60,816 bases of DNA from a virus. Location of the stretch: IMG/VR virus record IMGVR_UViG_3300007775_000010, positions 1-60,816 of that record. The stretch is one strand, 5' to 3'. A program made the position numbers and the translations under genes. The notes under the pieces were generated by a model that saw only the letters and a list, made by a program, of their open reading frames with translations, made no database searches and was not told where the DNA came from. This document shows, piece after piece, positions 1 to 60,816 of the stretch (position 1 is its first letter; each line of letters starts with the position of its first letter).

Positions 1-90
1 CAGGACGCGCGCGAGGCCCTCGAGGCGATGGCCGAGATGCTGCGCGAGACCGACGAGGCGCACGCCGAACCGGCGATGGGAGGGTACTGA
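1..90 (+). CDS. C-terminal part of small early protein (continues from the right edge)
   Basis: The frame is open from base 1 and ends in TGA at 88-90, giving 29 residues rich in Ala, Glu and Met. The reading frame is the exact continuation of the gene that starts at 60628 and leaves the right edge after 63 whole codons. Joined, they give a 92-residue helical protein with no break. The next gene starts within the stop codon (TGATG). No family is recognised; it belongs to the rightward early operon. Confidence 0.75.
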   Translation, partial: QDAREALEAMAEMLRETDEAHAEPAMGGY

Positions 91-335
91 TGGTCTCGCT
101 CAAGATCATTCTGGACGGAGATGGCTCTTTTCCAGAGCTGCAGCAAAAGCGGATCCACACCACCCAGGAAGAGATCACCGTGACCGCGCTCGGTGGCGGC
201 ATGGCCAGCGGAAAGCCGTCGGTGGCGCTCGTGATCCCGCTTCCCGACGGATCTGTCATGTTCGCCGAGACGAGCTTGGCGCTGTTTCTCAGTGCGGCGG
301 AAGTGCTCAAGGCGAAGTGGGGGGATCCCAGATGA
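90..335 (+). CDS. Small early protein, unknown function
   Basis: This 81-residue protein starts with an ATG that overlaps the stop of the preceding gene and ends in an ATGA overlap with the next. It looks like a compact alpha/beta domain (beta strands near residues 3-8 and 43-62, a helix near 64-74). No conserved motif is recognised. The tight overlaps at both ends are the main evidence that it is translated. Confidence 0.65.
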   Translation: MVSLKIILDGDGSFPELQQKRIHTTQEEITVTALGGGMASGKPSVALVIPLPDGSVMFAETSLALFLSAAEVLKAKWGDPR

Positions 336-484
336 GCCCTATCGAGAGCGTCGTCGCAGAAATGAACCGCGCCACCTGGGCGGGCGAGCACAGCCGCGCC
401 GCTGGTCTCTGGTTCGCGCTCGTCAAGCCTGGCTCGTTTCGCGTGGCCACGCGCAGGATCCGCAGGAGGTACGGCCGGTGGTAA
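332..484 (+). CDS. Small basic early protein
   Basis: This 50-residue frame begins at an ATG in an ATGA overlap with the preceding stop. Its C-terminus is strongly basic (RRIRRRYGRW). No family is recognised. Its place in an unbroken chain of stop-start overlaps supports it more than its content does. Confidence 0.5.
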   Translation: MSPIESVVAEMNRATWAGEHSRAAGLWFALVKPGSFRVATRRIRRRYGRW

Positions 485-684
485 TCGAACCCGAAGGCCC
501 CCAGGTCCGCAGCACGCTACCCGCGCAACCGTGGACCGCGCGCCTGATCGCGTGGCTCCGTGCGCTCGGGCGAAGGTGCGACCGCTGCGGCCTCCGGGGC
601 GCGGTGCAGTACGGAGAAGAGATGCTCTGCGCCACCTGCAGGCGCGACCACGAGGTCGAGCCGACGAGCGGAGGCGGACGGTGA
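478..684 (+). CDS. Small zinc-ribbon protein
   Basis: This 68-residue protein probably starts at GTG 478, just before the stop of the preceding gene. It carries two paired cysteines, CDRC near residue 38 and CATC near 55, typical of a four-Cys zinc ribbon. A longer upstream frame exists but would overlap the two previous genes almost completely, so the GTG is preferred. The stop overlaps the GTG of the next gene. Confidence 0.55.
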   Translation: MVIEPEGPQVRSTLPAQPWTARLIAWLRALGRRCDRCGLRGAVQYGEEMLCATCRRDHEVEPTSGGGR

Positions 685-878
685 CTCGCGGCTTCTCGCT
701 CCGCACAAGCGGCCGCACGAACCCGAGCGAAGCGACCCAGCGCCAGGCGGCTACGCTGCGCGCGAAGGCGCGGGAGATTCGGCGCCAGGTCGAGCATCAC
801 GTCGAGGAGGCGCGGCGACTGACCGTGCAAGCCGAGCAGATCGAGCGGAGCGCGCGCGAACTCGACGGAGGCAGCTAG
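681..878 (+). CDS. Small helical early protein
   Basis: This 65-residue protein starts at a GTG in a GTGA overlap with the preceding gene. From residue 15 it is one long charged helix rich in Arg, Glu, Ala and Gln, probably a coiled coil. No family is recognised. Its stop codon TAG shares a base with the next GTG. Confidence 0.55.
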   Translation: MTRGFSLRTSGRTNPSEATQRQAATLRAKAREIRRQVEHHVEEARRLTVQAEQIERSARELDGGS

Positions 879-1093
879 TGGGCCTCGATTGCGCGCTCCG
901 CATCGGTGAGCACCCGGTGCTCAGCATGTCTCGGTGGCTGCGCGTCAACTGCGCCTACGCGAGCGTCACTCTGTACCGCGACCCGAGCGCGAACCTGGCG
1001 GGGCTCCTCGAGCACATGGCGAGCGTCGTCGGCGCTGCGTGTGCGGCTCCCAACAATCTTTCAGCGACCCGCCTTGGTGGCGGGAGCTGTTGA
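878..1093 (+). CDS. Small early protein, unknown function
   Basis: This 71-residue frame starts at a GTG overlapping the previous stop (TAGTG). It contains four cysteines but no clear zinc-binding spacing. Nothing marks its function. A 29-nt gap with a good purine-rich ribosome site for the next gene follows. Confidence 0.5.
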   Translation: MGLDCALRIGEHPVLSMSRWLRVNCAYASVTLYRDPSANLAGLLEHMASVVGAACAAPNNLSATRLGGGSC

Positions 1094-1122
1094 GCAACGA
1101 CAACAGAAAGGGTAGGGGAACA

Positions 1123-2283
1123 ATGGCACAATTCAAGATCCCGTTTGGGAAGGCAAAAGGGCAGACGCTCGACGCGGCGAGCGAGGCGGACATCCGCTGG
1201 GTGGCGGGCAAGATCAAAGAGAAGCTCGACGCGGACCCTAACAAGCCGTACGCGGACAAGGACCGTCGATTCCTCGATGCGGTCAACGCCGAGCTGCAGC
1301 GTCGGCGCAACGGTGGGGGGGCTCCGGCACAGGCGATACAGCGACAGGCGCCCAGCGTCGCGCTAGTCGAATCTTACATCGACCCGGCGAAGGCCACGGC
1401 CGCGCTGCAACAGGCGACGCAGCATTTCCATCTCGTGACGCCTGCCACCTCGGTCGGCAACCTGCCGGACGGGTGCGAGGTCCAGTTGAGCATGGTGCAG
1501 ATCTCTCAGGACGATCCGCATCTCTACACAGTGGGCGACAAGGTCGCCCTCGACAAGTACCACTTGATCGCAATCCTCAACGCGGCCGCGGGCAGCATCG
1601 ACTACCTGCGTCGCGTCGACAACGGGAGTCACCCACACTATTGCGCGTGCGAGGCGCAGGTCAGCTATCGCATGTTCGACGGTTCGCTCATCCGGCGGCC
1701 CGGCAACGCCGAGATGGACGTACGCGCTCCGGATGGCCAGCGCTACGTCGAGATCGTCGAGAAAGCAAAGAACGCGACCCCGCCGCGCGACCCGTCGCGC
1801 CAGTTGCTCGAACTGCGGAAGTTCCTGCTGCCGCAGACCGAGAGCCGCGCGCTCAATCGAGCGATCGCCAACATGGGCGTGCGGCGCTCCTACGAGCGGG
1901 GCGAGCTTTCGAGGCCCTTCATGGTCGCACGAGTCATGTTCACCGGGAGGAGCGAGGATCCCGAGGCCCGTAAGCAGTTCCGCGCCGCGATCGCTCAGAG
2001 CTTCCTCGGAGCGACTGCCGGGATGTACGGTCCGCCGCAGCAGCTCCCGCCGGCAACGACACACACTCCAGCGCCGCCGCTTTCGGCGCCCCCCTTCCGA
2101 GACACCGATGGTTCTGACGAGCCGTACGAGTACGAGTACGACGATCCGGCGCCGGCGACCGCTGCAGCCACTCCAGCGCAGCAGGCTCCGCAGCAGGCTG
2201 CGGCACCCCCCCCGCAGCAACCGCCCGCCGGCGCCGGCGACGCGTGGGAGGGAGATGTCGACGAACAGGGGCGACTGCTGTGA
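1123..2283 (+). CDS. Putative single-strand annealing / recombination protein
   Basis: This 386-residue protein has a good ribosome site (AGGGGAA) before its ATG. The N-terminus (about 1-65) carries a PFGKAKGQTL motif seen in small nuclease-associated domains. Residues about 210-290 contain a QTESRALNRAI segment followed by a conserved-looking helix, similar in style to phage annealing proteins of the RecT/Rad52 type. The last 100 residues are Pro/Ala/Gln-rich with an acidic YEYEYDD patch, as in proteins that recruit partners through a flexible tail. It is followed by HNH, SbcD and SbcC genes, which is the main reason for the recombination assignment. The family call itself is uncertain. Confidence 0.4.
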   Translation: MAQFKIPFGKAKGQTLDAASEADIRWVAGKIKEKLDADPNKPYADKDRRFLDAVNAELQRRRNGGGAPAQAIQRQAPSVALVESYIDPAKATAALQQATQHFHLVTPATSVGNLPDGCEVQLSMVQISQDDPHLYTVGDKVALDKYHLIAILNAAAGSIDYLRRVDNGSHPHYCACEAQVSYRMFDGSLIRRPGNAEMDVRAPDGQRYVEIVEKAKNATPPRDPSRQLLELRKFLLPQTESRALNRAIANMGVRRSYERGELSRPFMVARVMFTGRSEDPEARKQFRAAIAQSFLGATAGMYGPPQQLPPATTHTPAPPLSAPPFRDTDGSDEPYEYEYDDPAPATAAATPAQQAPQQAAAPPPQQPPAGAGDAWEGDVDEQGRLL

Positions 2284-2492
2284 TCCGTGTGCGCTGCAGA
2301 TGGCCCGAGCAGCCGAGCGACGAGGAGCGGTGGCCCAGCATGTTCGCGACGCTGCCGCGCTCGGGTGAGTTCGTCGAGAGCAACACAGGTCGCCGGCTCC
2401 GCGTCGTGCGGGTGACGCACCTCAGCGTGACGCGGTCCACCGAGGCGGGAGAAATGCTCCCGCCGTTCATCGAATTGGAGCTTGGACAATGA
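2280..2492 (+). CDS. Small early protein
   Basis: This 70-residue protein starts at GTG 2280, overlapping the stop of the preceding gene, and overlaps the following HNH gene by four bases. The centre looks like a small beta barrel (FVESNTGRRLRVVRVTHLS). No known domain is recognised. A longer start exists upstream but would run inside the previous gene. Confidence 0.55.
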   Translation: MIRVRCRWPEQPSDEERWPSMFATLPRSGEFVESNTGRRLRVVRVTHLSVTRSTEAGEMLPPFIELELGQ

Positions 2493-3079
2493 AGCGATGC
2501 CCCAAGTGTGGCGTACCGAAGTCGCCTGCAGGATTCTACTCCGACCGCTCCCGCAAGGACGGACTCAGCAACCGTTGCAAGCCATGCGTCCTTGCTGATC
2601 GAGCAGCATACCGGGCCGAGAACCGTGAGCAGCTAAAAGCGCAGGCTCATAGCGATCGGCGACGCACCCCGGAGCGGGGATGTTGGCACATGATGCTAGA
2701 CAGGTGCTACGACGAGAAGAACTCGGCGTTCCACCTGTACGGCGGGCGCGGCATTACAGTCTGCTCTCGCTGGCGCAAAAGCTTCGAGGCTTTTCAGCGG
2801 GACATGGGGCCGCGTCCGTCGCGGCGACACTCCGTCGACCGCATCAACACGGATGGCAACTACGAGCCGGGCAACTGCAGGTGGGCAACGCCGAAGGAGC
2901 AGGCTCGCAACATGCGGTCGAACCGCATCCTAACCGCATTCGGAAAATCACTTTGCGTCGCCGCCTGGGCCGAGGAGACCGGAATCCCTGTCGGGGTCTT
3001 GCGAGACCGCATTGGTAAGCTGGGCTGGGAGACTGAGCGGGCGCTGTCCACTCCGGCACGAAGGAGGGCGGCAGCATGA
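2489..3079 (+). CDS. HNH homing-type endonuclease
   Basis: This 196-residue protein has three parts. An N-terminal zinc finger (CPKC at 4-7, CKPC at 30-33) is followed by an HNH core around residues 84-145, with YGGRGI, HSVDRINTDGNYEPGNCRW and a helix ending in KEQARN. A C-terminal helix-turn-helix-like segment (about 148-190) probably adds DNA specificity. This arrangement is that of free-standing phage HNH enzymes that cut DNA and spread by homing. It sits between the annealing-protein gene and sbcD with 4-nt overlaps on both sides, so it could be an insertion that has become part of the operon. Confidence 0.85.
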   Translation: MKRCPKCGVPKSPAGFYSDRSRKDGLSNRCKPCVLADRAAYRAENREQLKAQAHSDRRRTPERGCWHMMLDRCYDEKNSAFHLYGGRGITVCSRWRKSFEAFQRDMGPRPSRRHSVDRINTDGNYEPGNCRWATPKEQARNMRSNRILTAFGKSLCVAAWAEETGIPVGVLRDRIGKLGWETERALSTPARRRAAA

Positions 3080-4221
3080 GACTCGCGCTCATCTCCGATC
3101 AACACTTCGACGCGTCGTCCCGCTGGGAAGAGATGCTGCGAATCGCGGGCTGGATCGCCGGCGACATTGCCCAGAGGGAGGTTGACCTCGTTGTGCTCGG
3201 CGGGGATCTGTTCGAGCGCCGGCCCGTCCCGCTCGAAACGAAAGCCGCCGCGCAATGGCTCATCTCCCTGGCGGAGACCTCCCCTGTCGTGGGTGTGTAC
3301 GGAAACCACGACGTACCGGAGTCGCTCGCCGTGATGAACCGACTTGAGGCGCGGCACCCTATCACGATCTACGACCGTCCAGCCGTACACTACGCGGCCG
3401 GCGCCGCGATCGCATGCTTGCCGTGGCCTCGCAAGGCCCACCTACTCGCCGCCGTTGGGGCCAACGCGGACGCGGACGCCGTGGCGCACGGCGCTCTGCA
3501 GACGGTGTTGCTCGGGCTCGGCGATGAACTGGAGCGCTTCGAAGGCCCGCGCCTTTTCGTCGGCCACGTGATGATGCGCGGTTCGAAGGTATCCACCGGG
3601 CAGCCGCTCGCACCGGGGGCGGACTTCGAGATTGGTCTCGAAGACCTGGCGCTCGCCCGCGCGTATTTCTACGGGCTCGGTCACATTCACATGGGGCCCG
3701 GTAACGAGTGGAAGGTCGGTGATGCTCCGGCTGTCTTTCCTGGTAGCCCCAGGCGCACCAGCTACGGAGAGACGGAGCCCAAGGGATACGTGATCGCGGA
3801 AGTCGACGAGCACGGTCCCATCGGATGGGAGCGCATCGAAACACCGTGCACCCCGATGTGTCTGCTCGAGTACCATTGGGATGGCGAGGGTTTCTGGGGC
3901 AGCGATGTGCCGGCCGCGTTGGTCGAGCCCGGTGCCGAGGTCCGATATCGATACAGTGTTGCGTCGGAGCACCGGGAGTCAGCGAAGGCCGCCGCGCTGC
4001 AGCTTCGCGATGACCTGATCCGCGATTGCGGGGTCGCTTCGGTCAAGATAGAGGAGAGGGTAACGGCCACCAAACGAGCGCGCGCCCCCGAGCTCGCGCA
4101 GGCGGCGACGCTGCCCGACAAATTGCAGGCGCTGTGGCGCAGTCGCAACGACGTGCCCGACGACGAGCGGGCCGCACGATTGATCGGCAAGGTTCACACA
4201 CTCGAGGAGCAGAATGTCTAG
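3076..4221 (+). CDS. sbcD: SbcD/Mre11-like exonuclease subunit (metallophosphoesterase)
   Basis: This 381-residue calcineurin-like phosphoesterase has all metal-binding motifs in order: SDQH (7-10), GGDLF (42-46), GNHD (76-79), GH (163-164) and GHIH (202-205). It is the nuclease half of the Mre11/Rad50 (SbcD/SbcC) pair; T4 gp47 is the phage counterpart. With the ATPase encoded just downstream it should process double-strand ends for recombination-dependent replication. It overlaps the HNH gene by four bases and the next gene by eight. Its length fits the family. Confidence 0.9.
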   Translation: MRLALISDQHFDASSRWEEMLRIAGWIAGDIAQREVDLVVLGGDLFERRPVPLETKAAAQWLISLAETSPVVGVYGNHDVPESLAVMNRLEARHPITIYDRPAVHYAAGAAIACLPWPRKAHLLAAVGANADADAVAHGALQTVLLGLGDELERFEGPRLFVGHVMMRGSKVSTGQPLAPGADFEIGLEDLALARAYFYGLGHIHMGPGNEWKVGDAPAVFPGSPRRTSYGETEPKGYVIAEVDEHGPIGWERIETPCTPMCLLEYHWDGEGFWGSDVPAALVEPGAEVRYRYSVASEHRESAKAAALQLRDDLIRDCGVASVKIEERVTATKRARAPELAQAATLPDKLQALWRSRNDVPDDERAARLIGKVHTLEEQNV

Positions 4222-4612
4222 AACGACGCACACCTACGCGAAGCTGGAAGTCACCGAGGCGACGTGGCAGGAGATTGCCGACAAGCTGCGGGCCGCGGGA
4301 TACGATCATGCCTTCCACGACGGTGTGATCGACATGCATGGAATCGGGCTGCAGCAGCTCGAGCGCCATCCGGAGCAGCTCTCCGAGGTATCGTACCGAC
4401 TGGGTACCGAGCAGACGCTTCGCAAGCTCGCGAAGCTGGTCGACAACGCGACGCCGCCGGGCCTCGGGTTCGTCCTGGTGCTGGCGACGTTCGGCGAGCC
4501 AGATGAGTCGCACCAGCACATGGCTTACATGTCGAGCATCCAACGCGACACCGCGTCCAGGATGCTGCGCGAGCTCCTCGGTAAGTGGGAGCAGGAAGGC
4601 ACCGTGCGATGA
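4214..4612 (+). CDS. Hypothetical protein between sbcD and sbcC
   Basis: This 132-residue protein starts inside the end of sbcD and overlaps the sbcC start (ATGA). It appears to be a small alpha/beta protein with no recognised motif. Lying between the two subunits of a nuclease complex and coupled to both, it may be an accessory to them, but that rests on position only. Confidence 0.7.
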   Translation: MSRTTHTYAKLEVTEATWQEIADKLRAAGYDHAFHDGVIDMHGIGLQQLERHPEQLSEVSYRLGTEQTLRKLAKLVDNATPPGLGFVLVLATFGEPDESHQHMAYMSSIQRDTASRMLRELLGKWEQEGTVR

Positions 4613-7053
4613 GACTCGAATCCCTCCGCATCCGTGGTCTCGGTCCCTTCCGCGACGAACAGCAAGTCGACCTCACCCATCTCGGCGACGCCCGCGTGGT
4701 AGCCGTCTGTGGATCCAACGGTGCCGGCAAGAGTACCCTCAACGAGCTGTTTCCCGGAGCGCTCTATCGCCAGTGCCCGACGCGCGGCTCGCTCCAATCG
4801 CTCGCCACCGAGCGCGAGTCTTTCGTCGAGGTCCGGATCGTCAACGGGGCGCCGTACACCGTGCGGCAAACGTGTGACGCCGTGTCCGGCAAAGGCGAGA
4901 GCCTGGTCATGGACGGCGACGGAACGGCTCTCGTTGAAAGCGGGAAACGCAAGGACTTTGACGCCTGGGCGACGAAGCACCTACCGCCGCCCGAGGTGTT
5001 CCTCGCGTCGCAGTTCGCGTCGCAGGGTTCGGGGGGCGTGCTCGCGATGAAGCCTGGCGAAAGAAAAGCCGTCCTGCTTCGCGCCCTGGGCGTAGAGCGA
5101 CTCGAATCCCTCGCCGAACGCGCGCGCACCCGCAAGAGCTCAGCGAGCGCCCAGCTCGACACCCTCGTCGCCCGGCTCAACGACGAGCGCGAGCGGGGAG
5201 GCGACGTCGCCGCTCTCGATGCCGAGCTGCAGGGCGTGCGGTCCTCGCTGCAAGCGGCCGAGCAGGAGCTCGCCGGCGCTCGCCAGGCGCTCGAGGATTC
5301 CCGCGCCGCAAAGGCCGCCTACGACGCCGCTATGGCTGAGCGTGGGCGGGTGGCGGAGCAGCGGGCGCAGATCGGGCGCACCATGGCGACGCTCAAGGAA
5401 AAGAACGCCGACGGCGAGACCCGCATCCGGAACAACCGGGGGCTCGTCGACAGGGCCGCGGAGATTCGGGCGGCGGTCGAGCGAGTCAAGGAGCTCGATG
5501 CGGTGATCGCCGACGCCCAGGTCGCGTATCAGCGGGCAGTTGGCGAGGAGCGGTCCACCCGCGACGCCGTCGAGCGCCTCCGGGCAGAGGCCGCGGCAGC
5601 CCAGAAGCGGGTCACAGACGCGTCAGAGCGCGCTGAGCGGGCCGAGAAGCGCCTCGCCGACCGGGAGCGCATCGATGCCGCGGCGGCGTCCATCGACGGG
5701 CTACGAGAGCAGCTGGCGACCGCGCAGGCCAACGAGAGCGAGGCCGAGAACGTCCTTGAGCAACGGCGGTCGAAGCGTATCGCCGGCGCCGAGGACCGGA
5801 TCGAGGCGCTCCGCGAAGGCCTCACCGAGATCGCCTATCCGACCGACATTGCTCTATTGCAGGACGTAGCGGTCGAGACACTCGCCAAAGACGACGAGGC
5901 GATCGAGCTAGCGCGGACCTTGCCGGGTGACATCGCCGCCGCCGAGCAGGAGCTCAAGGCAGCGCGGGACCGTCGAGCCGTGGCACTGCGCGCGCTCGGT
6001 GACGCCGAGAAACTTGCGGCTCGCGCCGCTGACCTCGAGTCGGCCGAGCAGGAGATCGCCGAGGCTCGACAGGCGGCGCACGATGCGGGGCAGGAGATCG
6101 GTCGCGCGCTCGCTGAGGCCCAGGGACTTTCGCAAGTGGCGGACGGCCACGCTGACGCCGCGCGCAAGCGCATGGCCCAGATCAACGCCGCGGGCGCGGA
6201 GCGCGAGCAGGCGGAGCGCATCGCCAAAGACGCCGAGCCCCTCGCGCGCGCCGAGGCGCGTATCGCCGAGCTCGAGGCACGCGCCACCGAACTACGCGCC
6301 GAGCTCGAGCAGGCGCGAACAGACTTGGCGGCCATGCCGGAACCCTCGGAAGCCCTCCCCGAACCCGCCGGCGTGGCCGCCGCTTTATCTCGCGCCGAGG
6401 GTCTCGAGCGGAGTAATCGCGAGGCACACGCTCGCGTGACCGTGCTCGAGCAAAGCCTCGGAGGCGCCCGCGCCTCCGCTGCTCGCGTCGAGGAGCTCGA
6501 AGGGCAGCGGTCGACGCTCTCCGAGGAGCTCGCCGACTGGACGCGCCTCGCGGCCGACCTGGGGCGGGACGGACTCCAGGCGTTGGAAATAGACTGTGCG
6601 GGTCCAGAGATCAGCGAGACGGCCAACACGTTGCTGCATGGGTGCTTCGGAACTCGGTTCACCGTGAGCCTCGACACGACCAAGCTTTCGGCGGACGGAA
6701 AAAAGCAGCTCGAGGGGTGCGAGATCACGGTGCTCGACACCCTCCGCGGCCGCGAGGGGCCGGCGGAGCGGCTCTCCGGGGGCGAGCGGGTCATCGTGTC
6801 GGAGGCTCTCTCGCTCGCTCTGACCGTCGTCGCGTGCCGGCGTGCCGGTGTCGAGCGTCCCACCCTGGTGCGAGACGAGAGCGGTGCTGCCCTCGACCCC
6901 GAGAACGGGCGCGCCTACGTGACGATGCTGCGGCGGGCGGCCGACATGGTCGGGGCGGATCGCGTGTTGTTCGTCAGTCACTCAGCAGAACTCCAGGAGC
7001 TGGCGGACGCGCGGATCGAGATCGCCGACGGGAAGGTCACGTTGACTCAATGA
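4609..7053 (+). CDS. sbcC: SbcC/Rad50-like SMC-type ATPase lacking a zinc hook
   Basis: This 814-residue ATPase has a Walker A motif GSNGAGKST (35-43). A long Ala/Glu/Arg-rich coiled coil spans about 180-640. The C-terminal head holds the ABC signature LSGGE (722-726), Walker B ending in Asp-Glu (756-757) and an H-loop His (about 791). It should be the ATPase partner of the SbcD-like nuclease. The CxxC zinc hook that dimerises Rad50/SbcC coiled coils is not seen anywhere in the coil; the few cysteines are in the head parts. The ATG at 4609 is chosen because it overlaps the preceding stop and leaves the usual short N-terminus before the first strand. Confidence 0.88.
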   Translation: MRLESLRIRGLGPFRDEQQVDLTHLGDARVVAVCGSNGAGKSTLNELFPGALYRQCPTRGSLQSLATERESFVEVRIVNGAPYTVRQTCDAVSGKGESLVMDGDGTALVESGKRKDFDAWATKHLPPPEVFLASQFASQGSGGVLAMKPGERKAVLLRALGVERLESLAERARTRKSSASAQLDTLVARLNDERERGGDVAALDAELQGVRSSLQAAEQELAGARQALEDSRAAKAAYDAAMAERGRVAEQRAQIGRTMATLKEKNADGETRIRNNRGLVDRAAEIRAAVERVKELDAVIADAQVAYQRAVGEERSTRDAVERLRAEAAAAQKRVTDASERAERAEKRLADRERIDAAAASIDGLREQLATAQANESEAENVLEQRRSKRIAGAEDRIEALREGLTEIAYPTDIALLQDVAVETLAKDDEAIELARTLPGDIAAAEQELKAARDRRAVALRALGDAEKLAARAADLESAEQEIAEARQAAHDAGQEIGRALAEAQGLSQVADGHADAARKRMAQINAAGAEREQAERIAKDAEPLARAEARIAELEARATELRAELEQARTDLAAMPEPSEALPEPAGVAAALSRAEGLERSNREAHARVTVLEQSLGGARASAARVEELEGQRSTLSEELADWTRLAADLGRDGLQALEIDCAGPEISETANTLLHGCFGTRFTVSLDTTKLSADGKKQLEGCEITVLDTLRGREGPAERLSGGERVIVSEALSLALTVVACRRAGVERPTLVRDESGAALDPENGRAYVTMLRRAADMVGADRVLFVSHSAELQELADARIEIADGKVTLTQ

Positions 7054-7268
7054 CCCCCGATCACCATCGCCTGCTGCGCTACGTCGCCCGCTACCGCCTC
7101 GCCTACGGCCGCGGGCCTACTCAACGGGAGATCGCTGCGCATCTGGGCTGCACCAGACAGCGAGTCCAGGGGCTCGTCGCGACGATGCGTAACCGCGGTC
7201 TCGTCCGGAGCCGGTGGCGCGGACAGCGGAGCGTGGAGATTGTGGGCGGGGAAACGATGGTGCAGTGA
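7050..7268 (+). CDS. Small winged-helix DNA-binding protein (LexA-like N-terminal domain)
   Basis: This 72-residue protein is almost entirely one helix-turn-helix: TQREIAAHLGCTRQRVQGLV followed by a wing containing RGLVRSRW. It resembles the DNA-binding domain of LexA without the protease part. It starts in an ATGA overlap with sbcC and ends in a GTGA overlap with the next gene, so it is the penultimate gene of the rightward operon. It may be a small transcription regulator; the target is unknown. Confidence 0.7.
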   Translation: MTPDHHRLLRYVARYRLAYGRGPTQREIAAHLGCTRQRVQGLVATMRNRGLVRSRWRGQRSVEIVGGETMVQ

Positions 7269-7558
7269 CGATAACCCGAGCCTACAAGACAGAGCTGCGT
7301 CCCACGACCGAGCAGCGCGAGTCGCTCGCGAAGCACGTGCGGGCACAGCGTGTCGCCCACAATTGGGCGATCCAGCGCTGGCACGAGCTCGCCGGAGCAC
7401 GCGCGTTCTGCGACCACTCGACCGACTTCGCCGGCGCCGCGGGGCTGTACGCGCGGCTCCAGCGCTCCGCGACGCCTGGCCGCCCCGCGCTGTGGGTCGC
7501 GGCCTGGGCGCACGAGAGCGGCGCCGAGTGGGCCGCGCTGCTGGTCGACCGACCATAG
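7265..7558 (+). CDS. Orphan TnpB/OrfB N-terminal helix-turn-helix domain
   Basis: This 97-residue protein begins at a GTG overlapping the previous stop. Residues 4-40 (RAYKTELRPTTEQRESL, then VAHNWAIQRW) match the N-terminal domain that opens TnpB proteins of IS200/IS605 and IS607 elements, where the motif is YKxRLxPTxxQ followed by xxxxNWAL. The RuvC-like nuclease part of TnpB is absent: the protein ends after about 57 more residues and the opposite strand takes over. It could be a domesticated fragment reused as a nucleic-acid-binding protein, or a decaying remnant. Confidence 0.6.
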   Translation: MTITRAYKTELRPTTEQRESLAKHVRAQRVAHNWAIQRWHELAGARAFCDHSTDFAGAAGLYARLQRSATPGRPALWVAAWAHESGAEWAALLVDRP

Positions 7559-7577
7559 CTCGCCACCGCCGCGCCCT

Positions 7578-7611
7578 CTCACCAGCCCCGGTCGACGAAT
7601 TTGGGGGTGAG
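7578..7611. terminator. Possible bidirectional terminator at the convergence point
   Basis: Between the two converging operons, CTCAC plus CCCC can pair with GGGG plus GTGAG across a 13-nt loop, with a three-base bulge. No T-run follows on either side, so this is not a classical intrinsic terminator. It is listed because every rightward gene ends to its left and every leftward gene to its right. Confidence 0.3.
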
Positions 7612-7624
7612 TTCGGTCAGGCGG

Positions 7625-7912
7625 TTAGGCATTGGTGACCTCCCCACCGCGCACAAACCCGTGCCAGCACCGCGCGTTGATCGACGGCGCCAGCGTGAGG
7701 TCCGCGTACCCGGTCCCGCTGACGGCCCAGCGTGCTGCCGGCTTGTTCGACGCAGGCACGCCGCGATCACGGAACCACACAAGCAGCGTGTGGGCGCGGC
7801 AACTGGGACATGTGAAATAGATCCCCTGCGCCTGGTCGAGACTCTGGACGTCCTGCCATCCGTCTCCGTAAGCGACAGCGAACTGCGGCTCGAGTTCCGC
7901 GAGCTTGGTCAT
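7625..7912 (-). CDS. DUF6527-like zinc-binding protein
   Basis: This 95-residue protein carries CPSC (35-38), RWAVSGTG (61-68), DLTLAPSI (71-78) and CWHGFVRGGEV (82-92). That order is the pattern of the DUF6527 family found in phages and some bacteria. The cysteines and histidine probably bind zinc. It is the last gene of the leftward late operon. The molecular role is not known to me. Confidence 0.7.
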   Translation of the reverse strand: MTKLAELEPQFAVAYGDGWQDVQSLDQAQGIYFTCPSCRAHTLLVWFRDRGVPASNKPAARWAVSGTGYADLTLAPSINARCWHGFVRGGEVTNA

Positions 7913-8121
7913 GGCTTCGGCGGCTCGCTATCGATCCGCTCAAGCTCGGCGGAGTTCTCCTGTGCCTTGATCTCGCAGACCTCGGTGTCGTCGTCCCAGT
8001 CGTCTAGCTCGATGTCGGCGGCGGATCCGAATTCTCTCCGCGCCTCCTCCCGAGCAATCGCAGGAAGCGATCGGAGTCCCTCGCTCGCGCCTTCACTTCG
8101 TCCGACCAGCGCTCGCGCCAT
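7909..8121 (-). CDS. Small acidic protein overlapping a membrane protein gene
   Basis: The 70-residue frame is taken from the only suitable ATG. It overlaps the upstream membrane-protein gene by 118 bases in another frame and overlaps the next gene by four. The second half is acidic (IELDDWDDDTE). Nested genes of this kind are common in lysis cassettes (Rz/Rz1), but no lipobox is seen here, so a spanin role is not supported by sequence. The start is uncertain. Confidence 0.45.
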   Translation of the reverse strand: MARALVGRSEGASEGLRSLPAIAREEARREFGSAADIELDDWDDDTEVCEIKAQENSAELERIDSEPPKP

Positions 8122-8228
8122 TTGGCCGAGTCGCGCCAGAGGACGCCAACCGCGAGCAGCAGCAGGCCGCCCAGAGACGTTCCCACCGTGATCGCTGTCT
8201 CGAGTGGGATCATTGTCGGTTCGTTCAC
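8004..8228 (-). CDS. Small single-pass membrane protein of the lysis cassette
   Basis: This 74-residue protein has one hydrophobic segment at about 12-31 (ITVGTSLGGLLLLAVGVLW) followed by a basic, helical tail. It starts at GTG 8228, with an ATG five codons later as an alternative. The layout suits an inner-membrane spanin or small holin component, and it lies directly after the endolysin gene cluster. No family is recognised. Confidence 0.55.
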   Translation of the reverse strand: MNEPTMIPLETAITVGTSLGGLLLLAVGVLWRDSAKWRERWSDEVKARARDSDRFLRLLGRRRGENSDPPPTSS

Positions 8229-8245
8229 TGGACACCTTGCCCTCC

Positions 8246-8515
8246 CTATTCGGCCGCGCCGTTCGAAGCGCCGACGCCTTCAAGCGCCTCGAGCCTCTTC
8301 TCGATCGCGCCGATGCGCCGATCCTGATGGTCCCGTCTGCTAGCCTCACGCTGGTAGTACTCGGTCATACGCGTGTACAACGACTGCACCGCCTCGGGCA
8401 CGCGCTCCAGTCGAGCCAACCGCTCGGCGACATCCTCGAGCAGGTGGAATACGTCCGACATGCTCGGGGGCGCGGGGCGGTCTGTTTCGGTCTTGGTGTC
8501 GTGGTCGTCGCTCAC
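8246..8515 (-). CDS. Coiled-coil protein in the lysis cassette
   Basis: This 89-residue, strongly charged protein is predicted to be mostly helical from residue 20 on, with heptad-like spacing near 22-45 and 66-82. It has no membrane segment or signal. It starts at a GTG overlapping the endolysin stop. Its function is unknown; it may assemble with the adjacent small membrane protein. Confidence 0.6.
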   Translation of the reverse strand: MSDDHDTKTETDRPAPPSMSDVFHLLEDVAERLARLERVPEAVQSLYTRMTEYYQREASRRDHQDRRIGAIEKRLEALEGVGASNGAAE

Positions 8516-9072
8516 GCTTCCGTCTCCTCGTTGGTGGTCGCGTATGCCATGGCCGCGTCAGCCTCGACCTGGGCGTCGAGGAGCTTCTCAATCGAGTAGT
8601 AGGCGAAGGCCGCCTCGCGTGCGCGCGTGCGGATCGCGAAGATGCCCGGCCCGACGACGGCGCCGCCGCGGCCCTGGTTGCCGTCGATGGTCTCGATTTC
8701 GTGCGGATCGAGCCCGGCTCCAGTCACGCGGCGCACGAGTGCGTGGTGCCAATTGCGCTCGTAGATCACCACGTCGCCAGGGCGAGGCGAGAGCGTCCGT
8801 GGCAGGTGCTGCTCGGCGAACCCGAAGCCGACGCGCCAGTTGATGCCACAGGACGAGAGCACTGTGCGCAGCGTCGAAAGCGCGAACGCGCCGCACCAGT
8901 GCTTTGGGAACGGAGGCCCCCCCACGCCGATCGAGCGCCACATGTCGGCCACGTCGGGATCGGGTAGCAGTGAACGCCGGAGCGCCTCGGCGAGAACGCG
9001 CTCTCGGTAGGCGTCCTTGGCGTCGAACACGCCGCCTATCCCTGGCTCCTCGGAGAAATTGTCGGTCGTCAT
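8512..9072 (-). CDS. Endolysin, CHAP/NlpC-like cysteine amidase
   Basis: This 186-residue peptidoglycan hydrolase has the papain-like triad in order: Cys60 in HWCGAF, His109/110 in WHHALV, and a polar residue in IDGNQG (Asp130 or Asn132). The segment PRPGDVVIY just before the histidine is typical of CHAP-type cell-wall amidases. No signal peptide is seen, so release would depend on a holin. It lies in the lysis group after the holin-like and trypsin-like genes. Confidence 0.8.
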   Translation of the reverse strand: MTTDNFSEEPGIGGVFDAKDAYRERVLAEALRRSLLPDPDVADMWRSIGVGGPPFPKHWCGAFALSTLRTVLSSCGINWRVGFGFAEQHLPRTLSPRPGDVVIYERNWHHALVRRVTGAGLDPHEIETIDGNQGRGGAVVGPGIFAIRTRAREAAFAYYSIEKLLDAQVEADAAMAYATTNEETEA

Positions 9073-9100
9073 CAGTGCCCCGTTCCGCGGCTGTAGAACC

Positions 9101-9223
9101 TCAAGAAGAGATACAAGAGGGCCCCGCCAGCCACCTGGCGAGCGCCTCGAGCCGTCCTGCGAGCCACTCGCAGAACAGTCCCCAGAGAAATTCGATGGCG
9201 TCGCGTTTCGTCCACTGGCTCAC
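9101..9223 (-). CDS. 40-residue amphipathic peptide
   Basis: This short frame starts at a GTG that overlaps the stop of the trypsin-like gene (GTGA). It reads through FLWGLFCEWLAGRLEALARW before stopping. The peptide is Trp/Leu-rich and amphipathic, as expected for a small membrane-active protein. It lies between the protease and the endolysin, so a role in lysis is plausible. No homolog is recognised and translation is unproven. Confidence 0.4.
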   Translation of the reverse strand: MSQWTKRDAIEFLWGLFCEWLAGRLEALARWLAGPSCISS

Positions 9224-10197
9224 TGCGTGCAGCTCTCAATCCACTCTAGGATCGGCCCCGGGATGTAGGTATAGACGCCCGGCCATCCCTCGCGATCGCA
9301 TCCCCGCCCGAACGATGTGATCCCGATCTGCTCCCAGCGCGGAGGAAGCGTGATGCCGTTCCACGCGAGCAGCGGGCCCCCGCTATCACCTTGGCACGAG
9401 TCCCCTGTGCCTTGCCCTCCGGCGCACACCATGCGCGGAGTGAACTCCGGGTAGCGCCCCTGGCATTGCACGTCGGTCCAGGTCATGGGCACGTTGACGA
9501 ACAGCAGGTGCTGCGTTGTCTGCCCTCCCTCGGAAGTGCGGCCCCACCCGGCTACCGTCGCGTCGTTGGTCTGTTTTCCTGTGGCGAGCCGCACGGTCGG
9601 CACACCAGCATCGGACGAGAGCCGAACGACGCTTACGTCCCAGTCGTGCGGCGTCACGTCGTACAGCGGATGGATTCGCGTCTCGATGGTCCGGACCGCT
9701 CGGGCGTCTCCGAGGTAGGTGGATCCGACGAGCACGTAGTCGCCCGGGTCGACCAGGCAATGTGCAGCCGTGAGGACCCATCGATCTTTGTAGACGGATC
9801 CCGTGCAGTACTGCTGCCGCAACGGAGTAGTCAGCGCTGCGGCGAACGGGAATGATCGCTCACCCGTCTGCGGAGCCGGCGTGCCCTGGACGATCCGAGT
9901 CTTGCGCTTGCCGGACCCGCGATCCTTCGGAGTCACGAACTGGCACGGTTTGATCGGATGCGCGTCCGCGCTTGCCTCCGGGGCTGGCTCGTTGCCCGAG
10001 TCCTCGGTCGCAGTCGGAGCGGGGCCGATCGGTGGCGGAGCTTCCGGCGGCTGGAACTGCGAGCAGCACGGGCCGACCATCGCCACGATCGTGGCAATGA
10101 GCGCGCTCAGAGAGATGGACATCACGACCTTTCCGCCACGAGAGAGCGACAGCACGGTCGGCGGTTTCCCTGGAGGGGTTCCGTTGGTGACCATCAT
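9220..10197 (-). CDS. Membrane-anchored trypsin-like serine protease (S1), probable zymogen
   Basis: This 325-residue protein has a hydrophobic anchor at about 28-46, a Pro/Glu-rich linker to about 95, then a full chymotrypsin-fold domain. The activation site is Arg101 followed by IVQG. The catalytic residues are His146 (TAAHC), Asp187 (DWDVSVV) and Ser272 (GDSGGP). Asp266, six residues before the serine, and the small residues in the pocket predict cleavage after Arg or Lys. Cysteines are spaced for disulfides, so the domain acts outside the cytoplasm. The gene is translationally coupled to the holin-like gene upstream (ATGA). Such proteases are abundant in myxobacteria but unusual in phage lysis cassettes. 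Confidence 0.85.
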   Translation of the reverse strand: MMVTNGTPPGKPPTVLSLSRGGKVVMSISLSALIATIVAMVGPCCSQFQPPEAPPPIGPAPTATEDSGNEPAPEASADAHPIKPCQFVTPKDRGSGKRKTRIVQGTPAPQTGERSFPFAAALTTPLRQQYCTGSVYKDRWVLTAAHCLVDPGDYVLVGSTYLGDARAVRTIETRIHPLYDVTPHDWDVSVVRLSSDAGVPTVRLATGKQTNDATVAGWGRTSEGGQTTQHLLFVNVPMTWTDVQCQGRYPEFTPRMVCAGGQGTGDSCQGDSGGPLLAWNGITLPPRWEQIGITSFGRGCDREGWPGVYTYIPGPILEWIESCTQ

Positions 10198-10703
10198 TCC
10201 CCACTCGATGCGCGCGCGTCGCGCTCGATGGCGCGCTCCTCACCCTTCAGCAAAGCGTCGACGATCGGCTTCACCCACGGACGGATCTGCTCGAAACTGT
10301 TACAGAAAGCGGTCTGCGCCTGCGCGATGTCGATCTTCTTCTTCTCCGCGTAGGATCGTGCGCACGCCTGCTGTGCGAGAAACTCGGCGGTGTCTCCTGG
10401 GTTTTGCAGCGCGGTTTGCACGGCTGGGTTTTGCGCAAGCGCGGAGCCGCAACCGGTGGTGGACAGCGCCAACCCGACCGAGATCATCGCGAGTAGCGCA
10501 GTCGGCGATACGCCGCTGCGGACCAGCTCTCCGGTCGCGACGAACACCGCAACCTCGATACCCACACGTGTTAACTCGGTGATGGCGTCAACCTGACCAT
10601 CGGTCAACGCGACGTCGAAGACGCGCAGCAGCGCAATGACAGCGGAAACCAACGAGAGGAACAGAACGGCGAAACGGACGGGCTCTTTTCGGATCCAGGA
10701 CAT
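10194..10703 (-). CDS. Holin-like membrane protein with lipoprotein-like C-terminal part
   Basis: This 169-residue protein starts with EPVR and a hydrophobic helix (about 10-28), then a second one (45-60), in the pattern of small phage holin-like proteins. A third hydrophobic stretch (68-82) ends in STTGC with Cys85, which resembles a lipoprotein signal preceded by an internal Met73. The rest is helical and polar. It could be a holin fused to an outer-membrane spanin-like lipoprotein, or two products made from two starts. It is the first gene after a late promoter and heads the lysis cassette. Confidence 0.6.
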   Translation of the reverse strand: MSWIRKEPVRFAVLFLSLVSAVIALLRVFDVALTDGQVDAITELTRVGIEVAVFVATGELVRSGVSPTALLAMISVGLALSTTGCGSALAQNPAVQTALQNPGDTAEFLAQQACARSYAEKKKIDIAQAQTAFCNSFEQIRPWVKPIVDALLKGEERAIERDARASSGE

Positions 10704-10740
10704 GCCGGCGAGGCTACGGATCCTCGGTTGCCTCGGCGAA
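10704..10740 (-). promoter_or_regulatory. Late promoter copy 1 (lysis cassette)
   Basis: Reading leftward, TTCGCC at 10740-10735 is followed after exactly 16 nt by CGTAGC (10718-10713), then CTCGCCGGC and the ATG of the holin-like gene. Nine bases separate the -10-like box from the start codon. It is one of five copies with the same boxes and the same spacing. There is no Shine-Dalgarno sequence, so the mRNA is probably leaderless. Confidence 0.65.
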
Positions 10741-10751
10741 AAGCCGGCCCG

Positions 10752-11063
10752 TCAGAGGTCGGGGGTCGGCTGCACGATCCCCTTGTCGGCCGTGCTCTTC
10801 TGTCCACTCTGCTCGACGAGCTCCAGCTCGTATTGCAGCGGCGTGGTGATGATCGCTGTATCCGCCTGAGGCAAGGTCAGCAACGCGTGCGCCGCGTCCA
10901 CGACGGTGATCCCGTTGCCGATGTCGCGGTTCAGCACCTCGACTCCGTTGTCGAGGCGCTTCGCTCGCCACACGAGTGACTGCGCCACGGTCAGGTCTAC
11001 CGGAGGCGTGCGCGAGGCGAACGCGAGATCGAAATAGCAGTCGTCTCCCTGGTCCACGCGCAT
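10752..11063 (-). CDS. Small tail-associated protein
   Basis: This 103-residue protein reads like the small beta-rich proteins found beside phage tail fibre genes, with VDLTVAQSLVWRAKR followed by DIGNGITVVDAAHALLTL and a closing strand YELELV. The pattern resembles N-terminal domains of baseplate upper proteins (BppU-like). It follows the fibre gene with a 3-nt gap and is probably structural. Confidence 0.5.
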   Translation of the reverse strand: MRVDQGDDCYFDLAFASRTPPVDLTVAQSLVWRAKRLDNGVEVLNRDIGNGITVVDAAHALLTLPQADTAIITTPLQYELELVEQSGQKSTADKGIVQPTPDL

Positions 11064-11066
11064 CGC

Positions 11067-12971
11067 TCAATGCCTCCTGGTGATGGTGGCCCGCGCTCCC
11101 GGTCGACGCGAAATGATCGCGGTCGCGCCGGGCCTACGGGTGATGATGGCCCTCGCAGCGACGGGCAGGATTACCGCTCCGATGGTGCTCCCAGCCGTGG
11201 GCTCCGGCGTTATTGGGCCGGGCACGAGGGCGAGAATGCTCTCGGCTGTCGGAGCAACCACGAGGGACTGCAGCGCCAGAGCGAGCACCGATGGCGCCGT
11301 GGGCTCGGGAATGAGCGGCGAAAACTCCAGCCCGAGCGCTTCGACCGTCGAGGGAGCTGTCGGATCGCCGGTGAGTGGACCCGGCACCAGGGCGAGCGCG
11401 GCCTCTGCCACCTCGTCTGCTGCGCAGGGACCGGTCACCATCGAGACCACGCCCGGCGCCGTAGGCTCTGGCGCCAGCGCGTCGAATTGGATCTCGGGCC
11501 CGACCACTGTCGACGGAGCAGTAGGTTCGGGTGTGAGAGCACCCGGCACGAGGGCGACGATGCTCTCGGTGGTCTCCTCGGGCACGAGCGCTCCCGGAGC
11601 CACACCGAGCACCGACGCCGCCACCTCGTCTGCGGCGAACGCCTGAGGCTTGAGCGGCAATAGCGAGGCTGCCACAGGATCGGCCGCAACTGGGCCGCAG
11701 ACGGCCGACAGGACGCTCGGGGCCGTCGGATCGCCCGTCAGCCCGCCGAACGTGAGCGAGCCGCTCTCGATGGTGGACGGGGCGGTTTCTTCGGGGGTGA
11801 GCGGTCCGGGCACGAGGCTCACGGCAGACTCGAGGGTTCCATCGGGCGAGAGCGGCCCGGGCACCGCGTGGGCAACGGCTGGCGCAATGGTCTCGGCGAG
11901 CAGTGGCCCGAGCGCAGCGGCAACAGTCGACGGAGCGGTTGCCTCCGCCGTAGTCGGGCCCGGTACCGCGGCAATGGTCGACGGCGCGGTGCTCTCCGGA
12001 GTGAGCGGATCGAACGTCAGGCCCGAGACGATCGACGACGGCGCGGTCGGTTCCGGCGTGAGCGGACCCGCCACGAGCGCCGCCACAGACGGCCCGGTAG
12101 CCTCGGGGACGAGCGACCCCGGTACCGCCGACATGACGCTCGGTGCAGTGGCTTCCGGTGTGAGCGCCCCGAGATTGATCGCAGGGACGATCGAAGACGG
12201 CGCCGTGGCCTCAGGGGTGAGGGGACCGGGTACGAGGGCGACCGCGCTTTCGGCGGTTGGATCCTCGGCCAGCGCACCCGGAACGGCGTAGACAACGGAG
12301 GGAGCGGTCGCCTCAGGGGTGAGCGCGTCGAAGACCAGATCGGCCACACCGCTCGCGGCATCGATCGACGCGCGCCATGTCGACCAGTACCAGTTACCGC
12401 ACGATCCGGTGGTCGAGGAGAGAGTGCCCGTGTCCTGGTCCAGATCGCGCAAGTGCGTGTTGGCGTTCGAATGCGTGAAGTTGATCGATTCACGCAACGT
12501 CGACGAGTCGCCCGGCGCACCGAGGGTATCATCGCCCACGATGAACTCGACGACCTTCGATCCGTCCGCCGCTACGTCGATGGCCTGCAGGGTGTATGTG
12601 GTTCCGAGGCCGTTGTTCTTGTCCCAGTCGCCGAGCGCTCCTGAGTCGTATGCGACGACGACCAGGGTGTCGATGAACGAGTTGACGAACGTGAAGTCCA
12701 GGTTCGATGGCGCGCTAGCGGCCGAGGCATAGACGGCGGCGAACACGTGGTACCCTCGGCCCCCGCTCCCACCCGGGCCGTCCTGCTGGTCTGTGACCAA
12801 CGACCAGTTGCCATCCGGTAGGGTGACGTTCCCTTGATTGTCCGTGAACGTATCCGCATGGAATAGGTGCGCGAAGATGGGCCCATCATCCGAAAGCGTC
12901 GGCGTCGGGATCGTCAGGCTCGCATCGAATATCGAATAGAGCTGGTTCGAGTCGTTGTACGCGACGGCCAC
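11067..12971 (-). CDS. Tail fibre protein with 22 degenerate short repeats
   Basis: This 634-residue protein has a beta-rich N-terminal domain (about 1-215). It is followed by some 22 tandem units of 17-20 residues with consensus LTPExTAPSxVxAVPGP (about 217-605). The end contains three short basic units of the type ITRRPGA. Regular units rich in Pro, Thr and Ala suggest a long fibrous shaft, and the basic tip may contact the cell surface. It starts at GTG. The place among tail genes and the repetitive form point to a fibre or host-contact protein. Confidence 0.6.
   Translation of the reverse strand: MAVAYNDSNQLYSIFDASLTIPTPTLSDDGPIFAHLFHADTFTDNQGNVTLPDGNWSLVTDQQDGPGGSGGRGYHVFAAVYASAASAPSNLDFTFVNSFIDTLVVVAYDSGALGDWDKNNGLGTTYTLQAIDVAADGSKVVEFIVGDDTLGAPGDSSTLRESINFTHSNANTHLRDLDQDTGTLSSTTGSCGNWYWSTWRASIDAASGVADLVFDALTPEATAPSVVYAVPGALAEDPTAESAVALVPGPLTPEATAPSSIVPAINLGALTPEATAPSVMSAVPGSLVPEATGPSVAALVAGPLTPEPTAPSSIVSGLTFDPLTPESTAPSTIAAVPGPTTAEATAPSTVAAALGPLLAETIAPAVAHAVPGPLSPDGTLESAVSLVPGPLTPEETAPSTIESGSLTFGGLTGDPTAPSVLSAVCGPVAADPVAASLLPLKPQAFAADEVAASVLGVAPGALVPEETTESIVALVPGALTPEPTAPSTVVGPEIQFDALAPEPTAPGVVSMVTGPCAADEVAEAALALVPGPLTGDPTAPSTVEALGLEFSPLIPEPTAPSVLALALQSLVVAPTAESILALVPGPITPEPTAGSTIGAVILPVAARAIITRRPGATAIISRRPGARATITRRH
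11157..12325 (-). repeat. Coding tandem repeats of the fibre shaft
   Basis: The DNA encodes about 22 units of 51-60 bp built on LTPExTAPS. Units differ at several positions, so the array is old or diversified rather than freshly duplicated. Some units have three extra residues, always in the second half. Confidence 0.8.
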
Positions 12972-12983
12972 TGAAGGAACCCC

Positions 12984-13451
12984 TCAGATCACGTCCTGGA
13001 TAACGAGCTTTCCGTTGCCGTCGACGGAAACAAGCGCGTCTCTGCTCTGGATTGTTCCGTTGACGTCCGAGTATACAACCGCATTGAACACACCCGGCGC
13101 AACCATGCCGCGCATCAGCAGCCCGGTCGTTGTCGTGTTCGGATCTTCGATCTCCGCCAGCTGGGCTGCACGCATTTTTGCCGCCGCATCCGGAGCGCGC
13201 ATCTGCCCGGTGAAGAGCGGATAGAGCTCCGTATGGCGTGCGTCGGGGCCGGCGTTCTCTTGTGGCGTGCCCTCTCGATCGACGTAAAAGAAGATGACTT
13301 TCCGATTCCACATCGGCGGATTGTCTACCGCTAGGACGGTGACCTCGTAGCAATGCGATGCGCCGACATCGGCTTCAGTCTTGCGCCGTGGAGTGGTGCT
13401 CACGGATGCGTAGAACGCGCCGAGCTGGGCGAGCAGCTCCGCCTTGGTCAC
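12984..13451 (-). CDS. Tail-region protein, unknown function
   Basis: This 155-residue protein starts at GTG 13451 in a GTGA overlap with the preceding gene; a longer start upstream would overlap that gene by 46 bases. The N-terminal part is helical and the rest is mixed, ending with a beta-rich stretch. It lies between the duplicated-domain tail protein and the repeat fibre and is probably structural. Confidence 0.6.
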   Translation of the reverse strand: MTKAELLAQLGAFYASVSTTPRRKTEADVGASHCYEVTVLAVDNPPMWNRKVIFFYVDREGTPQENAGPDARHTELYPLFTGQMRAPDAAAKMRAAQLAEIEDPNTTTTGLLMRGMVAPGVFNAVVYSDVNGTIQSRDALVSVDGNGKLVIQDVI

Positions 13452-14302
13452 GCCGCCGAGGCTCCGAGCTTCAAGATCCCGTCGGCGCCCCATGTGACCG
13501 GCTGGTCTTCGCCGTTGGGCGTGACCGGTAGTCCCTGGGCATTCCTCAGCAGCCCGACCAAGCGACTCGACGCCTCGGCCACGCCGTCATCGATGTAGAT
13601 CAGCAGCCCCTCGGACTGATCGCCCGCAAACGCCGGAAACGTGATGCCACCATCGGAGCTATCGAATACACCGTTCGCGAACGTCTTGTTTCCGATGAGC
13701 TGCGGAGTGCCCACCCGGGCGCCGGCTGGCACGTCGTCGAGGAAGTCGTGCGCCGCGCTGTAGGTGTAGTCATCCATGTCCACAGCGACACAGTAGACGT
13801 TCTCGGTGACCAGGTCAGAGTCCGCGGGGCGCTCGAAGATGGCCTGAGCGAAGAGCGGATACCAAATCGCATTCGCCGGACTGGCCACGTAGGTTGTCGC
13901 GCACAAAGGCACCGGCGTCCAGACGATGGGCTGGTCGGGGCCGGAGCCCGTGAGCGGGAACACGCTAGCATTGCCCAGATGCAGCAGAAGACGGCTCGTG
14001 GACGGGCTGCCCGTGTCGATGTACACGACCGCCTGTGTCGCGGTGTTGGTATCGAGGTCGGCGCCGTCGTAGTCAGGCACGACCGCATCGAAGATGCCCC
14101 CCGTGAAGTCCTTCGAGCCCAGCACCGGGTGGTTCGCTTGGGAGCCGATCGCTCCGCTGAGGTCAGAATAGAACTGGTCCGCCGCGTTGTAAGCGTACGC
14201 GCTCGTTAGGAGCACCAGCTTGACGGTCCCAGCGACGAGGTCCGAGTTGGCGTCACGGGCGAGGATCGACTGCAGACCGAGCGGGTACCAGCGGGAGGCC
14301 AT
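13448..14302 (-). CDS. Tail protein made of two copies of one domain
   Basis: The 284-residue protein consists of two related units. Each begins with WYPL, contains an SDLV strand, a YxYxAAxxF segment and a G-x-F/V-F-D motif, and ends with a QP-I/V-VW strand (about 5-130 and 146-272). This is an internal tandem duplication. It is expressed from its own late promoter just upstream. The family is not recognised, but beta-rich duplicated units near the fibre suggest an adhesin or fibre-attachment role. Confidence 0.6.
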   Translation of the reverse strand: MASRWYPLGLQSILARDANSDLVAGTVKLVLLTSAYAYNAADQFYSDLSGAIGSQANHPVLGSKDFTGGIFDAVVPDYDGADLDTNTATQAVVYIDTGSPSTSRLLLHLGNASVFPLTGSGPDQPIVWTPVPLCATTYVASPANAIWYPLFAQAIFERPADSDLVTENVYCVAVDMDDYTYSAAHDFLDDVPAGARVGTPQLIGNKTFANGVFDSSDGGITFPAFAGDQSEGLLIYIDDGVAEASSRLVGLLRNAQGLPVTPNGEDQPVTWGADGILKLGASAA

Positions 14303-14338
14303 GCGGCGACGCTATGGCTCCCGCCGGAGCTCGGCGAA
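14303..14338 (-). promoter_or_regulatory. Late promoter copy 2
   Basis: TTCGCC (14338-14333), 16 nt, CATAGC (14316-14311), then GTCGCCGC and the ATG at 14302. Eight bases lie between the -10-like box and the start codon. It shares TTTTCGCCGAG and the same 13-nt distance to the -10 box with the copy at 10.7 kb. Confidence 0.65.
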
Positions 14339-14346
14339 AAAGGGGA

Positions 14347-14583
14347 CTACTCGGCGAGCGCCCGGAGGTCGTCGAACAGGGCCTCGAGAGCGTCCTGTTT
14401 CTCCTTGGGCAGCTGATCGACGTAGGCGGAAAGTGACGAGTCTCCGAGTCGTTCGGTGAACTGCAGGCGGTCGGGCTGCTTCTCGAGAAGCTCCTTCTCT
14501 ATCGTCCGTTTGGCGTTCTTCGGATCCGGAAGCTTGACCTTGACGGGCTTGTCCGGTTGCACGCGCATCTTGAACTGAATCAT
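14347..14583 (-). CDS. Small tail-region protein
   Basis: This 78-residue charged protein starts at an ATG overlapping the previous stop (ATGA). Its sequence is Lys/Glu-rich and mostly helical. A longer open frame upstream lies inside the preceding gene and is not used. Function unknown. Confidence 0.55.
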   Translation of the reverse strand: MIQFKMRVQPDKPVKVKLPDPKNAKRTIEKELLEKQPDRLQFTERLGDSSLSAYVDQLPKEKQDALEALFDDLRALAE

Positions 14584-15053
14584 CGCTTCGATCTCCTCGT
14601 GGGACGCTTCGACTTGCGCGACGCGCGCGCCTTTGGTTTCGGAGCCTCCTCGGGCGAGTAGTCCGCGGGGCGCTCCGTGGCCGGCTCGTCGATTGCTGAG
14701 ACGTACGGCTCGAGAAGCCGCCCGTAGGGCTGCTCTCCGACCTTCTTTTTCTTCTCGACGTCGATGAGATCCATCGACGGGTATCCGCAAGTGGGTTCGT
14801 TTGCCGCTTCCTTCAGCATGGCGTGGTCGCCAGGGTGAAATCGCCACCAATCGCCGCCGCGGAGCAGCTCCTGCTCGATGCGATTGGCAGCCCGCCACCC
14901 GGCAGGGCTCTTCACGAATCGATCGTCGCGAGAGACCAGGTAGGCGACGAAAGCCTCGTGCGTGTAGAGCGGTACAGTCACCGGCTTGCCGTTTTCGCCC
15001 GGACGGCTCGTCATGATGGGTTGTTTGCGCTGGACGTAGAGGTACTCGCTCAT
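14580..15053 (-). CDS. Tail-region protein with basic C-terminus
   Basis: This 157-residue protein follows the large fibre gene. The first 100 residues appear folded, with an aromatic-rich segment WWRFHPGDHAM. The last 25 are Lys/Arg-rich and probably disordered. No family is recognised; it may be a small fibre-associated or assembly protein. Confidence 0.55.
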   Translation of the reverse strand: MSEYLYVQRKQPIMTSRPGENGKPVTVPLYTHEAFVAYLVSRDDRFVKSPAGWRAANRIEQELLRGGDWWRFHPGDHAMLKEAANEPTCGYPSMDLIDVEKKKKVGEQPYGRLLEPYVSAIDEPATERPADYSPEEAPKPKARASRKSKRPTRRSKR

Positions 15054-15065
15054 GGTGATCTTTCC

Positions 15066-17522
15066 TCAGCTCGCCGTGGTGCTGTTGTTGAACGGGCCCC
15101 AGGTGGCCAGCGCGCTCAGTAGATTCGCGAGCGCGCTCTCCGGATTGTCCCGCGCCCCGGTGATCGTCTGCTTCGCGACAGTGGATGCGCCGTACCAAGA
15201 CGACCCGGTATCGTCCCAGGCGAAGATCTCCGAGTTGTCGCCCGATATCAGGCGACCCTTGCCTCCCTGGGAGCTTCCGGATCCAGGACCGACGTCGATG
15301 GACCCGCCTGTGCTCGATGCCCCCGTGCAGTTTTGTGCCCTCAGCGTGAGCTTCTGCCCGGTGATCCCGCCACCTGCTGAGTTTGCTCCCTGGCCAACGA
15401 ACGGAGTGGACACAGACACGTCGAACCTGAGCGCCCCGACGCCCACGGTAACGTCGTTGCCGCCGTTGATAAACAGATACGGCACGCCGGACGGGTTTCC
15501 GATGTAGAAGTCCTCACCATCTGCCCCAATTCGGAACCACTCCGTTGAGTCCGTCTGGTCCCAGACGGACCATGAGGCCAACTGTTCAGCCCCGTTATTT
15601 TCGGTCGCTCGAACGATCGGACCTGTCAGATCGCCTGCACCTACCACCCGCAAACCGCCATGCCATGATAGCACCCCCGAATCCGAGTAAAGGTACCCTC
15701 CACCGGTCGGGTCGCCCGTCGGTGACGTCGTGACGTTGGCGATGAACATGCCGCCGTGCATGCCCTGCCAGTTCGGGGCGCTCTGCGTCGCGAGAGCGAT
15801 ATTGCCCCGGCCACCCGTGCCGCCGCCGAGACCGCCTCCGATGAGCACGTGCCCGCCGTCTCGCTCCGTAGCGGTACCTGTGTTGGCGTTTCCGCCAAAT
15901 AGGCGCAGATTTCCCCCGGTGACGAGCGTCCCGGACGCATTGACTCCTTGGGCGCGCATCGTCAGCGTGTCGCCCGTATCGTTTGCTGTGATGGAGTCGT
16001 CGTGTACGATGCTCGGGTTCGAAGTTCCGCGAAACCACTTGACCAGAGTCACGCCCGTCAACTGGAACTCTGCGGCCGATGTCACCCTGACGTCATTGCT
16101 CCCGACGATGAGTCGAGAGGACGTAGGATGCGATAGCGCAGCCAACGAACTGGTGACTTGCATTCCGGATGTGGCCGAGCCGGCTCGATACACGAATACG
16201 TCGCCAGTCTGAGCATTGACGGTCAGATCTCCCGTGGCTGCCTCGAGCAGCAGATCCGCGTCGCGCGTCAGGAACGTCGTGCCTCCGAACAGGAGCGCCG
16301 TGAGGCTCGAGTTGGCGGTGAAAACGTTGTTCCCTCCGAACCCGACGACGGTCTGCGACGAGGACGCGCGGAACACGTCCTGCGCGTTGTGCTGCACGAA
16401 GATCGTCCCAGCGGCTGGTACGCCGATCGTTGTGTTATTTCCAGCGGTGACGAAACGAGTGCTGCCCTGCCTTTGCAGCGTGAGCTCGCCCACGTGCGCG
16501 TTGAGCAAGAACCCGGTCGCGTCCATCTCGGCGAAGATGGTGCCGTCCCAGCTGAGGCGGTATTGGCTCGCGTCGTAACGGGAGGTCTCGTCCGCCCCAA
16601 AGAATTCTGAGTGATGCGTCGTTCCGGCGACGATCCAGTTGTCGTCGTTCGGGTCGCGCAGGATCGTGTTTGCAGCGGTGGCGACAAGGATGTCGATTCC
16701 CTGGCGCTGCGCGTGCAGGTCTCCCTGGAAGTCGACGACCTGGCCCGCGTCAACGTCCAGGTCTGCCGGACCCGTATTGTTGGCGATGGCCATCACCTGC
16801 GGCAGCCCTTGCGCCGCAATGGAGGAGTCGACGTAGGCCTTCGTCGCGGCGTGTGTGCCAAGTGTGGGCGTTCCCGAGAGCCCCGCGAGCACGCCAGCGG
16901 CGAATATCAGCCCGCTTCCCTTGCCGGCTTTTCCGCTCGTCCCGCTGAATGCGACCAGCTCGCCGTCTACCACCCCACCGGCAGGACCGAAGAAGTCGCC
17001 ACCTCCGCCGCCTCCGGGCGAATCCACGAGAGCGTTGAACGGCTCGGCCCACCCGTCGTCGCTGAACTGCGTCCGTTCGGTGGCGACGATCTTTCGCACG
17101 CCGCCGACATTGGGCACCGCGATCATCCGCTCGTGGATTAACGATGGGTCGTCGATGAGCTGGCCCTTGGGGCCGATCGACTTGCCGCCATTGAGCACGC
17201 AGCGCACGATGTACGAATGCGCCCCGGACGCAGGCGCAGCGCTGGTGACTTCTGACGCGGGCGTAGCGGCCTGCACCGATTGCCCCGTCGAGCCTGCACC
17301 GTTGTCGAGCGTGAGCTCTGGTGCGCCATCGGAGGCGCGTGGGGGGTTCTTGGCGAAGTCCGGTTGCGACGGGTCGAACCCTGCAGCCGAAAACACCTGG
17401 AACAGGACCTTGGAGATCCCCACGCTCGGAGAGCGCAGCTTGAAAGCGAGCGCCTCGGAGAGCGTCGCGACGTACCCCTGATCTGATCCGTCGGCGTTGA
17501 TGTCGAAGAGGGGTGAAGGCAC
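15066..17522 (-). CDS. Large tail fibre / spike protein
   Basis: This 818-residue protein starts at GTG. After an N-terminal domain it contains a Gly-rich linker (about 168-175) and THAATKAYVDSSIAAQ, a motif common just before the shaft of phage tail fibres. A long beta-rich region with repeated short Asp/Gly/Asn turns follows, and the C-terminal part is less repetitive. The composition suggests a trimeric beta-helical fibre. It follows the baseplate genes, as tail fibres do in Mu-like phages. Confidence 0.7.
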   Translation of the reverse strand: MPSPLFDINADGSDQGYVATLSEALAFKLRSPSVGISKVLFQVFSAAGFDPSQPDFAKNPPRASDGAPELTLDNGAGSTGQSVQAATPASEVTSAAPASGAHSYIVRCVLNGGKSIGPKGQLIDDPSLIHERMIAVPNVGGVRKIVATERTQFSDDGWAEPFNALVDSPGGGGGGDFFGPAGGVVDGELVAFSGTSGKAGKGSGLIFAAGVLAGLSGTPTLGTHAATKAYVDSSIAAQGLPQVMAIANNTGPADLDVDAGQVVDFQGDLHAQRQGIDILVATAANTILRDPNDDNWIVAGTTHHSEFFGADETSRYDASQYRLSWDGTIFAEMDATGFLLNAHVGELTLQRQGSTRFVTAGNNTTIGVPAAGTIFVQHNAQDVFRASSSQTVVGFGGNNVFTANSSLTALLFGGTTFLTRDADLLLEAATGDLTVNAQTGDVFVYRAGSATSGMQVTSSLAALSHPTSSRLIVGSNDVRVTSAAEFQLTGVTLVKWFRGTSNPSIVHDDSITANDTGDTLTMRAQGVNASGTLVTGGNLRLFGGNANTGTATERDGGHVLIGGGLGGGTGGRGNIALATQSAPNWQGMHGGMFIANVTTSPTGDPTGGGYLYSDSGVLSWHGGLRVVGAGDLTGPIVRATENNGAEQLASWSVWDQTDSTEWFRIGADGEDFYIGNPSGVPYLFINGGNDVTVGVGALRFDVSVSTPFVGQGANSAGGGITGQKLTLRAQNCTGASSTGGSIDVGPGSGSSQGGKGRLISGDNSEIFAWDDTGSSWYGASTVAKQTITGARDNPESALANLLSALATWGPFNNSTTAS

Positions 17523-17525
17523 GCG

Positions 17526-17870
17526 CTATTCCTGGATTCGGTCTCCGAGTACCTGCACGAGCAGGATCCCGACCCAGCGGTTGTGCCAGCACTCCCGCAG
17601 CGTGACCAAATGCTCGCCCCCTTCGCGTGGCCGAAACGTGAGCGTTTTGGGCACACGCCGGAAGATGCGTTCCTGGAAGTTTCCCTGCGTGGGGGCCGCG
17701 ACGGTCATCACGAGCGGGGGCACGACCCCCTGCGGCAGGGTGGCCGAGTAGTCCACGTTGATGAGGATCGAGTCGAAGGCCTTCGGGCTCTCGCTGGTAT
17801 CGTCCAGGGTGAGCCGGATCCGGTCCTCCCCCACGTAGCTCGGCTCGATGAGCTCGACGATGGCGGTCAC
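17526..17870 (-). CDS. Tail-region protein
   Basis: This 114-residue protein starts at GTG 17870, overlapping the stop before it. It is beta-rich, with an Arg-rich middle segment. It lies between baseplate genes and the large fibre. No family is recognised; it is probably a structural adaptor. Confidence 0.55.
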   Translation of the reverse strand: MTAIVELIEPSYVGEDRIRLTLDDTSESPKAFDSILINVDYSATLPQGVVPPLVMTVAAPTQGNFQERIFRRVPKTLTFRPREGGEHLVTLRECWHNRWVGILLVQVLGDRIQE

Positions 17871-18259
17871 GGCGGGTCCTGAGCGTCGATATGCATCCGG
17901 ATGGCGCCGCCCCCAGGCCGCGAGAACCGCAGCGTGTAGTGTCCCGGTGTGTCGGGCGTGAACCGCTGCACGCTGGACTGCCCCGCCGGGCTCGTAGCGA
18001 CCGGCCTGGCCGACGAGGCGAACTCCATGAACTCGAGCGGATCCCACGTCGGAGCGCCGCCGAGCGCCGAGTCGAGAGGCGCCCAGCCGAGCCCCCGCAC
18101 GTAGGCCTGCACCTCGACCTCGACTCCGACGGTGGCGACCTCACGGATGAACGGGTGGCCGTCGACTGGGTTCAGGCGAGATGGCCTGGTCCCACTTGCC
18201 GGGTCATCCCACGGGACGACCGAGATCCCAGAGGCGAAGCGCGCGTCGAAGTTGGGCAC
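17867..18259 (-). CDS. Tail-region protein, probable beta-sandwich
   Basis: This 130-residue protein starts at GTG 18259, six bases after the previous stop. The C-terminal half (VQRFTPDTPGHYTLRFSRPG) has the rhythm of an immunoglobulin-like beta-sandwich. It is probably a structural tail component. A longer open frame upstream is a shadow of the preceding gene. Confidence 0.55.
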   Translation of the reverse strand: MPNFDARFASGISVVPWDDPASGTRPSRLNPVDGHPFIREVATVGVEVEVQAYVRGLGWAPLDSALGGAPTWDPLEFMEFASSARPVATSPAGQSSVQRFTPDTPGHYTLRFSRPGGGAIRMHIDAQDPP

Positions 18260-18264
18260 CGGAC

Positions 18265-19002
18265 CTACGCTCCGATCTGCGTGACGTCGATGTTCACGCC
18301 GATGGATCTGACCGCGAACTTGTTCGCGATCGCGTTGGTCCCGAACTCGCCGGCGAACTTGAGGTAGAAAACGTCCTCCTCGTTGAACGCGATCGAGAGC
18401 CCCGTCTGCTCGATCACATGCACACCGTCGTAGGCGCCCGGCGAAGCACTTGGATCCACCACGTTGAACAGCTGAGTCCACGACGCGATCTGAGCGTTGT
18501 GGTGGTAGGCGATGAGTCTCGGCATGGTGGACGGCAGCCCGCCTGCATGCGCCGAGCCCGCGTCCTTGTCGCCGATCACCGAGGCAAAGATCCGGGTAAT
18601 CGTTCCCATGGCGGGCCGGTTCACGATCGCGAGGCCAACGCCGCCGGTGCCTGCGATGGAGGTCTGCACCATCCACCCGGTGCCACCTCCGCTGAAGCCG
18701 TCGAGATCGAAATAGTCGAGTTCGTTGCGGAATGGGGCGAGCGGCTGTTTGTACGTGAGCGATCGGGTACTGAGCGCGGGCCAGTTGGCGCCGGTCCAGC
18801 CGATGCTGGAGTTGCTGAAGTCAATCGGGTTCGAAAACGTCCACTTGGCGCCCGAGACGCTCAGTGGGTTCGCCGTGACGTGCGCGCCGCCGCCCACAGC
18901 GTCGAGAGCGTTGGCGTGGTCGATGTCGAGCGCGTTCATCTGAGCGCTTGTGAGCTCCTCGAAAAGCGCCCAGCCCAGTGGGTTCACCCGCGTGAAGCTC
19001 AC
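18265..19002 (-). CDS. Tail fibre-type structural protein
   Basis: This 245-residue protein begins with VNPLGWALFEELTSAQMN and then a helix ending AVGGGAHVT. That segment is typical of the N-terminal end of many phage tail-fibre or appendage proteins, and beta-rich sequence follows. Its position straight after baseplate genes agrees. The exact role (short fibre or collar) cannot be told. Confidence 0.6.
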   Translation of the reverse strand: MSFTRVNPLGWALFEELTSAQMNALDIDHANALDAVGGGAHVTANPLSVSGAKWTFSNPIDFSNSSIGWTGANWPALSTRSLTYKQPLAPFRNELDYFDLDGFSGGGTGWMVQTSIAGTGGVGLAIVNRPAMGTITRIFASVIGDKDAGSAHAGGLPSTMPRLIAYHHNAQIASWTQLFNVVDPSASPGAYDGVHVIEQTGLSIAFNEEDVFYLKFAGEFGTNAIANKFAVRSIGVNIDVTQIGA

Positions 19003-19361
19003 GTTACCCGCTTTCCGGCACGCACGCGCTCCACGATGCTGTCGAGCGGGTAGTAGTGCCCCATCGGATCACGAGCCATCCAGCGGGACCACCCCGTCCT
19101 GTCGGTGCGATCGCGCATCGTCACGGGGCGGCGCTTCGGGTCGATGACACGCACCCGGTCGCGGGTCAGGACGTACCCGCGGGAGTGGAGCTGCGCGATG
19201 CATCGCTCGAGCTGGCGTCGATCCTGCTGCTCGTGCCCGAACATCGCGAGCGCCCCAACGATCCCGTCCACCGTGAGCCCGTTGGGCGCCTGGGCCACCA
19301 CGTTGTAGACGCTCATCGCGATCGTGCTGTCCGGGAACTTGTGGGGCAGGGGTGCGGTCAT
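18999..19361 (-). CDS. Winged-helix protein encoded inside the tail operon
   Basis: This 120-residue protein has a winged-helix pattern: helix VYNVVAQAPNGLTVDGIVGAL, then QQDRRQLERCIAQLHSRGYV and a wing-like RVRVIDPKR. Such a domain normally binds DNA, which is unexpected between the baseplate gene and a fibre gene. It is coupled to both neighbours (ATGA overlaps). It could be a late regulator or a tail protein using the same fold. Confidence 0.5.
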   Translation of the reverse strand: MTAPLPHKFPDSTIAMSVYNVVAQAPNGLTVDGIVGALAMFGHEQQDRRQLERCIAQLHSRGYVLTRDRVRVIDPKRRPVTMRDRTDRTGWSRWMARDPMGHYYPLDSIVERVRAGKRVT

Positions 19362-20068
19362 GTGCCAAACCCCGTGATGTCCATCGGGGACAGGTCGAGA
19401 ATAAAGCCCACGCTCGAGATGACGCGAAACTCCGTCCAGCTCGAGAGCACGTCGGCGAGGTAGTCCTTGACCAGATCGATGATGCGCGCGTCGTCGGCCG
19501 TGGGCACACCACCGGTCGCGCTGAGGTCGAACAGGACCACGACGTCGAAACTCGTCGAGTAGTTTGGTGTGATCGTCGACCTGCGTCCGCCTCCGTACGG
19601 CTCGAGCCCGTCGAGATCCTCGAACGCGCGCCCCTCGTAGGTCGTTTCGACCTGGTCCCATGGGATATCCAGGATCGACAGCCGAGGGTCGATCGCCGTG
19701 AGCTCGTCGCTGAGGGCCGGCATGCTGGCCGGAACCTCGAACGTGTAGCGTCTCGTCGCCTCCGCTCGGCGCTCCTCGTCGTTCGCCCCCTGCGGCACCG
19801 GAATGCCGAGCAGCCACTCGTAGTAGGGGAGCAGGCTCGTCGCACGGTTCGGAAACGCCTCGACTAGCGCGCGATCGCTGAACGCCTCGAGGGCGGCCAT
19901 CGCTCGGGCCCTCGCTTGTCGCCACAGCGCGTCGATCGATTCCTCCTCGTCGATCGCGACGCCGCCGATCCCGGGCGCCTTACGCAGAAAGTCGTAGTGC
20001 TTCTCGACGAGCGTGCGGCCCCCGCCGAACTGGAGGGGCCAAGGGTTGTGCCAACCGAATCCCCCCAC
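19358..20068 (-). CDS. Baseplate protein, Mu gp48-like (DUF2313/YmfQ type)
   Basis: This 236-residue protein starts at GTG. The central LPYYEWLLGIPV, DEERRAEATRRYT and later strands resemble the gp48/YmfQ baseplate proteins that follow gp47 in Mu-like tails. Here it follows the gp47-like gene with one extra gene in between. It probably helps attach fibres to the baseplate rim. Confidence 0.6.
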   Translation of the reverse strand: MGGFGWHNPWPLQFGGGRTLVEKHYDFLRKAPGIGGVAIDEEESIDALWRQARARAMAALEAFSDRALVEAFPNRATSLLPYYEWLLGIPVPQGANDEERRAEATRRYTFEVPASMPALSDELTAIDPRLSILDIPWDQVETTYEGRAFEDLDGLEPYGGGRRSTITPNYSTSFDVVVLFDLSATGGVPTADDARIIDLVKDYLADVLSSWTEFRVISSVGFILDLSPMDITGFGT

Positions 20069-20071
20069 GGA

Positions 20072-20608
20072 TCACCAAATCGCCACGAAGAACGGCGCGT
20101 CCACGAGAGCCCAGTCGGTGCTACTGCCAACGACCCAGGACAGCGTTTGGACCGTGATCCGGATCAAGCCTGCAGGCGGAGCTAGGTTGATGGCGTGCCA
20201 CGCCTGGTGCAGTGTGTTCAGCGGGGGAGCGACAGGGATGGCATCGGCGAACCGGGCACCGATGACGAGCGGCTGCAGATCTCCGTTCTCGTCCGGATAC
20301 TCCGCCTGATAGTCGACCGTGTACACTCCGACCCCGGAGCGAGCCACGATCGGCGGCGTGTAGGGGGACGTTTGGATGTCGTCGGGGTTCCAGCTTTCTC
20401 CGCGCGCGGCGATCGCGACGTCGGGCCCGGCGACAATATCGGTAGCGAGCCACGCCCGCGCTCCGGCGGCGCTCGCTCCCGCCACCTGGTGAAAGAGCAG
20501 GTGGCCAATGCTCGCGTCGAGATCTCGCTCAGGATCACGAACCGGGCGCGTATTGACAGGCTTGGGGCCGAAGTCGGAGCGGGAGCTGCGAACAGGGAAT
20601 CCGGACAT
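20072..20608 (-). CDS. Baseplate-adjacent structural protein
   Basis: This 178-residue protein lies between the gp47-like and gp48-like genes. It is beta-rich and contains an ARGESWNPDDIQTSPYTPP loop. No family is recognised; position suggests a baseplate component. Confidence 0.55.
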   Translation of the reverse strand: MSGFPVRSSRSDFGPKPVNTRPVRDPERDLDASIGHLLFHQVAGASAAGARAWLATDIVAGPDVAIAARGESWNPDDIQTSPYTPPIVARSGVGVYTVDYQAEYPDENGDLQPLVIGARFADAIPVAPPLNTLHQAWHAINLAPPAGLIRITVQTLSWVVGSSTDWALVDAPFFVAIW

Positions 20609-20615
20609 GGGTGCC

Positions 20616-22205
20616 TCAGGTCAGGTGATAGACGCCCAGCTTGCCGAGCGTGAGCATGTTGGGGCCGTCGATCGGATCGGCCGGAATACTCGGAGTCTCG
20701 AGCGAGATGGACGCGAGGTAGGCGCCGGCGAGCGCCGAGCCGAGCCCGTCGCCGATCCAGCTCACGATTGGGTGCCCTGCGCGTGAGCGCCACTCGTCGC
20801 CCGGCTCTGGCCGTCTGAACGCTTGCCCCCCGCGGGACGTCGCCCCGAGGTCGAGGATCTCGCCCGGACCCAGCGAGTCGAAGTAGTCCTGCGCGGCCTG
20901 GGCGACGACGTTGCGGCGCGCCATGTCGGGACTGATGATGTCGTTGACGGCGATGGGGGGCTGTGGCCCATTGGCAAGCACAACGTCGAAGTCCCCCGCA
21001 CCGCCCGCTCCGCCAACGCGCGTAACAGATCCGACCTTGAGCTGTTTCCACGCGCCTGCCGCTTCGTCCCACACCATCAATGACGGTTGCGACCCTCCGG
21101 AAAGCGACGCGACGTTTCCAGGCAGTCCGGTATCGGCGCTCACCCTGAAGTTCTGCTGGTCCGTCACCGTCGTTACGACCGCACTCGACGTGACGAATCC
21201 TGGCCATGGCTCCCGATCAGCCCACCCGGCGAGGCTCGACGTTGGCAGCGCGAGCCGCACCGCGAGGTCCGAAGGCTCTGGGCTCACCGTCGTAACCACC
21301 ACTCGAACACGCGGCGGGATAACGGGCGACCCTGGCGGCACGAGATATCCCGTGACTGCGGTGAGCGCCGTGAGTCCGGCGATACGAGCGAGTGGACCGG
21401 GCACGTTTGCTCGTTTCTGCGTGATCGCCACGAGGAATGAGCCGGATCCGAAAGTGCACGGGTAGACGAACGCTTCCTCGACGGCGTTAGACGCCTGACG
21501 CGCGAACGCGCGCACTTGGGCGGGGTTGCCGATGCCGGGCTTCTTCTTCACGCGGGCGTGCACACGATCGGAGAACTCCGCGTCGGTCTCGGCGCCTGTG
21601 CCACCGGTGAACTGGGCTGCTGCGGTCGCCTTCGGCTGTGCGCCTGCTGGCGGGTTCGACCACGTGAGCTCCGTTCCGGCGTCGATGTTGGTCGACTCGC
21701 CGGTATCGATGCACTTCAGCGTGAGCGTCGCGACGCCTTGCGCGTCCGCCTGTCCGCCCACGAGTACCTGAAAGCGGTTTCCCGCTTGGTCGGTAGCCAC
21801 ATGAGCGAGCGGGTCCGGGACCGTAGTGGACCCCAGGAACGTCGTGCCGGGCGTCGCTGCAGCCGTAACCAGGCCGCTACCGCCCGTGCCAGGGAGCGGC
21901 GTTTCTTCCCACAGATTGCCATGCAAGTCGCGCAGGGCGCGCGAGCTGGCCCGGTCCAGACGAAACTGATTGGCCGTGTACTCGGCGCGGCGCTGGATCG
22001 CCATGCCTTCCAGGTCGATCGCGTCCGCCTCCCGATAGAAGCGCGAGCCGGGCGCCGTAATCCGTCGGATCGTGTCCTCGGTGATCGTCTGGCCGGTGCC
22101 GGGGTCGATCTTGCCGCGGAGTCCGATCCGGAAGTAGCGCAGCATGTCCTCGCGCAGCTGGCCACGCGCGAACACCACGAACTGCCGCTCAGTCGGACGC
22201 GTCAC
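20616..22205 (-). CDS. Baseplate J-like protein (Mu gp47)
   Basis: This 529-residue protein starts at GTG 22205 overlapping the previous stop. The centre carries features of Baseplate_J proteins: GTELTWSNPPAG, then GAETDAEFSDRVHARVKKKP, then AVEEAFVYP. These wedge proteins form the baseplate of contractile tails. The gene order gp46-gp47 is that of Mu. It is longer than Mu gp47 because of a beta-rich insertion in the second half. Confidence 0.8.
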   Translation of the reverse strand: MTRPTERQFVVFARGQLREDMLRYFRIGLRGKIDPGTGQTITEDTIRRITAPGSRFYREADAIDLEGMAIQRRAEYTANQFRLDRASSRALRDLHGNLWEETPLPGTGGSGLVTAAATPGTTFLGSTTVPDPLAHVATDQAGNRFQVLVGGQADAQGVATLTLKCIDTGESTNIDAGTELTWSNPPAGAQPKATAAAQFTGGTGAETDAEFSDRVHARVKKKPGIGNPAQVRAFARQASNAVEEAFVYPCTFGSGSFLVAITQKRANVPGPLARIAGLTALTAVTGYLVPPGSPVIPPRVRVVVTTVSPEPSDLAVRLALPTSSLAGWADREPWPGFVTSSAVVTTVTDQQNFRVSADTGLPGNVASLSGGSQPSLMVWDEAAGAWKQLKVGSVTRVGGAGGAGDFDVVLANGPQPPIAVNDIISPDMARRNVVAQAAQDYFDSLGPGEILDLGATSRGGQAFRRPEPGDEWRSRAGHPIVSWIGDGLGSALAGAYLASISLETPSIPADPIDGPNMLTLGKLGVYHLT

Positions 22206-22642
22206 AAGCCCGGGATCCTCTGCTCGAGGTCCTGCCCGGTGCGGAGGTTGCGGAACCGGATCCCGGCCACCGCGTGATCGTCGCGTCCGGTGTCCCTCGG
22301 CTCGAGGACCACGCCCGTGAGGCGCACGTCGCCGGCGTCGAGCAGGTGGCGCACGGCCTCCTCGGCGAGCGATAGCGCCGTGGCCTCGTCCAGCTCATCC
22401 TGGTGGCGCAGGGTCCGGAACGAGTGCCCGTGGTTGCGGGCGACGGCGCCGGTGTTCCGCTCGACCGTAAAGGTCAGCTGCACCGCGGCATCGGTGGGCT
22501 CGGCGCTATCGATCAGGCTCGCGTAGTCTCCCGTGGCCGGATCGATCAGGTCCGCGAGGATTACGGGCGGCTCCTGCGAGGGGACGTGCGGGTTTGGGAG
22601 ATACGCCGATGCGGGGGACGTTCCGCCAGGCGGGACGGGCAT
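22202..22642 (-). CDS. Baseplate wedge protein, Mu gp46-like (gpW/gp25 type)
   Basis: This 146-residue protein contains FRTLRHQDELDEATALSLAEEAVRHLL followed by a final beta strand region, as in gp25/gp46-type wedge proteins. It directly precedes the gp47-like gene, as in Mu. It is the first gene after a late promoter and lies back-to-back with the lipoprotein gene on the other strand. Confidence 0.65.
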   Translation of the reverse strand: MPVPPGGTSPASAYLPNPHVPSQEPPVILADLIDPATGDYASLIDSAEPTDAAVQLTFTVERNTGAVARNHGHSFRTLRHQDELDEATALSLAEEAVRHLLDAGDVRLTGVVLEPRDTGRDDHAVAGIRFRNLRTGQDLEQRIPGL

Positions 22643-22679
22643 GCGGGCGACGGTATGTCCACAGGATCGCTACTGCGAA
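22643..22679 (-). promoter_or_regulatory. Late promoter copy 3 (baseplate/fibre genes)
   Basis: TTCGCA (22679-22674), 16 nt, CATACC (22657-22652), then GTCGCCCGC and the ATG at 22642. This copy differs at the fifth base of the -10-like box but keeps the spacing and the GTCGCC segment. Confidence 0.6.
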
Positions 22680-22689
22680 TTTGGCCCCC

Positions 22690-22719
22690 TTGGCACACTT
22701 GGCGCCGACGCAGTACGTT
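22690..22719 (+). promoter_or_regulatory. Possible promoter of the lipoprotein gene
   Basis: TTGGCA (22690-22695) and TACGTT (22714-22719) are 18 nt apart, and the GTG start lies nine bases after the second box. No Shine-Dalgarno is present, so a leaderless transcript would be expected. The boxes resemble host sigma-70 sites rather than the late-promoter family on the other strand. Confidence 0.35.
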
Positions 22720-22728
22720 TCGGCTGCA

Positions 22729-23697
22729 GTGCATAAGAAAGCCATTCTTATGGCGGCCGCGCTGGTCGCCTGCGGTGAGGACTTTAGCGGTGGGTCGCCC
22801 GATGCGAGCCACCCGCTCACCCCCACGGGTGATGCCGCAGATGCGCAGGCCCGGGCGACCGGCGGCGTGCGCTCGGATGCGGGCGTGGCGGCGACTGGCG
22901 GGCGCGCAGACGCAGCGATATCCGCGGGGGGAGCGGAGCCCATCGCATCCGGCGGCGCGCATACGGGCGGAACATCGAGCGGTGGACGGGCAACGGGAGG
23001 TCAGGGAGGCAGCGTCCCGGACGCGGGAAGCGACGCGGCGCCAGGAGCGGGGGGTATTCGGGAACTGGATTCAGGTGATGGCGGGACTATCGCGAGCGGG
23101 GGTGCCGACGTCGGCGCTGGCGGCAATTCGTCGGGCGGTGCGGAGACGGGCGGCGAAGGAAGCGGCGGTGAGTCGAGTAGTTGCGCTGGTCCGCTTCCAG
23201 GCGGCAATGGAATCTGCGACGACGAGTGCCCGGTCGAACCTCCGACGTCCGGCAACGGTGGAACCTACTGTGAGATCCTGGACCATTGCGACGCAGAGAC
23301 GGCTATCGACTGGCCTACCGGATCACCGGACTATGACTGGGCGGACGTGCTACCTACGACCAGCAGCCGCCACGTAGGCGCCGTCTTTCTGCCGTCCGGA
23401 TTGTGTGCCCGCTACACCTCCTCGGGGAGCCGCACATTCATCCACAACGAGGACGGGGAACCGAGATTGGCTGACTGCAACGCCGCCGGAGAGGGCGAGT
23501 CGTGCATCGTCGTGACTTCGAGCGACGAGATCGTGGCCGGCCAATTCCTCTCGCCACGGTGCTCGAGCAACCGGCCCGAGGCTACCCGCTGCGAGTGGAT
23601 CCTCGTGGTGACGCCGGCGGGAGCGCCCAGGGGCTGGGTGATGGCGGAGTCGCGGCCGTTGCGGAGTGACGGGAGCTGTCCCCTCAGCTGCCCATGA
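22729..23697 (+). CDS. Secreted lipoprotein cargo gene (moron), Myxococcota-style
   Basis: This 322-residue protein starts at GTG 22729 with two lysines, a short hydrophobic core and a lipobox ending LVAC (Cys15). Residues about 20-170 form a Gly/Ala/Thr-Gly-Gly-rich linker. The C-terminal part (about 175-322) has some ten cysteines and is probably a disulfide-bonded extracellular domain. Such linkers are characteristic of lipoproteins from Polyangiales-type myxobacteria. It is the only plus-strand gene within the late region and has its own promoter-like boxes, as expected for lysogenic-conversion cargo. A role in surface change or superinfection exclusion is an inference from position. Confidence 0.75.
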   Translation: MHKKAILMAAALVACGEDFSGGSPDASHPLTPTGDAADAQARATGGVRSDAGVAATGGRADAAISAGGAEPIASGGAHTGGTSSGGRATGGQGGSVPDAGSDAAPGAGGIRELDSGDGGTIASGGADVGAGGNSSGGAETGGEGSGGESSSCAGPLPGGNGICDDECPVEPPTSGNGGTYCEILDHCDAETAIDWPTGSPDYDWADVLPTTSSRHVGAVFLPSGLCARYTSSGSRTFIHNEDGEPRLADCNAAGEGESCIVVTSSDEIVAGQFLSPRCSSNRPEATRCEWILVVTPAGAPRGWVMAESRPLRSDGSCPLSCP

Positions 23698-23700
23698 CGT

Positions 23701-23720
23701 CATGAGTTCATGAACTCATG
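23701..23720. terminator. Perfect 20-bp palindrome between convergent genes
   Basis: CATGAGTTCATGAACTCATG is a perfect palindrome. It lies four bases after the lipoprotein stop and covers the last bases of the opposing membrane-protein gene. As a hairpin it would have an 8-bp stem and 4-nt loop, low in GC and without a T-run. It may be a bidirectional terminator or a protein-binding site. Confidence 0.4.
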
Positions 23721-24234
23721 GCGCCGCGACGATCTGCTTCGCGGCAACGGGTGCGGAGCCGATCTGCCGCTCCACATCCGCCTGGGCGAGCGCGAGCAGC
23801 TTGTCGTCGGGGTCGCGCATCTTCTCGGCTTCGACCATCTCGGTCTGGTGCATGGCGTCAACAGCGTCGTTGATGGCCTCAGCGTCCTCGCTCTGGTCGG
23901 CCCAAAGGCGCTCGAGCGTGTGGGCGTGGCTGACATACCTGGGCAGAATGGACGCCGCGGTGCGGATCCGGTCCGGAAGCCCGAACACCTGGGCTGACAC
24001 CCCCACGAACGCCGAGACGAGTCCCACCGCGATGGCCACGTTCGTGCTTTCCATCGCCTTGACCGCCGTGATGACTCCAGCCGACGCCAGCAGCGCCGCC
24101 GTCACTCGCAGGGACGTGTCGATGGCCTCATAGCGCCGGATCAAGCGCTGGTAGTACCGGACGTTCATTCGGGCGGTCAGAGCGCTGTGCCAAAGCACTT
24201 CGCGCGGTGTGGCCGTCCGGTCGGTATGCAGCAT
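23716..24234 (-). CDS. Two-TM membrane protein (SLATT-like topology)
   Basis: This 172-residue protein has an N-terminal helical segment with RYYQRLIRRYEAID, two close hydrophobic helices (about 42-62 and 66-87) and a long charged helical tail (about 100-165). This is the topology of SLATT-type two-helix membrane proteins and of a family common in prophages. It ends against the lipoprotein gene. A role as exclusion or pore-forming effector is possible but not shown by any catalytic motif. Confidence 0.55.
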   Translation of the reverse strand: MLHTDRTATPREVLWHSALTARMNVRYYQRLIRRYEAIDTSLRVTAALLASAGVITAVKAMESTNVAIAVGLVSAFVGVSAQVFGLPDRIRTAASILPRYVSHAHTLERLWADQSEDAEAINDAVDAMHQTEMVEAEKMRDPDDKLLALAQADVERQIGSAPVAAKQIVAAP

Positions 24235-24246
24235 GACCGCAGTCTA

Positions 24247-24408
24247 TCACCCTTTCTTCGGAGGGGCAGGGTTCGGGGGCGGGCGTGGCGGCGCAGGGGC
24301 GAAGGGTTTGCCTGGTTGGTATGCGTCTGGTAGCGGCACCCATGGCGGATTGCGCAGCGGTATCACGGGCGGTGGGGGCTTCGGGGGCGGCTTCTTCGGG
24401 TCGCTCAT
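24247..24408 (-). CDS. Proline-rich small protein
   Basis: This 53-residue frame is nearly half proline with Lys and Ala, and is followed closely by the two-TM gene. It is probably disordered. Its strand and place agree with the neighbouring proline-rich gene, but low complexity makes the call uncertain. Confidence 0.35.
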   Translation of the reverse strand: MSDPKKPPPKPPPPVIPLRNPPWVPLPDAYQPGKPFAPAPPRPPPNPAPPKKG

Positions 24409-24489
24409 CTGCGGCGTGACGGGTAACCCGGCTCGGGGCAAGCTGCCATACCGTTCGTCCGCACAGTGTGTACGTGGCACCCACAAACG

Positions 24490-24804
24490 CTACGTCGCCG
24501 CATCCAACGGACAGAACAAGCTGGGAGGCGTGGGCAAGGGTGGGGGCCCGACGGACGGCAGAGCTGGAGCGGCAAGGGAGAACCCCAGCGCCGGGACGCC
24601 GGGCAGCGATGGCAGCTGGGGCGGCGTGGGCAAGGGTGGGGGCCCGACGGACGGCAGAGCTGGAGCGGCAAGGGAGAACCCCAGCGCCGGGACGCCGGGC
24701 AGCGATGGCAGCTGGGGAGCGCTCGGAAGCGCCGGGAGACCTAGCGGAGGGAGCGCGGGCGGTGTCAGTTGGAACTCGAGCGACGGAAACGAGCACAGCG
24801 ACAT
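24490..24804 (-). CDS. Pro/Leu-rich repeat protein after the spike gene
   Basis: This 104-residue protein starts at an ATG one base after the spike-gene stop. It contains two identical 32-residue units built on LPSLPGVPALGF and APALPSVGPPPLP. With a hydrophobic, proline-rich and charge-poor composition it could form a polyproline-type extension of the tail tip. The perfect repeat shows recent duplication. Confidence 0.5.
   Translation of the reverse strand: MSLCSFPSLEFQLTPPALPPLGLPALPSAPQLPSLPGVPALGFSLAAPALPSVGPPPLPTPPQLPSLPGVPALGFSLAAPALPSVGPPPLPTPPSLFCPLDAAT
24527..24717 (-). repeat. Perfect 96-bp tandem duplication
   Basis: Bases 24527-24622 are repeated at 24623 onward with no difference visible over about 95 bp. 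The unit is a multiple of three and keeps the frame of the proline-rich gene. Confidence 0.85.
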
Positions 24805-24805
24805 G

Positions 24806-25612
24806 TCACTTCACGCTCGTCTTCGTGGCGGCCATCGCGGTCTTGGTGGCCGCCTGTGCGGCGACGAACGTGTTGACGACGCCCAGGTTCACTCCTGGGC
24901 TTGCTGCTAGCTTTGCGTCCAGCGCTGTGGCGAGGGTTATGAGCACCTGCTCGAGTGCCGAGAGGTATGTGGTGACGCTCGGAGCAATCGCCGCCGGCAG
25001 CGCCCCAACCGGATCTCCGATCGTAGCCCCACCATTGATCACTGTATTGCCGTTCACGACGACCCCAGAGTCGCCGACCTCGAGGTAGGCGTCGCCGGCC
25101 TTGTTCTTCACGATCGCCGAGCCTGCAGCGTTGAGCATCACGCCATGCCCATCGGCGTGCAGGACCGAGATGCTCTCGTTGCCAGCGGTCGGATCGATCG
25201 TGATAACATGCGCCTTCTGCGGCACGCCCTGACTGTCGAGTGCATACGGCACATAGAAAGTCTGGAGCGTCGTTCCCTCGGGCGTCTCCGTCATCGAGTG
25301 AAAGCCGCCCCCGTAGTGCACCCACGCGAACTCGCCCTCTTTGGGGTTGGGGAACTTCTCCTGCAGCCGGCGATCGCGGTAGGCGATGTGCGCGTAACCG
25401 TCGCCGCGCCGCGCTGCGATCGACTCGGTGTGCGCTTCGCCCTCGGGAGGCTTCGGGCGCCCAATCATCCCAAGCGCCGAAAACATCTCCTGGCCTATGT
25501 CCTCGCCGCCCAGTCCCTCGGAGCCGAGCAACACTGCCCGCGTCGCGTCCGACACGGCGGAGCTTACGACCTTGAGGAATGCGAACACGTCGTCGAACAC
25601 GTCGTCGAACAC
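24806..25612 (-). CDS. Baseplate spike protein (Mu gp45/P2 gpV-like)
   Basis: This 268-residue protein has an OB-fold-like first half with GEFAWVHYGGGFHSM and the later VLHADGHGVMLNAAGSAIV. It continues with NGNTVINGGATIGDP, the repetitive strand pattern of a membrane-piercing beta-helix. It follows the gp44-like hub gene, as in Mu. The start is ambiguous because three GTG codons occur 12 nt apart within a GTGTTCGACGAC repeat. The first directly follows the previous stop. Confidence 0.75.
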   Translation of the reverse strand: MFDDVFDDVFAFLKVVSSAVSDATRAVLLGSEGLGGEDIGQEMFSALGMIGRPKPPEGEAHTESIAARRGDGYAHIAYRDRRLQEKFPNPKEGEFAWVHYGGGFHSMTETPEGTTLQTFYVPYALDSQGVPQKAHVITIDPTAGNESISVLHADGHGVMLNAAGSAIVKNKAGDAYLEVGDSGVVVNGNTVINGGATIGDPVGALPAAIAPSVTTYLSALEQVLITLATALDAKLAASPGVNLGVVNTFVAAQAATKTAMAATKTSVK

Positions 25613-25613
25613 G

Positions 25614-26738
25614 TCACAGCCTCCACGAGCCGGGCGGTACGATGGTCAGCGAGGACTTGGCGCCCATGTGGGGGTCGAGCCGCAGCTGAGTCGCCTCCAC
25701 GTAGTAGCGGCCAACGGCGCCGCCATGGGTCTCGACGAGGATGTCGCACACGGTGTCGGGAGCGTACGGGATGAACTCCCTCCCGTCGCGAAAGCTGAGC
25801 CCGTCGGCCTCGATCTGCCACGAGTCGAGCGACCTCGAGCGCTGCCCCATCTCTCGTCGAGCTCGGCGCGCGGCCAGCTCCTCGGTGCGGATCGACTCGT
25901 CGATGATCAGGACCGGGCGGATGAAACCGAGATTCGTTAGATCCTCGTTCGCCTCGACCGACTGGAACTGAGCCTTGCTGAACTCGGTGCCTCCACCCTG
26001 GCCGAACACGCCGAGCAGTGTCGCGGCCGTGCCGATGTCCTGCGTTCGGTTCACCGAGAGCACGTTGTTCTGAGCGCCCTCACCGCGAAGCAATCGCAAG
26101 TAGTAGAGCGGATCCTGTTCATCGTCGGGCTCTCCGACAACGATCTTACCGTCCGGACCATCCCAATGCATGAAGCCATGGCGGCGCAGGTGACGGTCGA
26201 CGGCCGCGTGCACCGTTTCTGGCGCCCGCACTCGTGCCTGATCGACCTTGATCGGTTCCAGGTCAGTCGGTGAGCGCCCGCCCTTGGTTGCCCTGCCTGT
26301 GATGAGATCGCGAGCCACGTCCGCCTCGAAAACGAAGTCGCTCTCCGTTGCGCCGATCGTGCGATAGACCGCGAGAATGAAGTCTTTGATGCTCGTCTCC
26401 TCGACGCGCACCGCGGGGTCGGCGCTCACGACCATCGCCTCACTTAGGAACGTGCGGACGATAAACTGCACGACCGAGGCTCGAAATGCGTCTGCCGGCG
26501 ACTGCCGCGTGTGCACCTTGCCGCCCAGGCGGGGCTTGTCGTTGACATAGACCTTGAAGCGGCTCCCGAGCCTCGTGAGCTCCTCGAGGGCGTTGTAGGT
26601 CCCGGCGTCGCCGACCTCAAAGCTCGCATGGCTCCCGCCGATCATCGTGTTGCGGAGCTCGAACGACGTCCACGCATCGAACACGCTGCCGTTTTGGTCG
26701 ACGGCCTCGAGCGTAACGCGGTCGACTGGAACGGGCAT
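25614..26738 (-). CDS. Baseplate hub protein (Mu gp44 / P2 gpD-like)
   Basis: This 374-residue protein starts with VTLEAVDQNGSVFDAWTSFELRNT and has the hub-type fold pattern, with a central IKDFILAVYR segment and C-terminal domain containing IIDESIRTEEL. It lies between gp43-like and gp45-like genes, the Mu order. The ATG at 26738 overlaps the preceding stop (TGATG). A much longer upstream frame is a shadow of the gp43-like gene. Confidence 0.7.
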   Translation of the reverse strand: MPVPVDRVTLEAVDQNGSVFDAWTSFELRNTMIGGSHASFEVGDAGTYNALEELTRLGSRFKVYVNDKPRLGGKVHTRQSPADAFRASVVQFIVRTFLSEAMVVSADPAVRVEETSIKDFILAVYRTIGATESDFVFEADVARDLITGRATKGGRSPTDLEPIKVDQARVRAPETVHAAVDRHLRRHGFMHWDGPDGKIVVGEPDDEQDPLYYLRLLRGEGAQNNVLSVNRTQDIGTAATLLGVFGQGGGTEFSKAQFQSVEANEDLTNLGFIRPVLIIDESIRTEELAARRARREMGQRSRSLDSWQIEADGLSFRDGREFIPYAPDTVCDILVETHGGAVGRYYVEATQLRLDPHMGAKSSLTIVPPGSWRL

Positions 26739-27739
26739 CAGGCGTACACCCGGATCGTGTCGCCCTGCCGAAGGTCGAGAGGGTCCTCCACGCGCGCGGA
26801 GTTGAGCTCCAGCAGTTGCATCGGGTCCTGTTTCAGGTCCGCCGCGATCGAAAACAGATCGGTGTCCTCCTGCACCGTATAGGTGCGCGTGCGGGGTCGC
26901 GACGAGTAGCGCTCTTCCTCGGCGCGCCCGATCATGTCCTCGAGCTCGACGAGCTGGCGCGTGACCGTGGCGCCTGCGGGGTCCGAGAACGGCATGTTGG
27001 ACGGCGGCGGTACGGGCTCGGGCGGGACCCTTGGTTCGGTATGCGCCTTGTGGATGCGCTCGATCGCCCGCTTGTCCCGTCGCTGCTGCGATTGAATGTC
27101 CTCGAGGGTCGTGAACGGCGAGTTCATCAGCGCCGTGAGCTCCTCGGCGAAGTCGCTGAGGTTCGAGAGGTTCTCGTCCCACGCTCCGACTGACTGCGCG
27201 CTGAACTGCGTCTGTTGCGTGAGCCGGATCACGCTCGCGCGCACGCTCGGATCGGTGAACGAGCTGGCGTCGACGTTGTCCTCGGAGTCCTCGACGAACA
27301 GGAGCTCGAGCATGGCCGTGTCGACCGGGTCGGCACCGTCCACCCGGGAGTAGGTTCCGACCTTGCACCGCCGCTTGCCTACGGTCGGGATGACCGCGTC
27401 TCCGGTCTCCTGGGACCGTATTGCTCGCATGAGCTTGTTCAGCTCGGTGGGGTACAGCACGACGTCATCGGGCAACCCCTGCTCGGTCAGGTTGTTGTTG
27501 TAACAAGCCTTGACCCGCCACCGACGTGCGCGTTGTCCGGTATGATCCAGCTTCGCTCCGTCGCGGTAGGGGCGCTCGTGTTCCACGAGACGGCTGCCGC
27601 CTTCCTCGCGCACCTCCTCGACAAGGAGGTAGCAGGTCTCACCCCCGTCCGGCGTGAACGTGCAGATGTCGTATTGCTCGGCGACTGGTTCCGGGCTGTC
27701 CTCGTTGGGTCCTTCCGCTGCGCCTCGTGCCGTGGCCAT
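26738..27739 (-). CDS. DNA circularisation-type tail protein with LysM (Mu gp43-like)
   Basis: This 333-residue protein contains the N-terminal features of the Mu gp43 family: ERPYRDGAKLDHTGQ, then FPTELNKL-type YPTELNKL and a beta strand with RCKVGTYSRVDGAD. The C-terminal 60 residues (TYTVQEDTDLFSIAADL to GDTIRVYA) form a LysM-like domain. It links the tape measure to the hub at the tail tip. Confidence 0.75.
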   Translation of the reverse strand: MATARGAAEGPNEDSPEPVAEQYDICTFTPDGGETCYLLVEEVREEGGSRLVEHERPYRDGAKLDHTGQRARRWRVKACYNNNLTEQGLPDDVVLYPTELNKLMRAIRSQETGDAVIPTVGKRRCKVGTYSRVDGADPVDTAMLELLFVEDSEDNVDASSFTDPSVRASVIRLTQQTQFSAQSVGAWDENLSNLSDFAEELTALMNSPFTTLEDIQSQQRRDKRAIERIHKAHTEPRVPPEPVPPPSNMPFSDPAGATVTRQLVELEDMIGRAEEERYSSRPRTRTYTVQEDTDLFSIAADLKQDPMQLLELNSARVEDPLDLRQGDTIRVYA

Positions 27740-27742
27740 CGT

Positions 27743-29881
27743 CTACGCTCCGCCGGTCCCTCCAGAGGGCGTCGGCGTTCTTGCGGCCATTGGACCACGG
27801 GTCGCCGGCGGTGCCGAACCGCCGCCTCCGCCCATGGCGTCACGCAGCTCGTGGGCGTTCACCATGCGCACGCGCAGCTCGCCGTCGCGGATGTGACGCG
27901 CCATGCGCTGCCCTAGGGCCTCCCCGAGGCGCTCGGGGTTCTTGATAGCCATCTCGCGGGGTTCCGAAGGAGCTCCACCGACAGTCTCCCTGCCACGTTC
28001 AGATTCTTTAGTCTTGAGGCCCTCGATCTCCGATTCGAGCTTCTCCACGAGTTCGGCTAGTCGCGCTTCCTGCTGCTTGGCGATCTCGCGCCCCGTTTGC
28101 TGCTTATCTGTTACGCCCAACGTCTGGGACAGGTCGCTCAACCCTTGGAGCATGTCGCCAAAGAGACCGGTGTCCTGCGACGATTGCAGCGATTGGATCT
28201 CGCGCCGGAGGCTGTCGATCGCCTGCTGCTTCTGCTCGGCCGTGCCGACATTTCCCTGCACGCGAAACGCACGCATCTCGGTCCTGCCAGCCTGCTCCAG
28301 CTTTGACCCGCGAGTCGCCTCTTTCTCGATTGTCTCGATGAGGGACGTGGTCGCGCCGAATACTGCTGCGAACTCCCCGATCAGCGCTCCGGCGATAAGT
28401 CCTCGGTTCGCCGCAGGCGCGCCGGCCTTTCCTGGGGCTCCCATCGCTCCTGGCGCACCCTTCGCCCCCGTCACGGCAGCGCCCGCAGCGGCGCTAGTCG
28501 CTGCCTCGGTACCCGCCCTGCGAGCGGCTATGGCCTCTCCAGCCGCGCCCAGTGCGAACGATGTTCCGGCGCGACCACCGACTGCCACCGCCCCGGATAG
28601 CACCGGATGGTCGACAATGAAGTCGAGCGCCGATGCCGCGGCCTCCGCCAGCGCCGGCAGGTTGTCCGACAGCTTGTTCAGCGCCGAGATCATCTGAGGC
28701 TTCTGGAACGACAGCTCGAGCTTGTTGAGCGAGTCCCGTAGCTTGAGGCCAGGGTCGTCCCGCAGGCGGTCGTTGAACCTCTTCTGTAGGGTCTCCGCAT
28801 CCTCGAGCGTCTTGCCAAACGCGAACATCCTCGCGTCGAACGCGTCGAGCCCCTTGCGTGCCGCCTCCGCCGGCGTCTCCCCGGCCTCGCGTGCCTTCGC
28901 AAATGCCTCCTCGAAGGGCTTGACGAGATTATCGATCGTGCGCCGCGCCTCGGGTGAGCGGATCGACTGCTGTAGCGCCTCGATGCCCTTTGGCCCCTTC
29001 GCCAGGATGTCGCGGAACAAGTCGAGTCCCTGCTTGTCCACATCGATCTTGAGCCGCGACTTTTTCAAGAGTCCTTGGATTGCGCGCACCTGTGACGTGC
29101 CGCTCTTGAGTACCTCGCCGAGTCGCTTCATGCCCGGGACGAGGGACTCACCGAGTTCGTTGTCGAGCTCCTTCGCCAGCCCGAGCAGCTGAACGAAACC
29201 CTTGCCGCCCTTGAAGCCGAGCGCCTCGGCCTCAGTGGCAAGCAACGCGAACTTGCCTTGGAGGTCCTCAACCTTGAGCCCGCCTCCGGCGAGCTTCTCG
29301 GTGATACCTGGCAGCACCTCGTTGTTGAATTCCTCGGCCGTCACCCCGAACTTGCGGAAGGCCAACTGACCGGCATCGCCCAGGGCGAGCATGTCCGAGC
29401 CCGTCACTTGGGACTGCTTGCCAATCGCCTTGATGATTCCGAGCGAGTACTCGGCATTGCCGGTGGACTCGAACACTCGCTCGGCGGTCTGTAGGAGCTC
29501 CTCCTGACTCTTCTTGGTGTCGTCAGTGGCATCGCGGAGCTGCATCTGCACCTCGCGCCAGTCCATGGTCTTACCCGTGGAAAGCTCCACGCGCTGCGTG
29601 AACTGCTGGATCTGCGAGTTAAGGTCGACGGCCCCCTTAATCGACGCACCGAACGCGAACGCCCCTCCGAACGTGAGTGCGCTCTTGAGCATGCCACCCA
29701 TGCGCGAGCCCAGTGCTGAGAAGTCTTTAGTCATCCGACTAAGACCCGCGTTCAGCGGTGAGAACGAGCGCGCGGCCTTGCGCGCCTCCTGCTCGGTCTG
29801 GTCACCGATGCGCTTGATCGCCGTCGTGTAGTTTCCGCCGTCCAGGTCGAGCTTGACGGAGGCGACTTTCGTTACTGCCAT
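27743..29881 (-). CDS. Tail tape measure protein
   Basis: This 712-residue, helix-rich protein has hydrophobic segments (about 63-85 and 410-440), an Ala/Gly-rich middle and a coiled-coil C-terminus. A Gly/Pro-rich stretch lies near 465-495. It directly follows the frameshifted chaperone gene, the standard place for a tape measure. At about 1.5 angstroms per residue it predicts a tail near 105 nm. A purine-rich ribosome site precedes the ATG. Confidence 0.85.
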   Translation of the reverse strand: MAVTKVASVKLDLDGGNYTTAIKRIGDQTEQEARKAARSFSPLNAGLSRMTKDFSALGSRMGGMLKSALTFGGAFAFGASIKGAVDLNSQIQQFTQRVELSTGKTMDWREVQMQLRDATDDTKKSQEELLQTAERVFESTGNAEYSLGIIKAIGKQSQVTGSDMLALGDAGQLAFRKFGVTAEEFNNEVLPGITEKLAGGGLKVEDLQGKFALLATEAEALGFKGGKGFVQLLGLAKELDNELGESLVPGMKRLGEVLKSGTSQVRAIQGLLKKSRLKIDVDKQGLDLFRDILAKGPKGIEALQQSIRSPEARRTIDNLVKPFEEAFAKAREAGETPAEAARKGLDAFDARMFAFGKTLEDAETLQKRFNDRLRDDPGLKLRDSLNKLELSFQKPQMISALNKLSDNLPALAEAAASALDFIVDHPVLSGAVAVGGRAGTSFALGAAGEAIAARRAGTEAATSAAAGAAVTGAKGAPGAMGAPGKAGAPAANRGLIAGALIGEFAAVFGATTSLIETIEKEATRGSKLEQAGRTEMRAFRVQGNVGTAEQKQQAIDSLRREIQSLQSSQDTGLFGDMLQGLSDLSQTLGVTDKQQTGREIAKQQEARLAELVEKLESEIEGLKTKESERGRETVGGAPSEPREMAIKNPERLGEALGQRMARHIRDGELRVRMVNAHELRDAMGGGGGSAPPATRGPMAARTPTPSGGTGGA

Positions 29882-29887
29882 CGGCCT

Positions 29888-30061
29888 CTACCTCCGTCGC
29901 TTCGTCCCGAGAATGTCCGCTAGCTGCTCTCCGGAGAGGATGCCGAGTTGGATATCCAGCGCTGCTGCACCCACGAGGGAGCGAGCGGAGAGGCACAGGC
30001 TGCCCTTGCCGAAAGCGCTATGCAGCTGGCCTGCCCGAAGCCAGGCATACCGGCTAAAGGG
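29888..30061 (-). other. -1 frameshift extension of the tail chaperone
   Basis: After slippage at CCCTTTA the -1 frame runs for 55 more codons and stops at 29888, only six bases before the tape measure ATG. The extension includes WLRAGQLHSAF and ends with SGEQLADILGTKRRR. The full product would be about 221 residues. Production of two chaperone forms by -1 frameshifting is known for lambda G/GT and many other tails. Confidence 0.7.
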
Positions 30062-30552
30062 CTCGGCTCACCTCGGCGCGCCACCTCGAGAATCGTCTCC
30101 CACGCCTCGTCCGCGTTCAGAGAACCGAACCGGCCGTCGACCACGTCGATCAAGAGCTCGTGGCGGTTCCACGTCTCCGAGAGCTCGGCGAGCAGGTACC
30201 GCTCAAACAGGTCCTTGCCGTGCTGCATGTGCTGAATAAACGGCGGCTTCGGGTCGCGGATGATGTGCGCCAACATCTCGAACTTCTCGAGCTCGGCTAC
30301 CAGGTCCTTGTCTCTGTCGAGATCGAGGTTCAGATTGCCCGCCCACTCCCGCGAGTCGACGCGTGCTCGGAATCGGCGCGGGTTGTCGATCACCTTGAGG
30401 GCGACATCGACGGCTTCGATGCTGCCGTCCTTCTTGCGACGCCGGATCTGGTGAGGGAAGTGCAGGGCCCCCTCGTGCTCGAGCACGCCGAGACCGTCCC
30501 ACAACACACCCAGGAGCTGCTCGGTCGCCTTGTCGATGCGTTCGTCTGCCAC
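29920..30552 (-). CDS. Tail assembly chaperone, zero-frame product
   Basis: This 210-residue product starts at GTG and is helical and charged. It sits between tube and tape measure genes, where tail chaperones lie in contractile and siphovirus tails. Codons 165-166 are CCT-TTA inside a CCCTTTA heptamer, where a -1 shift would give an alternative C-terminus. The zero-frame tail after that point is Ser/Ala-rich and looks less protein-like than the -1 extension. Confidence 0.7.
   Translation of the reverse strand: MADERIDKATEQLLGVLWDGLGVLEHEGALHFPHQIRRRKKDGSIEAVDVALKVIDNPRRFRARVDSREWAGNLNLDLDRDKDLVAELEKFEMLAHIIRDPKPPFIQHMQHGKDLFERYLLAELSETWNRHELLIDVVDGRFGSLNADEAWETILEVARRGEPSPLAGMPGFGQASCIALSARAACASPLAPSWVQQRWISNSASSPESS
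30055..30061 (-). promoter_or_regulatory. Slippery heptamer CCCTTTA
   Basis: The heptamer fits X-XXY-YYZ with the zero-frame codons CCT and TTA, so tRNAs can re-pair with CCC and TTT after moving back one base. Its position in the tail chaperone gene is where such sites occur. Confidence 0.75.
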
Positions 30553-30560
30553 GATGCCCC

Positions 30561-30941
30561 CTAGTTGGGCACCTTCTTGCCGACGAAAGTGAACGAGCCC
30601 TTCGTTGCGTCATCGATCGAACCGTTGATCTGCACTTCCTGGAATGCCCCGTTGTACGTCCACACCTCGCCGTGTGGGATCTTGACGCGCAGCTGCTTGA
30701 GCTGCCGCTTCTCGACCATCCGCACATAGTCGCGCTCGAGGCCGTCCTCACCGATGACGAAGTTCGCTGAAACCGCAGACTCGCCGGGTCCGAAGGTAAT
30801 GCCACCCTGTGGATTCCGCAGCGTATGGACCTGTTTCGCTCCGTTGTTGGTGCGGGCGTTGAAGTCCGTGACTTGTCCCAGATCGCCACTGCCCATGGCG
30901 ATGTAGGACTTCGGAAAGAATACCTGCTCGGTGTTGGCCAC
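30561..30941 (-). CDS. Major tail tube protein (Mu gpM-like)
   Basis: This 126-residue protein lies directly after the sheath gene and starts at GTG. Beta-rich sequence with VSANFVIGEDGLERDYV and a C-terminal GSFTFVGKKV strand suits a small tube protein. Gene order (sheath, tube, chaperone, tape measure) supports the call. Confidence 0.8.
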   Translation of the reverse strand: MANTEQVFFPKSYIAMGSGDLGQVTDFNARTNNGAKQVHTLRNPQGGITFGPGESAVSANFVIGEDGLERDYVRMVEKRQLKQLRVKIPHGEVWTYNGAFQEVQINGSIDDATKGSFTFVGKKVPN

Positions 30942-30948
30942 GGGTGCG

Positions 30949-32466
30949 CTACTCCTTGCTCACCACCGCGCCGATCTTGGCGAGCGGCTTGATGATCTTC
31001 AGCGGAACGAAGACGTTTAGCTGACTCTCATCGGTCGAATCGATCTCGACGATGAGTTCGCCGCTCGCGATCGTCTCCTCGAGGCGAGCCCGTTGGACGA
31101 TCCCGTTGTCGGCGTGCAGATGCATTCGAGAATGCACCCAGGCCCGCGCGTCCTTTTCTTCGACGACCCCCGGGGGCAGGTCGTTGTCGCCAGGCGGAAG
31201 GTCGGGAGTGATGCTCGCGTTCGGGAACTCCTGAGGCATGGCGGTGCGGATGTCGTCGCCGACGAACTGCGCACCGTACGTGTCGGACATGTGGTGCGCG
31301 CGGAAGTCCGGATTGCCACTGAAGAGAGAGTGCGTGGTGATCGGCTTGACCAGGAACGGACGGTTGGTGCGTCGCGCGAGACCCACGACGCTCACTCCGT
31401 TGTTCAACAGGTCCTCGACCTCAGGTCCGGTGAGCTTGTCGGCGGCGATGTTCTTGGGGCCAACCAACGTCAGGTATTCGTTGCCGATGCGGTTGTAGTT
31501 CGCCCTCTGAGCCAGGCCCGCCAGGGTGTCGCCAGCTTCCTCGCCCGCGAGTTCGCATGGCAATGATTGGAAGGCCTGCCCATAGATGTACTCGAACACA
31601 GGAGAGTTTCGGTTGATGGCTCCCGCCTTGACGTTCGCGATGCTGCCAGTGTGCCCGACGAGACCAACCTGCAGGAGCGCGTCGAGCCCCGAGTCGAGCC
31701 CCTCGATGTGTACGCGCATTCTGTCGGCGTTGCTCGAGCTCGTGGCGTCCGAAGCGTCGGCATTGGACAGACCGCCGACGATGATCGTGTACTGCTCGGT
31801 ATTCACGAGTGCGAGCACGTTGGTGAAGTCGGGCTCGATGGTGCCGCCAGCGAGAGCGGTACCACCGGCGGCAATCACACCGCCGGTACCCCCAACCGTG
31901 AACGCCATGCCGGTCGTGATGTCGTTGCCCCAGGGACCGGCAGATCGTGCGTCGAGGTCCAGATCCCCGGCGCCGGCTCCGGCCGAAGCGATAACAGGCA
32001 AGCCCTGCCCTGACTTCTGGTTGACCAGCGACACGGCCCGATCGCGGGCGACAGTGGGGGACTCGCCCGGATTCCAGGGGACGTCGACGTAGATGCCCTT
32101 GACATCGATCGTGACGACGCTCGACGCCGTGGGCGCCGTCGTAAACACGTGCGTAATGCTCGCCGCCGCACCGGCTCCGACCGCGGGTGCGACGATATCG
32201 ACCGAAGCCAGCGGGTACTTCTTGAAGAGCCCCTTGGCGGTCAGATGACCTTGCCCATCGACACCATGGGAGATCGCAGCGTCGTCGGGCCCGAAGATTT
32301 GACGCACCACCGTGTCCGGAGTGATGTCGCCGTCCGCCGTGTTCTTCGGAGCGATGATCAGCGCGCGATTGACGGCCGCCCCGGGTCCGCTCACACCGCC
32401 AAGCAAGTCGATGGTGAGAAAGAACCCCGGCGTTTTCACCGAGGAAGCGACGGCCTTAGCTACCAT
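30949..32466 (-). CDS. Contractile tail sheath protein (Mu gpL-like)
   Basis: This 505-residue protein has typical sheath segments. These are an N-terminal GVSGPGAAVNRALIIAPK strand region, GPDDA, a central NTEQYTIIVGGLSNADA, then EYLTLVGPKNIAADKLTGPEVED and a C-terminal domain with RMHLHADNGIVQRARLEETI. The sheath shows the phage is a myovirus. The gene overlaps the one before it by eleven bases. Confidence 0.9.
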   Translation of the reverse strand: MVAKAVASSVKTPGFFLTIDLLGGVSGPGAAVNRALIIAPKNTADGDITPDTVVRQIFGPDDAAISHGVDGQGHLTAKGLFKKYPLASVDIVAPAVGAGAAASITHVFTTAPTASSVVTIDVKGIYVDVPWNPGESPTVARDRAVSLVNQKSGQGLPVIASAGAGAGDLDLDARSAGPWGNDITTGMAFTVGGTGGVIAAGGTALAGGTIEPDFTNVLALVNTEQYTIIVGGLSNADASDATSSSNADRMRVHIEGLDSGLDALLQVGLVGHTGSIANVKAGAINRNSPVFEYIYGQAFQSLPCELAGEEAGDTLAGLAQRANYNRIGNEYLTLVGPKNIAADKLTGPEVEDLLNNGVSVVGLARRTNRPFLVKPITTHSLFSGNPDFRAHHMSDTYGAQFVGDDIRTAMPQEFPNASITPDLPPGDNDLPPGVVEEKDARAWVHSRMHLHADNGIVQRARLEETIASGELIVEIDSTDESQLNVFVPLKIIKPLAKIGAVVSKE

Positions 32467-32893
32467 CGGTCAGCTCCTCGTTGACGGCCGGCGCCTCACC
32501 GCTCACGGGCGCGGTCGGAGCAGCCGTCTCCGCCTGCTTCGTCGCTGCCGCATCGGCCTTCCGCTCGGCCTCCGCCTCGTCTTTTCGGCGCCGGACCTCC
32601 GCTCCGCGTTTCCGCTCGGCGTCCTCCTGCGCCTTCAGGAAGGCCCGGTAGTCGGCCTCGGTGCGCTGGATCAGGGATCCTGCTCTCAGCGCCCGGCCGT
32701 ACTCCCGGCCATATTGCGCCATCTCCTCGCGGGTGATCGCGACCACCTCGTCGGGGCGATAGCGAATGGTCCGCCCGTTCTTGTCGGACGGATCCCGCTC
32801 CGCGGCGATCATGGTCCCGGGACCGAATCGCGTCACCGGCACGGGGTTTTTCGGGTCGAGACTGACGAACAGGGCGAAGCGCGACAGGTCCAC
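32456..32893 (-). CDS. Small structural or assembly protein before the sheath gene
   Basis: This 145-residue protein probably starts at GTG 32893. The first half appears folded; the second half is a Lys/Glu/Ala-rich helix and then Ala/Pro/Thr-rich. It lies where Mu has a small gene between gp37 and gpL. No family is recognised. Confidence 0.55.
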   Translation of the reverse strand: MDLSRFALFVSLDPKNPVPVTRFGPGTMIAAERDPSDKNGRTIRYRPDEVVAITREEMAQYGREYGRALRAGSLIQRTEADYRAFLKAQEDAERKRGAEVRRRKDEAEAERKADAAATKQAETAAPTAPVSGEAPAVNEELTDGS

Positions 32894-32904
32894 GAGGGAC
32901 AGCG

Positions 32905-33834
32905 CTACGGCATCAGGAAAGTAACGTCGATTTTCTGGCCCTCTGGCAGCGGGCCCTCGGCCTCGAGGATGTCCACGTAGCGGGACCGGAGCCATGGGGC
33001 GAACGTGCGGGCGTCCTGACGGCAGAGTGCGATTGCGGAGCGCAGGGTCACCGCGTACACGTAGGCGCTCGGACCCCTCGTGAAGCGTGCGCGCTCGAGC
33101 ACTTCGACCGAGCCGGACGATGCGAGCAGCTCGCCGTCGAGGTTGCGCCCGACGTCGGTGAGCGACTCACTCACCGCGACCATGAGGTCGAGACCCTCTC
33201 GCCGGCGCCGGGGATCGGCGTCGGTGCGGCTCGTGATGATGTAGGCGGCGAACTGCTCAAAGTTGAGCGTCACGCCGCTCTGCACTCGGGACGAGCCCCG
33301 AGACATCCCAGTCGTGCGCCCCTCGACTGGAGTCGAGCGAAACCAGATGAGCAGCACCGCCGGGAATCGCCCAAGCTTTGCGTCAAAGAAGTCCTTGGCC
33401 TGGGTACCAGTCTCGAGGTCCTCGAAGAACCGCACCTCTTTGATCCAGCCCTCGGCGCCACCCGTGAAGTCGGCCGTCACGGTCACGGTTGGCTCAAGCC
33501 CGGCCACATCCGGGTACCACCGCAGGACGTCGCCTGCCTTGAGGTTTGCCCACTTGCCGCCGACGTTCGAGACGAGCGTCACCTGCGTCCCTGCGCTCGT
33601 TACCGTCCACTCGCCGCCCTCGTTGTGCGGGAGCTCGGTGGCCGGGTCTGCGTCGGTCTTGAACGGCCAGTGATACATGGCCGCTCCGTCTCGCACCGGC
33701 ACCAGGTAGGTGTTTCGCGGCACGACCACGTCCGCCCCGGTCGCCTTCGCCGTGACGGCCCCGGTGCCCCTAGTGCCCGTGAGCGGGTGCAGTTGCGCCA
33801 TGTAGGCGTTCGCCAGGTCCTCGATGGTGTTCAT
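32905..33834 (-). CDS. Mu gp37-like tail terminator/completion protein (DUF1834 type)
   Basis: This 309-residue protein ends with RFTRGPSAYVYAVTLRSAI and a final strand DVTFLM, and has DLMVAVSESLTDVGRNL in the middle, as in the gp37 family. The place before the sheath gene matches Mu. The extra beta-rich N-terminal half (about 30-160) makes it longer than Mu gp37. Confidence 0.6.
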   Translation of the reverse strand: MNTIEDLANAYMAQLHPLTGTRGTGAVTAKATGADVVVPRNTYLVPVRDGAAMYHWPFKTDADPATELPHNEGGEWTVTSAGTQVTLVSNVGGKWANLKAGDVLRWYPDVAGLEPTVTVTADFTGGAEGWIKEVRFFEDLETGTQAKDFFDAKLGRFPAVLLIWFRSTPVEGRTTGMSRGSSRVQSGVTLNFEQFAAYIITSRTDADPRRRREGLDLMVAVSESLTDVGRNLDGELLASSGSVEVLERARFTRGPSAYVYAVTLRSAIALCRQDARTFAPWLRSRYVDILEAEGPLPEGQKIDVTFLMP

Positions 33835-34274
33835 GCGCCGATCACGTCCTGCAGCAGCATCTCCGCCACGCTGTCGGTGAAGCCCTCGAAGTCGATAGCG
33901 GTGAAGTCACGCAGGGGGATCTTCGTCCGAGGTTCTTTGCTCACATGATAGATGGAGTAAGGCACGTCGGTGCCCGCAGCGGCCTCCGAGGGCCCGCTCG
34001 ACGGTTGGATCGAATTGAATAGGACCGCGGTGTCGCGAAGGATGGTGTAGGGCTCGGTCCCGCGGCGCGACGACTTGGTCGAGTCGGCCAAGTCCTCCCA
34101 CCTCTTTCCGCCGGCGACCGCGCCCTCCTCGAGGAACACCTCCTCGATCTGGGCGACGAGCTCCTCGGCAATCGACGGCGTGAAGTGAGCGAGGTTCTGC
34201 CCGCGCGCCTCGAGCTGGCGGACCACCTCGACGAGATCCGACGCGTCGTAGCTGACGCCGGCGAGGTCGGCCAT
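33831..34274 (-). CDS. Virion morphogenesis protein (Mu gpG-like)
   Basis: This 147-residue protein contains KRWEDLADSTKSSRRG and YTILRDTAVLFNSI, then RDFTAIDFEGFTDSV, the pattern of the phage virion morphogenesis family (Mu gpG / P2 gpS). These proteins act in tail completion and head-tail joining. It starts in a TGATG overlap with the gp36-like gene. Confidence 0.75.
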   Translation of the reverse strand: MADLAGVSYDASDLVEVVRQLEARGQNLAHFTPSIAEELVAQIEEVFLEEGAVAGGKRWEDLADSTKSSRRGTEPYTILRDTAVLFNSIQPSSGPSEAAAGTDVPYSIYHVSKEPRTKIPLRDFTAIDFEGFTDSVAEMLLQDVIGA

Positions 34275-34762
34275 CAGAACCCGCCCGGGCCAGGCTTTCC
34301 CGAGGCCCTGTCGGCCGCACTGGCGGCGAACACGAAAGGAGGGTCGGCGGCGTCGATGCCGGCGCCCACACGCTTGTTCTTCACGCCCACCGCGGCTTCG
34401 GAAGGGATCCGTAGGTCCGCCTTCTGCATTGCCTTGAGGCGCTGGATCGCCCGTTCGCGCACCTGGTGAAAGCGCCCCTGTCCCTGGTCGTTCAGCCATT
34501 CGCTGCGCCGCTCGCCGGCGTACCCCATCGCGATCGCGGCGGCAGTCCGGCGCAGCGTCTGGTCGGCGACGAGCTGGTCGAGGTCATCGTCGGTGTACCC
34601 CTTGCCCTTGAGGTGGGCGCGCACGTCAGCGTCCGCATCGGCGAGCACTTCGGCGACGATGCTGGCATCCGCAACACCGTCGCCGTCGTCGTCGAAGAAT
34701 TGCAGCCACTGGTCCGCCGAAAAGCGAGCCTTGACCGCGTCCTCGTCAACGAAGCCCGCCAT
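34274..34762 (-). CDS. Head-tail connector, Mu gp36-like (DUF1320)
   Basis: This 162-residue protein contains WLQFFDDDGDGVADASIVAEVLADADADV, then RTAAAIAMGYAGERRSEW and RFHQVRERAIQRLKAM, all typical of the gp36/DUF1320 family. It is placed between the capsid genes and the gpG/gp37-like genes, as in Mu. Confidence 0.8.
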   Translation of the reverse strand: MAGFVDEDAVKARFSADQWLQFFDDDGDGVADASIVAEVLADADADVRAHLKGKGYTDDDLDQLVADQTLRRTAAAIAMGYAGERRSEWLNDQGQGRFHQVRERAIQRLKAMQKADLRIPSEAAVGVKNKRVGAGIDAADPPFVFAASAADRASGKPGPGGF

Positions 34763-34766
34763 GGGA

Positions 34767-35159
34767 TTACGCCGAGCGCTGCGCCCTGGGCGGTGGCTTG
34801 ACCGAGATCAGCCCACGCCGCCCAAGCGTGCGCAGCCGGTCGCGTGAGAGCAGTCCCTTCGGCACCCGCTGCCCGATTCCTAGGTGGATCCGGCGACCGC
34901 TCTTTTGCACCATGATCGGGTCGCGCACGTACAGCGTCTTGCCGTTCGCCGTTTCCTCCCACTTTGGCGGCGGCTCCTCGACCTTGTCCGGCACATCCGG
35001 ATCGCCGAGAGCAGCGATTGCCTCCTCGAGCTCCTCGGGTGAGTCATCGGATGCATCGTCGACGTTGTCGAAGTCGACGTCATCGAGACTCGCCGTGTGA
35101 GCCTGGGCCTGCTCTTGCGCCTTTCCGGTTCGCTTACCGCGCTTATTGTTGGTTGCCAT
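34767..35159 (-). CDS. Small acidic connector-region protein
   Basis: This 130-residue protein starts at ATG 35159 with a purine-rich site upstream. It has a basic N-terminus, an acidic middle (DDVDFDNVDDASDD) and a C-terminal domain with TLYVRDPIMVQKSGRRIHLG. In Mu-like phages a small protein of this kind lies between capsid and gp36. Its function is unknown. Confidence 0.6.
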   Translation of the reverse strand: MATNNKRGKRTGKAQEQAQAHTASLDDVDFDNVDDASDDSPEELEEAIAALGDPDVPDKVEEPPPKWEETANGKTLYVRDPIMVQKSGRRIHLGIGQRVPKGLLSRDRLRTLGRRGLISVKPPPRAQRSA

Positions 35160-35231
35160 GTTTCTTGCCTTTCTAGAAGGCCGTGGCAACCCGCGCGAAC
35201 GACTCGGCCGGCGCTACGGCCAGTGACCCAA

Positions 35232-36284
35232 TCAGGTCTTGACGTTCTTGATCAGCCCGCCGCACACGTCGCTGATCATCTTCACGTCTTCGGCGTGGCC
35301 CGCTACGAGCATGGTGCTGCCCTCGAGACCTTCCTCCTCGACCTGATATTCGCGACTGGTGTAGCCGGTGCCGCTCTCACCGCGACGGCGGAACGTCTGA
35401 ATCGTACGCACCGACATTGGGTTTCCGTCCGCACCAGGCGGGTTGCAGGTGAGCACCACGTCATCACCGAGAACGAAGTCGAGCAGTCCCGTGCTCTCGT
35501 TCAGCTGCTTCTCTGGCGTGACGTGGAACGGAGGGAATCCCGGGATGACGAAGTCGAGCTGCATCTGGGCGCCCGCTCCCTTGACGGCCTGCGCCTGCGG
35601 CGCGTTGTCGCCGAGCATCTGCCGCATGTGGTCGCGCACCGACGGGTGCCGCAAGAAGATGTGCGCCCCCACGGGTGCCATCCAAATGTCCGTGACGGGC
35701 TGCGCGGAGGCCTCGATCCGCGTCTCCAGGTCGAGGATCGGGTCGCTGTTCAGCGGGTCATCCCACGCCGTCGCAAGCGTCACGCGGTTGGCTGCGTTCC
35801 AGCTGGCGGTGTTCCGCAAGATCGTCCACACCCGGGACTCACGGTCGAGACCGAGGCCACGCGCTACGATCTGCCCGCTTGCCTGCTTGAGGTCGTAGTT
35901 TGCCTGCGCCGCCGTCACCTTGGGGATCAAGCTGCCGAGCTGGCGCTCGAGCACCGTGTAGTCGAGCAGCGTGGACTCCGGGTCGATCTGCCGCACCCGG
36001 CTGCGCCGGGACCCTTCGACGTTCACGGTCTTGAACATGTTGTTCAGGCCGAAAAACCGGAACTTGTCGGTGTCCTTGTCAACCAGGAAGACGGGCGCCA
36101 CCTCGTCGGCCCGCAGCCCGAAGGGAGAGAACCCGGCGATATAGGTGTCCAGCTCCTCCTGGATCGTGACGTCCGAGGGAGACAGCGCCAGGGTGATGGT
36201 CTCGCCCGCGCGCCCGATGCCGGGCTGGTCCGCCGCGAGCATCACGCTCATGGTGGCTGCCTGTGCGATTCGTCGAAGTTTCAT
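35232..36284 (-). CDS. Major capsid protein
   Basis: This 350-residue protein follows the decoration gene and has features of HK97-fold capsid proteins: DKFRFFGLNNMFKT, DRESRVWTIL, WDDPLNSDPILDLETRIEA, then IFLRHPSVRDHM. A ribosome site GGGAGC precedes the ATG. The place between protease/decoration and connector genes agrees. No separate scaffold gene is seen, which fits the protease/scaffold arrangement upstream. Confidence 0.85.
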   Translation of the reverse strand: MKLRRIAQAATMSVMLAADQPGIGRAGETITLALSPSDVTIQEELDTYIAGFSPFGLRADEVAPVFLVDKDTDKFRFFGLNNMFKTVNVEGSRRSRVRQIDPESTLLDYTVLERQLGSLIPKVTAAQANYDLKQASGQIVARGLGLDRESRVWTILRNTASWNAANRVTLATAWDDPLNSDPILDLETRIEASAQPVTDIWMAPVGAHIFLRHPSVRDHMRQMLGDNAPQAQAVKGAGAQMQLDFVIPGFPPFHVTPEKQLNESTGLLDFVLGDDVVLTCNPPGADGNPMSVRTIQTFRRRGESGTGYTSREYQVEEEGLEGSTMLVAGHAEDVKMISDVCGGLIKNVKT

Positions 36285-36314
36285 GGTGCGTTGCTCCCTA
36301 TGCTGCTCTCTGGA

Positions 36315-36716
36315 CTAGGCTCCGTGTTGCTGGCCTGGTGCGACGAGGGTTGCCTCGATGAGGTCGCCGGCGACTCCGCCGGTCGTTTCGGAGATGGCGC
36401 CGACGCACTGGAGATCGGCGGAGACTGGGATTGCGCGACCGGTCCCGTCGGAAGTGAGTTTGATCCCCTCGGCCGCCACGGCGGCGCCGATCTCGAGGAT
36501 CACGGTACCCAGGCTCCTGGCGATGTCGCCGTTGGCCCCGTCCGCGATGTTCTCGAGTGAGACGCCCTGGATGACATCCGTCGCAGCTGCCGCCAGCTGG
36601 ACAGCGTCAGGCCCGTTGCCCGGGTCGTTCTTGATGAACCGGTGCGGGGGTACGGCGACGCCGCTGCGGTTGCGGCCAGGGACGATATGGGGCGTGTCTT
36701 GTCTCAGTTTCGGCAT
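36315..36716 (-). CDS. Capsid decoration protein (DUF2190-like)
   Basis: This 133-residue, Ala/Gly-rich beta protein has AAATDVIQGVSLENIADGANGDIA and AEGIKLTSDGTGRAIPV, the pattern of DUF2190/head decoration proteins. It lies directly before the major capsid gene. Confidence 0.75.
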   Translation of the reverse strand: MPKLRQDTPHIVPGRNRSGVAVPPHRFIKNDPGNGPDAVQLAAAATDVIQGVSLENIADGANGDIARSLGTVILEIGAAVAAEGIKLTSDGTGRAIPVSADLQCVGAISETTGGVAGDLIEATLVAPGQQHGA

Positions 36717-36755
36717 TGCCTTCGCTCCTGGGTGACCTGGGTGATTCCCCCGCCG

Positions 36756-38432
36756 CTAGGCGGACAGTTGCGTGTTGCTCGTGAACACCACGCCGCTCTC
36801 TCGGAGCGCGCGCAGCTCTCGGAAAGCGTCGTCGCGACCGAGCCCCTGGTTTTGGCTGCAGAGGTAGGACACGGCCCGCTCGGTGTCGTTGCGGCCCGCG
36901 TGCTTGCTGACGTCGACCACCTTGCCGCCGCCGGTGGCTCGGTTCGCGTCGTTGCCGAGCGCGAGCGTTCGCGTCTCGGAAGCCGCCGGTGGCGTGAACT
37001 GCGCGCCATCGGGGCCGGCAACGAGCTGCGTGAGCAGGTGAGCGTGCTTCGCCTCGGGCACGCCGTAGTGCGTGAGGAACGCCTTGCGACCGGTTTCCCT
37101 GGCATTCGCGAGCAGCTTGCCCCGGTCGGCCACACCCTCGGGCACCTTCGCGGACTCCTCCCGGATGAGCACAGCGCGATGCGAGGACAACGCGACGGAA
37201 GCCGACTTGTCGAAGCCCTTGGAGGTCAGCGCGGCGTTGACGTCCATCTCGGCCTGCGCCTCGTCGACCTTGGTCTGTTGCGCCAGGGCGGCGTCGAGCT
37301 CCGCCTTGACCGAGTCAAGCTTGCTCGCCGCGTCTCGCAGTTGGGCCACGTTCTCGAGGGCGGCCGGGGCGTCCTTCACACCCAGAGCACCGAGGATGCT
37401 CTGCAGGTCACCGCCGGCGGATGCCAACTCCTGCACAGCGCTCTCGACGTCCGCATCCTCCTGCAGCATCCGGACTGAAAGCGTCACGCGGCTTTTGGTG
37501 AGGATTGCGGCCAGTTTCTTTCCGAGGTCACTGAGTCCCATGGCTTCTCCGGGTGGTGCTTTCGACTGCGTCGACTGATCGCCCTCTGCCAGCCCCCCGG
37601 CAGCCTTGCGAATTTCCGCGCCTAGCTCTTCGAGGGTCGAAGTGACGGGCAGACCGAAGGTCGTACGCAGGGCGGCGATGAGGTCGTCGACCTCGAGACC
37701 CTGCGGGGGGATGCCAGCTCCGCTCGCCCAGCCGAGCACCTTCTCGACCTCGGCCATTGTGGCGGCCGTGTCGGCGGTCGCCGGCAAGCCGAGCAGCTCG
37801 CGCGTCTGCTCCAGCGCCTTCTCGGTGGATCCGGCGGGGTAGCCATAGAACTGGGAGAGCCCCCTGAGCCCCATCCGGGCAGCGGCGATCGGAATGGGCG
37901 TCAGCTCAGTGAGGAACGGCTGATTGGTGAACGCGATGCTGGTGATCTTCGGGCCAATATCGTTGCCGGAGACCCCATCGATGGCCTTTGGGTTGAAGGC
38001 GATCGAGACGTACTGATACTCCTCGTCGGCGATCTGCTGACGGACCTTCTTTCCGAGCTTCGTAAGCGCCCAGAGCTGCGCTTTGCCGTCGCTACTCTGG
38101 CGCACCTCGAGGTCGCGAGCCCACGCTGGGGCAGGCGTTCCGCTCTCGGGAATCGCCCCGAGGAACGCAGCCATTTCGCTGGCGTGCTCGTAGTCATACG
38201 GCACGACGGGAGATGAGCCGTGGCCGTCGTCGCCGAGCTTGAAGCGCGCATCCGCCTTGAAGTTGCGGACCATGGTGGCGAACACATCCGCGTTGAGCGC
38301 GAAGGGACCGGACTTGTGGCCTCGATACTCGCCCTCGGTGGCCACGTGGATCCACTTGACCTCGGGCACCTCGGCGCCGACCGAGGCCTCCTCGAGGCGG
38401 ATCGACGCGGCAAGCAGGAACGGGCGAAGCAT
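36756..38432 (-). CDS. Capsid protease with scaffold domain (Mu gpI-like)
   Basis: This 558-residue protein has an N-terminal protease part with IHVATEGEYRGH, FATMVRNFKA, VPYDYEHASEM and EYQYVSIAFNPKAID, which is the Mu gpI pattern. A long Ala/Glu-rich helical scaffold region (about 290-480) follows, then a C-terminal piece. In Mu the same gene also makes the scaffold from an internal start. It precedes the decoration and capsid genes. Confidence 0.85.
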   Translation of the reverse strand: MLRPFLLAASIRLEEASVGAEVPEVKWIHVATEGEYRGHKSGPFALNADVFATMVRNFKADARFKLGDDGHGSSPVVPYDYEHASEMAAFLGAIPESGTPAPAWARDLEVRQSSDGKAQLWALTKLGKKVRQQIADEEYQYVSIAFNPKAIDGVSGNDIGPKITSIAFTNQPFLTELTPIPIAAARMGLRGLSQFYGYPAGSTEKALEQTRELLGLPATADTAATMAEVEKVLGWASGAGIPPQGLEVDDLIAALRTTFGLPVTSTLEELGAEIRKAAGGLAEGDQSTQSKAPPGEAMGLSDLGKKLAAILTKSRVTLSVRMLQEDADVESAVQELASAGGDLQSILGALGVKDAPAALENVAQLRDAASKLDSVKAELDAALAQQTKVDEAQAEMDVNAALTSKGFDKSASVALSSHRAVLIREESAKVPEGVADRGKLLANARETGRKAFLTHYGVPEAKHAHLLTQLVAGPDGAQFTPPAASETRTLALGNDANRATGGGKVVDVSKHAGRNDTERAVSYLCSQNQGLGRDDAFRELRALRESGVVFTSNTQLSA

Positions 38433-38435
38433 GGC

Positions 38436-38660
38436 CTAGACCCTCGGCGGCCAGTTCCAATGGCCGGGCTTCGGTTCGGGCGAGTAGGGGACCAGGCGAT
38501 TGAAAAACTGCCCGGTGGGGTTGAGCACGCAGAGCCCGACCCTGCCCTCGCTATCGCCCTCGACCTCGGTAATGATCGCGGCGCGCGGTTCTGGCAGATA
38601 CTCGCCGCCGGGCGTTCCGTAGCTCTGGTAGTGGACGATGCGTCCGATGCTCGGAGTCAT
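38436..38660 (-). CDS. Small SH3-like phage protein
   Basis: This 74-residue protein starts with IGRIVHYQSYGTPGG and ends with HWNWPPRV, a pattern seen in many small phage proteins of unknown role. It overlaps the preceding gene (TGATG). Confidence 0.6.
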   Translation of the reverse strand: MTPSIGRIVHYQSYGTPGGEYLPEPRAAIITEVEGDSEGRVGLCVLNPTGQFFNRLVPYSPEPKPGHWNWPPRV

Positions 38661-39004
38661 CAGCCCACCGTCCCGGCGCGCTTGAGCAACCAGTCCGTGC
38701 CGTCGAACTGAACCTCGGCGAAGCCGACGAGGGAGGCGGGGAGCACGACGATCGTCCCGCTACCAGTCCCCCCGTTGGTGAGGGTCAGGGTGAACGCCTC
38801 GGCGTCCACGCGAGTGATCGTGATGGTGTCGCCGGCCTTGGCGCCAGTCGGCTGCACGACCGGCGCGCGGTTCGCGGTCAAGGTCGCGGCAGGGAGGCGC
38901 CGCCAGCGGCCCTGGCTCACGAGGATATCGTTCGCGTTGTCGCCCAGGTCGGCACCTGGGTCCTTGATTTCCGCCTGCAGGCGGGCGAGTAGCTGAGCGC
39001 TCAT
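38660..39004 (-). CDS. Small virion-region protein
   Basis: This 114-residue protein starts at the ATG at 39004, just after a late-promoter copy. It has a helical start and a beta-rich second half with NGGTGSGTIVVLP and VQFDGTDWLLKR, which often occurs in tail or capsid accessory proteins. Longer starts upstream would overlap the promoter and the previous gene. Confidence 0.55.
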   Translation of the reverse strand: MSAQLLARLQAEIKDPGADLGDNANDILVSQGRWRRLPAATLTANRAPVVQPTGAKAGDTITITRVDAEAFTLTLTNGGTGSGTIVVLPASLVGFAEVQFDGTDWLLKRAGTVG

Positions 39005-39042
39005 GGCCGGCGACGCTACGGACGCCGCCGGTGCCTCGCGAA
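39005..39042 (-). promoter_or_regulatory. Late promoter copy 4 (head genes)
   Basis: TTCGCG (39042-39037), 16 nt, CGTAGC (39020-39015), then GTCGCCGGCC and the ATG. Ten bases separate the -10-like box from the start codon. It would drive the protease, decoration and capsid genes downstream. Confidence 0.65.
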
Positions 39043-39044
39043 TA

Positions 39045-39293
39045 TCAGGACTGTTCGACGACGATCGTGGAGCTACGCGAGAAGTAGGCCGGGAGGGCCT
39101 CGAAGAAGCGCTTGCCGTCGTCTGGACCGACCAACCCACGCCTATCACGCACGACGCGCTGCTCGAGCATTCTGCGCAGCTGACCGGAGCCCCGCTCCCA
39201 CTTGATGGAGACCCTGTCTCCCTTCAGTTCGAGCGTTGCCTCGAGGCGGCGATCCGAGCCGTCCTGGTTCTGCGATGAGATGGTGAGTGTCAC
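39045..39293 (-). CDS. Small hypothetical protein after the MuF gene
   Basis: This 82-residue protein starts at a GTG in a GTGA overlap with the MuF-kinase gene. The first half looks like a beta meander (LEATLELKGDRVSIKW), the second is Arg-rich. Its coupling to the MuF-kinase gene makes it worth testing as a cognate inhibitor, but the sequence itself gives no sign of that. Confidence 0.55.
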   Translation of the reverse strand: MTLTISSQNQDGSDRRLEATLELKGDRVSIKWERGSGQLRRMLEQRVVRDRRGLVGPDDGKRFFEALPAYFSRSSTIVVEQS

Positions 39294-41179
39294 TTGATCA
39301 GCTTGTCGATGGTTTGGAGCTCTGCCGAGTCTATCAGCTCACCCGGAGCGCTGAACGACAGCTCGATTGTATGAGCGATGTCAGGGTCTTCCACCTTCTC
39401 GAGGACATCCCGAGTGAGCCTACCCGTCTGCTGCAGGTGACGGGCCCGTACCAGGGCGGCCCGCCGAGCTGGCTTGGGTATGCCCCGGCGCTCCAGGATG
39501 CGATTCAGATCCTTGAGCTTCAGACCTCGCACGCGCTTGAGGATGTCGCTGTCTAGCCCGACCAGGTCGGCGCCGGGAACGCTCCGAAACCCCTCCGGGA
39601 ACTGGAGCGGGAAAGCGAGCCCGTTGTCGATGGCAATGCAGCGCCCATCCGGCCGGATCATGGCATTACCCAGGTGGCGATCGCAGTTGGCGGAAATGAA
39701 GTCGAGCGCCGTGGTGCGGTTGGCCGTCTTGGCCTCGGCGACGGTGCCAAGTGGTGATTTCAGGAACGTCTTCGCGTCGCTGGCGAACTCCTGAAAGCTG
39801 CCGACGCCCATGCCGGAGCCAGATAGGTCCGCGGCGATGGTCGTCGGCACAACCGTCGCTCCCCCCAGCGCGCGATCCAGGTCATAGGCCGCTGCCTCGC
39901 GCTTGTAGAACCCTCCCTCCTCCCACGTGTCACCCAAGCCCGTCTCGCCGGAGGCGGGCTTGTAAACTGCCCTGATCGTCTTTCCGTCGGCTGTCTCCAG
40001 CTCGACCAGCTGGGTCTGATTGATGCCGCCTCGGAGCCGCTGCTGCGCCCCTCGCACTTTCGCCGACTCCATCTGCTGCGCCAGGCCTGGGGCGGGACGC
40101 TTGGGAGCTGGGCGGTTGCGCGGTCTTCTCGGCGGTGGGATGCGTGCGGGAGGGCTTGGCTGTTGAGCGACTGAACTGGCTGGACGACTCGGTACGCTGA
40201 ACGACCTACGGCCACCGCCGCTCCACCCCGGATCGGGCAGGGGTGTCGGCATGTCCTCACCGCGTACGATCGTGAGCCCCTTTCGCATGCGCAGCGACCG
40301 CACGCGGCATCTGCAATTAAATCCACTGGGCGGATAGGCTCGCCGCCACCAAGGGTCGTCTGCTCGCAGTACCTTGCGATGGGCGCCCTTGTGCGTGACG
40401 CGGCTCCGACTGTCGGCGACCGAGATCCACTGCCACAGCGGCCGCAGCGCGAGCACCTGGGGCTGGGTTTGCTGCTGGTAGCGCCCGCCGTTGTAGGCCG
40501 ACATGGCGCCAGTCCTGAACACGGTCTCGACGTGACTCGGGTTGCGCGGAGTCCACCCGGCGGACTCGAGGCGCTCGTTGACCGCCTTGCGGAAGTCCCG
40601 CAGCTCCGCCCCCTTCGCGACCTGGCGCACGAGCTCCCGCTTGACGGTGTCGACCACGCGCTTGCTCGCGGCGCCGGCGACCGTGAAGGCCTGCGTCCGG
40701 GCCTCGTCGGTCATCGCGTCGAACACGTCGCGCGTGACGGGTGAGCGCCGCTCGAAGCTCGCGATAGCGTCGTCGATCCCCCGGTGAGTGAACCTCGGCT
40801 GCGTATCGAGCAGGATCGGGTGATAGCGTGCTGACACGTACGCACCGAACCGGGCCGGAGCGACGAGGTCGTCCTCCTCGGCCTCGTAGTCCGCATCGAG
40901 GGCACCGAGCATGCCCCCGTGCAGGCTCGCGTCGCCGAAGGCCTGGGCGAACGCGTCGCGGTCGAACCGCTTCGCCGCGCGGTCTATCGCGCGCTTGATG
41001 GCCGCCGGATCGTCGAGGTCCTCGATTGCCTCGAGCAGCTCATCGACCCACGAGCGAACAGCCCGGGTTGCCTTGCGCACCCCGCGCTCGACGATGGCGT
41101 CAGGGGAGCCGAACACCGTGTCGGGCTGGGCTGCGAGCAGGATCCGCCCGCCGCAGTCAGAGCACGACGCGGCCGGCAT
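39290..41179 (-). CDS. MuF head morphogenesis protein fused to a PI3/4K-like kinase domain
   Basis: This 629-residue protein has three parts. The N-terminus carries CSDCGG. The MuF domain ends near residue 296 with SAYNGGRYQQQTQ, WQWISVADSRSRVTHKGAHR and PPSGFNCRCRVRS, the classic MuF motifs of Mu gp30/SPP1 gp7. A Pro/Arg-rich linker (about 325-368) follows. The C-terminal domain (about 375-545) has the layout of atypical lipid/protein kinases: AVYKP (Lys407), an Glu428 helix, the catalytic loop DRHLGN (500-505) and IDNG (517-520) as metal-binding motif. MuF proteins enter the virion, so the kinase may be delivered into the cell. The gene overlaps portal by 23 bases. Confidence 0.8.
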   Translation of the reverse strand: MPAASCSDCGGRILLAAQPDTVFGSPDAIVERGVRKATRAVRSWVDELLEAIEDLDDPAAIKRAIDRAAKRFDRDAFAQAFGDASLHGGMLGALDADYEAEEDDLVAPARFGAYVSARYHPILLDTQPRFTHRGIDDAIASFERRSPVTRDVFDAMTDEARTQAFTVAGAASKRVVDTVKRELVRQVAKGAELRDFRKAVNERLESAGWTPRNPSHVETVFRTGAMSAYNGGRYQQQTQPQVLALRPLWQWISVADSRSRVTHKGAHRKVLRADDPWWRRAYPPSGFNCRCRVRSLRMRKGLTIVRGEDMPTPLPDPGWSGGGRRSFSVPSRPASSVAQQPSPPARIPPPRRPRNRPAPKRPAPGLAQQMESAKVRGAQQRLRGGINQTQLVELETADGKTIRAVYKPASGETGLGDTWEEGGFYKREAAAYDLDRALGGATVVPTTIAADLSGSGMGVGSFQEFASDAKTFLKSPLGTVAEAKTANRTTALDFISANCDRHLGNAMIRPDGRCIAIDNGLAFPLQFPEGFRSVPGADLVGLDSDILKRVRGLKLKDLNRILERRGIPKPARRAALVRARHLQQTGRLTRDVLEKVEDPDIAHTIELSFSAPGELIDSAELQTIDKLIK

Positions 41180-43106
41180 CGTCCATCGCCCGCCACGGGG
41201 CGCCCGCCTTGGCCCTCACGACGCCGCAGTCGCGGCACTTGCGCTTGCGCCCATGCCCGCAGCTGTCTGCCTTCGAGCTGTTGAGCGCGCTGGCGACCTC
41301 CGCTCGCTCCTCGATGTCGGGCGGGGGCTCCGCCGGCATCTGCCGCGAGTCGCCGATCGCCTTCCAGGCCACCGCCCACTTCGGCTCGCCGGTGGCCTCG
41401 TCGAGCTCCACGTCGCGCGATCGCTCCACTCCGCACATGGGGCAGCGGTTGGGCCGGCCGTGCTCGCACCGCTCGATCCCGAGCTCGGTCATCTTGCGGG
41501 CGAGGTCCCGCGCCTCCTCGGGCGTGTTCGGCTCGGGATCGCCCGTGGGGGGCATCTGCGAGGGGGGCTCCTCGATGCCCGGGAGGGACTGCTGTGCGGG
41601 TCCTGGTGGCGCTGGCGTGCCTTCGGGCAGGTTCACCTCGGCGGTGGGCTCGGGGCGGAGCTCTCCCGGCTGCGGAGCCTTGCCGGGCGGGTAGACGACC
41701 GCGATTCTCGGAGCCGGAGCCGGTTGTCCCATGGGCGCCTCGGGGTGCACTTGCACGAGGATCGCCTCTCCCTCGTTCGGCGGGCGGAAGCCCGAGCGCT
41801 CTCGGGCGTCATCGACGCCGACCGCGAGCCCGATACTCGCCGCCTTCTCGATCGTGTCGAGTTCTTCCTTTGGATCCTTGCGCTGCTCAGGCTCGATGAA
41901 AAACCGGGGGGCGTTGATGAGCTCGTGCGGGCCGCGGTTCACGGCGATGATCGCGTCGACGAGGTAGTCCTCGATGCTCTCCGCGCAGTCGGCGCCGTCG
42001 CCCTCGATTATGAGGTCCTCCTCGGTCTTGTGCACCTCGGATTGGTTCGAGCCGAGGCCCGCCGGCTGGGCGTCGGTGGTGCTGGTGGAGCCGAGTACGA
42101 GCTTGGAGATCGTGAGCTCCGCGTGCTCGATGGTGTCCTTGTGCACCTCGCCCTTTGCGTCAGGCGAGACCACCGTGGCTCTGAGCCCGCGAGCGAGTCG
42201 CGCCGTGTTCGTCGCTCCGAGCGCCTGCAGCGCGTCGAACGACTCCTCGAGGTCCTCGTCGTTTGGGTTCTCCTGGTCCTGCTCGAGGATGCGCCAGGGC
42301 TTGCCGAACAGCTCCATCAGGATCAGCCGCTCGCGAACGCCGAACCGGCTGAAGAAAGTCCAGTACAGGATCCGCGGGCAGAGCCCCTCGCGCTCAGGGT
42401 AGTCGCTGAAGAGACGCGGCTTCCGCACAACGAACTTGAAGGGGACTCCGCGCTCGATGGGATAGCCGGCGGTGTCCGAGAAGTCTCCACCCCACTGGTC
42501 CGCATCAACGATGCGCAAGTCGCGCTGTTGCCCGAACGAGAGCCGCCGAGGATGCATCCAGTGGAGGTCCACCGCCCGGTAGGGCCACGGGCCGCCGACG
42601 AACTGCCACTCGACCTCGAGCGCCGAGCGGCCGTCGAAGCTGGCCCATGCCAGATCTCGGAGCCGCGAGCGAAAGCGCTTGAGCCCCCGCATCTGGCTCT
42701 CGACCTCGCGTTGGTAGTCGCGGGCCTTGTCTCGATCGACGCCGGCGCCGCTGGCCGGTTCGGTGCGCCAGGGGAGGGAGGTCACCCGGTTGAGGCGCTT
42801 CTGCAGCACCGAGTTCGCGTGGCCGCTGAGGCTGATCGACTCGCGCCCGAGGTCCGCCATGGGGCGCATGAACCCGTTGTTCGCCGACCGGATCGTGTAG
42901 TCGATGCGGCTGAGGTCGAGGCTCCGGCCGTAGTGGGTCCGGTAGTTCTCGATGCGCTTCAGGTGCGAGTGCTGCACCGTCACGAGCGCCTGCCGGTCGA
43001 GCGCCTGCGGGTGCTTCGGGGGGAGTGCGGTCAGGGTGCGGGCCTGCGTGTCGCGGCGCTGGATCGTCTCGAGCTGCGTTCGTCGCCGCGGGATGTATCG
43101 GTGCAC
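41157..43106 (-). CDS. Portal protein (Mu gp29, DUF935) with two C-terminal zinc-binding repeats
   Basis: This 649-residue protein shows the DUF935 portal pattern: WRTEPAS, RSALEVEW, WMHPRRLSF, a region around FFSRFGVRERLILMELFGKPW, then LVLGSTSTTD. Mu gp29 is shorter. The extra C-terminus is Pro-rich and ends with two repeats CEHGRPNRCPMCG (547-559) and CGHGRKRKCRDCG (616-628), each followed by a Trp-containing strand. They are probably zinc knuckles. It starts at GTG after a late promoter. Confidence 0.85.
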   Translation of the reverse strand: MHRYIPRRRTQLETIQRRDTQARTLTALPPKHPQALDRQALVTVQHSHLKRIENYRTHYGRSLDLSRIDYTIRSANNGFMRPMADLGRESISLSGHANSVLQKRLNRVTSLPWRTEPASGAGVDRDKARDYQREVESQMRGLKRFRSRLRDLAWASFDGRSALEVEWQFVGGPWPYRAVDLHWMHPRRLSFGQQRDLRIVDADQWGGDFSDTAGYPIERGVPFKFVVRKPRLFSDYPEREGLCPRILYWTFFSRFGVRERLILMELFGKPWRILEQDQENPNDEDLEESFDALQALGATNTARLARGLRATVVSPDAKGEVHKDTIEHAELTISKLVLGSTSTTDAQPAGLGSNQSEVHKTEEDLIIEGDGADCAESIEDYLVDAIIAVNRGPHELINAPRFFIEPEQRKDPKEELDTIEKAASIGLAVGVDDARERSGFRPPNEGEAILVQVHPEAPMGQPAPAPRIAVVYPPGKAPQPGELRPEPTAEVNLPEGTPAPPGPAQQSLPGIEEPPSQMPPTGDPEPNTPEEARDLARKMTELGIERCEHGRPNRCPMCGVERSRDVELDEATGEPKWAVAWKAIGDSRQMPAEPPPDIEERAEVASALNSSKADSCGHGRKRKCRDCGVVRAKAGAPWRAMDDAGRVVL

Positions 43107-43142
43107 CCGGCGACGCTATGGCGCACGCTACTGTGCGCCGAA
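43107..43142 (-). promoter_or_regulatory. Late promoter copy 5 (portal)
   Basis: TTCGGC (43142-43137), 16 nt, CATAGC (43120-43115), then GTCGCCGG and the GTG start of portal. Eight bases lie between box and start. The upstream gene's last codons overlap the -35 part. Confidence 0.65.
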
Positions 43143-43373
43143 GAACTGGCGCACGCGGCGCACGAGCGCTTCACCGGCGCGTCGGCCTCGGGCTCCGGGG
43201 GCGGTTTCGACCAGGAGCTCGCGGCTCAGGCGCGTCGCCTCGTGCCTGTGGGATACGGCGGACCGCTCGAGCTGATCGGCAATGGCGCGCAGCTGCTTCG
43301 CTGTGTGCTCAAGGGCCTCCGCTCGGCCTTGGGCGCGGCCTACCTCGATGAGGGCGGGAGTCTTGGAGGTCAT
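43128..43373 (-). CDS. Small coiled-coil protein before portal
   Basis: This 81-residue protein starts in an ATGA overlap and is helical through about residue 55, with an Arg-rich end. It resembles the small helical proteins often found between terminase and portal. Function unknown. Confidence 0.55.
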   Translation of the reverse strand: MTSKTPALIEVGRAQGRAEALEHTAKQLRAIADQLERSAVSHRHEATRLSRELLVETAPGARGRRAGEALVRRVRQFFGAQ

Positions 43374-44260
43374 CGCCTCAGCTCCTTCGCCTTCCGGATG
43401 AGGATCGAGCGTATCTGCTGGGCGCGCCGGCGGCCACCGCTGAGGGAGGGCTCGACGGGTTCAGACTCGACGGCGAGGTGGTCCAGCACGAGCGGCACGG
43501 CGCCGTCCGGTGTGTTCAGCACGGCCACGATTAGACCCCGGGCGCCCTGGCCCGGCAGGTCCGCCCAAACGGTGCCCTCGGTGAACTCCACCGGCTCGAG
43601 TCCCGTGAGCGAGCGCAGCTCGTCGCGGTCCGGAGTGAGGCGCTGGCCCTGGAAGGGATCGGGGTGCGGTCCGGCTGACGAGTGCACAGCGTTGACCCCC
43701 GTCCCCTGTGCAGCAGTGATGCGCCACTCGCTGATATGCCGGGACAGGTCCCTGACCACTTCGGAAAGAGTCGTGACCCCCGCGTCGAGCTTCAGGGCGA
43801 GATCACGGCTGCCCGTGATCTCAGCGGAGACGTAGCCTATGTGGCGCGAGCGCCCACGGTGCCACCGCACCACGTAGGCCAGTCTATCGAACATACGCTC
43901 AAGCTCCTGGCTCGGAGGCAGGCGCACGGCAGGGCGTGCGGGCGGCCATGTTTCAAGTCTCAGGTCCTCGGGGGGAGTGGCGACGGGCTCCTCTCTCGCT
44001 CGCACCCGCACGCGCTGCCGGGTCTCATCGATCAGCCTCTGCCGGGTCTCATCGATCAGCCTCACGATGTCCGACTCCGTCGAGTCTCTGGACACCAGTA
44101 ACTGCAGCGGAGGCAGGTTTGGGTTGTCTGGCTCGAGCTGTAGCCGCGTCCACTGGCCGCACTGGACGACCGCGCGCAACGTCGGACCTCGGTTCAGCTT
44201 CCACATGAGCTCGACCACTTCCTCACGCTTGCATTCTCCAAAACTCGGAAATCTCGACAT
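43370..44260 (-). CDS. Hypothetical protein between terminase and portal
   Basis: This 296-residue protein has a strong ribosome site AGGAGGAATGA before the ATG; the terminase stop lies in it. It contains a duplicated octapeptide RLIDETRQ encoded by a perfect 24-bp repeat. The second half appears folded, with SEVVRDLSRHISEWRI and LTGLEPVEFTEGTVW. No family is recognised. Confidence 0.65.
   Translation of the reverse strand: MSRFPSFGECKREEVVELMWKLNRGPTLRAVVQCGQWTRLQLEPDNPNLPPLQLLVSRDSTESDIVRLIDETRQRLIDETRQRVRVRAREEPVATPPEDLRLETWPPARPAVRLPPSQELERMFDRLAYVVRWHRGRSRHIGYVSAEITGSRDLALKLDAGVTTLSEVVRDLSRHISEWRITAAQGTGVNAVHSSAGPHPDPFQGQRLTPDRDELRSLTGLEPVEFTEGTVWADLPGQGARGLIVAVLNTPDGAVPLVLDHLAVESEPVEPSLSGGRRRAQQIRSILIRKAKELRR
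44015..44062 (-). repeat. Perfect 24-bp tandem duplication
   Basis: Two identical 24-bp units in frame add eight residues (RLIDETRQ) to the gene. It is a recent slippage-type duplication inside a helix. Confidence 0.85.
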
Positions 44261-44269
44261 TCATTCCTC

Positions 44270-45844
44270 CTAAAACGGCGACTCCGCCAGATGCGAAGTC
44301 TTGCGGCCGCTGCGGGCCGGAGCTCCTCGAAGCCCTCCGAGGCCTCGCTTGAGTGCGCCCGCTAGGGCGGGGGCGAAGTCGCAGTGTCTCCCGTCCGTAG
44401 TCTTGGGCAGCACGATCGCGTAACCGCCCTGGGTGACGCGCTTCTTCACCGCGCGCAGGTCGCGTATGAGCACCTTGTGGGCCGGCAGCTCGATGCGCTC
44501 GGTGTGAACGAACGTCGCCAGGTTGGTGTAGCTCTCGACCTTCTTGGCCTGGGTCGATTGATCCACTTCGAGGGCGAGCCCGTGCCGGCGCGCGAGGTCG
44601 CGGTTGCTGGCCGAGGCGTACTGGTCGGTCGCCGCGCTGGTGAGCTGGTAGCTCTTGCAGACCGCCGCGATCTCTTGGAGGCACTTGTCGGGCCGCGTGC
44701 CTCTCCACTCGTTGGCGTAGGCCACGATCGCTCGCGGTAGCAGCTTGCCGCCCCGCTGCTCGGCGACGATCCGCAAGACGACCAGCGTCCAGGGGTTGCC
44801 GCGCGACTCACCGTCGCTCGGGTCGATGGCCGCGGCGTACCGCCCGCCGAACTCGAACGGGAGCTCCACGGGGCCCTTTCGCGTGCAGGCCTTGAGCGAC
44901 ACGGGGTTGAGCAAGCCCGCCTCAGGATCCGCGAACTCGCCCATCACGTCGGTTTGGTAGGCGAGGGGGTCGACCTCGGCGAGCTCGTCGCACCGCTCGG
45001 GCGTCCACCACTTCGGGTTGAGCATCGGCCCGGTGCCGCGCATCACGACCATGCCCTCGGTGGGGTGCCCGAACCCTTCCTCGACCATGTCGAACACCGG
45101 CCCATACGGCGCCCATGGTGAGCCGATATAGAGCGCCTGGGCGCCGGGCAACAGACGCCCGATCACTGCCGTGCGTGCGTCCTCGAGATTCACCACGCTC
45201 GCCTCGCGGCCCGTCATGCGTGGCGCCTCATCGAAGACGGCGCCGGCGGACCAGCGGGCGACAAGGCCACCGCCGGCGCGAGCACCGGCCACCACCTTGA
45301 TCTCGACTGGGCGCCCGCTCGGGTGGCGCACGAGCACCGTGTCCGAGGCGTGGTCGAGCACGAGGGCGCGCAGGCGCCTCGACTCCATCATGGTGTCGCG
45401 AATGAGCTTGAGCGGGACGGCGGTCACGTCGAGCTTGAGCGAGACCAGCGACACGCGCGGGATCTCACCCGGACCGAGCGAGGCGAGGTCGACCGTCTGC
45501 GACATCCGGATCGCCGCGGCGCACGAAATGATCGTCTTGGCGCCTCGGATGGCGGCCAGGAAGCACACCTCTCGGGGTGGACGACCCGGCACGTTCTTGA
45601 CGGCATCTGGTCCACCGAGCAGCTCACGCACATCGGCGTGCTTCGCGAGCCCCTCGAGGGGGCGCCCGTCGAGCACCCGGCATGCTGCGAGTTGCGCCGG
45701 CGTTGCCTCGGCGATGTTGAAGGCCTCACTACTCGTGAGCAGCCACTCGGTCGTGAGGTTCTGCCGTAGCGACTTGAGGGAGCGACGCCGCTCGAGCTCG
45801 AGGCGAGCTCGCACGCGGGCTTCGAGCGCGTCGCGGGTGGTCAT
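44270..45844 (-). CDS. terL: Terminase large subunit
   Basis: This 524-residue protein has a deviant Walker A (AAIRGAKTI, 98-106, Lys103), Walker B VFDEA (203-207), a coupling motif GSPW (241-244) and a nuclease domain with AAAIDPSDGE near 346 and DFAPALAGAL near the end. It powers DNA packaging and cuts the genome. It follows terS and precedes the portal group, as in Mu. Confidence 0.88.
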   Translation of the reverse strand: MTTRDALEARVRARLELERRRSLKSLRQNLTTEWLLTSSEAFNIAEATPAQLAACRVLDGRPLEGLAKHADVRELLGGPDAVKNVPGRPPREVCFLAAIRGAKTIISCAAAIRMSQTVDLASLGPGEIPRVSLVSLKLDVTAVPLKLIRDTMMESRRLRALVLDHASDTVLVRHPSGRPVEIKVVAGARAGGGLVARWSAGAVFDEAPRMTGREASVVNLEDARTAVIGRLLPGAQALYIGSPWAPYGPVFDMVEEGFGHPTEGMVVMRGTGPMLNPKWWTPERCDELAEVDPLAYQTDVMGEFADPEAGLLNPVSLKACTRKGPVELPFEFGGRYAAAIDPSDGESRGNPWTLVVLRIVAEQRGGKLLPRAIVAYANEWRGTRPDKCLQEIAAVCKSYQLTSAATDQYASASNRDLARRHGLALEVDQSTQAKKVESYTNLATFVHTERIELPAHKVLIRDLRAVKKRVTQGGYAIVLPKTTDGRHCDFAPALAGALKRGLGGLRGAPARSGRKTSHLAESPF

Positions 45845-46330
45845 TCACTCGTCCCCCGGCCTTTTCCCGGTCCTCGAGAACCGGTCGAGCTCCTCGTCGG
45901 TCCAGCCCTCGTACCCCGTGATGTTGATGGGGATGGTCTTCTGCACGTCGAGCCCGAGCAGCTTGGCGCGGCGCTCCATGATCTTGATGACCCGGTCAGT
46001 GGCCTGCGTGTCGCCCTTCGAGGCGGCCGACCAGAGCGCGTGCAGGAGAGCGTCGAGACGCTGCAGCTCAAGCTCGAGGGCTTCCGATGCAGGCACCCGA
46101 ATCGCCTCGGCCATGCCGGTCTGCCACGCCTTGTACGCCGCTCCCTTGTCGGCGTAGCCGACCTTCTTGGCAATCTGCTCGAACGTGTGCCCCTGCATGC
46201 GCATCTCGAGGCACTTTATGCGTTTGCGGTGGGCTTCTATGTTCGCCGGCTTCGAGCGCGGCGGGGGCTTCTTGCGGCCCTTCTTGGGGGATGGCTTGGT
46301 TGTCCTCCCTTGGGTTCTCTTAGGCGCCAT
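45845..46330 (-). CDS. terS: Terminase small subunit
   Basis: This 161-residue protein has a basic N-terminus, then a helix-turn-helix (QGHTFEQIAKKVGYADKGAAYKAW) and a helical oligomerisation region, the typical TerS layout. It ends one base after the terL ATG begins. It should recognise the packaging start site. Confidence 0.8.
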   Translation of the reverse strand: MAPKRTQGRTTKPSPKKGRKKPPPRSKPANIEAHRKRIKCLEMRMQGHTFEQIAKKVGYADKGAAYKAWQTGMAEAIRVPASEALELELQRLDALLHALWSAASKGDTQATDRVIKIMERRAKLLGLDVQKTIPINITGYEGWTDEELDRFSRTGKRPGDE

Positions 46331-46345
46331 GGGCCCGTCTCCGCC

Positions 46346-47008
46346 TCACCCCTGCACCTCGGGCCTGAACTTGGCCGTCCAGATCGTGGAGTCGACGTCG
46401 TCGCTGGACGCCCGTACGGTCGCGAGCTCCCACGGCTGCGCCGGCGGGCACACCTCGACGCGGTCGACTCCCGCCGCGCGGCAGACCACCCGCACGATCG
46501 CGGAGTCTTTCTCGGTGAGCACGACCCGAGCATCCTTCGGCGCGTTCATGACCTGAATGCGGGGCGTGACGATGCCGCGGCCGACTTCACGGTGCTTCTT
46601 GGTGCGCGGCGGAGTCATGCGCCCGTCCATGTCCGGGAATCGCAGCTGCGTGCACACGTTGCCCTGACCGTCCTTGATGGTGCACAACACCCTCCCGGTG
46701 TCCTCGATGCGGATGAGCTCTTGCGACTTGCCTGGGGGTGCGAAGCGGGCGACCTGGGCGCGCTCGACGTTGCGGTGGGCACGCTCGAGGAGAGCCCGGC
46801 CGAGGTACCACTCGAGGGCAACGTCGCCCTTCGCCATGCCGTCAGCCTCGACAGCACGGTCGCCGTCGGTGGCGTACACGAGGGCCCTTCCGTCCCCCAC
46901 GTTCACCGAAACCCACGAGCGATCGTCGTTCTCGTCCTTCGCGGCGAACGCGAGGAGCGCGGCGATCTCGTCGCGGTTGAGGACCAATCCAGACTTGGAG
47001 CAGAGCAC
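46346..47008 (-). CDS. Putative sliding-clamp-like protein
   Basis: This 220-residue protein starts at GTG 47008, sharing a base with the previous stop, with GGGAGG upstream. LVLNRDEIAALLAFAAKDEN and ALVYATDGDRAVEADG resemble the N-terminal domain of DnaN-type clamps, where LxATDGxRL is typical. It is shorter than a full clamp (about 370 residues). It could be a phage processivity factor or a clamp mimic. Confidence 0.45.
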   Translation of the reverse strand: MLCSKSGLVLNRDEIAALLAFAAKDENDDRSWVSVNVGDGRALVYATDGDRAVEADGMAKGDVALEWYLGRALLERAHRNVERAQVARFAPPGKSQELIRIEDTGRVLCTIKDGQGNVCTQLRFPDMDGRMTPPRTKKHREVGRGIVTPRIQVMNAPKDARVVLTEKDSAIVRVVCRAAGVDRVEVCPPAQPWELATVRASSDDVDSTIWTAKFRPEVQG

Positions 47009-47514
47009 TACAGCAGCCTCCCTTCCGTGTAGGGCCACTTTTTCTGCACCACCTTCTTTACCGTGCTTCTTGCCACGTGGAAGTCTGTCGCGACTTGGGT
47101 CAATGTGCGTCCGCTGGCCGCAGCGACTCGGATGTCGAGCACTTGTTCCGCGCTCAACCTAGCTACCCGAACCAGACCGTTCTCGTATGCGCCGGTGCCT
47201 TCAATGGCAGCGGTGACGGTCGGCTTCGATACCTGCAGCAAGCGGGCGATCCTTAGCTTCCCAAGTCCATGTCCATACAGTTCTTTGGCCCGCTGCACCT
47301 GCTCACTGTTAAGCGATGATCCTCGGCCACGTTGTGTGCGGCGCCCCCAGAACTCCCTCTTTCGCCGACAATCGCGAACGAACGCTACGCCAGCCCTCTT
47401 GCACTTTGGGCACGGCTGCTCGCCCGCTTTCAGATGACGCAAGTAACCCGCATGCGTGCCTGTGGCAACCTTGCCCTTGTCGGGACCGTGGCGCACTCTC
47501 GACGAACAAAGCAT
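47008..47514 (-). CDS. DNA-binding protein with two helix-turn-helix motifs
   Basis: This 168-residue protein has a CPKC motif, then two helix-turn-helix units: LGKLRIARLLQVSKPTVTAAI and RTLTQVATDFHVARSTVKKVV. This layout resembles resolvase-type C-terminal domains or small phage regulators. It lies just upstream of the clamp-like and packaging genes, so it may help switch to late expression. Confidence 0.6.
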   Translation of the reverse strand: MLCSSRVRHGPDKGKVATGTHAGYLRHLKAGEQPCPKCKRAGVAFVRDCRRKREFWGRRTQRGRGSSLNSEQVQRAKELYGHGLGKLRIARLLQVSKPTVTAAIEGTGAYENGLVRVARLSAEQVLDIRVAAASGRTLTQVATDFHVARSTVKKVVQKKWPYTEGRLL

Positions 47515-48002
47515 CAGTCCTCCTCGTCCTCGGTGCCATCCTCGCCGTCGTCGAGTTCGAGGGCGTGAGCGAGCACCCGGGGATCGTCGAGCATGTCGCC
47601 CATTCCCACGCGTTCGATCTGTCGGACCCGCTCACGGGTGACGTTCAGGTAGCCCATTGTGGCGTCGAGCGAGTGCGCCCCCTGGTCTGCCACGTCGAGC
47701 GAGCAGCTCTCCTCCATGTCGCCGGGCTCGATGTCGGGGAAGTTGAGGCGGATGTTCCCGTTCTGCCGGACGTCGAGGTACAGGTGGTGCTTGCATCCGA
47801 CGTATGGGCAGGGGCGGGGGACGTTCGAGCATTCTTCTCGCGTCTTGGGGCGCCAGTAGAACACCTGCTGCGCGTCGCGCTCGCTCGCCAGGACCGTGAG
47901 ACGGCGCGCGGAGAGCTTCTTCCGAGGCACTACCTCGGTATTGCGCGGCTGGTACTTGCGCCGCGTGCGTGCTGGCGCTGGTGATGACACGGGGGCTTGC
48001 AT
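47514..48002 (-). CDS. Sigma-region-4-like regulator, copy A
   Basis: This 162-residue protein has [14 protein letters not shown] (zinc-type), then CSLDVADQGAHSLDATMGYL and NVTRERVRQIE, which is the signature of sigma-70 region 4.2 recognition helices. The C-terminus is very acidic. A related protein is encoded at 52.8 kb. As it lies just before the packaging genes it is a candidate activator of the late promoters; this is inference. Confidence 0.65.
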   Translation of the reverse strand: MQAPVSSPAPARTRRKYQPRNTEVVPRKKLSARRLTVLASERDAQQVFYWRPKTREECSNVPRPCPYVGCKHHLYLDVRQNGNIRLNFPDIEPGDMEESCSLDVADQGAHSLDATMGYLNVTRERVRQIERVGMGDMLDDPRVLAHALELDDGEDGTEDEED

Positions 48003-48007
48003 AGAGT

Positions 48008-48439
48008 CTAGCCCGCCTCCTCGTACAAGTCAGGTTGCGCAGCTGCGGCCGCTCGCTTCTCGCGTTCGGATTGACGCTTCCGTTTGCGCTCTTCGAGATG
48101 CGACTCCCATGCCGCTTCGAAGTCGAGATGCAGCTTGGAAAGCGCGGTGCCTTTGACCACGGTGGACGTACAGTGCTCCGCCAGCTGTTTTGCGTCGTCG
48201 CCCATCTCTCCAGCGAACGCGCGATCGAACAGCCCCTTGCGGGCAGCGGCTTCGTGCTTCTTCTGCTGCCGCTTGAGATGTTGCTCGAAACGGTCGCGCC
48301 CCTCGTCTAGGCGCGCCTCGTACTTCTGCGCCGAGTACCAAAGATCGATGAGCATCGAGACCAACTTCGGGTCATGAACAGCGTCCAGCTTCTTCCGCTG
48401 ATAGTCGGGCATGTGGTGCGGATACTCGGGTCTTTCCAT
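48008..48439 (-). CDS. Charged helical protein, unknown function
   Basis: This 143-residue protein starts at the ATG at 48439. It is rich in Lys, Glu, Arg and His and mostly helical. It lies between the initiator-like gene and the sigma-like gene. No family is recognised. Confidence 0.6.
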   Translation of the reverse strand: MERPEYPHHMPDYQRKKLDAVHDPKLVSMLIDLWYSAQKYEARLDEGRDRFEQHLKRQQKKHEAAARKGLFDRAFAGEMGDDAKQLAEHCTSTVVKGTALSKLHLDFEAAWESHLEERKRKRQSEREKRAAAAAQPDLYEEAG

Positions 48440-48443
48440 TGGG

Positions 48444-49337
48444 TTACCGTTTCGGCAGTGACGCAATCTTGGCGGCGAGCGCGTCGTGCTTAGGGTCTCT
48501 CGATGTTCGGGCGAGGGCTTGCTCGTGCTCCGAGCCCGGGGCAGGCGTCTTGCCGCGGTCGTTCATCACCGCGACGCGCAGGTAGTTCGTCAGCCGCTCC
48601 GCCGGCCATCGCTTCTGCTCGGCGCAGAGCTTGCCGGCAATGCGCGTGACCACTTGCTCGGCGACATCGCGACGAGCACCAGCCATCTCGCATCCAGAGA
48701 AGAATTGCTCGCCCAACCACGCGACGATCTCGCTCGGCTTTGGGCAAACCAAATGGCTCGTAACAGCGTCCTCGTCCTCCTCCGTCGCTGCATTACGCGC
48801 GCTAACTGACAGGTCTTTAGGAAGAGGATTACTGGCTAAAATAGATCCGGAGCCGGTACCGGAGCCGGATCCAGACGCGCGCGGGGCTGGCTCGGCTGGA
48901 CCAGCCGGCTGGTGCTTCGGCTGGAACCTGCCGGCTGGTCCGCGGCTGGCTCGGCTGGCTCGTGCTTTGCCACCCAGCTGGCTAGGTGTCGGCTGGTTCG
49001 GCTGGTCCAGCCGGCTGGGTTCGGCTGGTGATGGCGGCCCTGTTCCCTTCTGCCCGTACCGCTCCGCCCAGTCGACGAGTACGTAGCTGTCGCCCTCCTG
49101 GCGCCAGAGCCCGACCCGCAGGAGCGCTTTGGCGTACGCCCGCCCCTTCGGGTCAGGGAAGAGCGTCAGCGCCACCTTGACCGGGAAGCGGTCCACGGGC
49201 TCGCCCGCTTTCTCGCGGGCCTCCTGGCGCCGCCTGCAGTAGCAGTGCGCGTAGTCATGCCAAGCCGAGGCGGCGATGCCGGCCTCGATGCGCCGCTCGT
49301 CCTCGTTGGCGTGGTCGTCCAGGAAGACCCAAGTCAT
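48444..49337 (-). CDS. Putative replication initiator / helicase loader
   Basis: This 297-residue protein starts with TWVFLDDHANEDERR and a segment ALLRVGLWRQEGDSYVLVDW, the pattern of N-terminal winged-helix domains of phage replication proteins. A Pro/Ala/Gly-rich middle (about 95-175) is encoded by an iteron-like DNA array. The C-terminal part (about 195-275) is helical, with WPAERLTNYLRVAVMNDRGK. Lambda O has the same arrangement, with the origin inside the gene. The gene overlaps the DnaA-like gene (ATGA). Confidence 0.6.
   Translation of the reverse strand: MTWVFLDDHANEDERRIEAGIAASAWHDYAHCYCRRRQEAREKAGEPVDRFPVKVALTLFPDPKGRAYAKALLRVGLWRQEGDSYVLVDWAERYGQKGTGPPSPAEPSRLDQPNQPTPSQLGGKARASRASRGPAGRFQPKHQPAGPAEPAPRASGSGSGTGSGSILASNPLPKDLSVSARNAATEEDEDAVTSHLVCPKPSEIVAWLGEQFFSGCEMAGARRDVAEQVVTRIAGKLCAEQKRWPAERLTNYLRVAVMNDRGKTPAPGSEHEQALARTSRDPKHDALAAKIASLPKR
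48808..49028. other. Candidate replication origin (iterons plus AT-rich stretch)
   Basis: Ten exact copies of CGGCTGG, plus near matches, occur between 48893 and 49028, many spaced 10-20 bp apart. On one side (about 48808-48850) lies a stretch of unusually low GC for this genome, containing TTTAGGAAGAGGATTA and GGCTAAAATAGAT. Iterons beside an AT-rich unwinding region inside an initiator gene are the lambda O pattern. Confidence 0.5.
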
Positions 49338-49786
49338 CCGGTGAGCGCCTCCTTGTCGTCGGTTGCGACCAGCGCTCCCGCTTTGGCGACGCCAGGGCCC
49401 ACCTCGAGGGACGTGAGCAGCGCGTCGAGCCGCGCGGCCAGGGTAGCGTTTACGGCGCGCATCTCGTTGACGCGCCGAACCCCGGACATTGCCGTGGTGT
49501 GATCCCTGTTGCCCACGGCGCGGCCTATCTCGGGGTAGGAGAGCCCGCGATGCCAGAGCAGCCAATACGCGGCGAGGCGGGCTAGTGCGACCGTCTTGGA
49601 GCGCCCACGCCCCTTGATGTCGTCCACCGGGACGTCAAACCGGAGCGACACGGCGCGCAGTATCGCGTCAGCGCGGGGTGTGATGTCGCTCGCGCGCTCC
49701 ATGGCCTTCGCTTGCCACTGCAGCCGGCGCATCTGTCGCATCTGTCGCTGCGCCTGGTCCCGGTGCCAACGGTCCGTTTCGGTCAT
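49334..49786 (-). CDS. Stand-alone DnaA domain IV protein
   Basis: This 150-residue protein contains LRFDVPVDDIKGRGRSKTVALARLAAYWLL, then LSYPEIGRAVGNRDHTTAMSGVRRV. GNRDHTT (92-98) is the DnaA signature that contacts the DnaA box. The AAA+ ATPase part of DnaA is absent. It may direct the host or phage initiation machinery to the nearby origin, or block host DnaA boxes. Confidence 0.85.
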   Translation of the reverse strand: MTETDRWHRDQAQRQMRQMRRLQWQAKAMERASDITPRADAILRAVSLRFDVPVDDIKGRGRSKTVALARLAAYWLLWHRGLSYPEIGRAVGNRDHTTAMSGVRRVNEMRAVNATLAARLDALLTSLEVGPGVAKAGALVATDDKEALTG

Positions 49787-50028
49787 GACCGCGTCCTCCG
49801 TCTCCGCTTGCCGCGCTTGACGGCGGGTGGCAGGTCTTGGGGCTTGATCTGTCGGCGAGCTATCTCCTCGAGGGACGGAACGAACACGCTGCGCGGAGGC
49901 AGCACTGTGATTCGAACATCCTCGACATGACCAACCGTGCGACCGTCGACCCGGATCTCTGCGTTGCGCTGCTTGATGTACGCCTCGGCGTCGCGCTGGG
50001 CCCGCAGGTATCGCTTGACGGTCATCAT
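49783..50028 (-). CDS. Small basic protein
   Basis: This 81-residue protein overlaps its neighbours (ATGA on both sides). It ends in a very basic tail (KRGKRRRRTR). It lies between the resolvase-like and DnaA-like genes; it may bind nucleic acid. Confidence 0.55.
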   Translation of the reverse strand: MMTVKRYLRAQRDAEAYIKQRNAEIRVDGRTVGHVEDVRITVLPPRSVFVPSLEEIARRQIKPQDLPPAVKRGKRRRRTRS

Positions 50029-50633
50029 GCCGCGCGCCTCCGTCGCTTGGGCACCTCGGGAGGAGGAGGCAGCGCGAGCGCGTAGCCTCCGAGGCCGCTC
50101 AGCAGCCAGTTCGCCACGACGAAGGCGTCGGCCTGGTCAGCGCTCCAGTCGTCAGGCATGCCCATGGTCCGCAGCGTTTGAAAGACCACGTCCTTCTGTT
50201 TCGGCGGCTTCGGCCCGCCTTTCTTCGCGCGCGTCGGTGGAAGCTTTCCAAGCAGGAGCTTGCGCGCCGTCGCCGGCGCCACGGCGACGATCGACAGACC
50301 CAGGGCGTGCCGCAGTGCGGCCTTGACCAGTCCACCGAGCTCGCCGATCGCGTGCGTGTGACTTCGCCCCGGGACGGACCGCATGGCGTACTGCTCGACG
50401 ACGAGATGGGTCGGGCGGTGGTCCTTCGCGAACGCGAGCACCGAGTTGGAGATCTTGACGATCCGCTCAATGCGCTCGTTCTCCGTGGCGTCTCGCGGAA
50501 TCTTCGGCTCGAGCTTGCCTCTGTGAATGCTCGACCAGTTACCGTCCCAGTCACCCGCCATGAGCACGAGGCCCGTGGCGGTTAGGCTGAGATCGAGCCC
50601 GAGTACACGCGGTGTCTCGATGACCGCGCCCAT
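50025..50633 (-). CDS. RuvC-like Holliday junction resolvase
   Basis: This 202-residue protein has RNase H-fold acidic motifs in order: LGLDLSLTATG (Asp14), LVVEQYAM and DQADAFVVANW. This fits RuvC-type resolvases used by phages to clear branched DNA before packaging. The C-terminus is basic. Confidence 0.8.
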   Translation of the reverse strand: MGAVIETPRVLGLDLSLTATGLVLMAGDWDGNWSSIHRGKLEPKIPRDATENERIERIVKISNSVLAFAKDHRPTHLVVEQYAMRSVPGRSHTHAIGELGGLVKAALRHALGLSIVAVAPATARKLLLGKLPPTRAKKGGPKPPKQKDVVFQTLRTMGMPDDWSADQADAFVVANWLLSGLGGYALALPPPPEVPKRRRRAA

Positions 50634-50636
50634 TCG

Positions 50637-51416
50637 CTACTCCGCCGCCTGGGTGCCCGGGATGGAGGTTTGCGCCGCGACCCACTCGAACCCAGTGTCG
50701 ACCTGCTCGGAGAGCTCGGCGATCACCTCCTCGAGGGTGTGGATCTCCTCGTTGAAGATCTTGTTGGCGCGGGTCTTCTCTTTGACCTTCTTCTGCAGCT
50801 TCCGCTCTTGCTTCGCGAGCTCGCGACCGCGCTTCGTGATGTCTTCCTCCGAGAGTTCGCGCTGCACCTGACCGGTGCGGTCGGGCCCTTCCTTCTCCTC
50901 GGGTGGTTCCGAGCGGCCCTTCTTCTTGCCGCTTCGCGTCTTGGGACTGGGGGTGGGGCTCTTCTTTGCCTTCTTGGCTGCCATGTCTCTCTCCTCGGTT
51001 GTGGCGGGCGTGCCGCCGGTCATCGGTGGGGTGCAGTCGTCTCCGTAGACGCCGTCACCGGGTGCGGCATCGGGGTCCTCGTCGCGGTAGCGGGCGAGAC
51101 ATCGCTCCGTCTCGCCCATTGGCTGGTAGGTGCCGGGAGCGGGCGAAGGCTTGCGGGGTATCTTCCGCGGGGGAGTGCCGCGCTCACACCACGGGCAGCT
51201 CAGTGGCTTCTCCGCGGCGACGCCGTGCGCCTCGCAGTAGTACGGGCAGCGCTTCGTTGGCCAGTTGGCGAGCTGCACCACACCGGCGCCAGACCATCTC
51301 GGGTCCATGTAGTAGAGGACCGGCTTCGGGCAGCACTGCCCATTGGTTGGGGCCTCGAGGCACTTGTCGCAGCCCGGCTCCATGCCGCGTCGGATGGCGT
51401 ACTCGGCTCCGAACAT
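50637..51416 (-). CDS. Cysteine-rich protein with internal start; possible two-product gene
   Basis: The 259-residue frame has an N-terminal Cys-rich half (CDKC, CC, CPYYC, CPWC) and a Lys-rich C-terminal half with a coiled coil. A second ATG at 50984 is preceded by AGGAGAGAGAC, a better ribosome site than that of the first start, so a separate 115-residue protein may be made. No family is recognised. Confidence 0.6.
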   Translation of the reverse strand: MFGAEYAIRRGMEPGCDKCLEAPTNGQCCPKPVLYYMDPRWSGAGVVQLANWPTKRCPYYCEAHGVAAEKPLSCPWCERGTPPRKIPRKPSPAPGTYQPMGETERCLARYRDEDPDAAPGDGVYGDDCTPPMTGGTPATTEERDMAAKKAKKSPTPSPKTRSGKKKGRSEPPEEKEGPDRTGQVQRELSEEDITKRGRELAKQERKLQKKVKEKTRANKIFNEEIHTLEEVIAELSEQVDTGFEWVAAQTSIPGTQAAE

Positions 51417-52192
51417 CAGCCGCGGCCCCGGTCAGGTTGACAGAACAGATCCCACGTTCGCGGGAACCGGTCGGCGACCATTTCACCAACAGCGCTAGCG
51501 TACTGACGGATCTCCCACTGCGCGTTGGAAGCCATGCGCAGCGTCAGGAACGCCAGCCAGTTGCGCAGGTTCGCGCTCGCGCGCATCCGTGAGTATCGCC
51601 CCACTGGTAATAGGATTCGTGCGAGCTCCTTTGGAACCCCATCATCGAGCGCTGCTTCGTATCCGGTCTGAAGCGCGTCGTAGCCCACAATGAGAGCTTC
51701 TCGAAAGCGATCGGCTGCCCTAACTGTCAGCTCTCGAGCTCCCGCCGCGGTGCCAGCCTGCTTCGTGAGATGCCCGCCGCCGGCCAGGAGTCGCTCGATC
51801 GTGGGCACGTAGTTGAGATTCGGTAGCGGAGCGTAGCGAGCGCTCATCTCGTTGTAGCTCTGCGTCCGGTGCCGATGCCATTCCCGGAAGACGAAGATCG
51901 GCGCTTGCACCTCGATGACAAGGCCGGCCATCTCGAACGGGGTCGCGTGGTTGTTCCGGTACAGGAATGCGAGGAGCTTCTCGTCGCCCGGCACCTTCAC
52001 GGTTTCGCTCTCGGTATGACGCTCGTCGTCACAACGACCGTCCGTCTTGCCGCAAGAGCCGCAGGCATACTTCGGCCCCCAACCCTCGAACCCCTTCTGC
52101 GTCGACATGCGGGCGGCCTCGATGATCCGCTCATCGGAGCCCCAAGACTCGACCAGCTCGACGTAACCGTGATCCAGGACGTCGATTCTCAC
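51416..52192 (-). CDS. thyX: FAD-dependent thymidylate synthase
   Basis: This 258-residue protein has the ThyX motif RHRTQSYNEMSARY (107-120) and a C-terminal flavin-binding region. It makes dTMP from dUMP, supplying phage DNA synthesis. An insertion near residue 44 (CGSCGKTDGRC) looks like a zinc-binding loop and is unusual for ThyX. Confidence 0.92.
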   Translation of the reverse strand: MRIDVLDHGYVELVESWGSDERIIEAARMSTQKGFEGWGPKYACGSCGKTDGRCDDERHTESETVKVPGDEKLLAFLYRNNHATPFEMAGLVIEVQAPIFVFREWHRHRTQSYNEMSARYAPLPNLNYVPTIERLLAGGGHLTKQAGTAAGARELTVRAADRFREALIVGYDALQTGYEAALDDGVPKELARILLPVGRYSRMRASANLRNWLAFLTLRMASNAQWEIRQYASAVGEMVADRFPRTWDLFCQPDRGRG

Positions 52193-52566
52193 GACTGCAC
52201 CTCACGCTCGACACGCTCGATCATCCGCTGCAGCGCCGACGCATCCCAGCCACTGCGGTGATACAGGAAGAGCTCACGGAGCACGTCGCCAAGAAGGCCG
52301 CGATCGACCAGGGCAACGGCGCGCCCGGCATCGAACCACGCCTTGAGGCTCTCGTGTCCTGAACCTTTCTGCGGCCGCCCGGTCTCTCGCCTCAGATACC
52401 AAAGAGCCTTCTCGAGATCCTGGCGCTCCGCGCCCTTCTGGCCGGAGCGCCACAGGTACTTCACCGCGTTGCCCAGGTTGAACCCGATGTGCTCGCACAC
52501 ATCAATGGCCTCGACCCCGGACGGGTGTGCGTTGTAGTGAGGCGGGTGATTGACAGGGTCGCTCAT
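52189..52566 (-). CDS. DUF3310-like protein
   Basis: This 125-residue protein starts with VNHPPHYN and continues with IDVCEHIGFNLGNAVKYLWR and DLEKALWYLRRE, the pattern of the phage DUF3310 family. It overlaps thyX (GTGA/ATGA type). The function is unknown; association with nucleotide genes is common. Confidence 0.8.
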   Translation of the reverse strand: MSDPVNHPPHYNAHPSGVEAIDVCEHIGFNLGNAVKYLWRSGQKGAERQDLEKALWYLRRETGRPQKGSGHESLKAWFDAGRAVALVDRGLLGDVLRELFLYHRSGWDASALQRMIERVEREVQS

Positions 52567-52811
52567 CGCTTACGGTGCTCCTCGGCTTGTGGACACGTGA
52601 CGAAATGCGAGACGTACCGCCGCCCCGAGTCGAAGCCGAGGGCGACCTGCCCGGCTGTCGGCCCCCGGCGGCTCACGTGCGCGACGCTATGCGCGTCGAC
52701 GTAGACGTTGCCGTCGTCGCGCGGCTCGGGGTCGAGCGGGATAGGTCGCCCGTTCTCGGTGCGGGCCCAGAGCAGCGGGGCGCCGCATGATGTGCAGGTC
52801 CCTCGGTTCAC
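52563..52811 (-). CDS. Small zinc-finger protein
   Basis: This 82-residue protein starts at GTG and has [25 protein letters not shown], a zinc-ribbon start common in actinophage and myxophage genomes, and HFVTCP at the end. It may bind nucleic acid. Confidence 0.65.
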
Positions 52812-53329
52812 TGTGAGTGCTCCCGAAGCACCGGTAGGTGCCTACTCTGCATGATCTTCGAACACGCGATCTCCTGCAGCTGGCGAGCGCGCTCGCGCGT
52901 CACGTTGAGTAGCGCCGCTACCTGCTCAAGCTTCGCTCCGCCGCGATCCGCAACGTCGAGCGCGCATGTAACGCCGAGCTCGTGCACTTCGACGTCGGGA
53001 AAGTTGAACTTGATCGACCCGTTCGAAGAGACATCTAGATACAGGTGATGCTTGCAGGATACCCACGGACAGGGGCGTTGACCGTACTGGCAGTCTCGAC
53101 GAACCTTCGGACGCCTCGGTCCTGTTTCAGGCGCCGGGGGATTCAGGCGCTCCAGGCGATTCAGGCGCTCCAGTTCCCGCCGCGGTACGGTCACGGCGCG
53201 GCTGCCATGCTTTCGGATGGATCGCGCGCGGTAGTACTCGATGTGGTGCCGGCAGTAGTTCTTTCCCGGTTCGACATGCGATGAGCAATTGAGGCAGACC
53301 CCATCGACGCGGTCGGCAGTCCTGTGCAT
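52808..53329 (-). CDS. Sigma-region-4-like regulator, copy B
   Basis: This 173-residue protein starts at ATG 53329 (TGATG overlap). It has an extra N-terminal zinc part (CLNC, CRHH) and then [34 protein letters not shown] and [10 protein letters not shown], closely parallel to the protein at 47.5 kb. A short direct repeat encodes the NRLERLN segment. The two paralogs may act at different stages of infection. Confidence 0.65.
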
Positions 53330-53526
53330 CACGAGCACCCCTCCTCCGGCCGCGGCAGGAACCATGCCCAGGCGCGAATCCGAAACTCGATCTGCGCCTC
53401 CGCGGCGCAGGTGTCCGGAGCGGCAACACAGTCGAGGCAACGCTCCGAATCGCCCGAAAAGCAATCAAGCGACATCCGCCCGAGACAGGCCACGCACATC
53501 CGGCGCTCGCAGTCGATGAGACTCAA
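53329..53526 (-). CDS. Small cysteine-rich protein
   Basis: This 65-residue protein starts at TTG, overlapping the previous stop (TTGA). It has eight cysteines in CxxC-like pairs (CVAC, CLDC), so it probably binds zinc. Function unknown. Confidence 0.5.
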   Translation of the reverse strand: MSLIDCERRMCVACLGRMSLDCFSGDSERCLDCVAAPDTCAAEAQIEFRIRAWAWFLPRPEEGCS

Positions 53527-54041
53527 AGCCCTGCCTCCTCAATCCGCCCGCGAATCACCCAGCCGAGATCGCTTAGAAACCGTGGAGCTATCGGATCGCG
53601 GCGCAGGTAGGAGTCGACCGCGTCGAGTACAATGGATGCACGCGCGTTGTCCTCGTGCTCGCGCATGCGTGGTGTATTGAGCACGCCGATCACCGGCGGC
53701 ACGCTCAAGCCTTCCGCGGTATGCGCCTCGAAGATCGGGCGCCCATCGTCGTCGACAAGGCATTCGTCGAGCTCGTGGGCGAGCATCCTGAGGAGCGCCG
53801 TGCGGATCTGCGTCGGGACGTCGATGTAGCTCTCCGGTCGTATCTCGTTGCAGAAGATGATCCGAAGCGGTTCACCTGAGGTGCGCTCTTTGACCTCAAC
53901 CTCGACCCTCAGCGTTTCGGCTGGCCGCAGCTCGTTTAACCAGCTGTTGCCCAGACCGATCGCCCGCACAGCGATGCTGAGCGGTAGCAGCCACACACCG
54001 TCGGTGATGTGGTGGCGCGAGTCGCGCGGGTCACCGCTCAT
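53523..54041 (-). CDS. Hypothetical protein
   Basis: This 172-residue protein starts at ATG 54041 in an ATGA overlap. It is probably alpha/beta, with a HELDECL segment after LLRMLA. That short motif resembles part of a metal site but lacks the second histidine of HExxH, so no enzyme is claimed. Confidence 0.6.
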   Translation of the reverse strand: MSGDPRDSRHHITDGVWLLPLSIAVRAIGLGNSWLNELRPAETLRVEVEVKERTSGEPLRIIFCNEIRPESYIDVPTQIRTALLRMLAHELDECLVDDDGRPIFEAHTAEGLSVPPVIGVLNTPRMREHEDNARASIVLDAVDSYLRRDPIAPRFLSDLGWVIRGRIEEAGL

Positions 54042-54316
54042 GCGGCCCCCCTGGCGCACGTGCGGCACAGGCAGCCGTCCACCGCGCATCCCGCACAGAT
54101 CGGGATAGCGCAGTAGCCGCACCGAAACTGAGTGACGTCGCCGGCGCCGCAGCTCGGGCACCGGTGCTCCCTGGCGGCACGGACGCGGCGCTCAGTGTCA
54201 GCCCGCGCTGCCAGCTGGCGAATCTGCGCTGCGCGGCTATCGACGAGTGCGATCACGACGGACCCGACCAGCAGGCAGCCGGCGAGGATTGCGAGGAGGG
54301 TGATGCCGTCGGTCAC
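54038..54316 (-). CDS. Single-TM protein with C-terminal zinc fingers
   Basis: This 92-residue protein has a membrane helix at about 5-25 and a cytoplasmic Cys-rich part (CPSC, CGYC, CAGC, CRTC). The pairs suit two zinc ribbons or a RING-like fold. It starts at GTG. A membrane-anchored zinc protein in an early operon could alter host surface or signalling, but this is unproven. Confidence 0.55.
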   Translation of the reverse strand: MTDGITLLAILAGCLLVGSVVIALVDSRAAQIRQLAARADTERRVRAAREHRCPSCGAGDVTQFRCGYCAIPICAGCAVDGCLCRTCARGAA

Positions 54317-55260
54317 GCACCCCCCTTTGCGAATAGGTCACCCTGCGGCGCGGGCTCGTTGTGCCCCCGATTGTCTCGCTTCTTTCGCTTCTTTCGCGTG
54401 CACGTGGCACCTCGCCGAACCGAACGCACGTCGCCACCAGTGAGCAATCGCCGCATCGCCTCGAACTCGGCGAAGTCGCCGCGCTCGAGAATCGCGCACA
54501 GCTCGTCCACGACGCTCGCCCCCTCAGGCGTCGTCATGGACAGCATGCCGGGCACGTTCTCCATCGCGAGCGCCTTTGGCTGTATCTCGCAGACGACACG
54601 CCGGAACGAAACCGCCCAAACGAACGGATTGCTCTCCCACGAGCAGCGCTTCGCATTCAGCCCGTCCCACAACTCGCGGAATGCTTCCCGCTGCTCGTGC
54701 TCGAGCACGTACGGAAGCTCGACCACGGAGTAATCTATCGGCATGCCTTCGGCTGCGATGTCTTCGGTGGTGATGTCCTGCAGCCGCTCGAGGCGCACGC
54801 CGGTCACGTCGAGGTTGATGCGGGAGGCCCACCGAGGCATGTGGATTGATGGGCGCCAGCGGATCGAGTGGTCGTTCTTCGCAGCGGCTACCCACCGCTC
54901 TGCGGCTTCAGCTGTATTCGCAATCGGAGCAAACGAGTTGTCCGCGCGAAACCCGATGCCATCGGTGCCATCTGTCAGCTCCTCTGGACGCCAGCACTCG
55001 CGTACCCAGAGCCTGTCCCCCGCAACTCCGTACGGGCAATAGCGCTTTATCGATTCTGCGAAGTCGGACCATTCGACAGCGAAGACTCGGTCGCGCCACT
55101 TCCAGCCCGATGGGCGGTGTAAGTCGAGACGGCCGACCGCTTTCGTGTTCGGCAACGTCCGAACCGGTTGCGGATTGACGAGCCGCCGTGTCTGCGTCTT
55201 TTTCCCAGCGAGGATGGCGCGGACCATCTCGCCCGAGAACAGGATCGGACGCTCACGCAC
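54313..55260 (-). CDS. ASCH-domain protein fused to a fragment of a cytosine methyltransferase
   Basis: The 315-residue frame starts at GTG 55260, preceded by GGAGGTG. The N-terminal two thirds carry PILFSGEMVRAILAGKKTQTRR and end in FVWAVSFRRV, the pattern of phage ASCH proteins. It then continues as CEIQPKALAMENVPGM followed by VVDELCAIL. This matches the motif IV (ENV) part of C5-cytosine methyltransferases. The catalytic PC motif and SAM motifs are missing. It therefore looks like a recombination chimera. Confidence 0.75.
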   Translation of the reverse strand: MRERPILFSGEMVRAILAGKKTQTRRLVNPQPVRTLPNTKAVGRLDLHRPSGWKWRDRVFAVEWSDFAESIKRYCPYGVAGDRLWVRECWRPEELTDGTDGIGFRADNSFAPIANTAEAAERWVAAAKNDHSIRWRPSIHMPRWASRINLDVTGVRLERLQDITTEDIAAEGMPIDYSVVELPYVLEHEQREAFRELWDGLNAKRCSWESNPFVWAVSFRRVVCEIQPKALAMENVPGMLSMTTPEGASVVDELCAILERGDFAEFEAMRRLLTGGDVRSVRRGATCTRKKRKKRDNRGHNEPAPQGDLFAKGGA

Positions 55261-55336
55261 GGAAGCACCTCCCAACCGCCCACCCCGCGCCGATCAGCGC
55301 GAGGTCGCGGCAGTAGCGGATGACGAGACGGACCAT
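55253..55336 (-). CDS. 27-residue peptide frame
   Basis: A small frame fills the gap between two genes. Its ATG overlaps the previous stop (TGATG), and its stop overlaps the GTG of the ASCH gene by eight bases. It has a hydrophobic middle (LALIGAGWAV). Only the coupling supports it. Confidence 0.35.
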   Translation of the reverse strand: MVRLVIRYCRDLALIGAGWAVGRCFRA

Positions 55337-55671
55337 CAGAAGGCGAGCTCCCCCTGGTCGTCCTCGATCTCATCGTCGTCGGACCCAGTCCGCTCGGGGA
55401 GCTGCGGAGACCAGTCCGCCGGCTTGACCGGATCGATCCCGAACAGCCTGTGAGCCCGCGCCGTCGCGACTTCCTCGGTGCACGGATGCATTTCGAATAC
55501 CGACGTCGGGCGGATAAACTTCGTCACCGTCGCCCCGTCCTGTCGAGGCACGTCGACGCGCAGGAACCCGGCGCCGGCGATCGTCGCCTCGCTCACCAGG
55601 CCCGCTAGCGTCCGGTGGCCCATGATCTCCACGATCGCCCACTGCTTGAAGACTTCCGGTTCGTCGCTCAT
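55336..55671 (-). CDS. Conserved phage hypothetical protein
   Basis: This 111-residue protein starts at ATG 55671 with GAGGTGA upstream. AIVEIMGHRTLAGLVSEATIAGAGFLRVDVP is a pattern widespread in phage early regions. It is small and beta-rich; its function is unknown to me. The 137-nt stretch upstream holds no gene that I can support. Confidence 0.65.
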   Translation of the reverse strand: MSDEPEVFKQWAIVEIMGHRTLAGLVSEATIAGAGFLRVDVPRQDGATVTKFIRPTSVFEMHPCTEEVATARAHRLFGIDPVKPADWSPQLPERTGSDDDEIEDDQGELAF

Positions 55672-55808
55672 CCGGGTCACCTCGTCCGTTCAGGGGTGCA
55701 TGCGTCACTGTGTGATCCCTGCGTCGCCCGCACCGATTGCTCGCGGGCCACCCTGCGGGCCCAGCCGCGGGTCAATGACGTGTGTGCAGTAGTCGACGCA
55801 GCCACGGG

Positions 55809-56138
55809 TCAGGCCTCTGTCCCCGTTCGCGACTCCGGCGGCACGTCGCCGAGCAGTGAGTCGAGGTATGCGAGATAGCCGTCCCGAGGCAGCGCCAGCG
55901 GGATCCACGCGGGTTGCCGGCTGCCCTCGATCCAGTCGCGCACGACGCGCTCATCGACGCCCACGTGCCGCGCAGCCTCGCGGCGGCTCCACCGGAGCAC
56001 TGACAGCGCGTGCACCAGTGCCAGGCCGGCACGGGCCTTGCGAGAGGACCGCAGCGATGCTTGGCACTTGGCTACGGATGGACCCCTAAGGGTGGCGATG
56101 CGGTCGCGGAGGTCGGCGATTTCGGGAGCGATGCTCAC
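55809..56138 (-). CDS. Small helix-turn-helix protein
   Basis: This 109-residue protein has a helix-turn-helix (RREAARHVGVDERVVRDWIEGSRQPAW), similar to Cro/XRE proteins. It starts at GTG in a GTGA overlap with the ParB-like gene. It is probably an early transcription regulator. Confidence 0.6.
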   Translation of the reverse strand: MSIAPEIADLRDRIATLRGPSVAKCQASLRSSRKARAGLALVHALSVLRWSRREAARHVGVDERVVRDWIEGSRQPAWIPLALPRDGYLAYLDSLLGDVPPESRTGTEA

Positions 56139-57022
56139 TTCAGTTTACTCGCCTCGGTTACGCCATGGTTGTAGATCGACTTCAGAAACTCCACGCCCGC
56201 CGCGACGTCCGTCGTCTTGGCGAAGTTCTTTATCGACTTGATCTGTCCGGTAGCCCTGACAGGGTCGGAGTTCTTGCCGAGCTTCCTCTGAAGCTTCTTT
56301 TCGTCGAAGCCGTCGCCATACTTCACGATGAACGCGGCCATGCTTCGGAGCATCAGCCCGTCGAAAGCGTTGCGGTCTCTGCCCCAGGAGCCAACGAGAT
56401 TCCTCAGGGTCCTGATCAACAGAACCCTGCCCGGGTGAGGGAATCGAGGCAGGCCGCTGACACCGCGGACGCAGCCGCTGTGGATCTGCACCAGGGCCTT
56501 GACCGCAGACACGCTGCCGTTCGAGTGACGAAACCCGAACGTGAGCCCGAAGCCTTCAAGGATAGAAACGATGTCGACGGTCGCCGGATTCCCCGCGGCG
56601 AAACTGATCCGAAACGTCTCGACCGCGCTCGGGTTCTTCTTCTTCCCGTTGAGGTCGAGGAACATCTGAGCTTCCTGTTCGAGCGTCAGGTCCCGCCAAA
56701 CCTTGAACGGGACAGGGATGTCGCCCATGCCAGCGATGATGGCGGCAGCGCAGCGGTGCTGAGAGTCCATCACGTAGTACCCATCAGCGCGAGCCGAAAC
56801 GGAGCCGACGCCGAACAGCGCTGGCTGGTATTCCGAAGCGATGTCAGCGGCATGCTTTGGCCGAAAGGCCTGTTGAACATGGTGATCAACCAGCACCTCG
56901 CTTGGTTTGAGCATCAAGATCTCAGGTTGGCCGTCTCGGAGCGGCCTTATTTCAGCGACTGCTTCAGAGCGTCGCGAAGACGCCGAATCCTTGACAAGCT
57001 TTGCGATAGACTGTGGACGCAT
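56135..57022 (-). CDS. ParB-like nuclease-domain protein B (DUF6551-like)
   Basis: This 295-residue protein starts at ATG 57022 with AAGGAAG upstream and overlaps the end of the ParB-like gene before it by 76 bases. It has VDHHVQQAFR, then YYVMDSQHRCAAAI (DSQHR at 86-90), the fold core of ParB/Srx-type domains, where GxHRxxA is usual. It may bind DNA or nucleotides. Confidence 0.7.
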   Translation of the reverse strand: MRPQSIAKLVKDSASSRRSEAVAEIRPLRDGQPEILMLKPSEVLVDHHVQQAFRPKHAADIASEYQPALFGVGSVSARADGYYVMDSQHRCAAAIIAGMGDIPVPFKVWRDLTLEQEAQMFLDLNGKKKNPSAVETFRISFAAGNPATVDIVSILEGFGLTFGFRHSNGSVSAVKALVQIHSGCVRGVSGLPRFPHPGRVLLIRTLRNLVGSWGRDRNAFDGLMLRSMAAFIVKYGDGFDEKKLQRKLGKNSDPVRATGQIKSIKNFAKTTDVAAGVEFLKSIYNHGVTEASKLK

Positions 57023-57987
57023 CTGCTGACTTCCTTCTTGCTTGCTGAAACACCGTTCTCGCGAACCAGATCGGCGAGCTGTTCGACCATAAGCGTCGCC
57101 CCCTCGAGACCAGCGGCGATATGCTCCGCCTCCGACCATGCCTTCACCTTTGGCGCGTTCGCGGCGATCCCTATGTCCGACTTCAGCTTCGATACGGTCG
57201 AAGACTGCAGGCCGAGGCGCTGGGATATCTCGGTCGTGCCGAGCCCAGCCTCGTGCAGCGCACGGACATCGGCAGCGCGTGCCTCGTGGTCTACGCGCGG
57301 CTTTCGTTTTCGCTTCTCCTCTGGAGCAGCAGGAAGCCGATGCTGACCGTCAAGAATCGTGTATTCGACTGGCCCTTCCGCCTTCGCCGCGGCCACCGCT
57401 TCGGATACCGAGCGCTGAGACATACCAGTCGCTTCCGCGGCTTTCGCCTGGGTCGCGCCGTCCTCCACCAACTGAACCGCCTTTCGCTTCTGTTCGGGCG
57501 AGAGCTTTACGCGGGCGTCTGGCTTAGCATCATTATAACTCGGTATATTGCTGCTGAACCACTTGGACACCGTCGGCTGTTTGACCCCCAGCTGATCCGC
57601 AATCCGCTGCTGCGTGTTCTTCCTCGGGTCCTCTGCCCGCAGCTCGAACGCGATCGCTCGCTTGAGCTCCAGCGCCTCCGCCTTCTGGGCCTCCGACATG
57701 TTGCGTCGTCCGGTCGCGCTCCGCAGAACCATCGCGCGCTTCTCCGGCTCGGTCTTGCCGCCGATGACACGACACGCGACGCCGTCACCGAGAATGTCGT
57801 ACCGGTTGTGTCCGTCGAGGATGTTGCCGCCTTCATCGATCAACACCGGTGCCTGCTGCCCGTCGTCGCGCAGGCTGGCCTCGAGGGAGGCCCGCTCGTC
57901 GCTCGAGAGCGGCGGCACGAGATGCGCGTACGGCGTCTTCAGCTTTCGCGGGGCGCCCGGCCGCATCTGAACGACATCCGCGCTCAC
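56947..57987 (-). CDS. ParB-like protein A with several helix-turn-helix motifs
   Basis: This 346-residue protein starts at GTG. The ParB N-domain includes LEASLRDDGQQAPVLID and ILDGHNRYDIL. Three helix-turn-helix units follow: TQQRIADQLGVKQPTVSKW, TQAKAAEATGMSQRSVSEA and GTTEISQRLGLQSSTVSKL. Such proteins partition plasmids or regulate genes. No ParA partner is seen. Confidence 0.75.
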   Translation of the reverse strand: MSADVVQMRPGAPRKLKTPYAHLVPPLSSDERASLEASLRDDGQQAPVLIDEGGNILDGHNRYDILGDGVACRVIGGKTEPEKRAMVLRSATGRRNMSEAQKAEALELKRAIAFELRAEDPRKNTQQRIADQLGVKQPTVSKWFSSNIPSYNDAKPDARVKLSPEQKRKAVQLVEDGATQAKAAEATGMSQRSVSEAVAAAKAEGPVEYTILDGQHRLPAAPEEKRKRKPRVDHEARAADVRALHEAGLGTTEISQRLGLQSSTVSKLKSDIGIAANAPKVKAWSEAEHIAAGLEGATLMVEQLADLVRENGVSASKKEVSRCVHSLSQSLSRIRRLRDALKQSLK

Positions 57988-58253
57988 GCCGCGTCTCCCT
58001 CGGGGTGTTGCTCAGCCGGGGGGCGCTCTGCGGAGGTGGGTGGGGGCGGCTCGTCCCAGGCTCGCCAGCTGATCCCAAGCTTGTCTTGGATCAGCGCACG
58101 AACCTCCGGAGGAGGCTTGCGCGCGCCTGAGGCCCACCGACTAACGCTGTCCTGCGGTGCCCCAAGGCGCTCCGCCATGGCTTTGCCATCACCATGGTTA
58201 GGCATCGTCGCAGCAAACTCCCTAGAGCCTCTTGATTCACGTTTCGTTGTCAC
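57984..58253 (-). CDS. Cro-like regulator
   Basis: The 89-residue product starts at GTG 58253. This start keeps the first helix (SREFAATM) of the XRE fold; the later ATG 58205 would lose it. The recognition part is GKAMAERLGAPQDSVSRWASG. The -10 box lies eight bases before the GTG, so the mRNA would be leaderless. It faces the repressor gene across an operator, as Cro faces CI. Confidence 0.6.
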   Translation of the reverse strand: MTTKRESRGSREFAATMPNHGDGKAMAERLGAPQDSVSRWASGARKPPPEVRALIQDKLGISWRAWDEPPPPTSAERPPAEQHPEGDAA

Positions 58254-58261
58254 GCCTACGC

Positions 58262-58289
58262 AGTCTAGCCATATCGCCAATATTGGCAA
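58262..58289 (-). promoter_or_regulatory. Leftward early promoter
   Basis: TTGCCA (58289-58284), 16 nt, TAGACT (58267-58262). The -35 box lies inside the operator palindrome, so repressor binding would block it. Confidence 0.6.
58276..58287. promoter_or_regulatory. Operator 1
   Basis: Perfect 12-bp palindrome GCCAATATTGGC. It and ten following bases (AAGTGGGCAA) are repeated at operator 2 in the opposite orientation. Confidence 0.7.
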
Positions 58290-58345
58290 GTGGGCAACGT
58301 CGCCGGGCATCGACTTTTGGCGACGCGGCAATTACCTCCAGACCC

Positions 58346-58642
58346 ATGGCTGCTGATCGTGAGAGCGATGACGTGCTGGCAGCGATCGCTCGGCGCCTGG
58401 CTTACGCGATAGGCGAAGGGAAATGGACTGGGGCAGGGCTCGCCCGGCGTTCTGGGGTCGACCCCACAACGATCAGCAAGCTGCAGAACAAGCTGCGCGG
58501 CACAACCATCACCTCTTACATCAAGCTCTCGGGCGCACTTGGTGTGCCACCAGAGTGGCTCATGCTAGGGACCGGCCCAACGCCCGCGATCCGGCGAGCC
58601 CCCGACGACGCCCGGGACAAGCGTCGGAAAAGCGCCAGCTAG
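58346..58642 (+). CDS. XRE-family repressor (CI-like, short)
   Basis: This 98-residue protein starts at ATG 58346. It has WTGAGLARRSGVDPTTISKLQ and a fourth helix region SYIKLSGALGVPPEW, a clear XRE helix-turn-helix. There is no C-terminal protease domain, so it would not be cleaved by RecA as lambda CI is. It lies between both operators. Confidence 0.75.
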   Translation: MAADRESDDVLAAIARRLAYAIGEGKWTGAGLARRSGVDPTTISKLQNKLRGTTITSYIKLSGALGVPPEWLMLGTGPTPAIRRAPDDARDKRRKSAS

Positions 58643-58771
58643 GCCCACCTGCTGAAGGCAACTCAGCACCCATTCGACTGAGCCCTCCTCGTGTGCCACC
58701 TCTTGGCGACCGACGTACACGACCGCACGGCACGAGTCCCCTACCCGGGAAATGACAGCGAGCGTCCGCAT
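58565..58771 (-). CDS. Small immunity-region protein
   Basis: This 68-residue protein starts at an ATG with a strong site GGAGGAAC. It overlaps the end of the repressor gene by 78 bases on the other strand. It begins TLAVISRVGDSCRAVVYVG. Antisense overlap could affect the repressor mRNA. No family is recognised. Confidence 0.5.
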   Translation of the reverse strand: MRTLAVISRVGDSCRAVVYVGRQEVAHEEGSVEWVLSCLQQVGLAGAFPTLVPGVVGGSPDRGRWAGP

Positions 58772-58830
58772 GTTCCTCCTGTCCCCATGGCCCAATTGCC
58801 AGCACCGGTCGATTTCATGGTATTGCCCAC

Positions 58831-58846
58831 TTGCCAATATTGGCAA
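58831..58846. promoter_or_regulatory. Operator 2
   Basis: Perfect 16-bp palindrome TTGCCAATATTGGCAA. It lies between the small leftward gene and the first gene of the rightward operon. Confidence 0.7.
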
Positions 58847-58858
58847 ACGGGCTATTCT
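58831..58858 (+). promoter_or_regulatory. Rightward early promoter
   Basis: TTGCCA (58831-58836), 16 nt, TATTCT (58853-58858), the same spacing as the leftward promoter. The first gene starts 26 bases later with a good ribosome site (GGAGGGA). It should drive the whole rightward operon. Confidence 0.6.
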
Positions 58859-58884
58859 GGTCCCTGCCACCACGGAGGGACCCC

Positions 58885-59184
58885 ATGCACACCAGCTCAC
58901 CGAACCCGCTTCGACACCCCAACGCCCCAAGTTGTGGGAAAACTCCGAAATCTGCTGAGAAAGCACGGGTAGGGGATTCGCCCGGCAGTCGCGCTGCCCG
59001 CGTCCGTCGCTGCAACCACACCCTGCTCACCGCACAGATCCATGACGGCGGGTTCGCTGCTGTCCGGTACCGGGGCCGCTGGGAGCTCTACACGGTCGTG
59101 GACGGACTCGAGCTGTTCGTGCGGCACGCTGATGCCGGCGAGGCCGCTCAGCTAGATACGATCGTCGCTCGGGAGGCAGCGTGA
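58885..59184 (+). CDS. First gene of the rightward operon
   Basis: This 99-residue protein starts at ATG 58885 after GGAGGGA. The second half looks folded (VRYRGRWELYTVVDGLELFVRHADAGEAAQL). No family is recognised. Position suggests an early takeover protein. Confidence 0.6.
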   Translation: MHTSSPNPLRHPNAPSCGKTPKSAEKARVGDSPGSRAARVRRCNHTLLTAQIHDGGFAAVRYRGRWELYTVVDGLELFVRHADAGEAAQLDTIVAREAA

Positions 59185-59522
59185 CAGCCCCCCCCAACCA
59201 GTTCCGCGAGCGCGCCCGGGACCGCAAGGCCGCCAAGCTCGTCGCCGCCATCGACGCGGACTGGATCGCCACCTTCGGCGCAGGCGCCCCCTTCCGCCAC
59301 GCGCGTGCGATCGCCTCCCGGCTTCGTGAGTGGGGCGACGCGGAGTGGCAGCAGGTCGCTGACGCGGCCGGCACCCGCCCGCCGAAGAGCTCGCGCCAGG
59401 CGGTGATCGCGACGTACGAGGCTCGGGCCGCGCAGAGCGAGCCCCGCAACTACCGCAGCGGTTCGCGTGCGGCGCAGGACGAGATTGATGCGGCGATCGC
59501 GACGAATGGGGGGCGGCTGTGA
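59181..59522 (+). CDS. Early protein, unknown
   Basis: This 113-residue protein starts at GTG in an overlap with the previous stop. It is helical and Arg/Ala-rich, with WIATFGAGAPFRHARAI. No family recognised. Confidence 0.55.
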   Translation: MTAPPNQFRERARDRKAAKLVAAIDADWIATFGAGAPFRHARAIASRLREWGDAEWQQVADAAGTRPPKSSRQAVIATYEARAAQSEPRNYRSGSRAAQDEIDAAIATNGGRL

Positions 59523-59719
59523 TCCACCGCGCCACCCAGGTCGAGCTACCGCCGGCAGACACCGGCTACGCGGTGCACGCCCGCGACAACGCCCGGGCCG
59601 CGATCCGGCAGGCCGAGACGGCGGCGGAGCGGTGCCGGTACCTCGCGGAGCGCTACGGCGCGCCGAAGCCAGTCGCGGTCGTGACTGCTGGCACGAGGGC
59701 GGGACGGAGGTCGGCCTGA
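59519..59719 (+). CDS. Small early protein
   Basis: This 66-residue helical protein starts at GTG and ends in TGATG overlap with the metalloprotease gene. Function unknown. Confidence 0.5.
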   Translation: MIHRATQVELPPADTGYAVHARDNARAAIRQAETAAERCRYLAERYGAPKPVAVVTAGTRAGRRSA

Positions 59720-60222
59720 TGCGCTACCTCCTCCTCCTCGCCGTCAGCTGCAGCGCTCCGGCGCCCGCCACTGCCGTCCAGTCCGACGACGCTTCGCTCG
59801 CGCCCTACGCGGCACCGGACTACGGCGTCGTCCACGTCGACCGCGCGCAGGGCGCCCGCATCTGCGCGCCGATGGCCATCCGGTACGAGACCGGCATCGC
59901 GGCGGCCCGCTGGCATGAGCGGTCCGACGTGCCATTCGAGCTGCTCTGCCACGAGCCGACGATCGTCGTGCAGTGGGGCGACGTCGGCGGCTACTACGGA
60001 CAGCTCGTCTACTGGAGCCACGATGGAGAGCCGGCGCTGATCCTGCTGACGCCGGACCTGCCGGTGAGGCAACTCATCCCCGTGCTCACGCACGAGCTCG
60101 GGCATGCTCTCTCTCCGGTGGAGGGACCGCACCACCACCACGAGCCTGGAATCCTCGGCGACCCGTGGGTGGACGAGATCACCGACGCGGACATGCGGTT
60201 GGTGTTTGGGGGTGCCTCGTGA
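59719..60222 (+). CDS. Secreted zinc metalloprotease-like protein
   Basis: This 167-residue protein has a short signal (MRYLLLLAVSC), possibly a lipobox with Cys11. HELGH (125-129) within LIPVLTHELGHALSPVEGP is a zinc-protease motif. A run of four histidines follows at 138-141. The metzincin third ligand position (135) is Glu, so the third ligand may be in the His run. It is the second extracellular protease of the phage, but in the early operon. Confidence 0.75.
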   Translation: MRYLLLLAVSCSAPAPATAVQSDDASLAPYAAPDYGVVHVDRAQGARICAPMAIRYETGIAAARWHERSDVPFELLCHEPTIVVQWGDVGGYYGQLVYWSHDGEPALILLTPDLPVRQLIPVLTHELGHALSPVEGPHHHHEPGILGDPWVDEITDADMRLVFGGAS

Positions 60223-60413
60223 CACCCCTCGGCCATGCCATGGCGTCGCGCGTCGCGCGAGTCGATGCTCTGCGCGCTAAGACAGATGAGGAGAGCGCGC
60301 ACCTGCACGCGACGGCTGACCTGGCGGCGCACCGCACGGTGGATGCCGTCTACCGCGAGTGGGACACGAGCCTCGCCGACGTCGAGCGCCGCGTGCTCGA
60401 GGAGGGGGTCTGA
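60219..60413 (+). CDS. Small early protein
   Basis: This 64-residue helical protein starts at GTG (GTGA overlap). It is charged and Ala-rich. Function unknown. Confidence 0.5.
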   Translation: MTPLGHAMASRVARVDALRAKTDEESAHLHATADLAAHRTVDAVYREWDTSLADVERRVLEEGV

Positions 60414-60631
60414 TGGACTGCATGTGCGAGTTCGACGACGAGTGCAACGGGCTCGGGACGCTCCACTGCCGCGGCTGTGGCGGTGACCTGTGCGTCTGCG
60501 CCTGTGGCGGCGAACTGTGCGTCTGCGCCTGTGGCGGCGAACTGGACTGCGACGGCTGCCCCAACTGCATGGAGCTCGACCCGATGGATCGCATCGGCGA
60601 CCACGACTCCGACGAGGAGGACTGCCCGTGA
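60413..60631 (+). CDS. Cys-rich repeat protein
   Basis: This 72-residue acidic protein has 13 cysteines, with units CGGDLCVCA and CGGELCVCA repeated from 27-bp DNA units. It probably binds several metal ions. It starts in a TGATG overlap and ends in a GTGA overlap. Confidence 0.6.
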   Translation: MDCMCEFDDECNGLGTLHCRGCGGDLCVCACGGELCVCACGGELDCDGCPNCMELDPMDRIGDHDSDEEDCP

Positions 60632-60816
60632 ACCGCCGCGGCTACCCGCTCCGCTACTGGGCGGCGCAGGCCCGGGACGGACTGCACGCCATCGGTCTCG
60701 CCGAGGATGCCCGCCACATCGACGAGCTCTCGCGCGGCAACTGCCGACTCGGCCCGCTCGGAGACCAGGTGCAGGCGTCGCTCCGGCTCGCTCGCGCGGC
60801 TGAGGCGGTGCTGACC
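60628..60816 (+). CDS. N-terminal part of small early protein (continues at base 1)
   Basis: The GTG overlaps the previous stop. The frame runs for 63 whole codons to the edge of the window (NRRGYPLRYWAAQARDGLHA at the start). It joins base 1 in frame to give a 92-residue protein with a helical second half. Confidence 0.75.
   Translation, partial: MNRRGYPLRYWAAQARDGLHAIGLAEDARHIDELSRGNCRLGPLGDQVQASLRLARAAEAVLT

Follow-up and report, generated by a model that had tools for sequence, protein, structure and literature searches.

A viral contig of 60,816 nucleotides (IMG/VR record IMGVR_UViG_3300007775_000010, analysed over its full length and called the window here) encodes a MuF minor head protein that ends in a PI3/4K-like kinase domain, with a gene for a small partner protein directly downstream. 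The locus would be a two-gene kinase-partner cassette inside the head-gene module of a tailed phage. Such cassettes occur again in many viruses that are only distantly related to one another, and could give particles a route for carrying a kinase into the cell. The reading that we prefer, and to which we give close to an even chance, is that the kinase is a packaged effector kept in check by its cognate partner, much as a toxin is by its immunity protein. This reading was drawn by analogy with packaged MuF and portal enzymes and with the neutralisation of the MuF toxins Apk2 and Bxa.

The MuF head protein and its kinase domain

The kinase-bearing protein, P0001 (629 aa), is encoded on the minus strand at 39290..41179 with an ATG start. 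Its gene belongs to a head module on the same strand, with a Mu-type portal gene directly upstream (41157..43106; PF06074, E=1.9e-51) and genes for a Mu-like head maturation protease (36756..38432; PF10123, E=8.1e-15; phrog_328) and a major head protein (35232..36284; phrog_1005, E=1.8e-23) downstream. The MuF domain occupies residues 178-293 (40301..40648, minus; PF04233, E=1.2e-17), and residues 134-299 match phrog_220, minor head protein and DNA pilot, at E=2.8e-48. Family cut-offs were passed for both PF04233 (65.1 vs 29.6 bits) and TIGR01641 (46.3 vs 39.65 bits). Together with the position of the gene between portal and protease, these matches uphold the MuF identity that the original prediction had assigned from the letters alone. 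A proline-rich linker (about residues 300-370; 40070..40282, minus; 27% Pro over residues 310-372) leads to the kinase domain, which comprises residues from about 371 to 629 (39293..40069, minus). An identical protein is encoded on a second IMG/VR contig, IMGVR_UViG_3300026196_000006. Elsewhere the window encodes a calcineurin-like phosphoesterase and, next to it downstream, an SMC/AAA_23-type ATPase (3076-7053, plus), which resemble an SbcDC pair. It also carries genes for a ThyX-type thymidylate synthase (51416-52192, minus; PF02511, E=1.9e-40) and a DUF6551 protein (56135-57139, minus; E=6.7e-18).

The C-terminal region had been proposed to be PI3/4K-like, and the profile searches agree. 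P0001 matched Pfam PI3_PI4_kinase (PF00454) with E=4.7e-7 and 30.4 bits, above the cut-off of 27.1, and 63/64 of its relatives matched at E<=0.01. In the single P0001 sequence the PF00454 alignment covers only the short region 488-527. The NCBIfam model TIGR03843 (SCO1664 family) gave E=1.1e-15 for P0001 and matched 58/64 relatives at E<=0.01. Membership of this family was rejected, the score being 57.7 bits against a family cut-off of 172.4, and SCO1664 proteins, unlike P0001, are not fused to virion proteins. Neither HipA_C nor HipA_2 matched P0001; among the relatives HipA_2 was found weakly in 10/64 and HipA_C in 1/64. When a profile of the 64 relatives was compared with the PDB, PI4-kinases II-alpha and II-beta came first (E=2e-14 to 6e-13), followed by FAM20C, PI4K III-alpha and VPS34; the FAM20 matches include the pseudokinase FAM20A. 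The PI3/4K clan takes in protein kinases, and its name is no guide to a lipid substrate.

AlphaFold2 produced a confident model of the kinase domain (pLDDT 84.2, pTM 0.84), for which PI4K II-beta was the best Foldseek match in the PDB (E=1.6e-7). The structural check suggested with the original prediction thus came out kinase-like. The type II PI 4-kinases PI4K2A and PI4K2B are the best PDB matches by profile and by fold, and they share the motif IDNGLAFPL with P0001, in which LAFP directly follows IDNG. The likeness has limits: the TM-score is only 0.51, and the P0001 domain is viral, about 260 aa long, and part of a head protein. Kinase domains also occur in packaged or injected multi-domain phage proteins, the polyvalent proteins, where the C-terminal subdomain is lost and an insert separates the catalytic H and D (Iyer et al. 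2017, PMC5512222). P0001, in contrast, keeps DRHxGN with no long insert, the PI3/4K profile and, in the predicted model, the helices after the metal motif. Assignment to the polyvalent-protein kinases was rejected on the helices and the absent insert.

The residues on which the kinase assignment had been built were all found where they were said to be. These are Lys407, the predicted ATP-binding lysine (39959..39961); Glu428, its predicted salt-bridge partner (39896..39898); the catalytic loop DRHLGN, residues 500-505 (39665..39682); and the metal-binding motif IDNG, residues 517-520 (39620..39631), which aligns with 'AIDNGLAFPL' of PI4K2A; all lie on the minus strand. Viral contigs were scanned at the DNA level for the motif DRHxGN...[IVLM]D[NH]G, a pattern that does not include K407 and E428. 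The scan generated 106 non-redundant ORFs, 104 of which match a profile iterated from the P0001 C-terminal region. The invariant columns in an alignment of 64 domains include K407 and E428; the invariance of DRHLGN comes partly from the selection. Across the pattern-found domains the K407 position is K in 147/149 and the E428 position is E in 154/160. Domains outside the pattern, found with a profile that was itself trained on pattern-found domains, kept D500 and N505 in 24/24 each, D518 in 23/23, K407 in 23/24 and E428 in 20/24. A predicted PI3/4K-like fold with an intact active site is therefore well supported by the profile matches, residue conservation, and AlphaFold2 and Foldseek results, and such a domain may carry out phosphotransfer.

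By profile and by model, the putative kinase match is far above chance level. The short PF00454 alignment in the single protein would be in keeping with a chance motif match or a misassembled fusion. This explanation is refuted by the recurrence of the fusion in 40 non-redundant MuF-kinase ORFs, by the identical protein on the second contig and by the confident fold. Kinase-fold proteins with changed chemistry are known, so the domain might instead perform another nucleotide transfer, such as the AMPylation of SelO, or ATP-dependent binding only. The profile match to FAM20 proteins, FAM20A among them, is compatible with this, but every phosphotransfer residue is present and conserved, and we consider a change of chemistry very improbable.

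Carriers of the kinase

A second scan with another Asp codon brought the total to 183 non-redundant kinase ORFs, of which 40 also encode MuF. MuF, linker and kinase follow in that order in 39/40 MuF carriers, with the kinase usually at the protein end, and the linkers of these relatives have a median of 9.5% Pro vs 3.7% in the kinase domains. Pfam analysis of 63 full-length carriers identified MuF in 18, minor capsid protein 2 in 1, and 5 matches to three portal families. The conflict domains zeta toxin (2), ADP-ribosyltransferase (1) and GNAT (1) were also found among them. These assignments support the predicted kinase as a recurrent C-terminal tail of virion proteins, namely MuF and portal.

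MuF is widespread in annotated phage genomes, which gave no match to the P0001 kinase apart from a distantly related stand-alone kinase in two Bacillus phages. A search with a two-sequence alignment recovered only the window's twin. A structure search of viral models led to HSTV-2 gp16 and HHTV-1 gp13, as well as to proteins from uncultured phages whose names refer to portal or head morphogenesis, and the kinase relationship of gp16 and gp13 was confirmed by a profile match. Both proteins (L137:10647-12119 and L138:9436-12738, respectively) come from cultured archaeal tailed viruses, are annotated as hypothetical, and share with P0001 a kinase-like domain encoded in a head or neck gene cluster; the gp13 gene is two genes before a gpF-like gene. 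They are distant from P0001, with gp13 reading DIHGGN and gp16 reading DSG at the metal motif. Two HExxH-like motifs (HEMAHD, HEMQHT) are also present in gp13. The open-licence literature yielded no virion proteomics for HSTV-2 or HHTV-1.

On a contig from a Thorarchaeota MAG (L128:4837-8932), two tandem kinase genes flank a partner, and a MuF ORF is found at 10022-11503; the contig is probably viral DNA binned with an Asgard archaeon. In L051:2853-5987 the MuF match falls into two pieces (residues 165-288 and 601-689) with ~310 intein-like residues between them, and one carrier of the set has an Intein_splicing match.

Effector fusions to MuF and portal have been described (Iyer et al., PMC5512222; Jamet et al., PMC5576092), and enzymes are known to be packaged as fusions to either protein (PMC5512222, PMC9503650). 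The MuF fusions reported include nucleases, alarmone synthetases, ADP-ribosyltransferases, zeta toxins, 2H and Nudix domains. A literature search limited to open-licence papers found neither the MuF-PI3/4K-like fusion nor the partner. We file the PI3/4K-like kinase on MuF and the partner family as new, and MuF-linked virion effectors as a known kind. The earlier statement that no described example was known agrees with this literature, although databases hold entries that give a domain name only; the 40 non-redundant MuF-kinase ORFs show that the architecture is not unique.

The partner protein and its pairing with the kinase

The partner is an 82-aa protein encoded on the minus strand at 39045..39293, with a GTG start that overlaps the P0001 stop by 4 nt (GTGA). 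The original prediction had described the kinase gene and missed this second half of the cassette. Most MuF-kinase genes have an ORF of 64-101 aa at the same downstream place. The AlphaFold2 model of the partner has a pLDDT of 92.4 and a pTM of 0.79. Neither Pfam nor PHROG contained a matching family, and no solved fold in the PDB matched the model (best E 0.34). Judged by sequence and model, the partner appears to be a family without earlier description.

A partner profile run over 20,785 ORFs gave 63 matches, with 62/63 downstream of a same-strand kinase domain, a pairing that is partly circular because the profile seeds were chosen at those positions. In a held-out test with 78 loci from the second scan, partner matches were downstream of the kinase in 25/25, and the partner was present for 18/18 top-listed kinases with scores of at least 142 bits. 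Among 50 whole viral records (2.83 Mb) there were 46 strong partner matches, and 46/46 had a same-strand kinase upstream, within 200 nt in 39/46 and within 700 nt in 43/46; by chance, kinase-downstream stretches of 700 nt make up 0.8% of the sequence. In the tandem arrays of L081, L096 and L123 most kinases have their own partner, and in L081 and L123 this is in some cases joined to the beginning of the following kinase.

Several more specific proposals for the partner were rejected. Kinase and partner covary (r=0.40, n=60), and in the MuF subset the value is 0.47 vs 0.50 for kinase and MuF; the covariation is significant, yet no better than that between kinase and MuF, and it was not accepted as proof of kinase-partner binding. 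A HipBST system (HipT kinase plus HipS-like antitoxin) was rejected, as 0/40 partners matched Couple_hipA (HipA N-terminal) at E<=1; none of the 50 fold matches listed for the partner model was a HipA fold. An S-G-S/T motif suggested that the partner might carry a phosphosite, but A, E, Q or G frequently occupies the position, which is therefore too poorly conserved for that role.

Possible roles of the cassette

As judged from gene order, the putative cassette lies at head-gene junctions, where the kinase ends one gene and the partner is either free or starts the next. This placement was deduced from L198 and L175, where a portal protein carries the kinase (E=3e-7 and 4e-8 to portals in the PDB; 426 and 486 phage records) and MuF carries the partner domain. 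The partner domain is the N-terminus of the MuF protein encoded by the next gene in L198, L175 and L152, and of a pyrophosphatase in the same position in L009. The next-gene protein of L148 (L148:5037-7397) likewise starts with the partner domain and also contains an XkdF-type head protease and a 2H phosphoesterase, the latter with a weak likeness (E=0.002) to the anti-CBASS protein Acb1.

Portals remain in the particle, therefore injection is not the sole reading of a kinase fused to one. The main rival of the effector reading is that the kinase acts in virion morphogenesis, phosphorylating portal, MuF, scaffold or protease and so timing head assembly or DNA packaging, with the partner serving to activate it, as an adaptor, or as its docking site on the following head protein. 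Such a role would be favoured by the fusions to portal and MuF in two lineages, by the fusion of the partner to a head protease, by the location of the cassette between head genes and by the origin of the partner from the same late operon. However, most tailed phages, Mu-like ones included, lack a domain of this kind and still assemble, and annotated phages have no such match except the stand-alone Bacillus phage kinase. The scattered occurrence of the kinase on unrelated carriers, among them long multi-domain proteins that also have conflict domains, is better explained by an effector than by a core assembly factor. We regard a role in assembly as unlikely, though serious enough to be weighed.

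The layout of the locus also invites comparison with the MuF polymorphic toxins. An ORF of <150 aa follows 89.4% of MuF toxin genes vs 25.5% of short MuF genes (Jamet et al. 2017, PMC5576092), and the toxins Bxa (PMC11699363) and Apk2 (PMC12226406) are inhibited by the products of small adjacent ORFs. P0001 shares with these toxins MuF at the start, an enzymatic domain at the end, a place beside the portal, and a small ORF directly downstream, which at 82 aa and with its 4-nt overlap is well within that size. It differs in its catalytic domain, a PI3/4K-like kinase, for which the search of open-licence papers gave no MuF example.

The partner is rare in cellular genomes, being found in 2/397, 1/380, 1/228 and 0/301 genomes of four sets, and 3/4 positive genomes are the set centres, i.e. 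the genomes from which each set was drawn. The remaining positive (L241:1-1311; G105 contig C2) has a partner-like ORF of 86 aa at 1051-1311, which lies 0.3 kb from a CRISPR array in which GTCGCCCCTCGTGCAGGGGCGTGGATTGAAAC occurs 12 times within the first 770 bases. No kinase was detected in the 2.4 Mb of this genome, which is possibly incomplete, the ORF lying at a contig end, and no partner was found in 35 other genomes of its class. The orphan partner beside the array would look like host-borne immunity, as a single case.

A classical toxin-immunity pair of a temperate phage would let lysogens inhibit competitors, with the kinase toxic alone and the partner as its specific immunity protein. 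It is suggested by the Bxa- and Apk2-like layout, the small downstream ORF and the orphan in a cellular genome. Against it, no integrase, transposase or lysogeny gene was found among the window ORFs scanned (part of the ORFs), the partner is rare in cellular genomes, and in several phages it is fused to virion proteins. We think such a pair improbable.

In the reading that we prefer, that of an injected effector, an active-looking kinase would be tethered through the proline-rich linker to the C-terminus of MuF, which would place a few kinase copies in the head. The partner would most likely bind the kinase and silence it during virion production. The kinase would enter the host with the DNA, perhaps after linker cleavage, and could phosphorylate host targets at once, and the partner would remain behind or drop off at injection. 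Several findings argue for this. The kinase-like fold has an active site whose catalytic residues are kept even in domains not selected for them, the domain is C-terminal on head proteins (MuF, portal, minor capsid protein 2), and some carriers match known conflict domains. Pairing with the partner is strict, mostly one partner per kinase in tandem arrays; small ORFs likewise follow MuF toxins and inhibit Bxa and Apk2; and beside a CRISPR array there is one orphan partner, in a cellular genome where no kinase was detected. Other findings count against it. In L198 and L175 a portal bears the kinase and the MuF N-terminus the partner domain, and a partner that forms part of a virion protein is no classical free immunity protein. 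The partner gene is within the late gene cluster, therefore a lysogen might not make it, and the scanned window ORFs held no integrase or transposase. The orphan is one case in a possibly incomplete genome, and the kinase covaries with the partner no more strongly than with MuF.

A broader version of this proposal is more doubtful. A mobile kinase-partner cassette may move among the head genes (MuF, portal, minor capsid) of many bacterial and archaeal tailed viruses and deliver at injection a kinase gated by an inhibitor of undescribed fold, and some cells may keep an orphan partner near CRISPR as protection.

If packaged and injected, P0001 would be an enzyme of PI3/4K type that virus particles deliver and that is active ahead of all phage gene expression; the T7 kinase, by contrast, is synthesised once infection is under way, and the T4 protein Alt is a transferase. 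The unannotated partner family offers, through two small genes, a direct handle on possible binding, inhibition and toxicity. The cassette further allows many long virion-module proteins that lack annotation in uncultivated viruses, archaeal ones included, to be recognised as probable kinases.

Some kinase-like proteins are found with other neighbors. Stand-alone proteins of 250-310 aa with DRHxGN, each followed by a gene for a conserved protein of ~275-310 aa, were seen in L020, L022, L031, L036, L043, L047 and L060, and the same arrangement in L062, L083, L084, L094, L102 and L106. From gene order this is a second, different putative kinase-partner pairing. More distant kinases in L041, L049, L059 and L100, and in L067 and L069, have small proteins of another kind downstream (~99-136 aa), which gave no match to the partner profile and are possibly other partner types.
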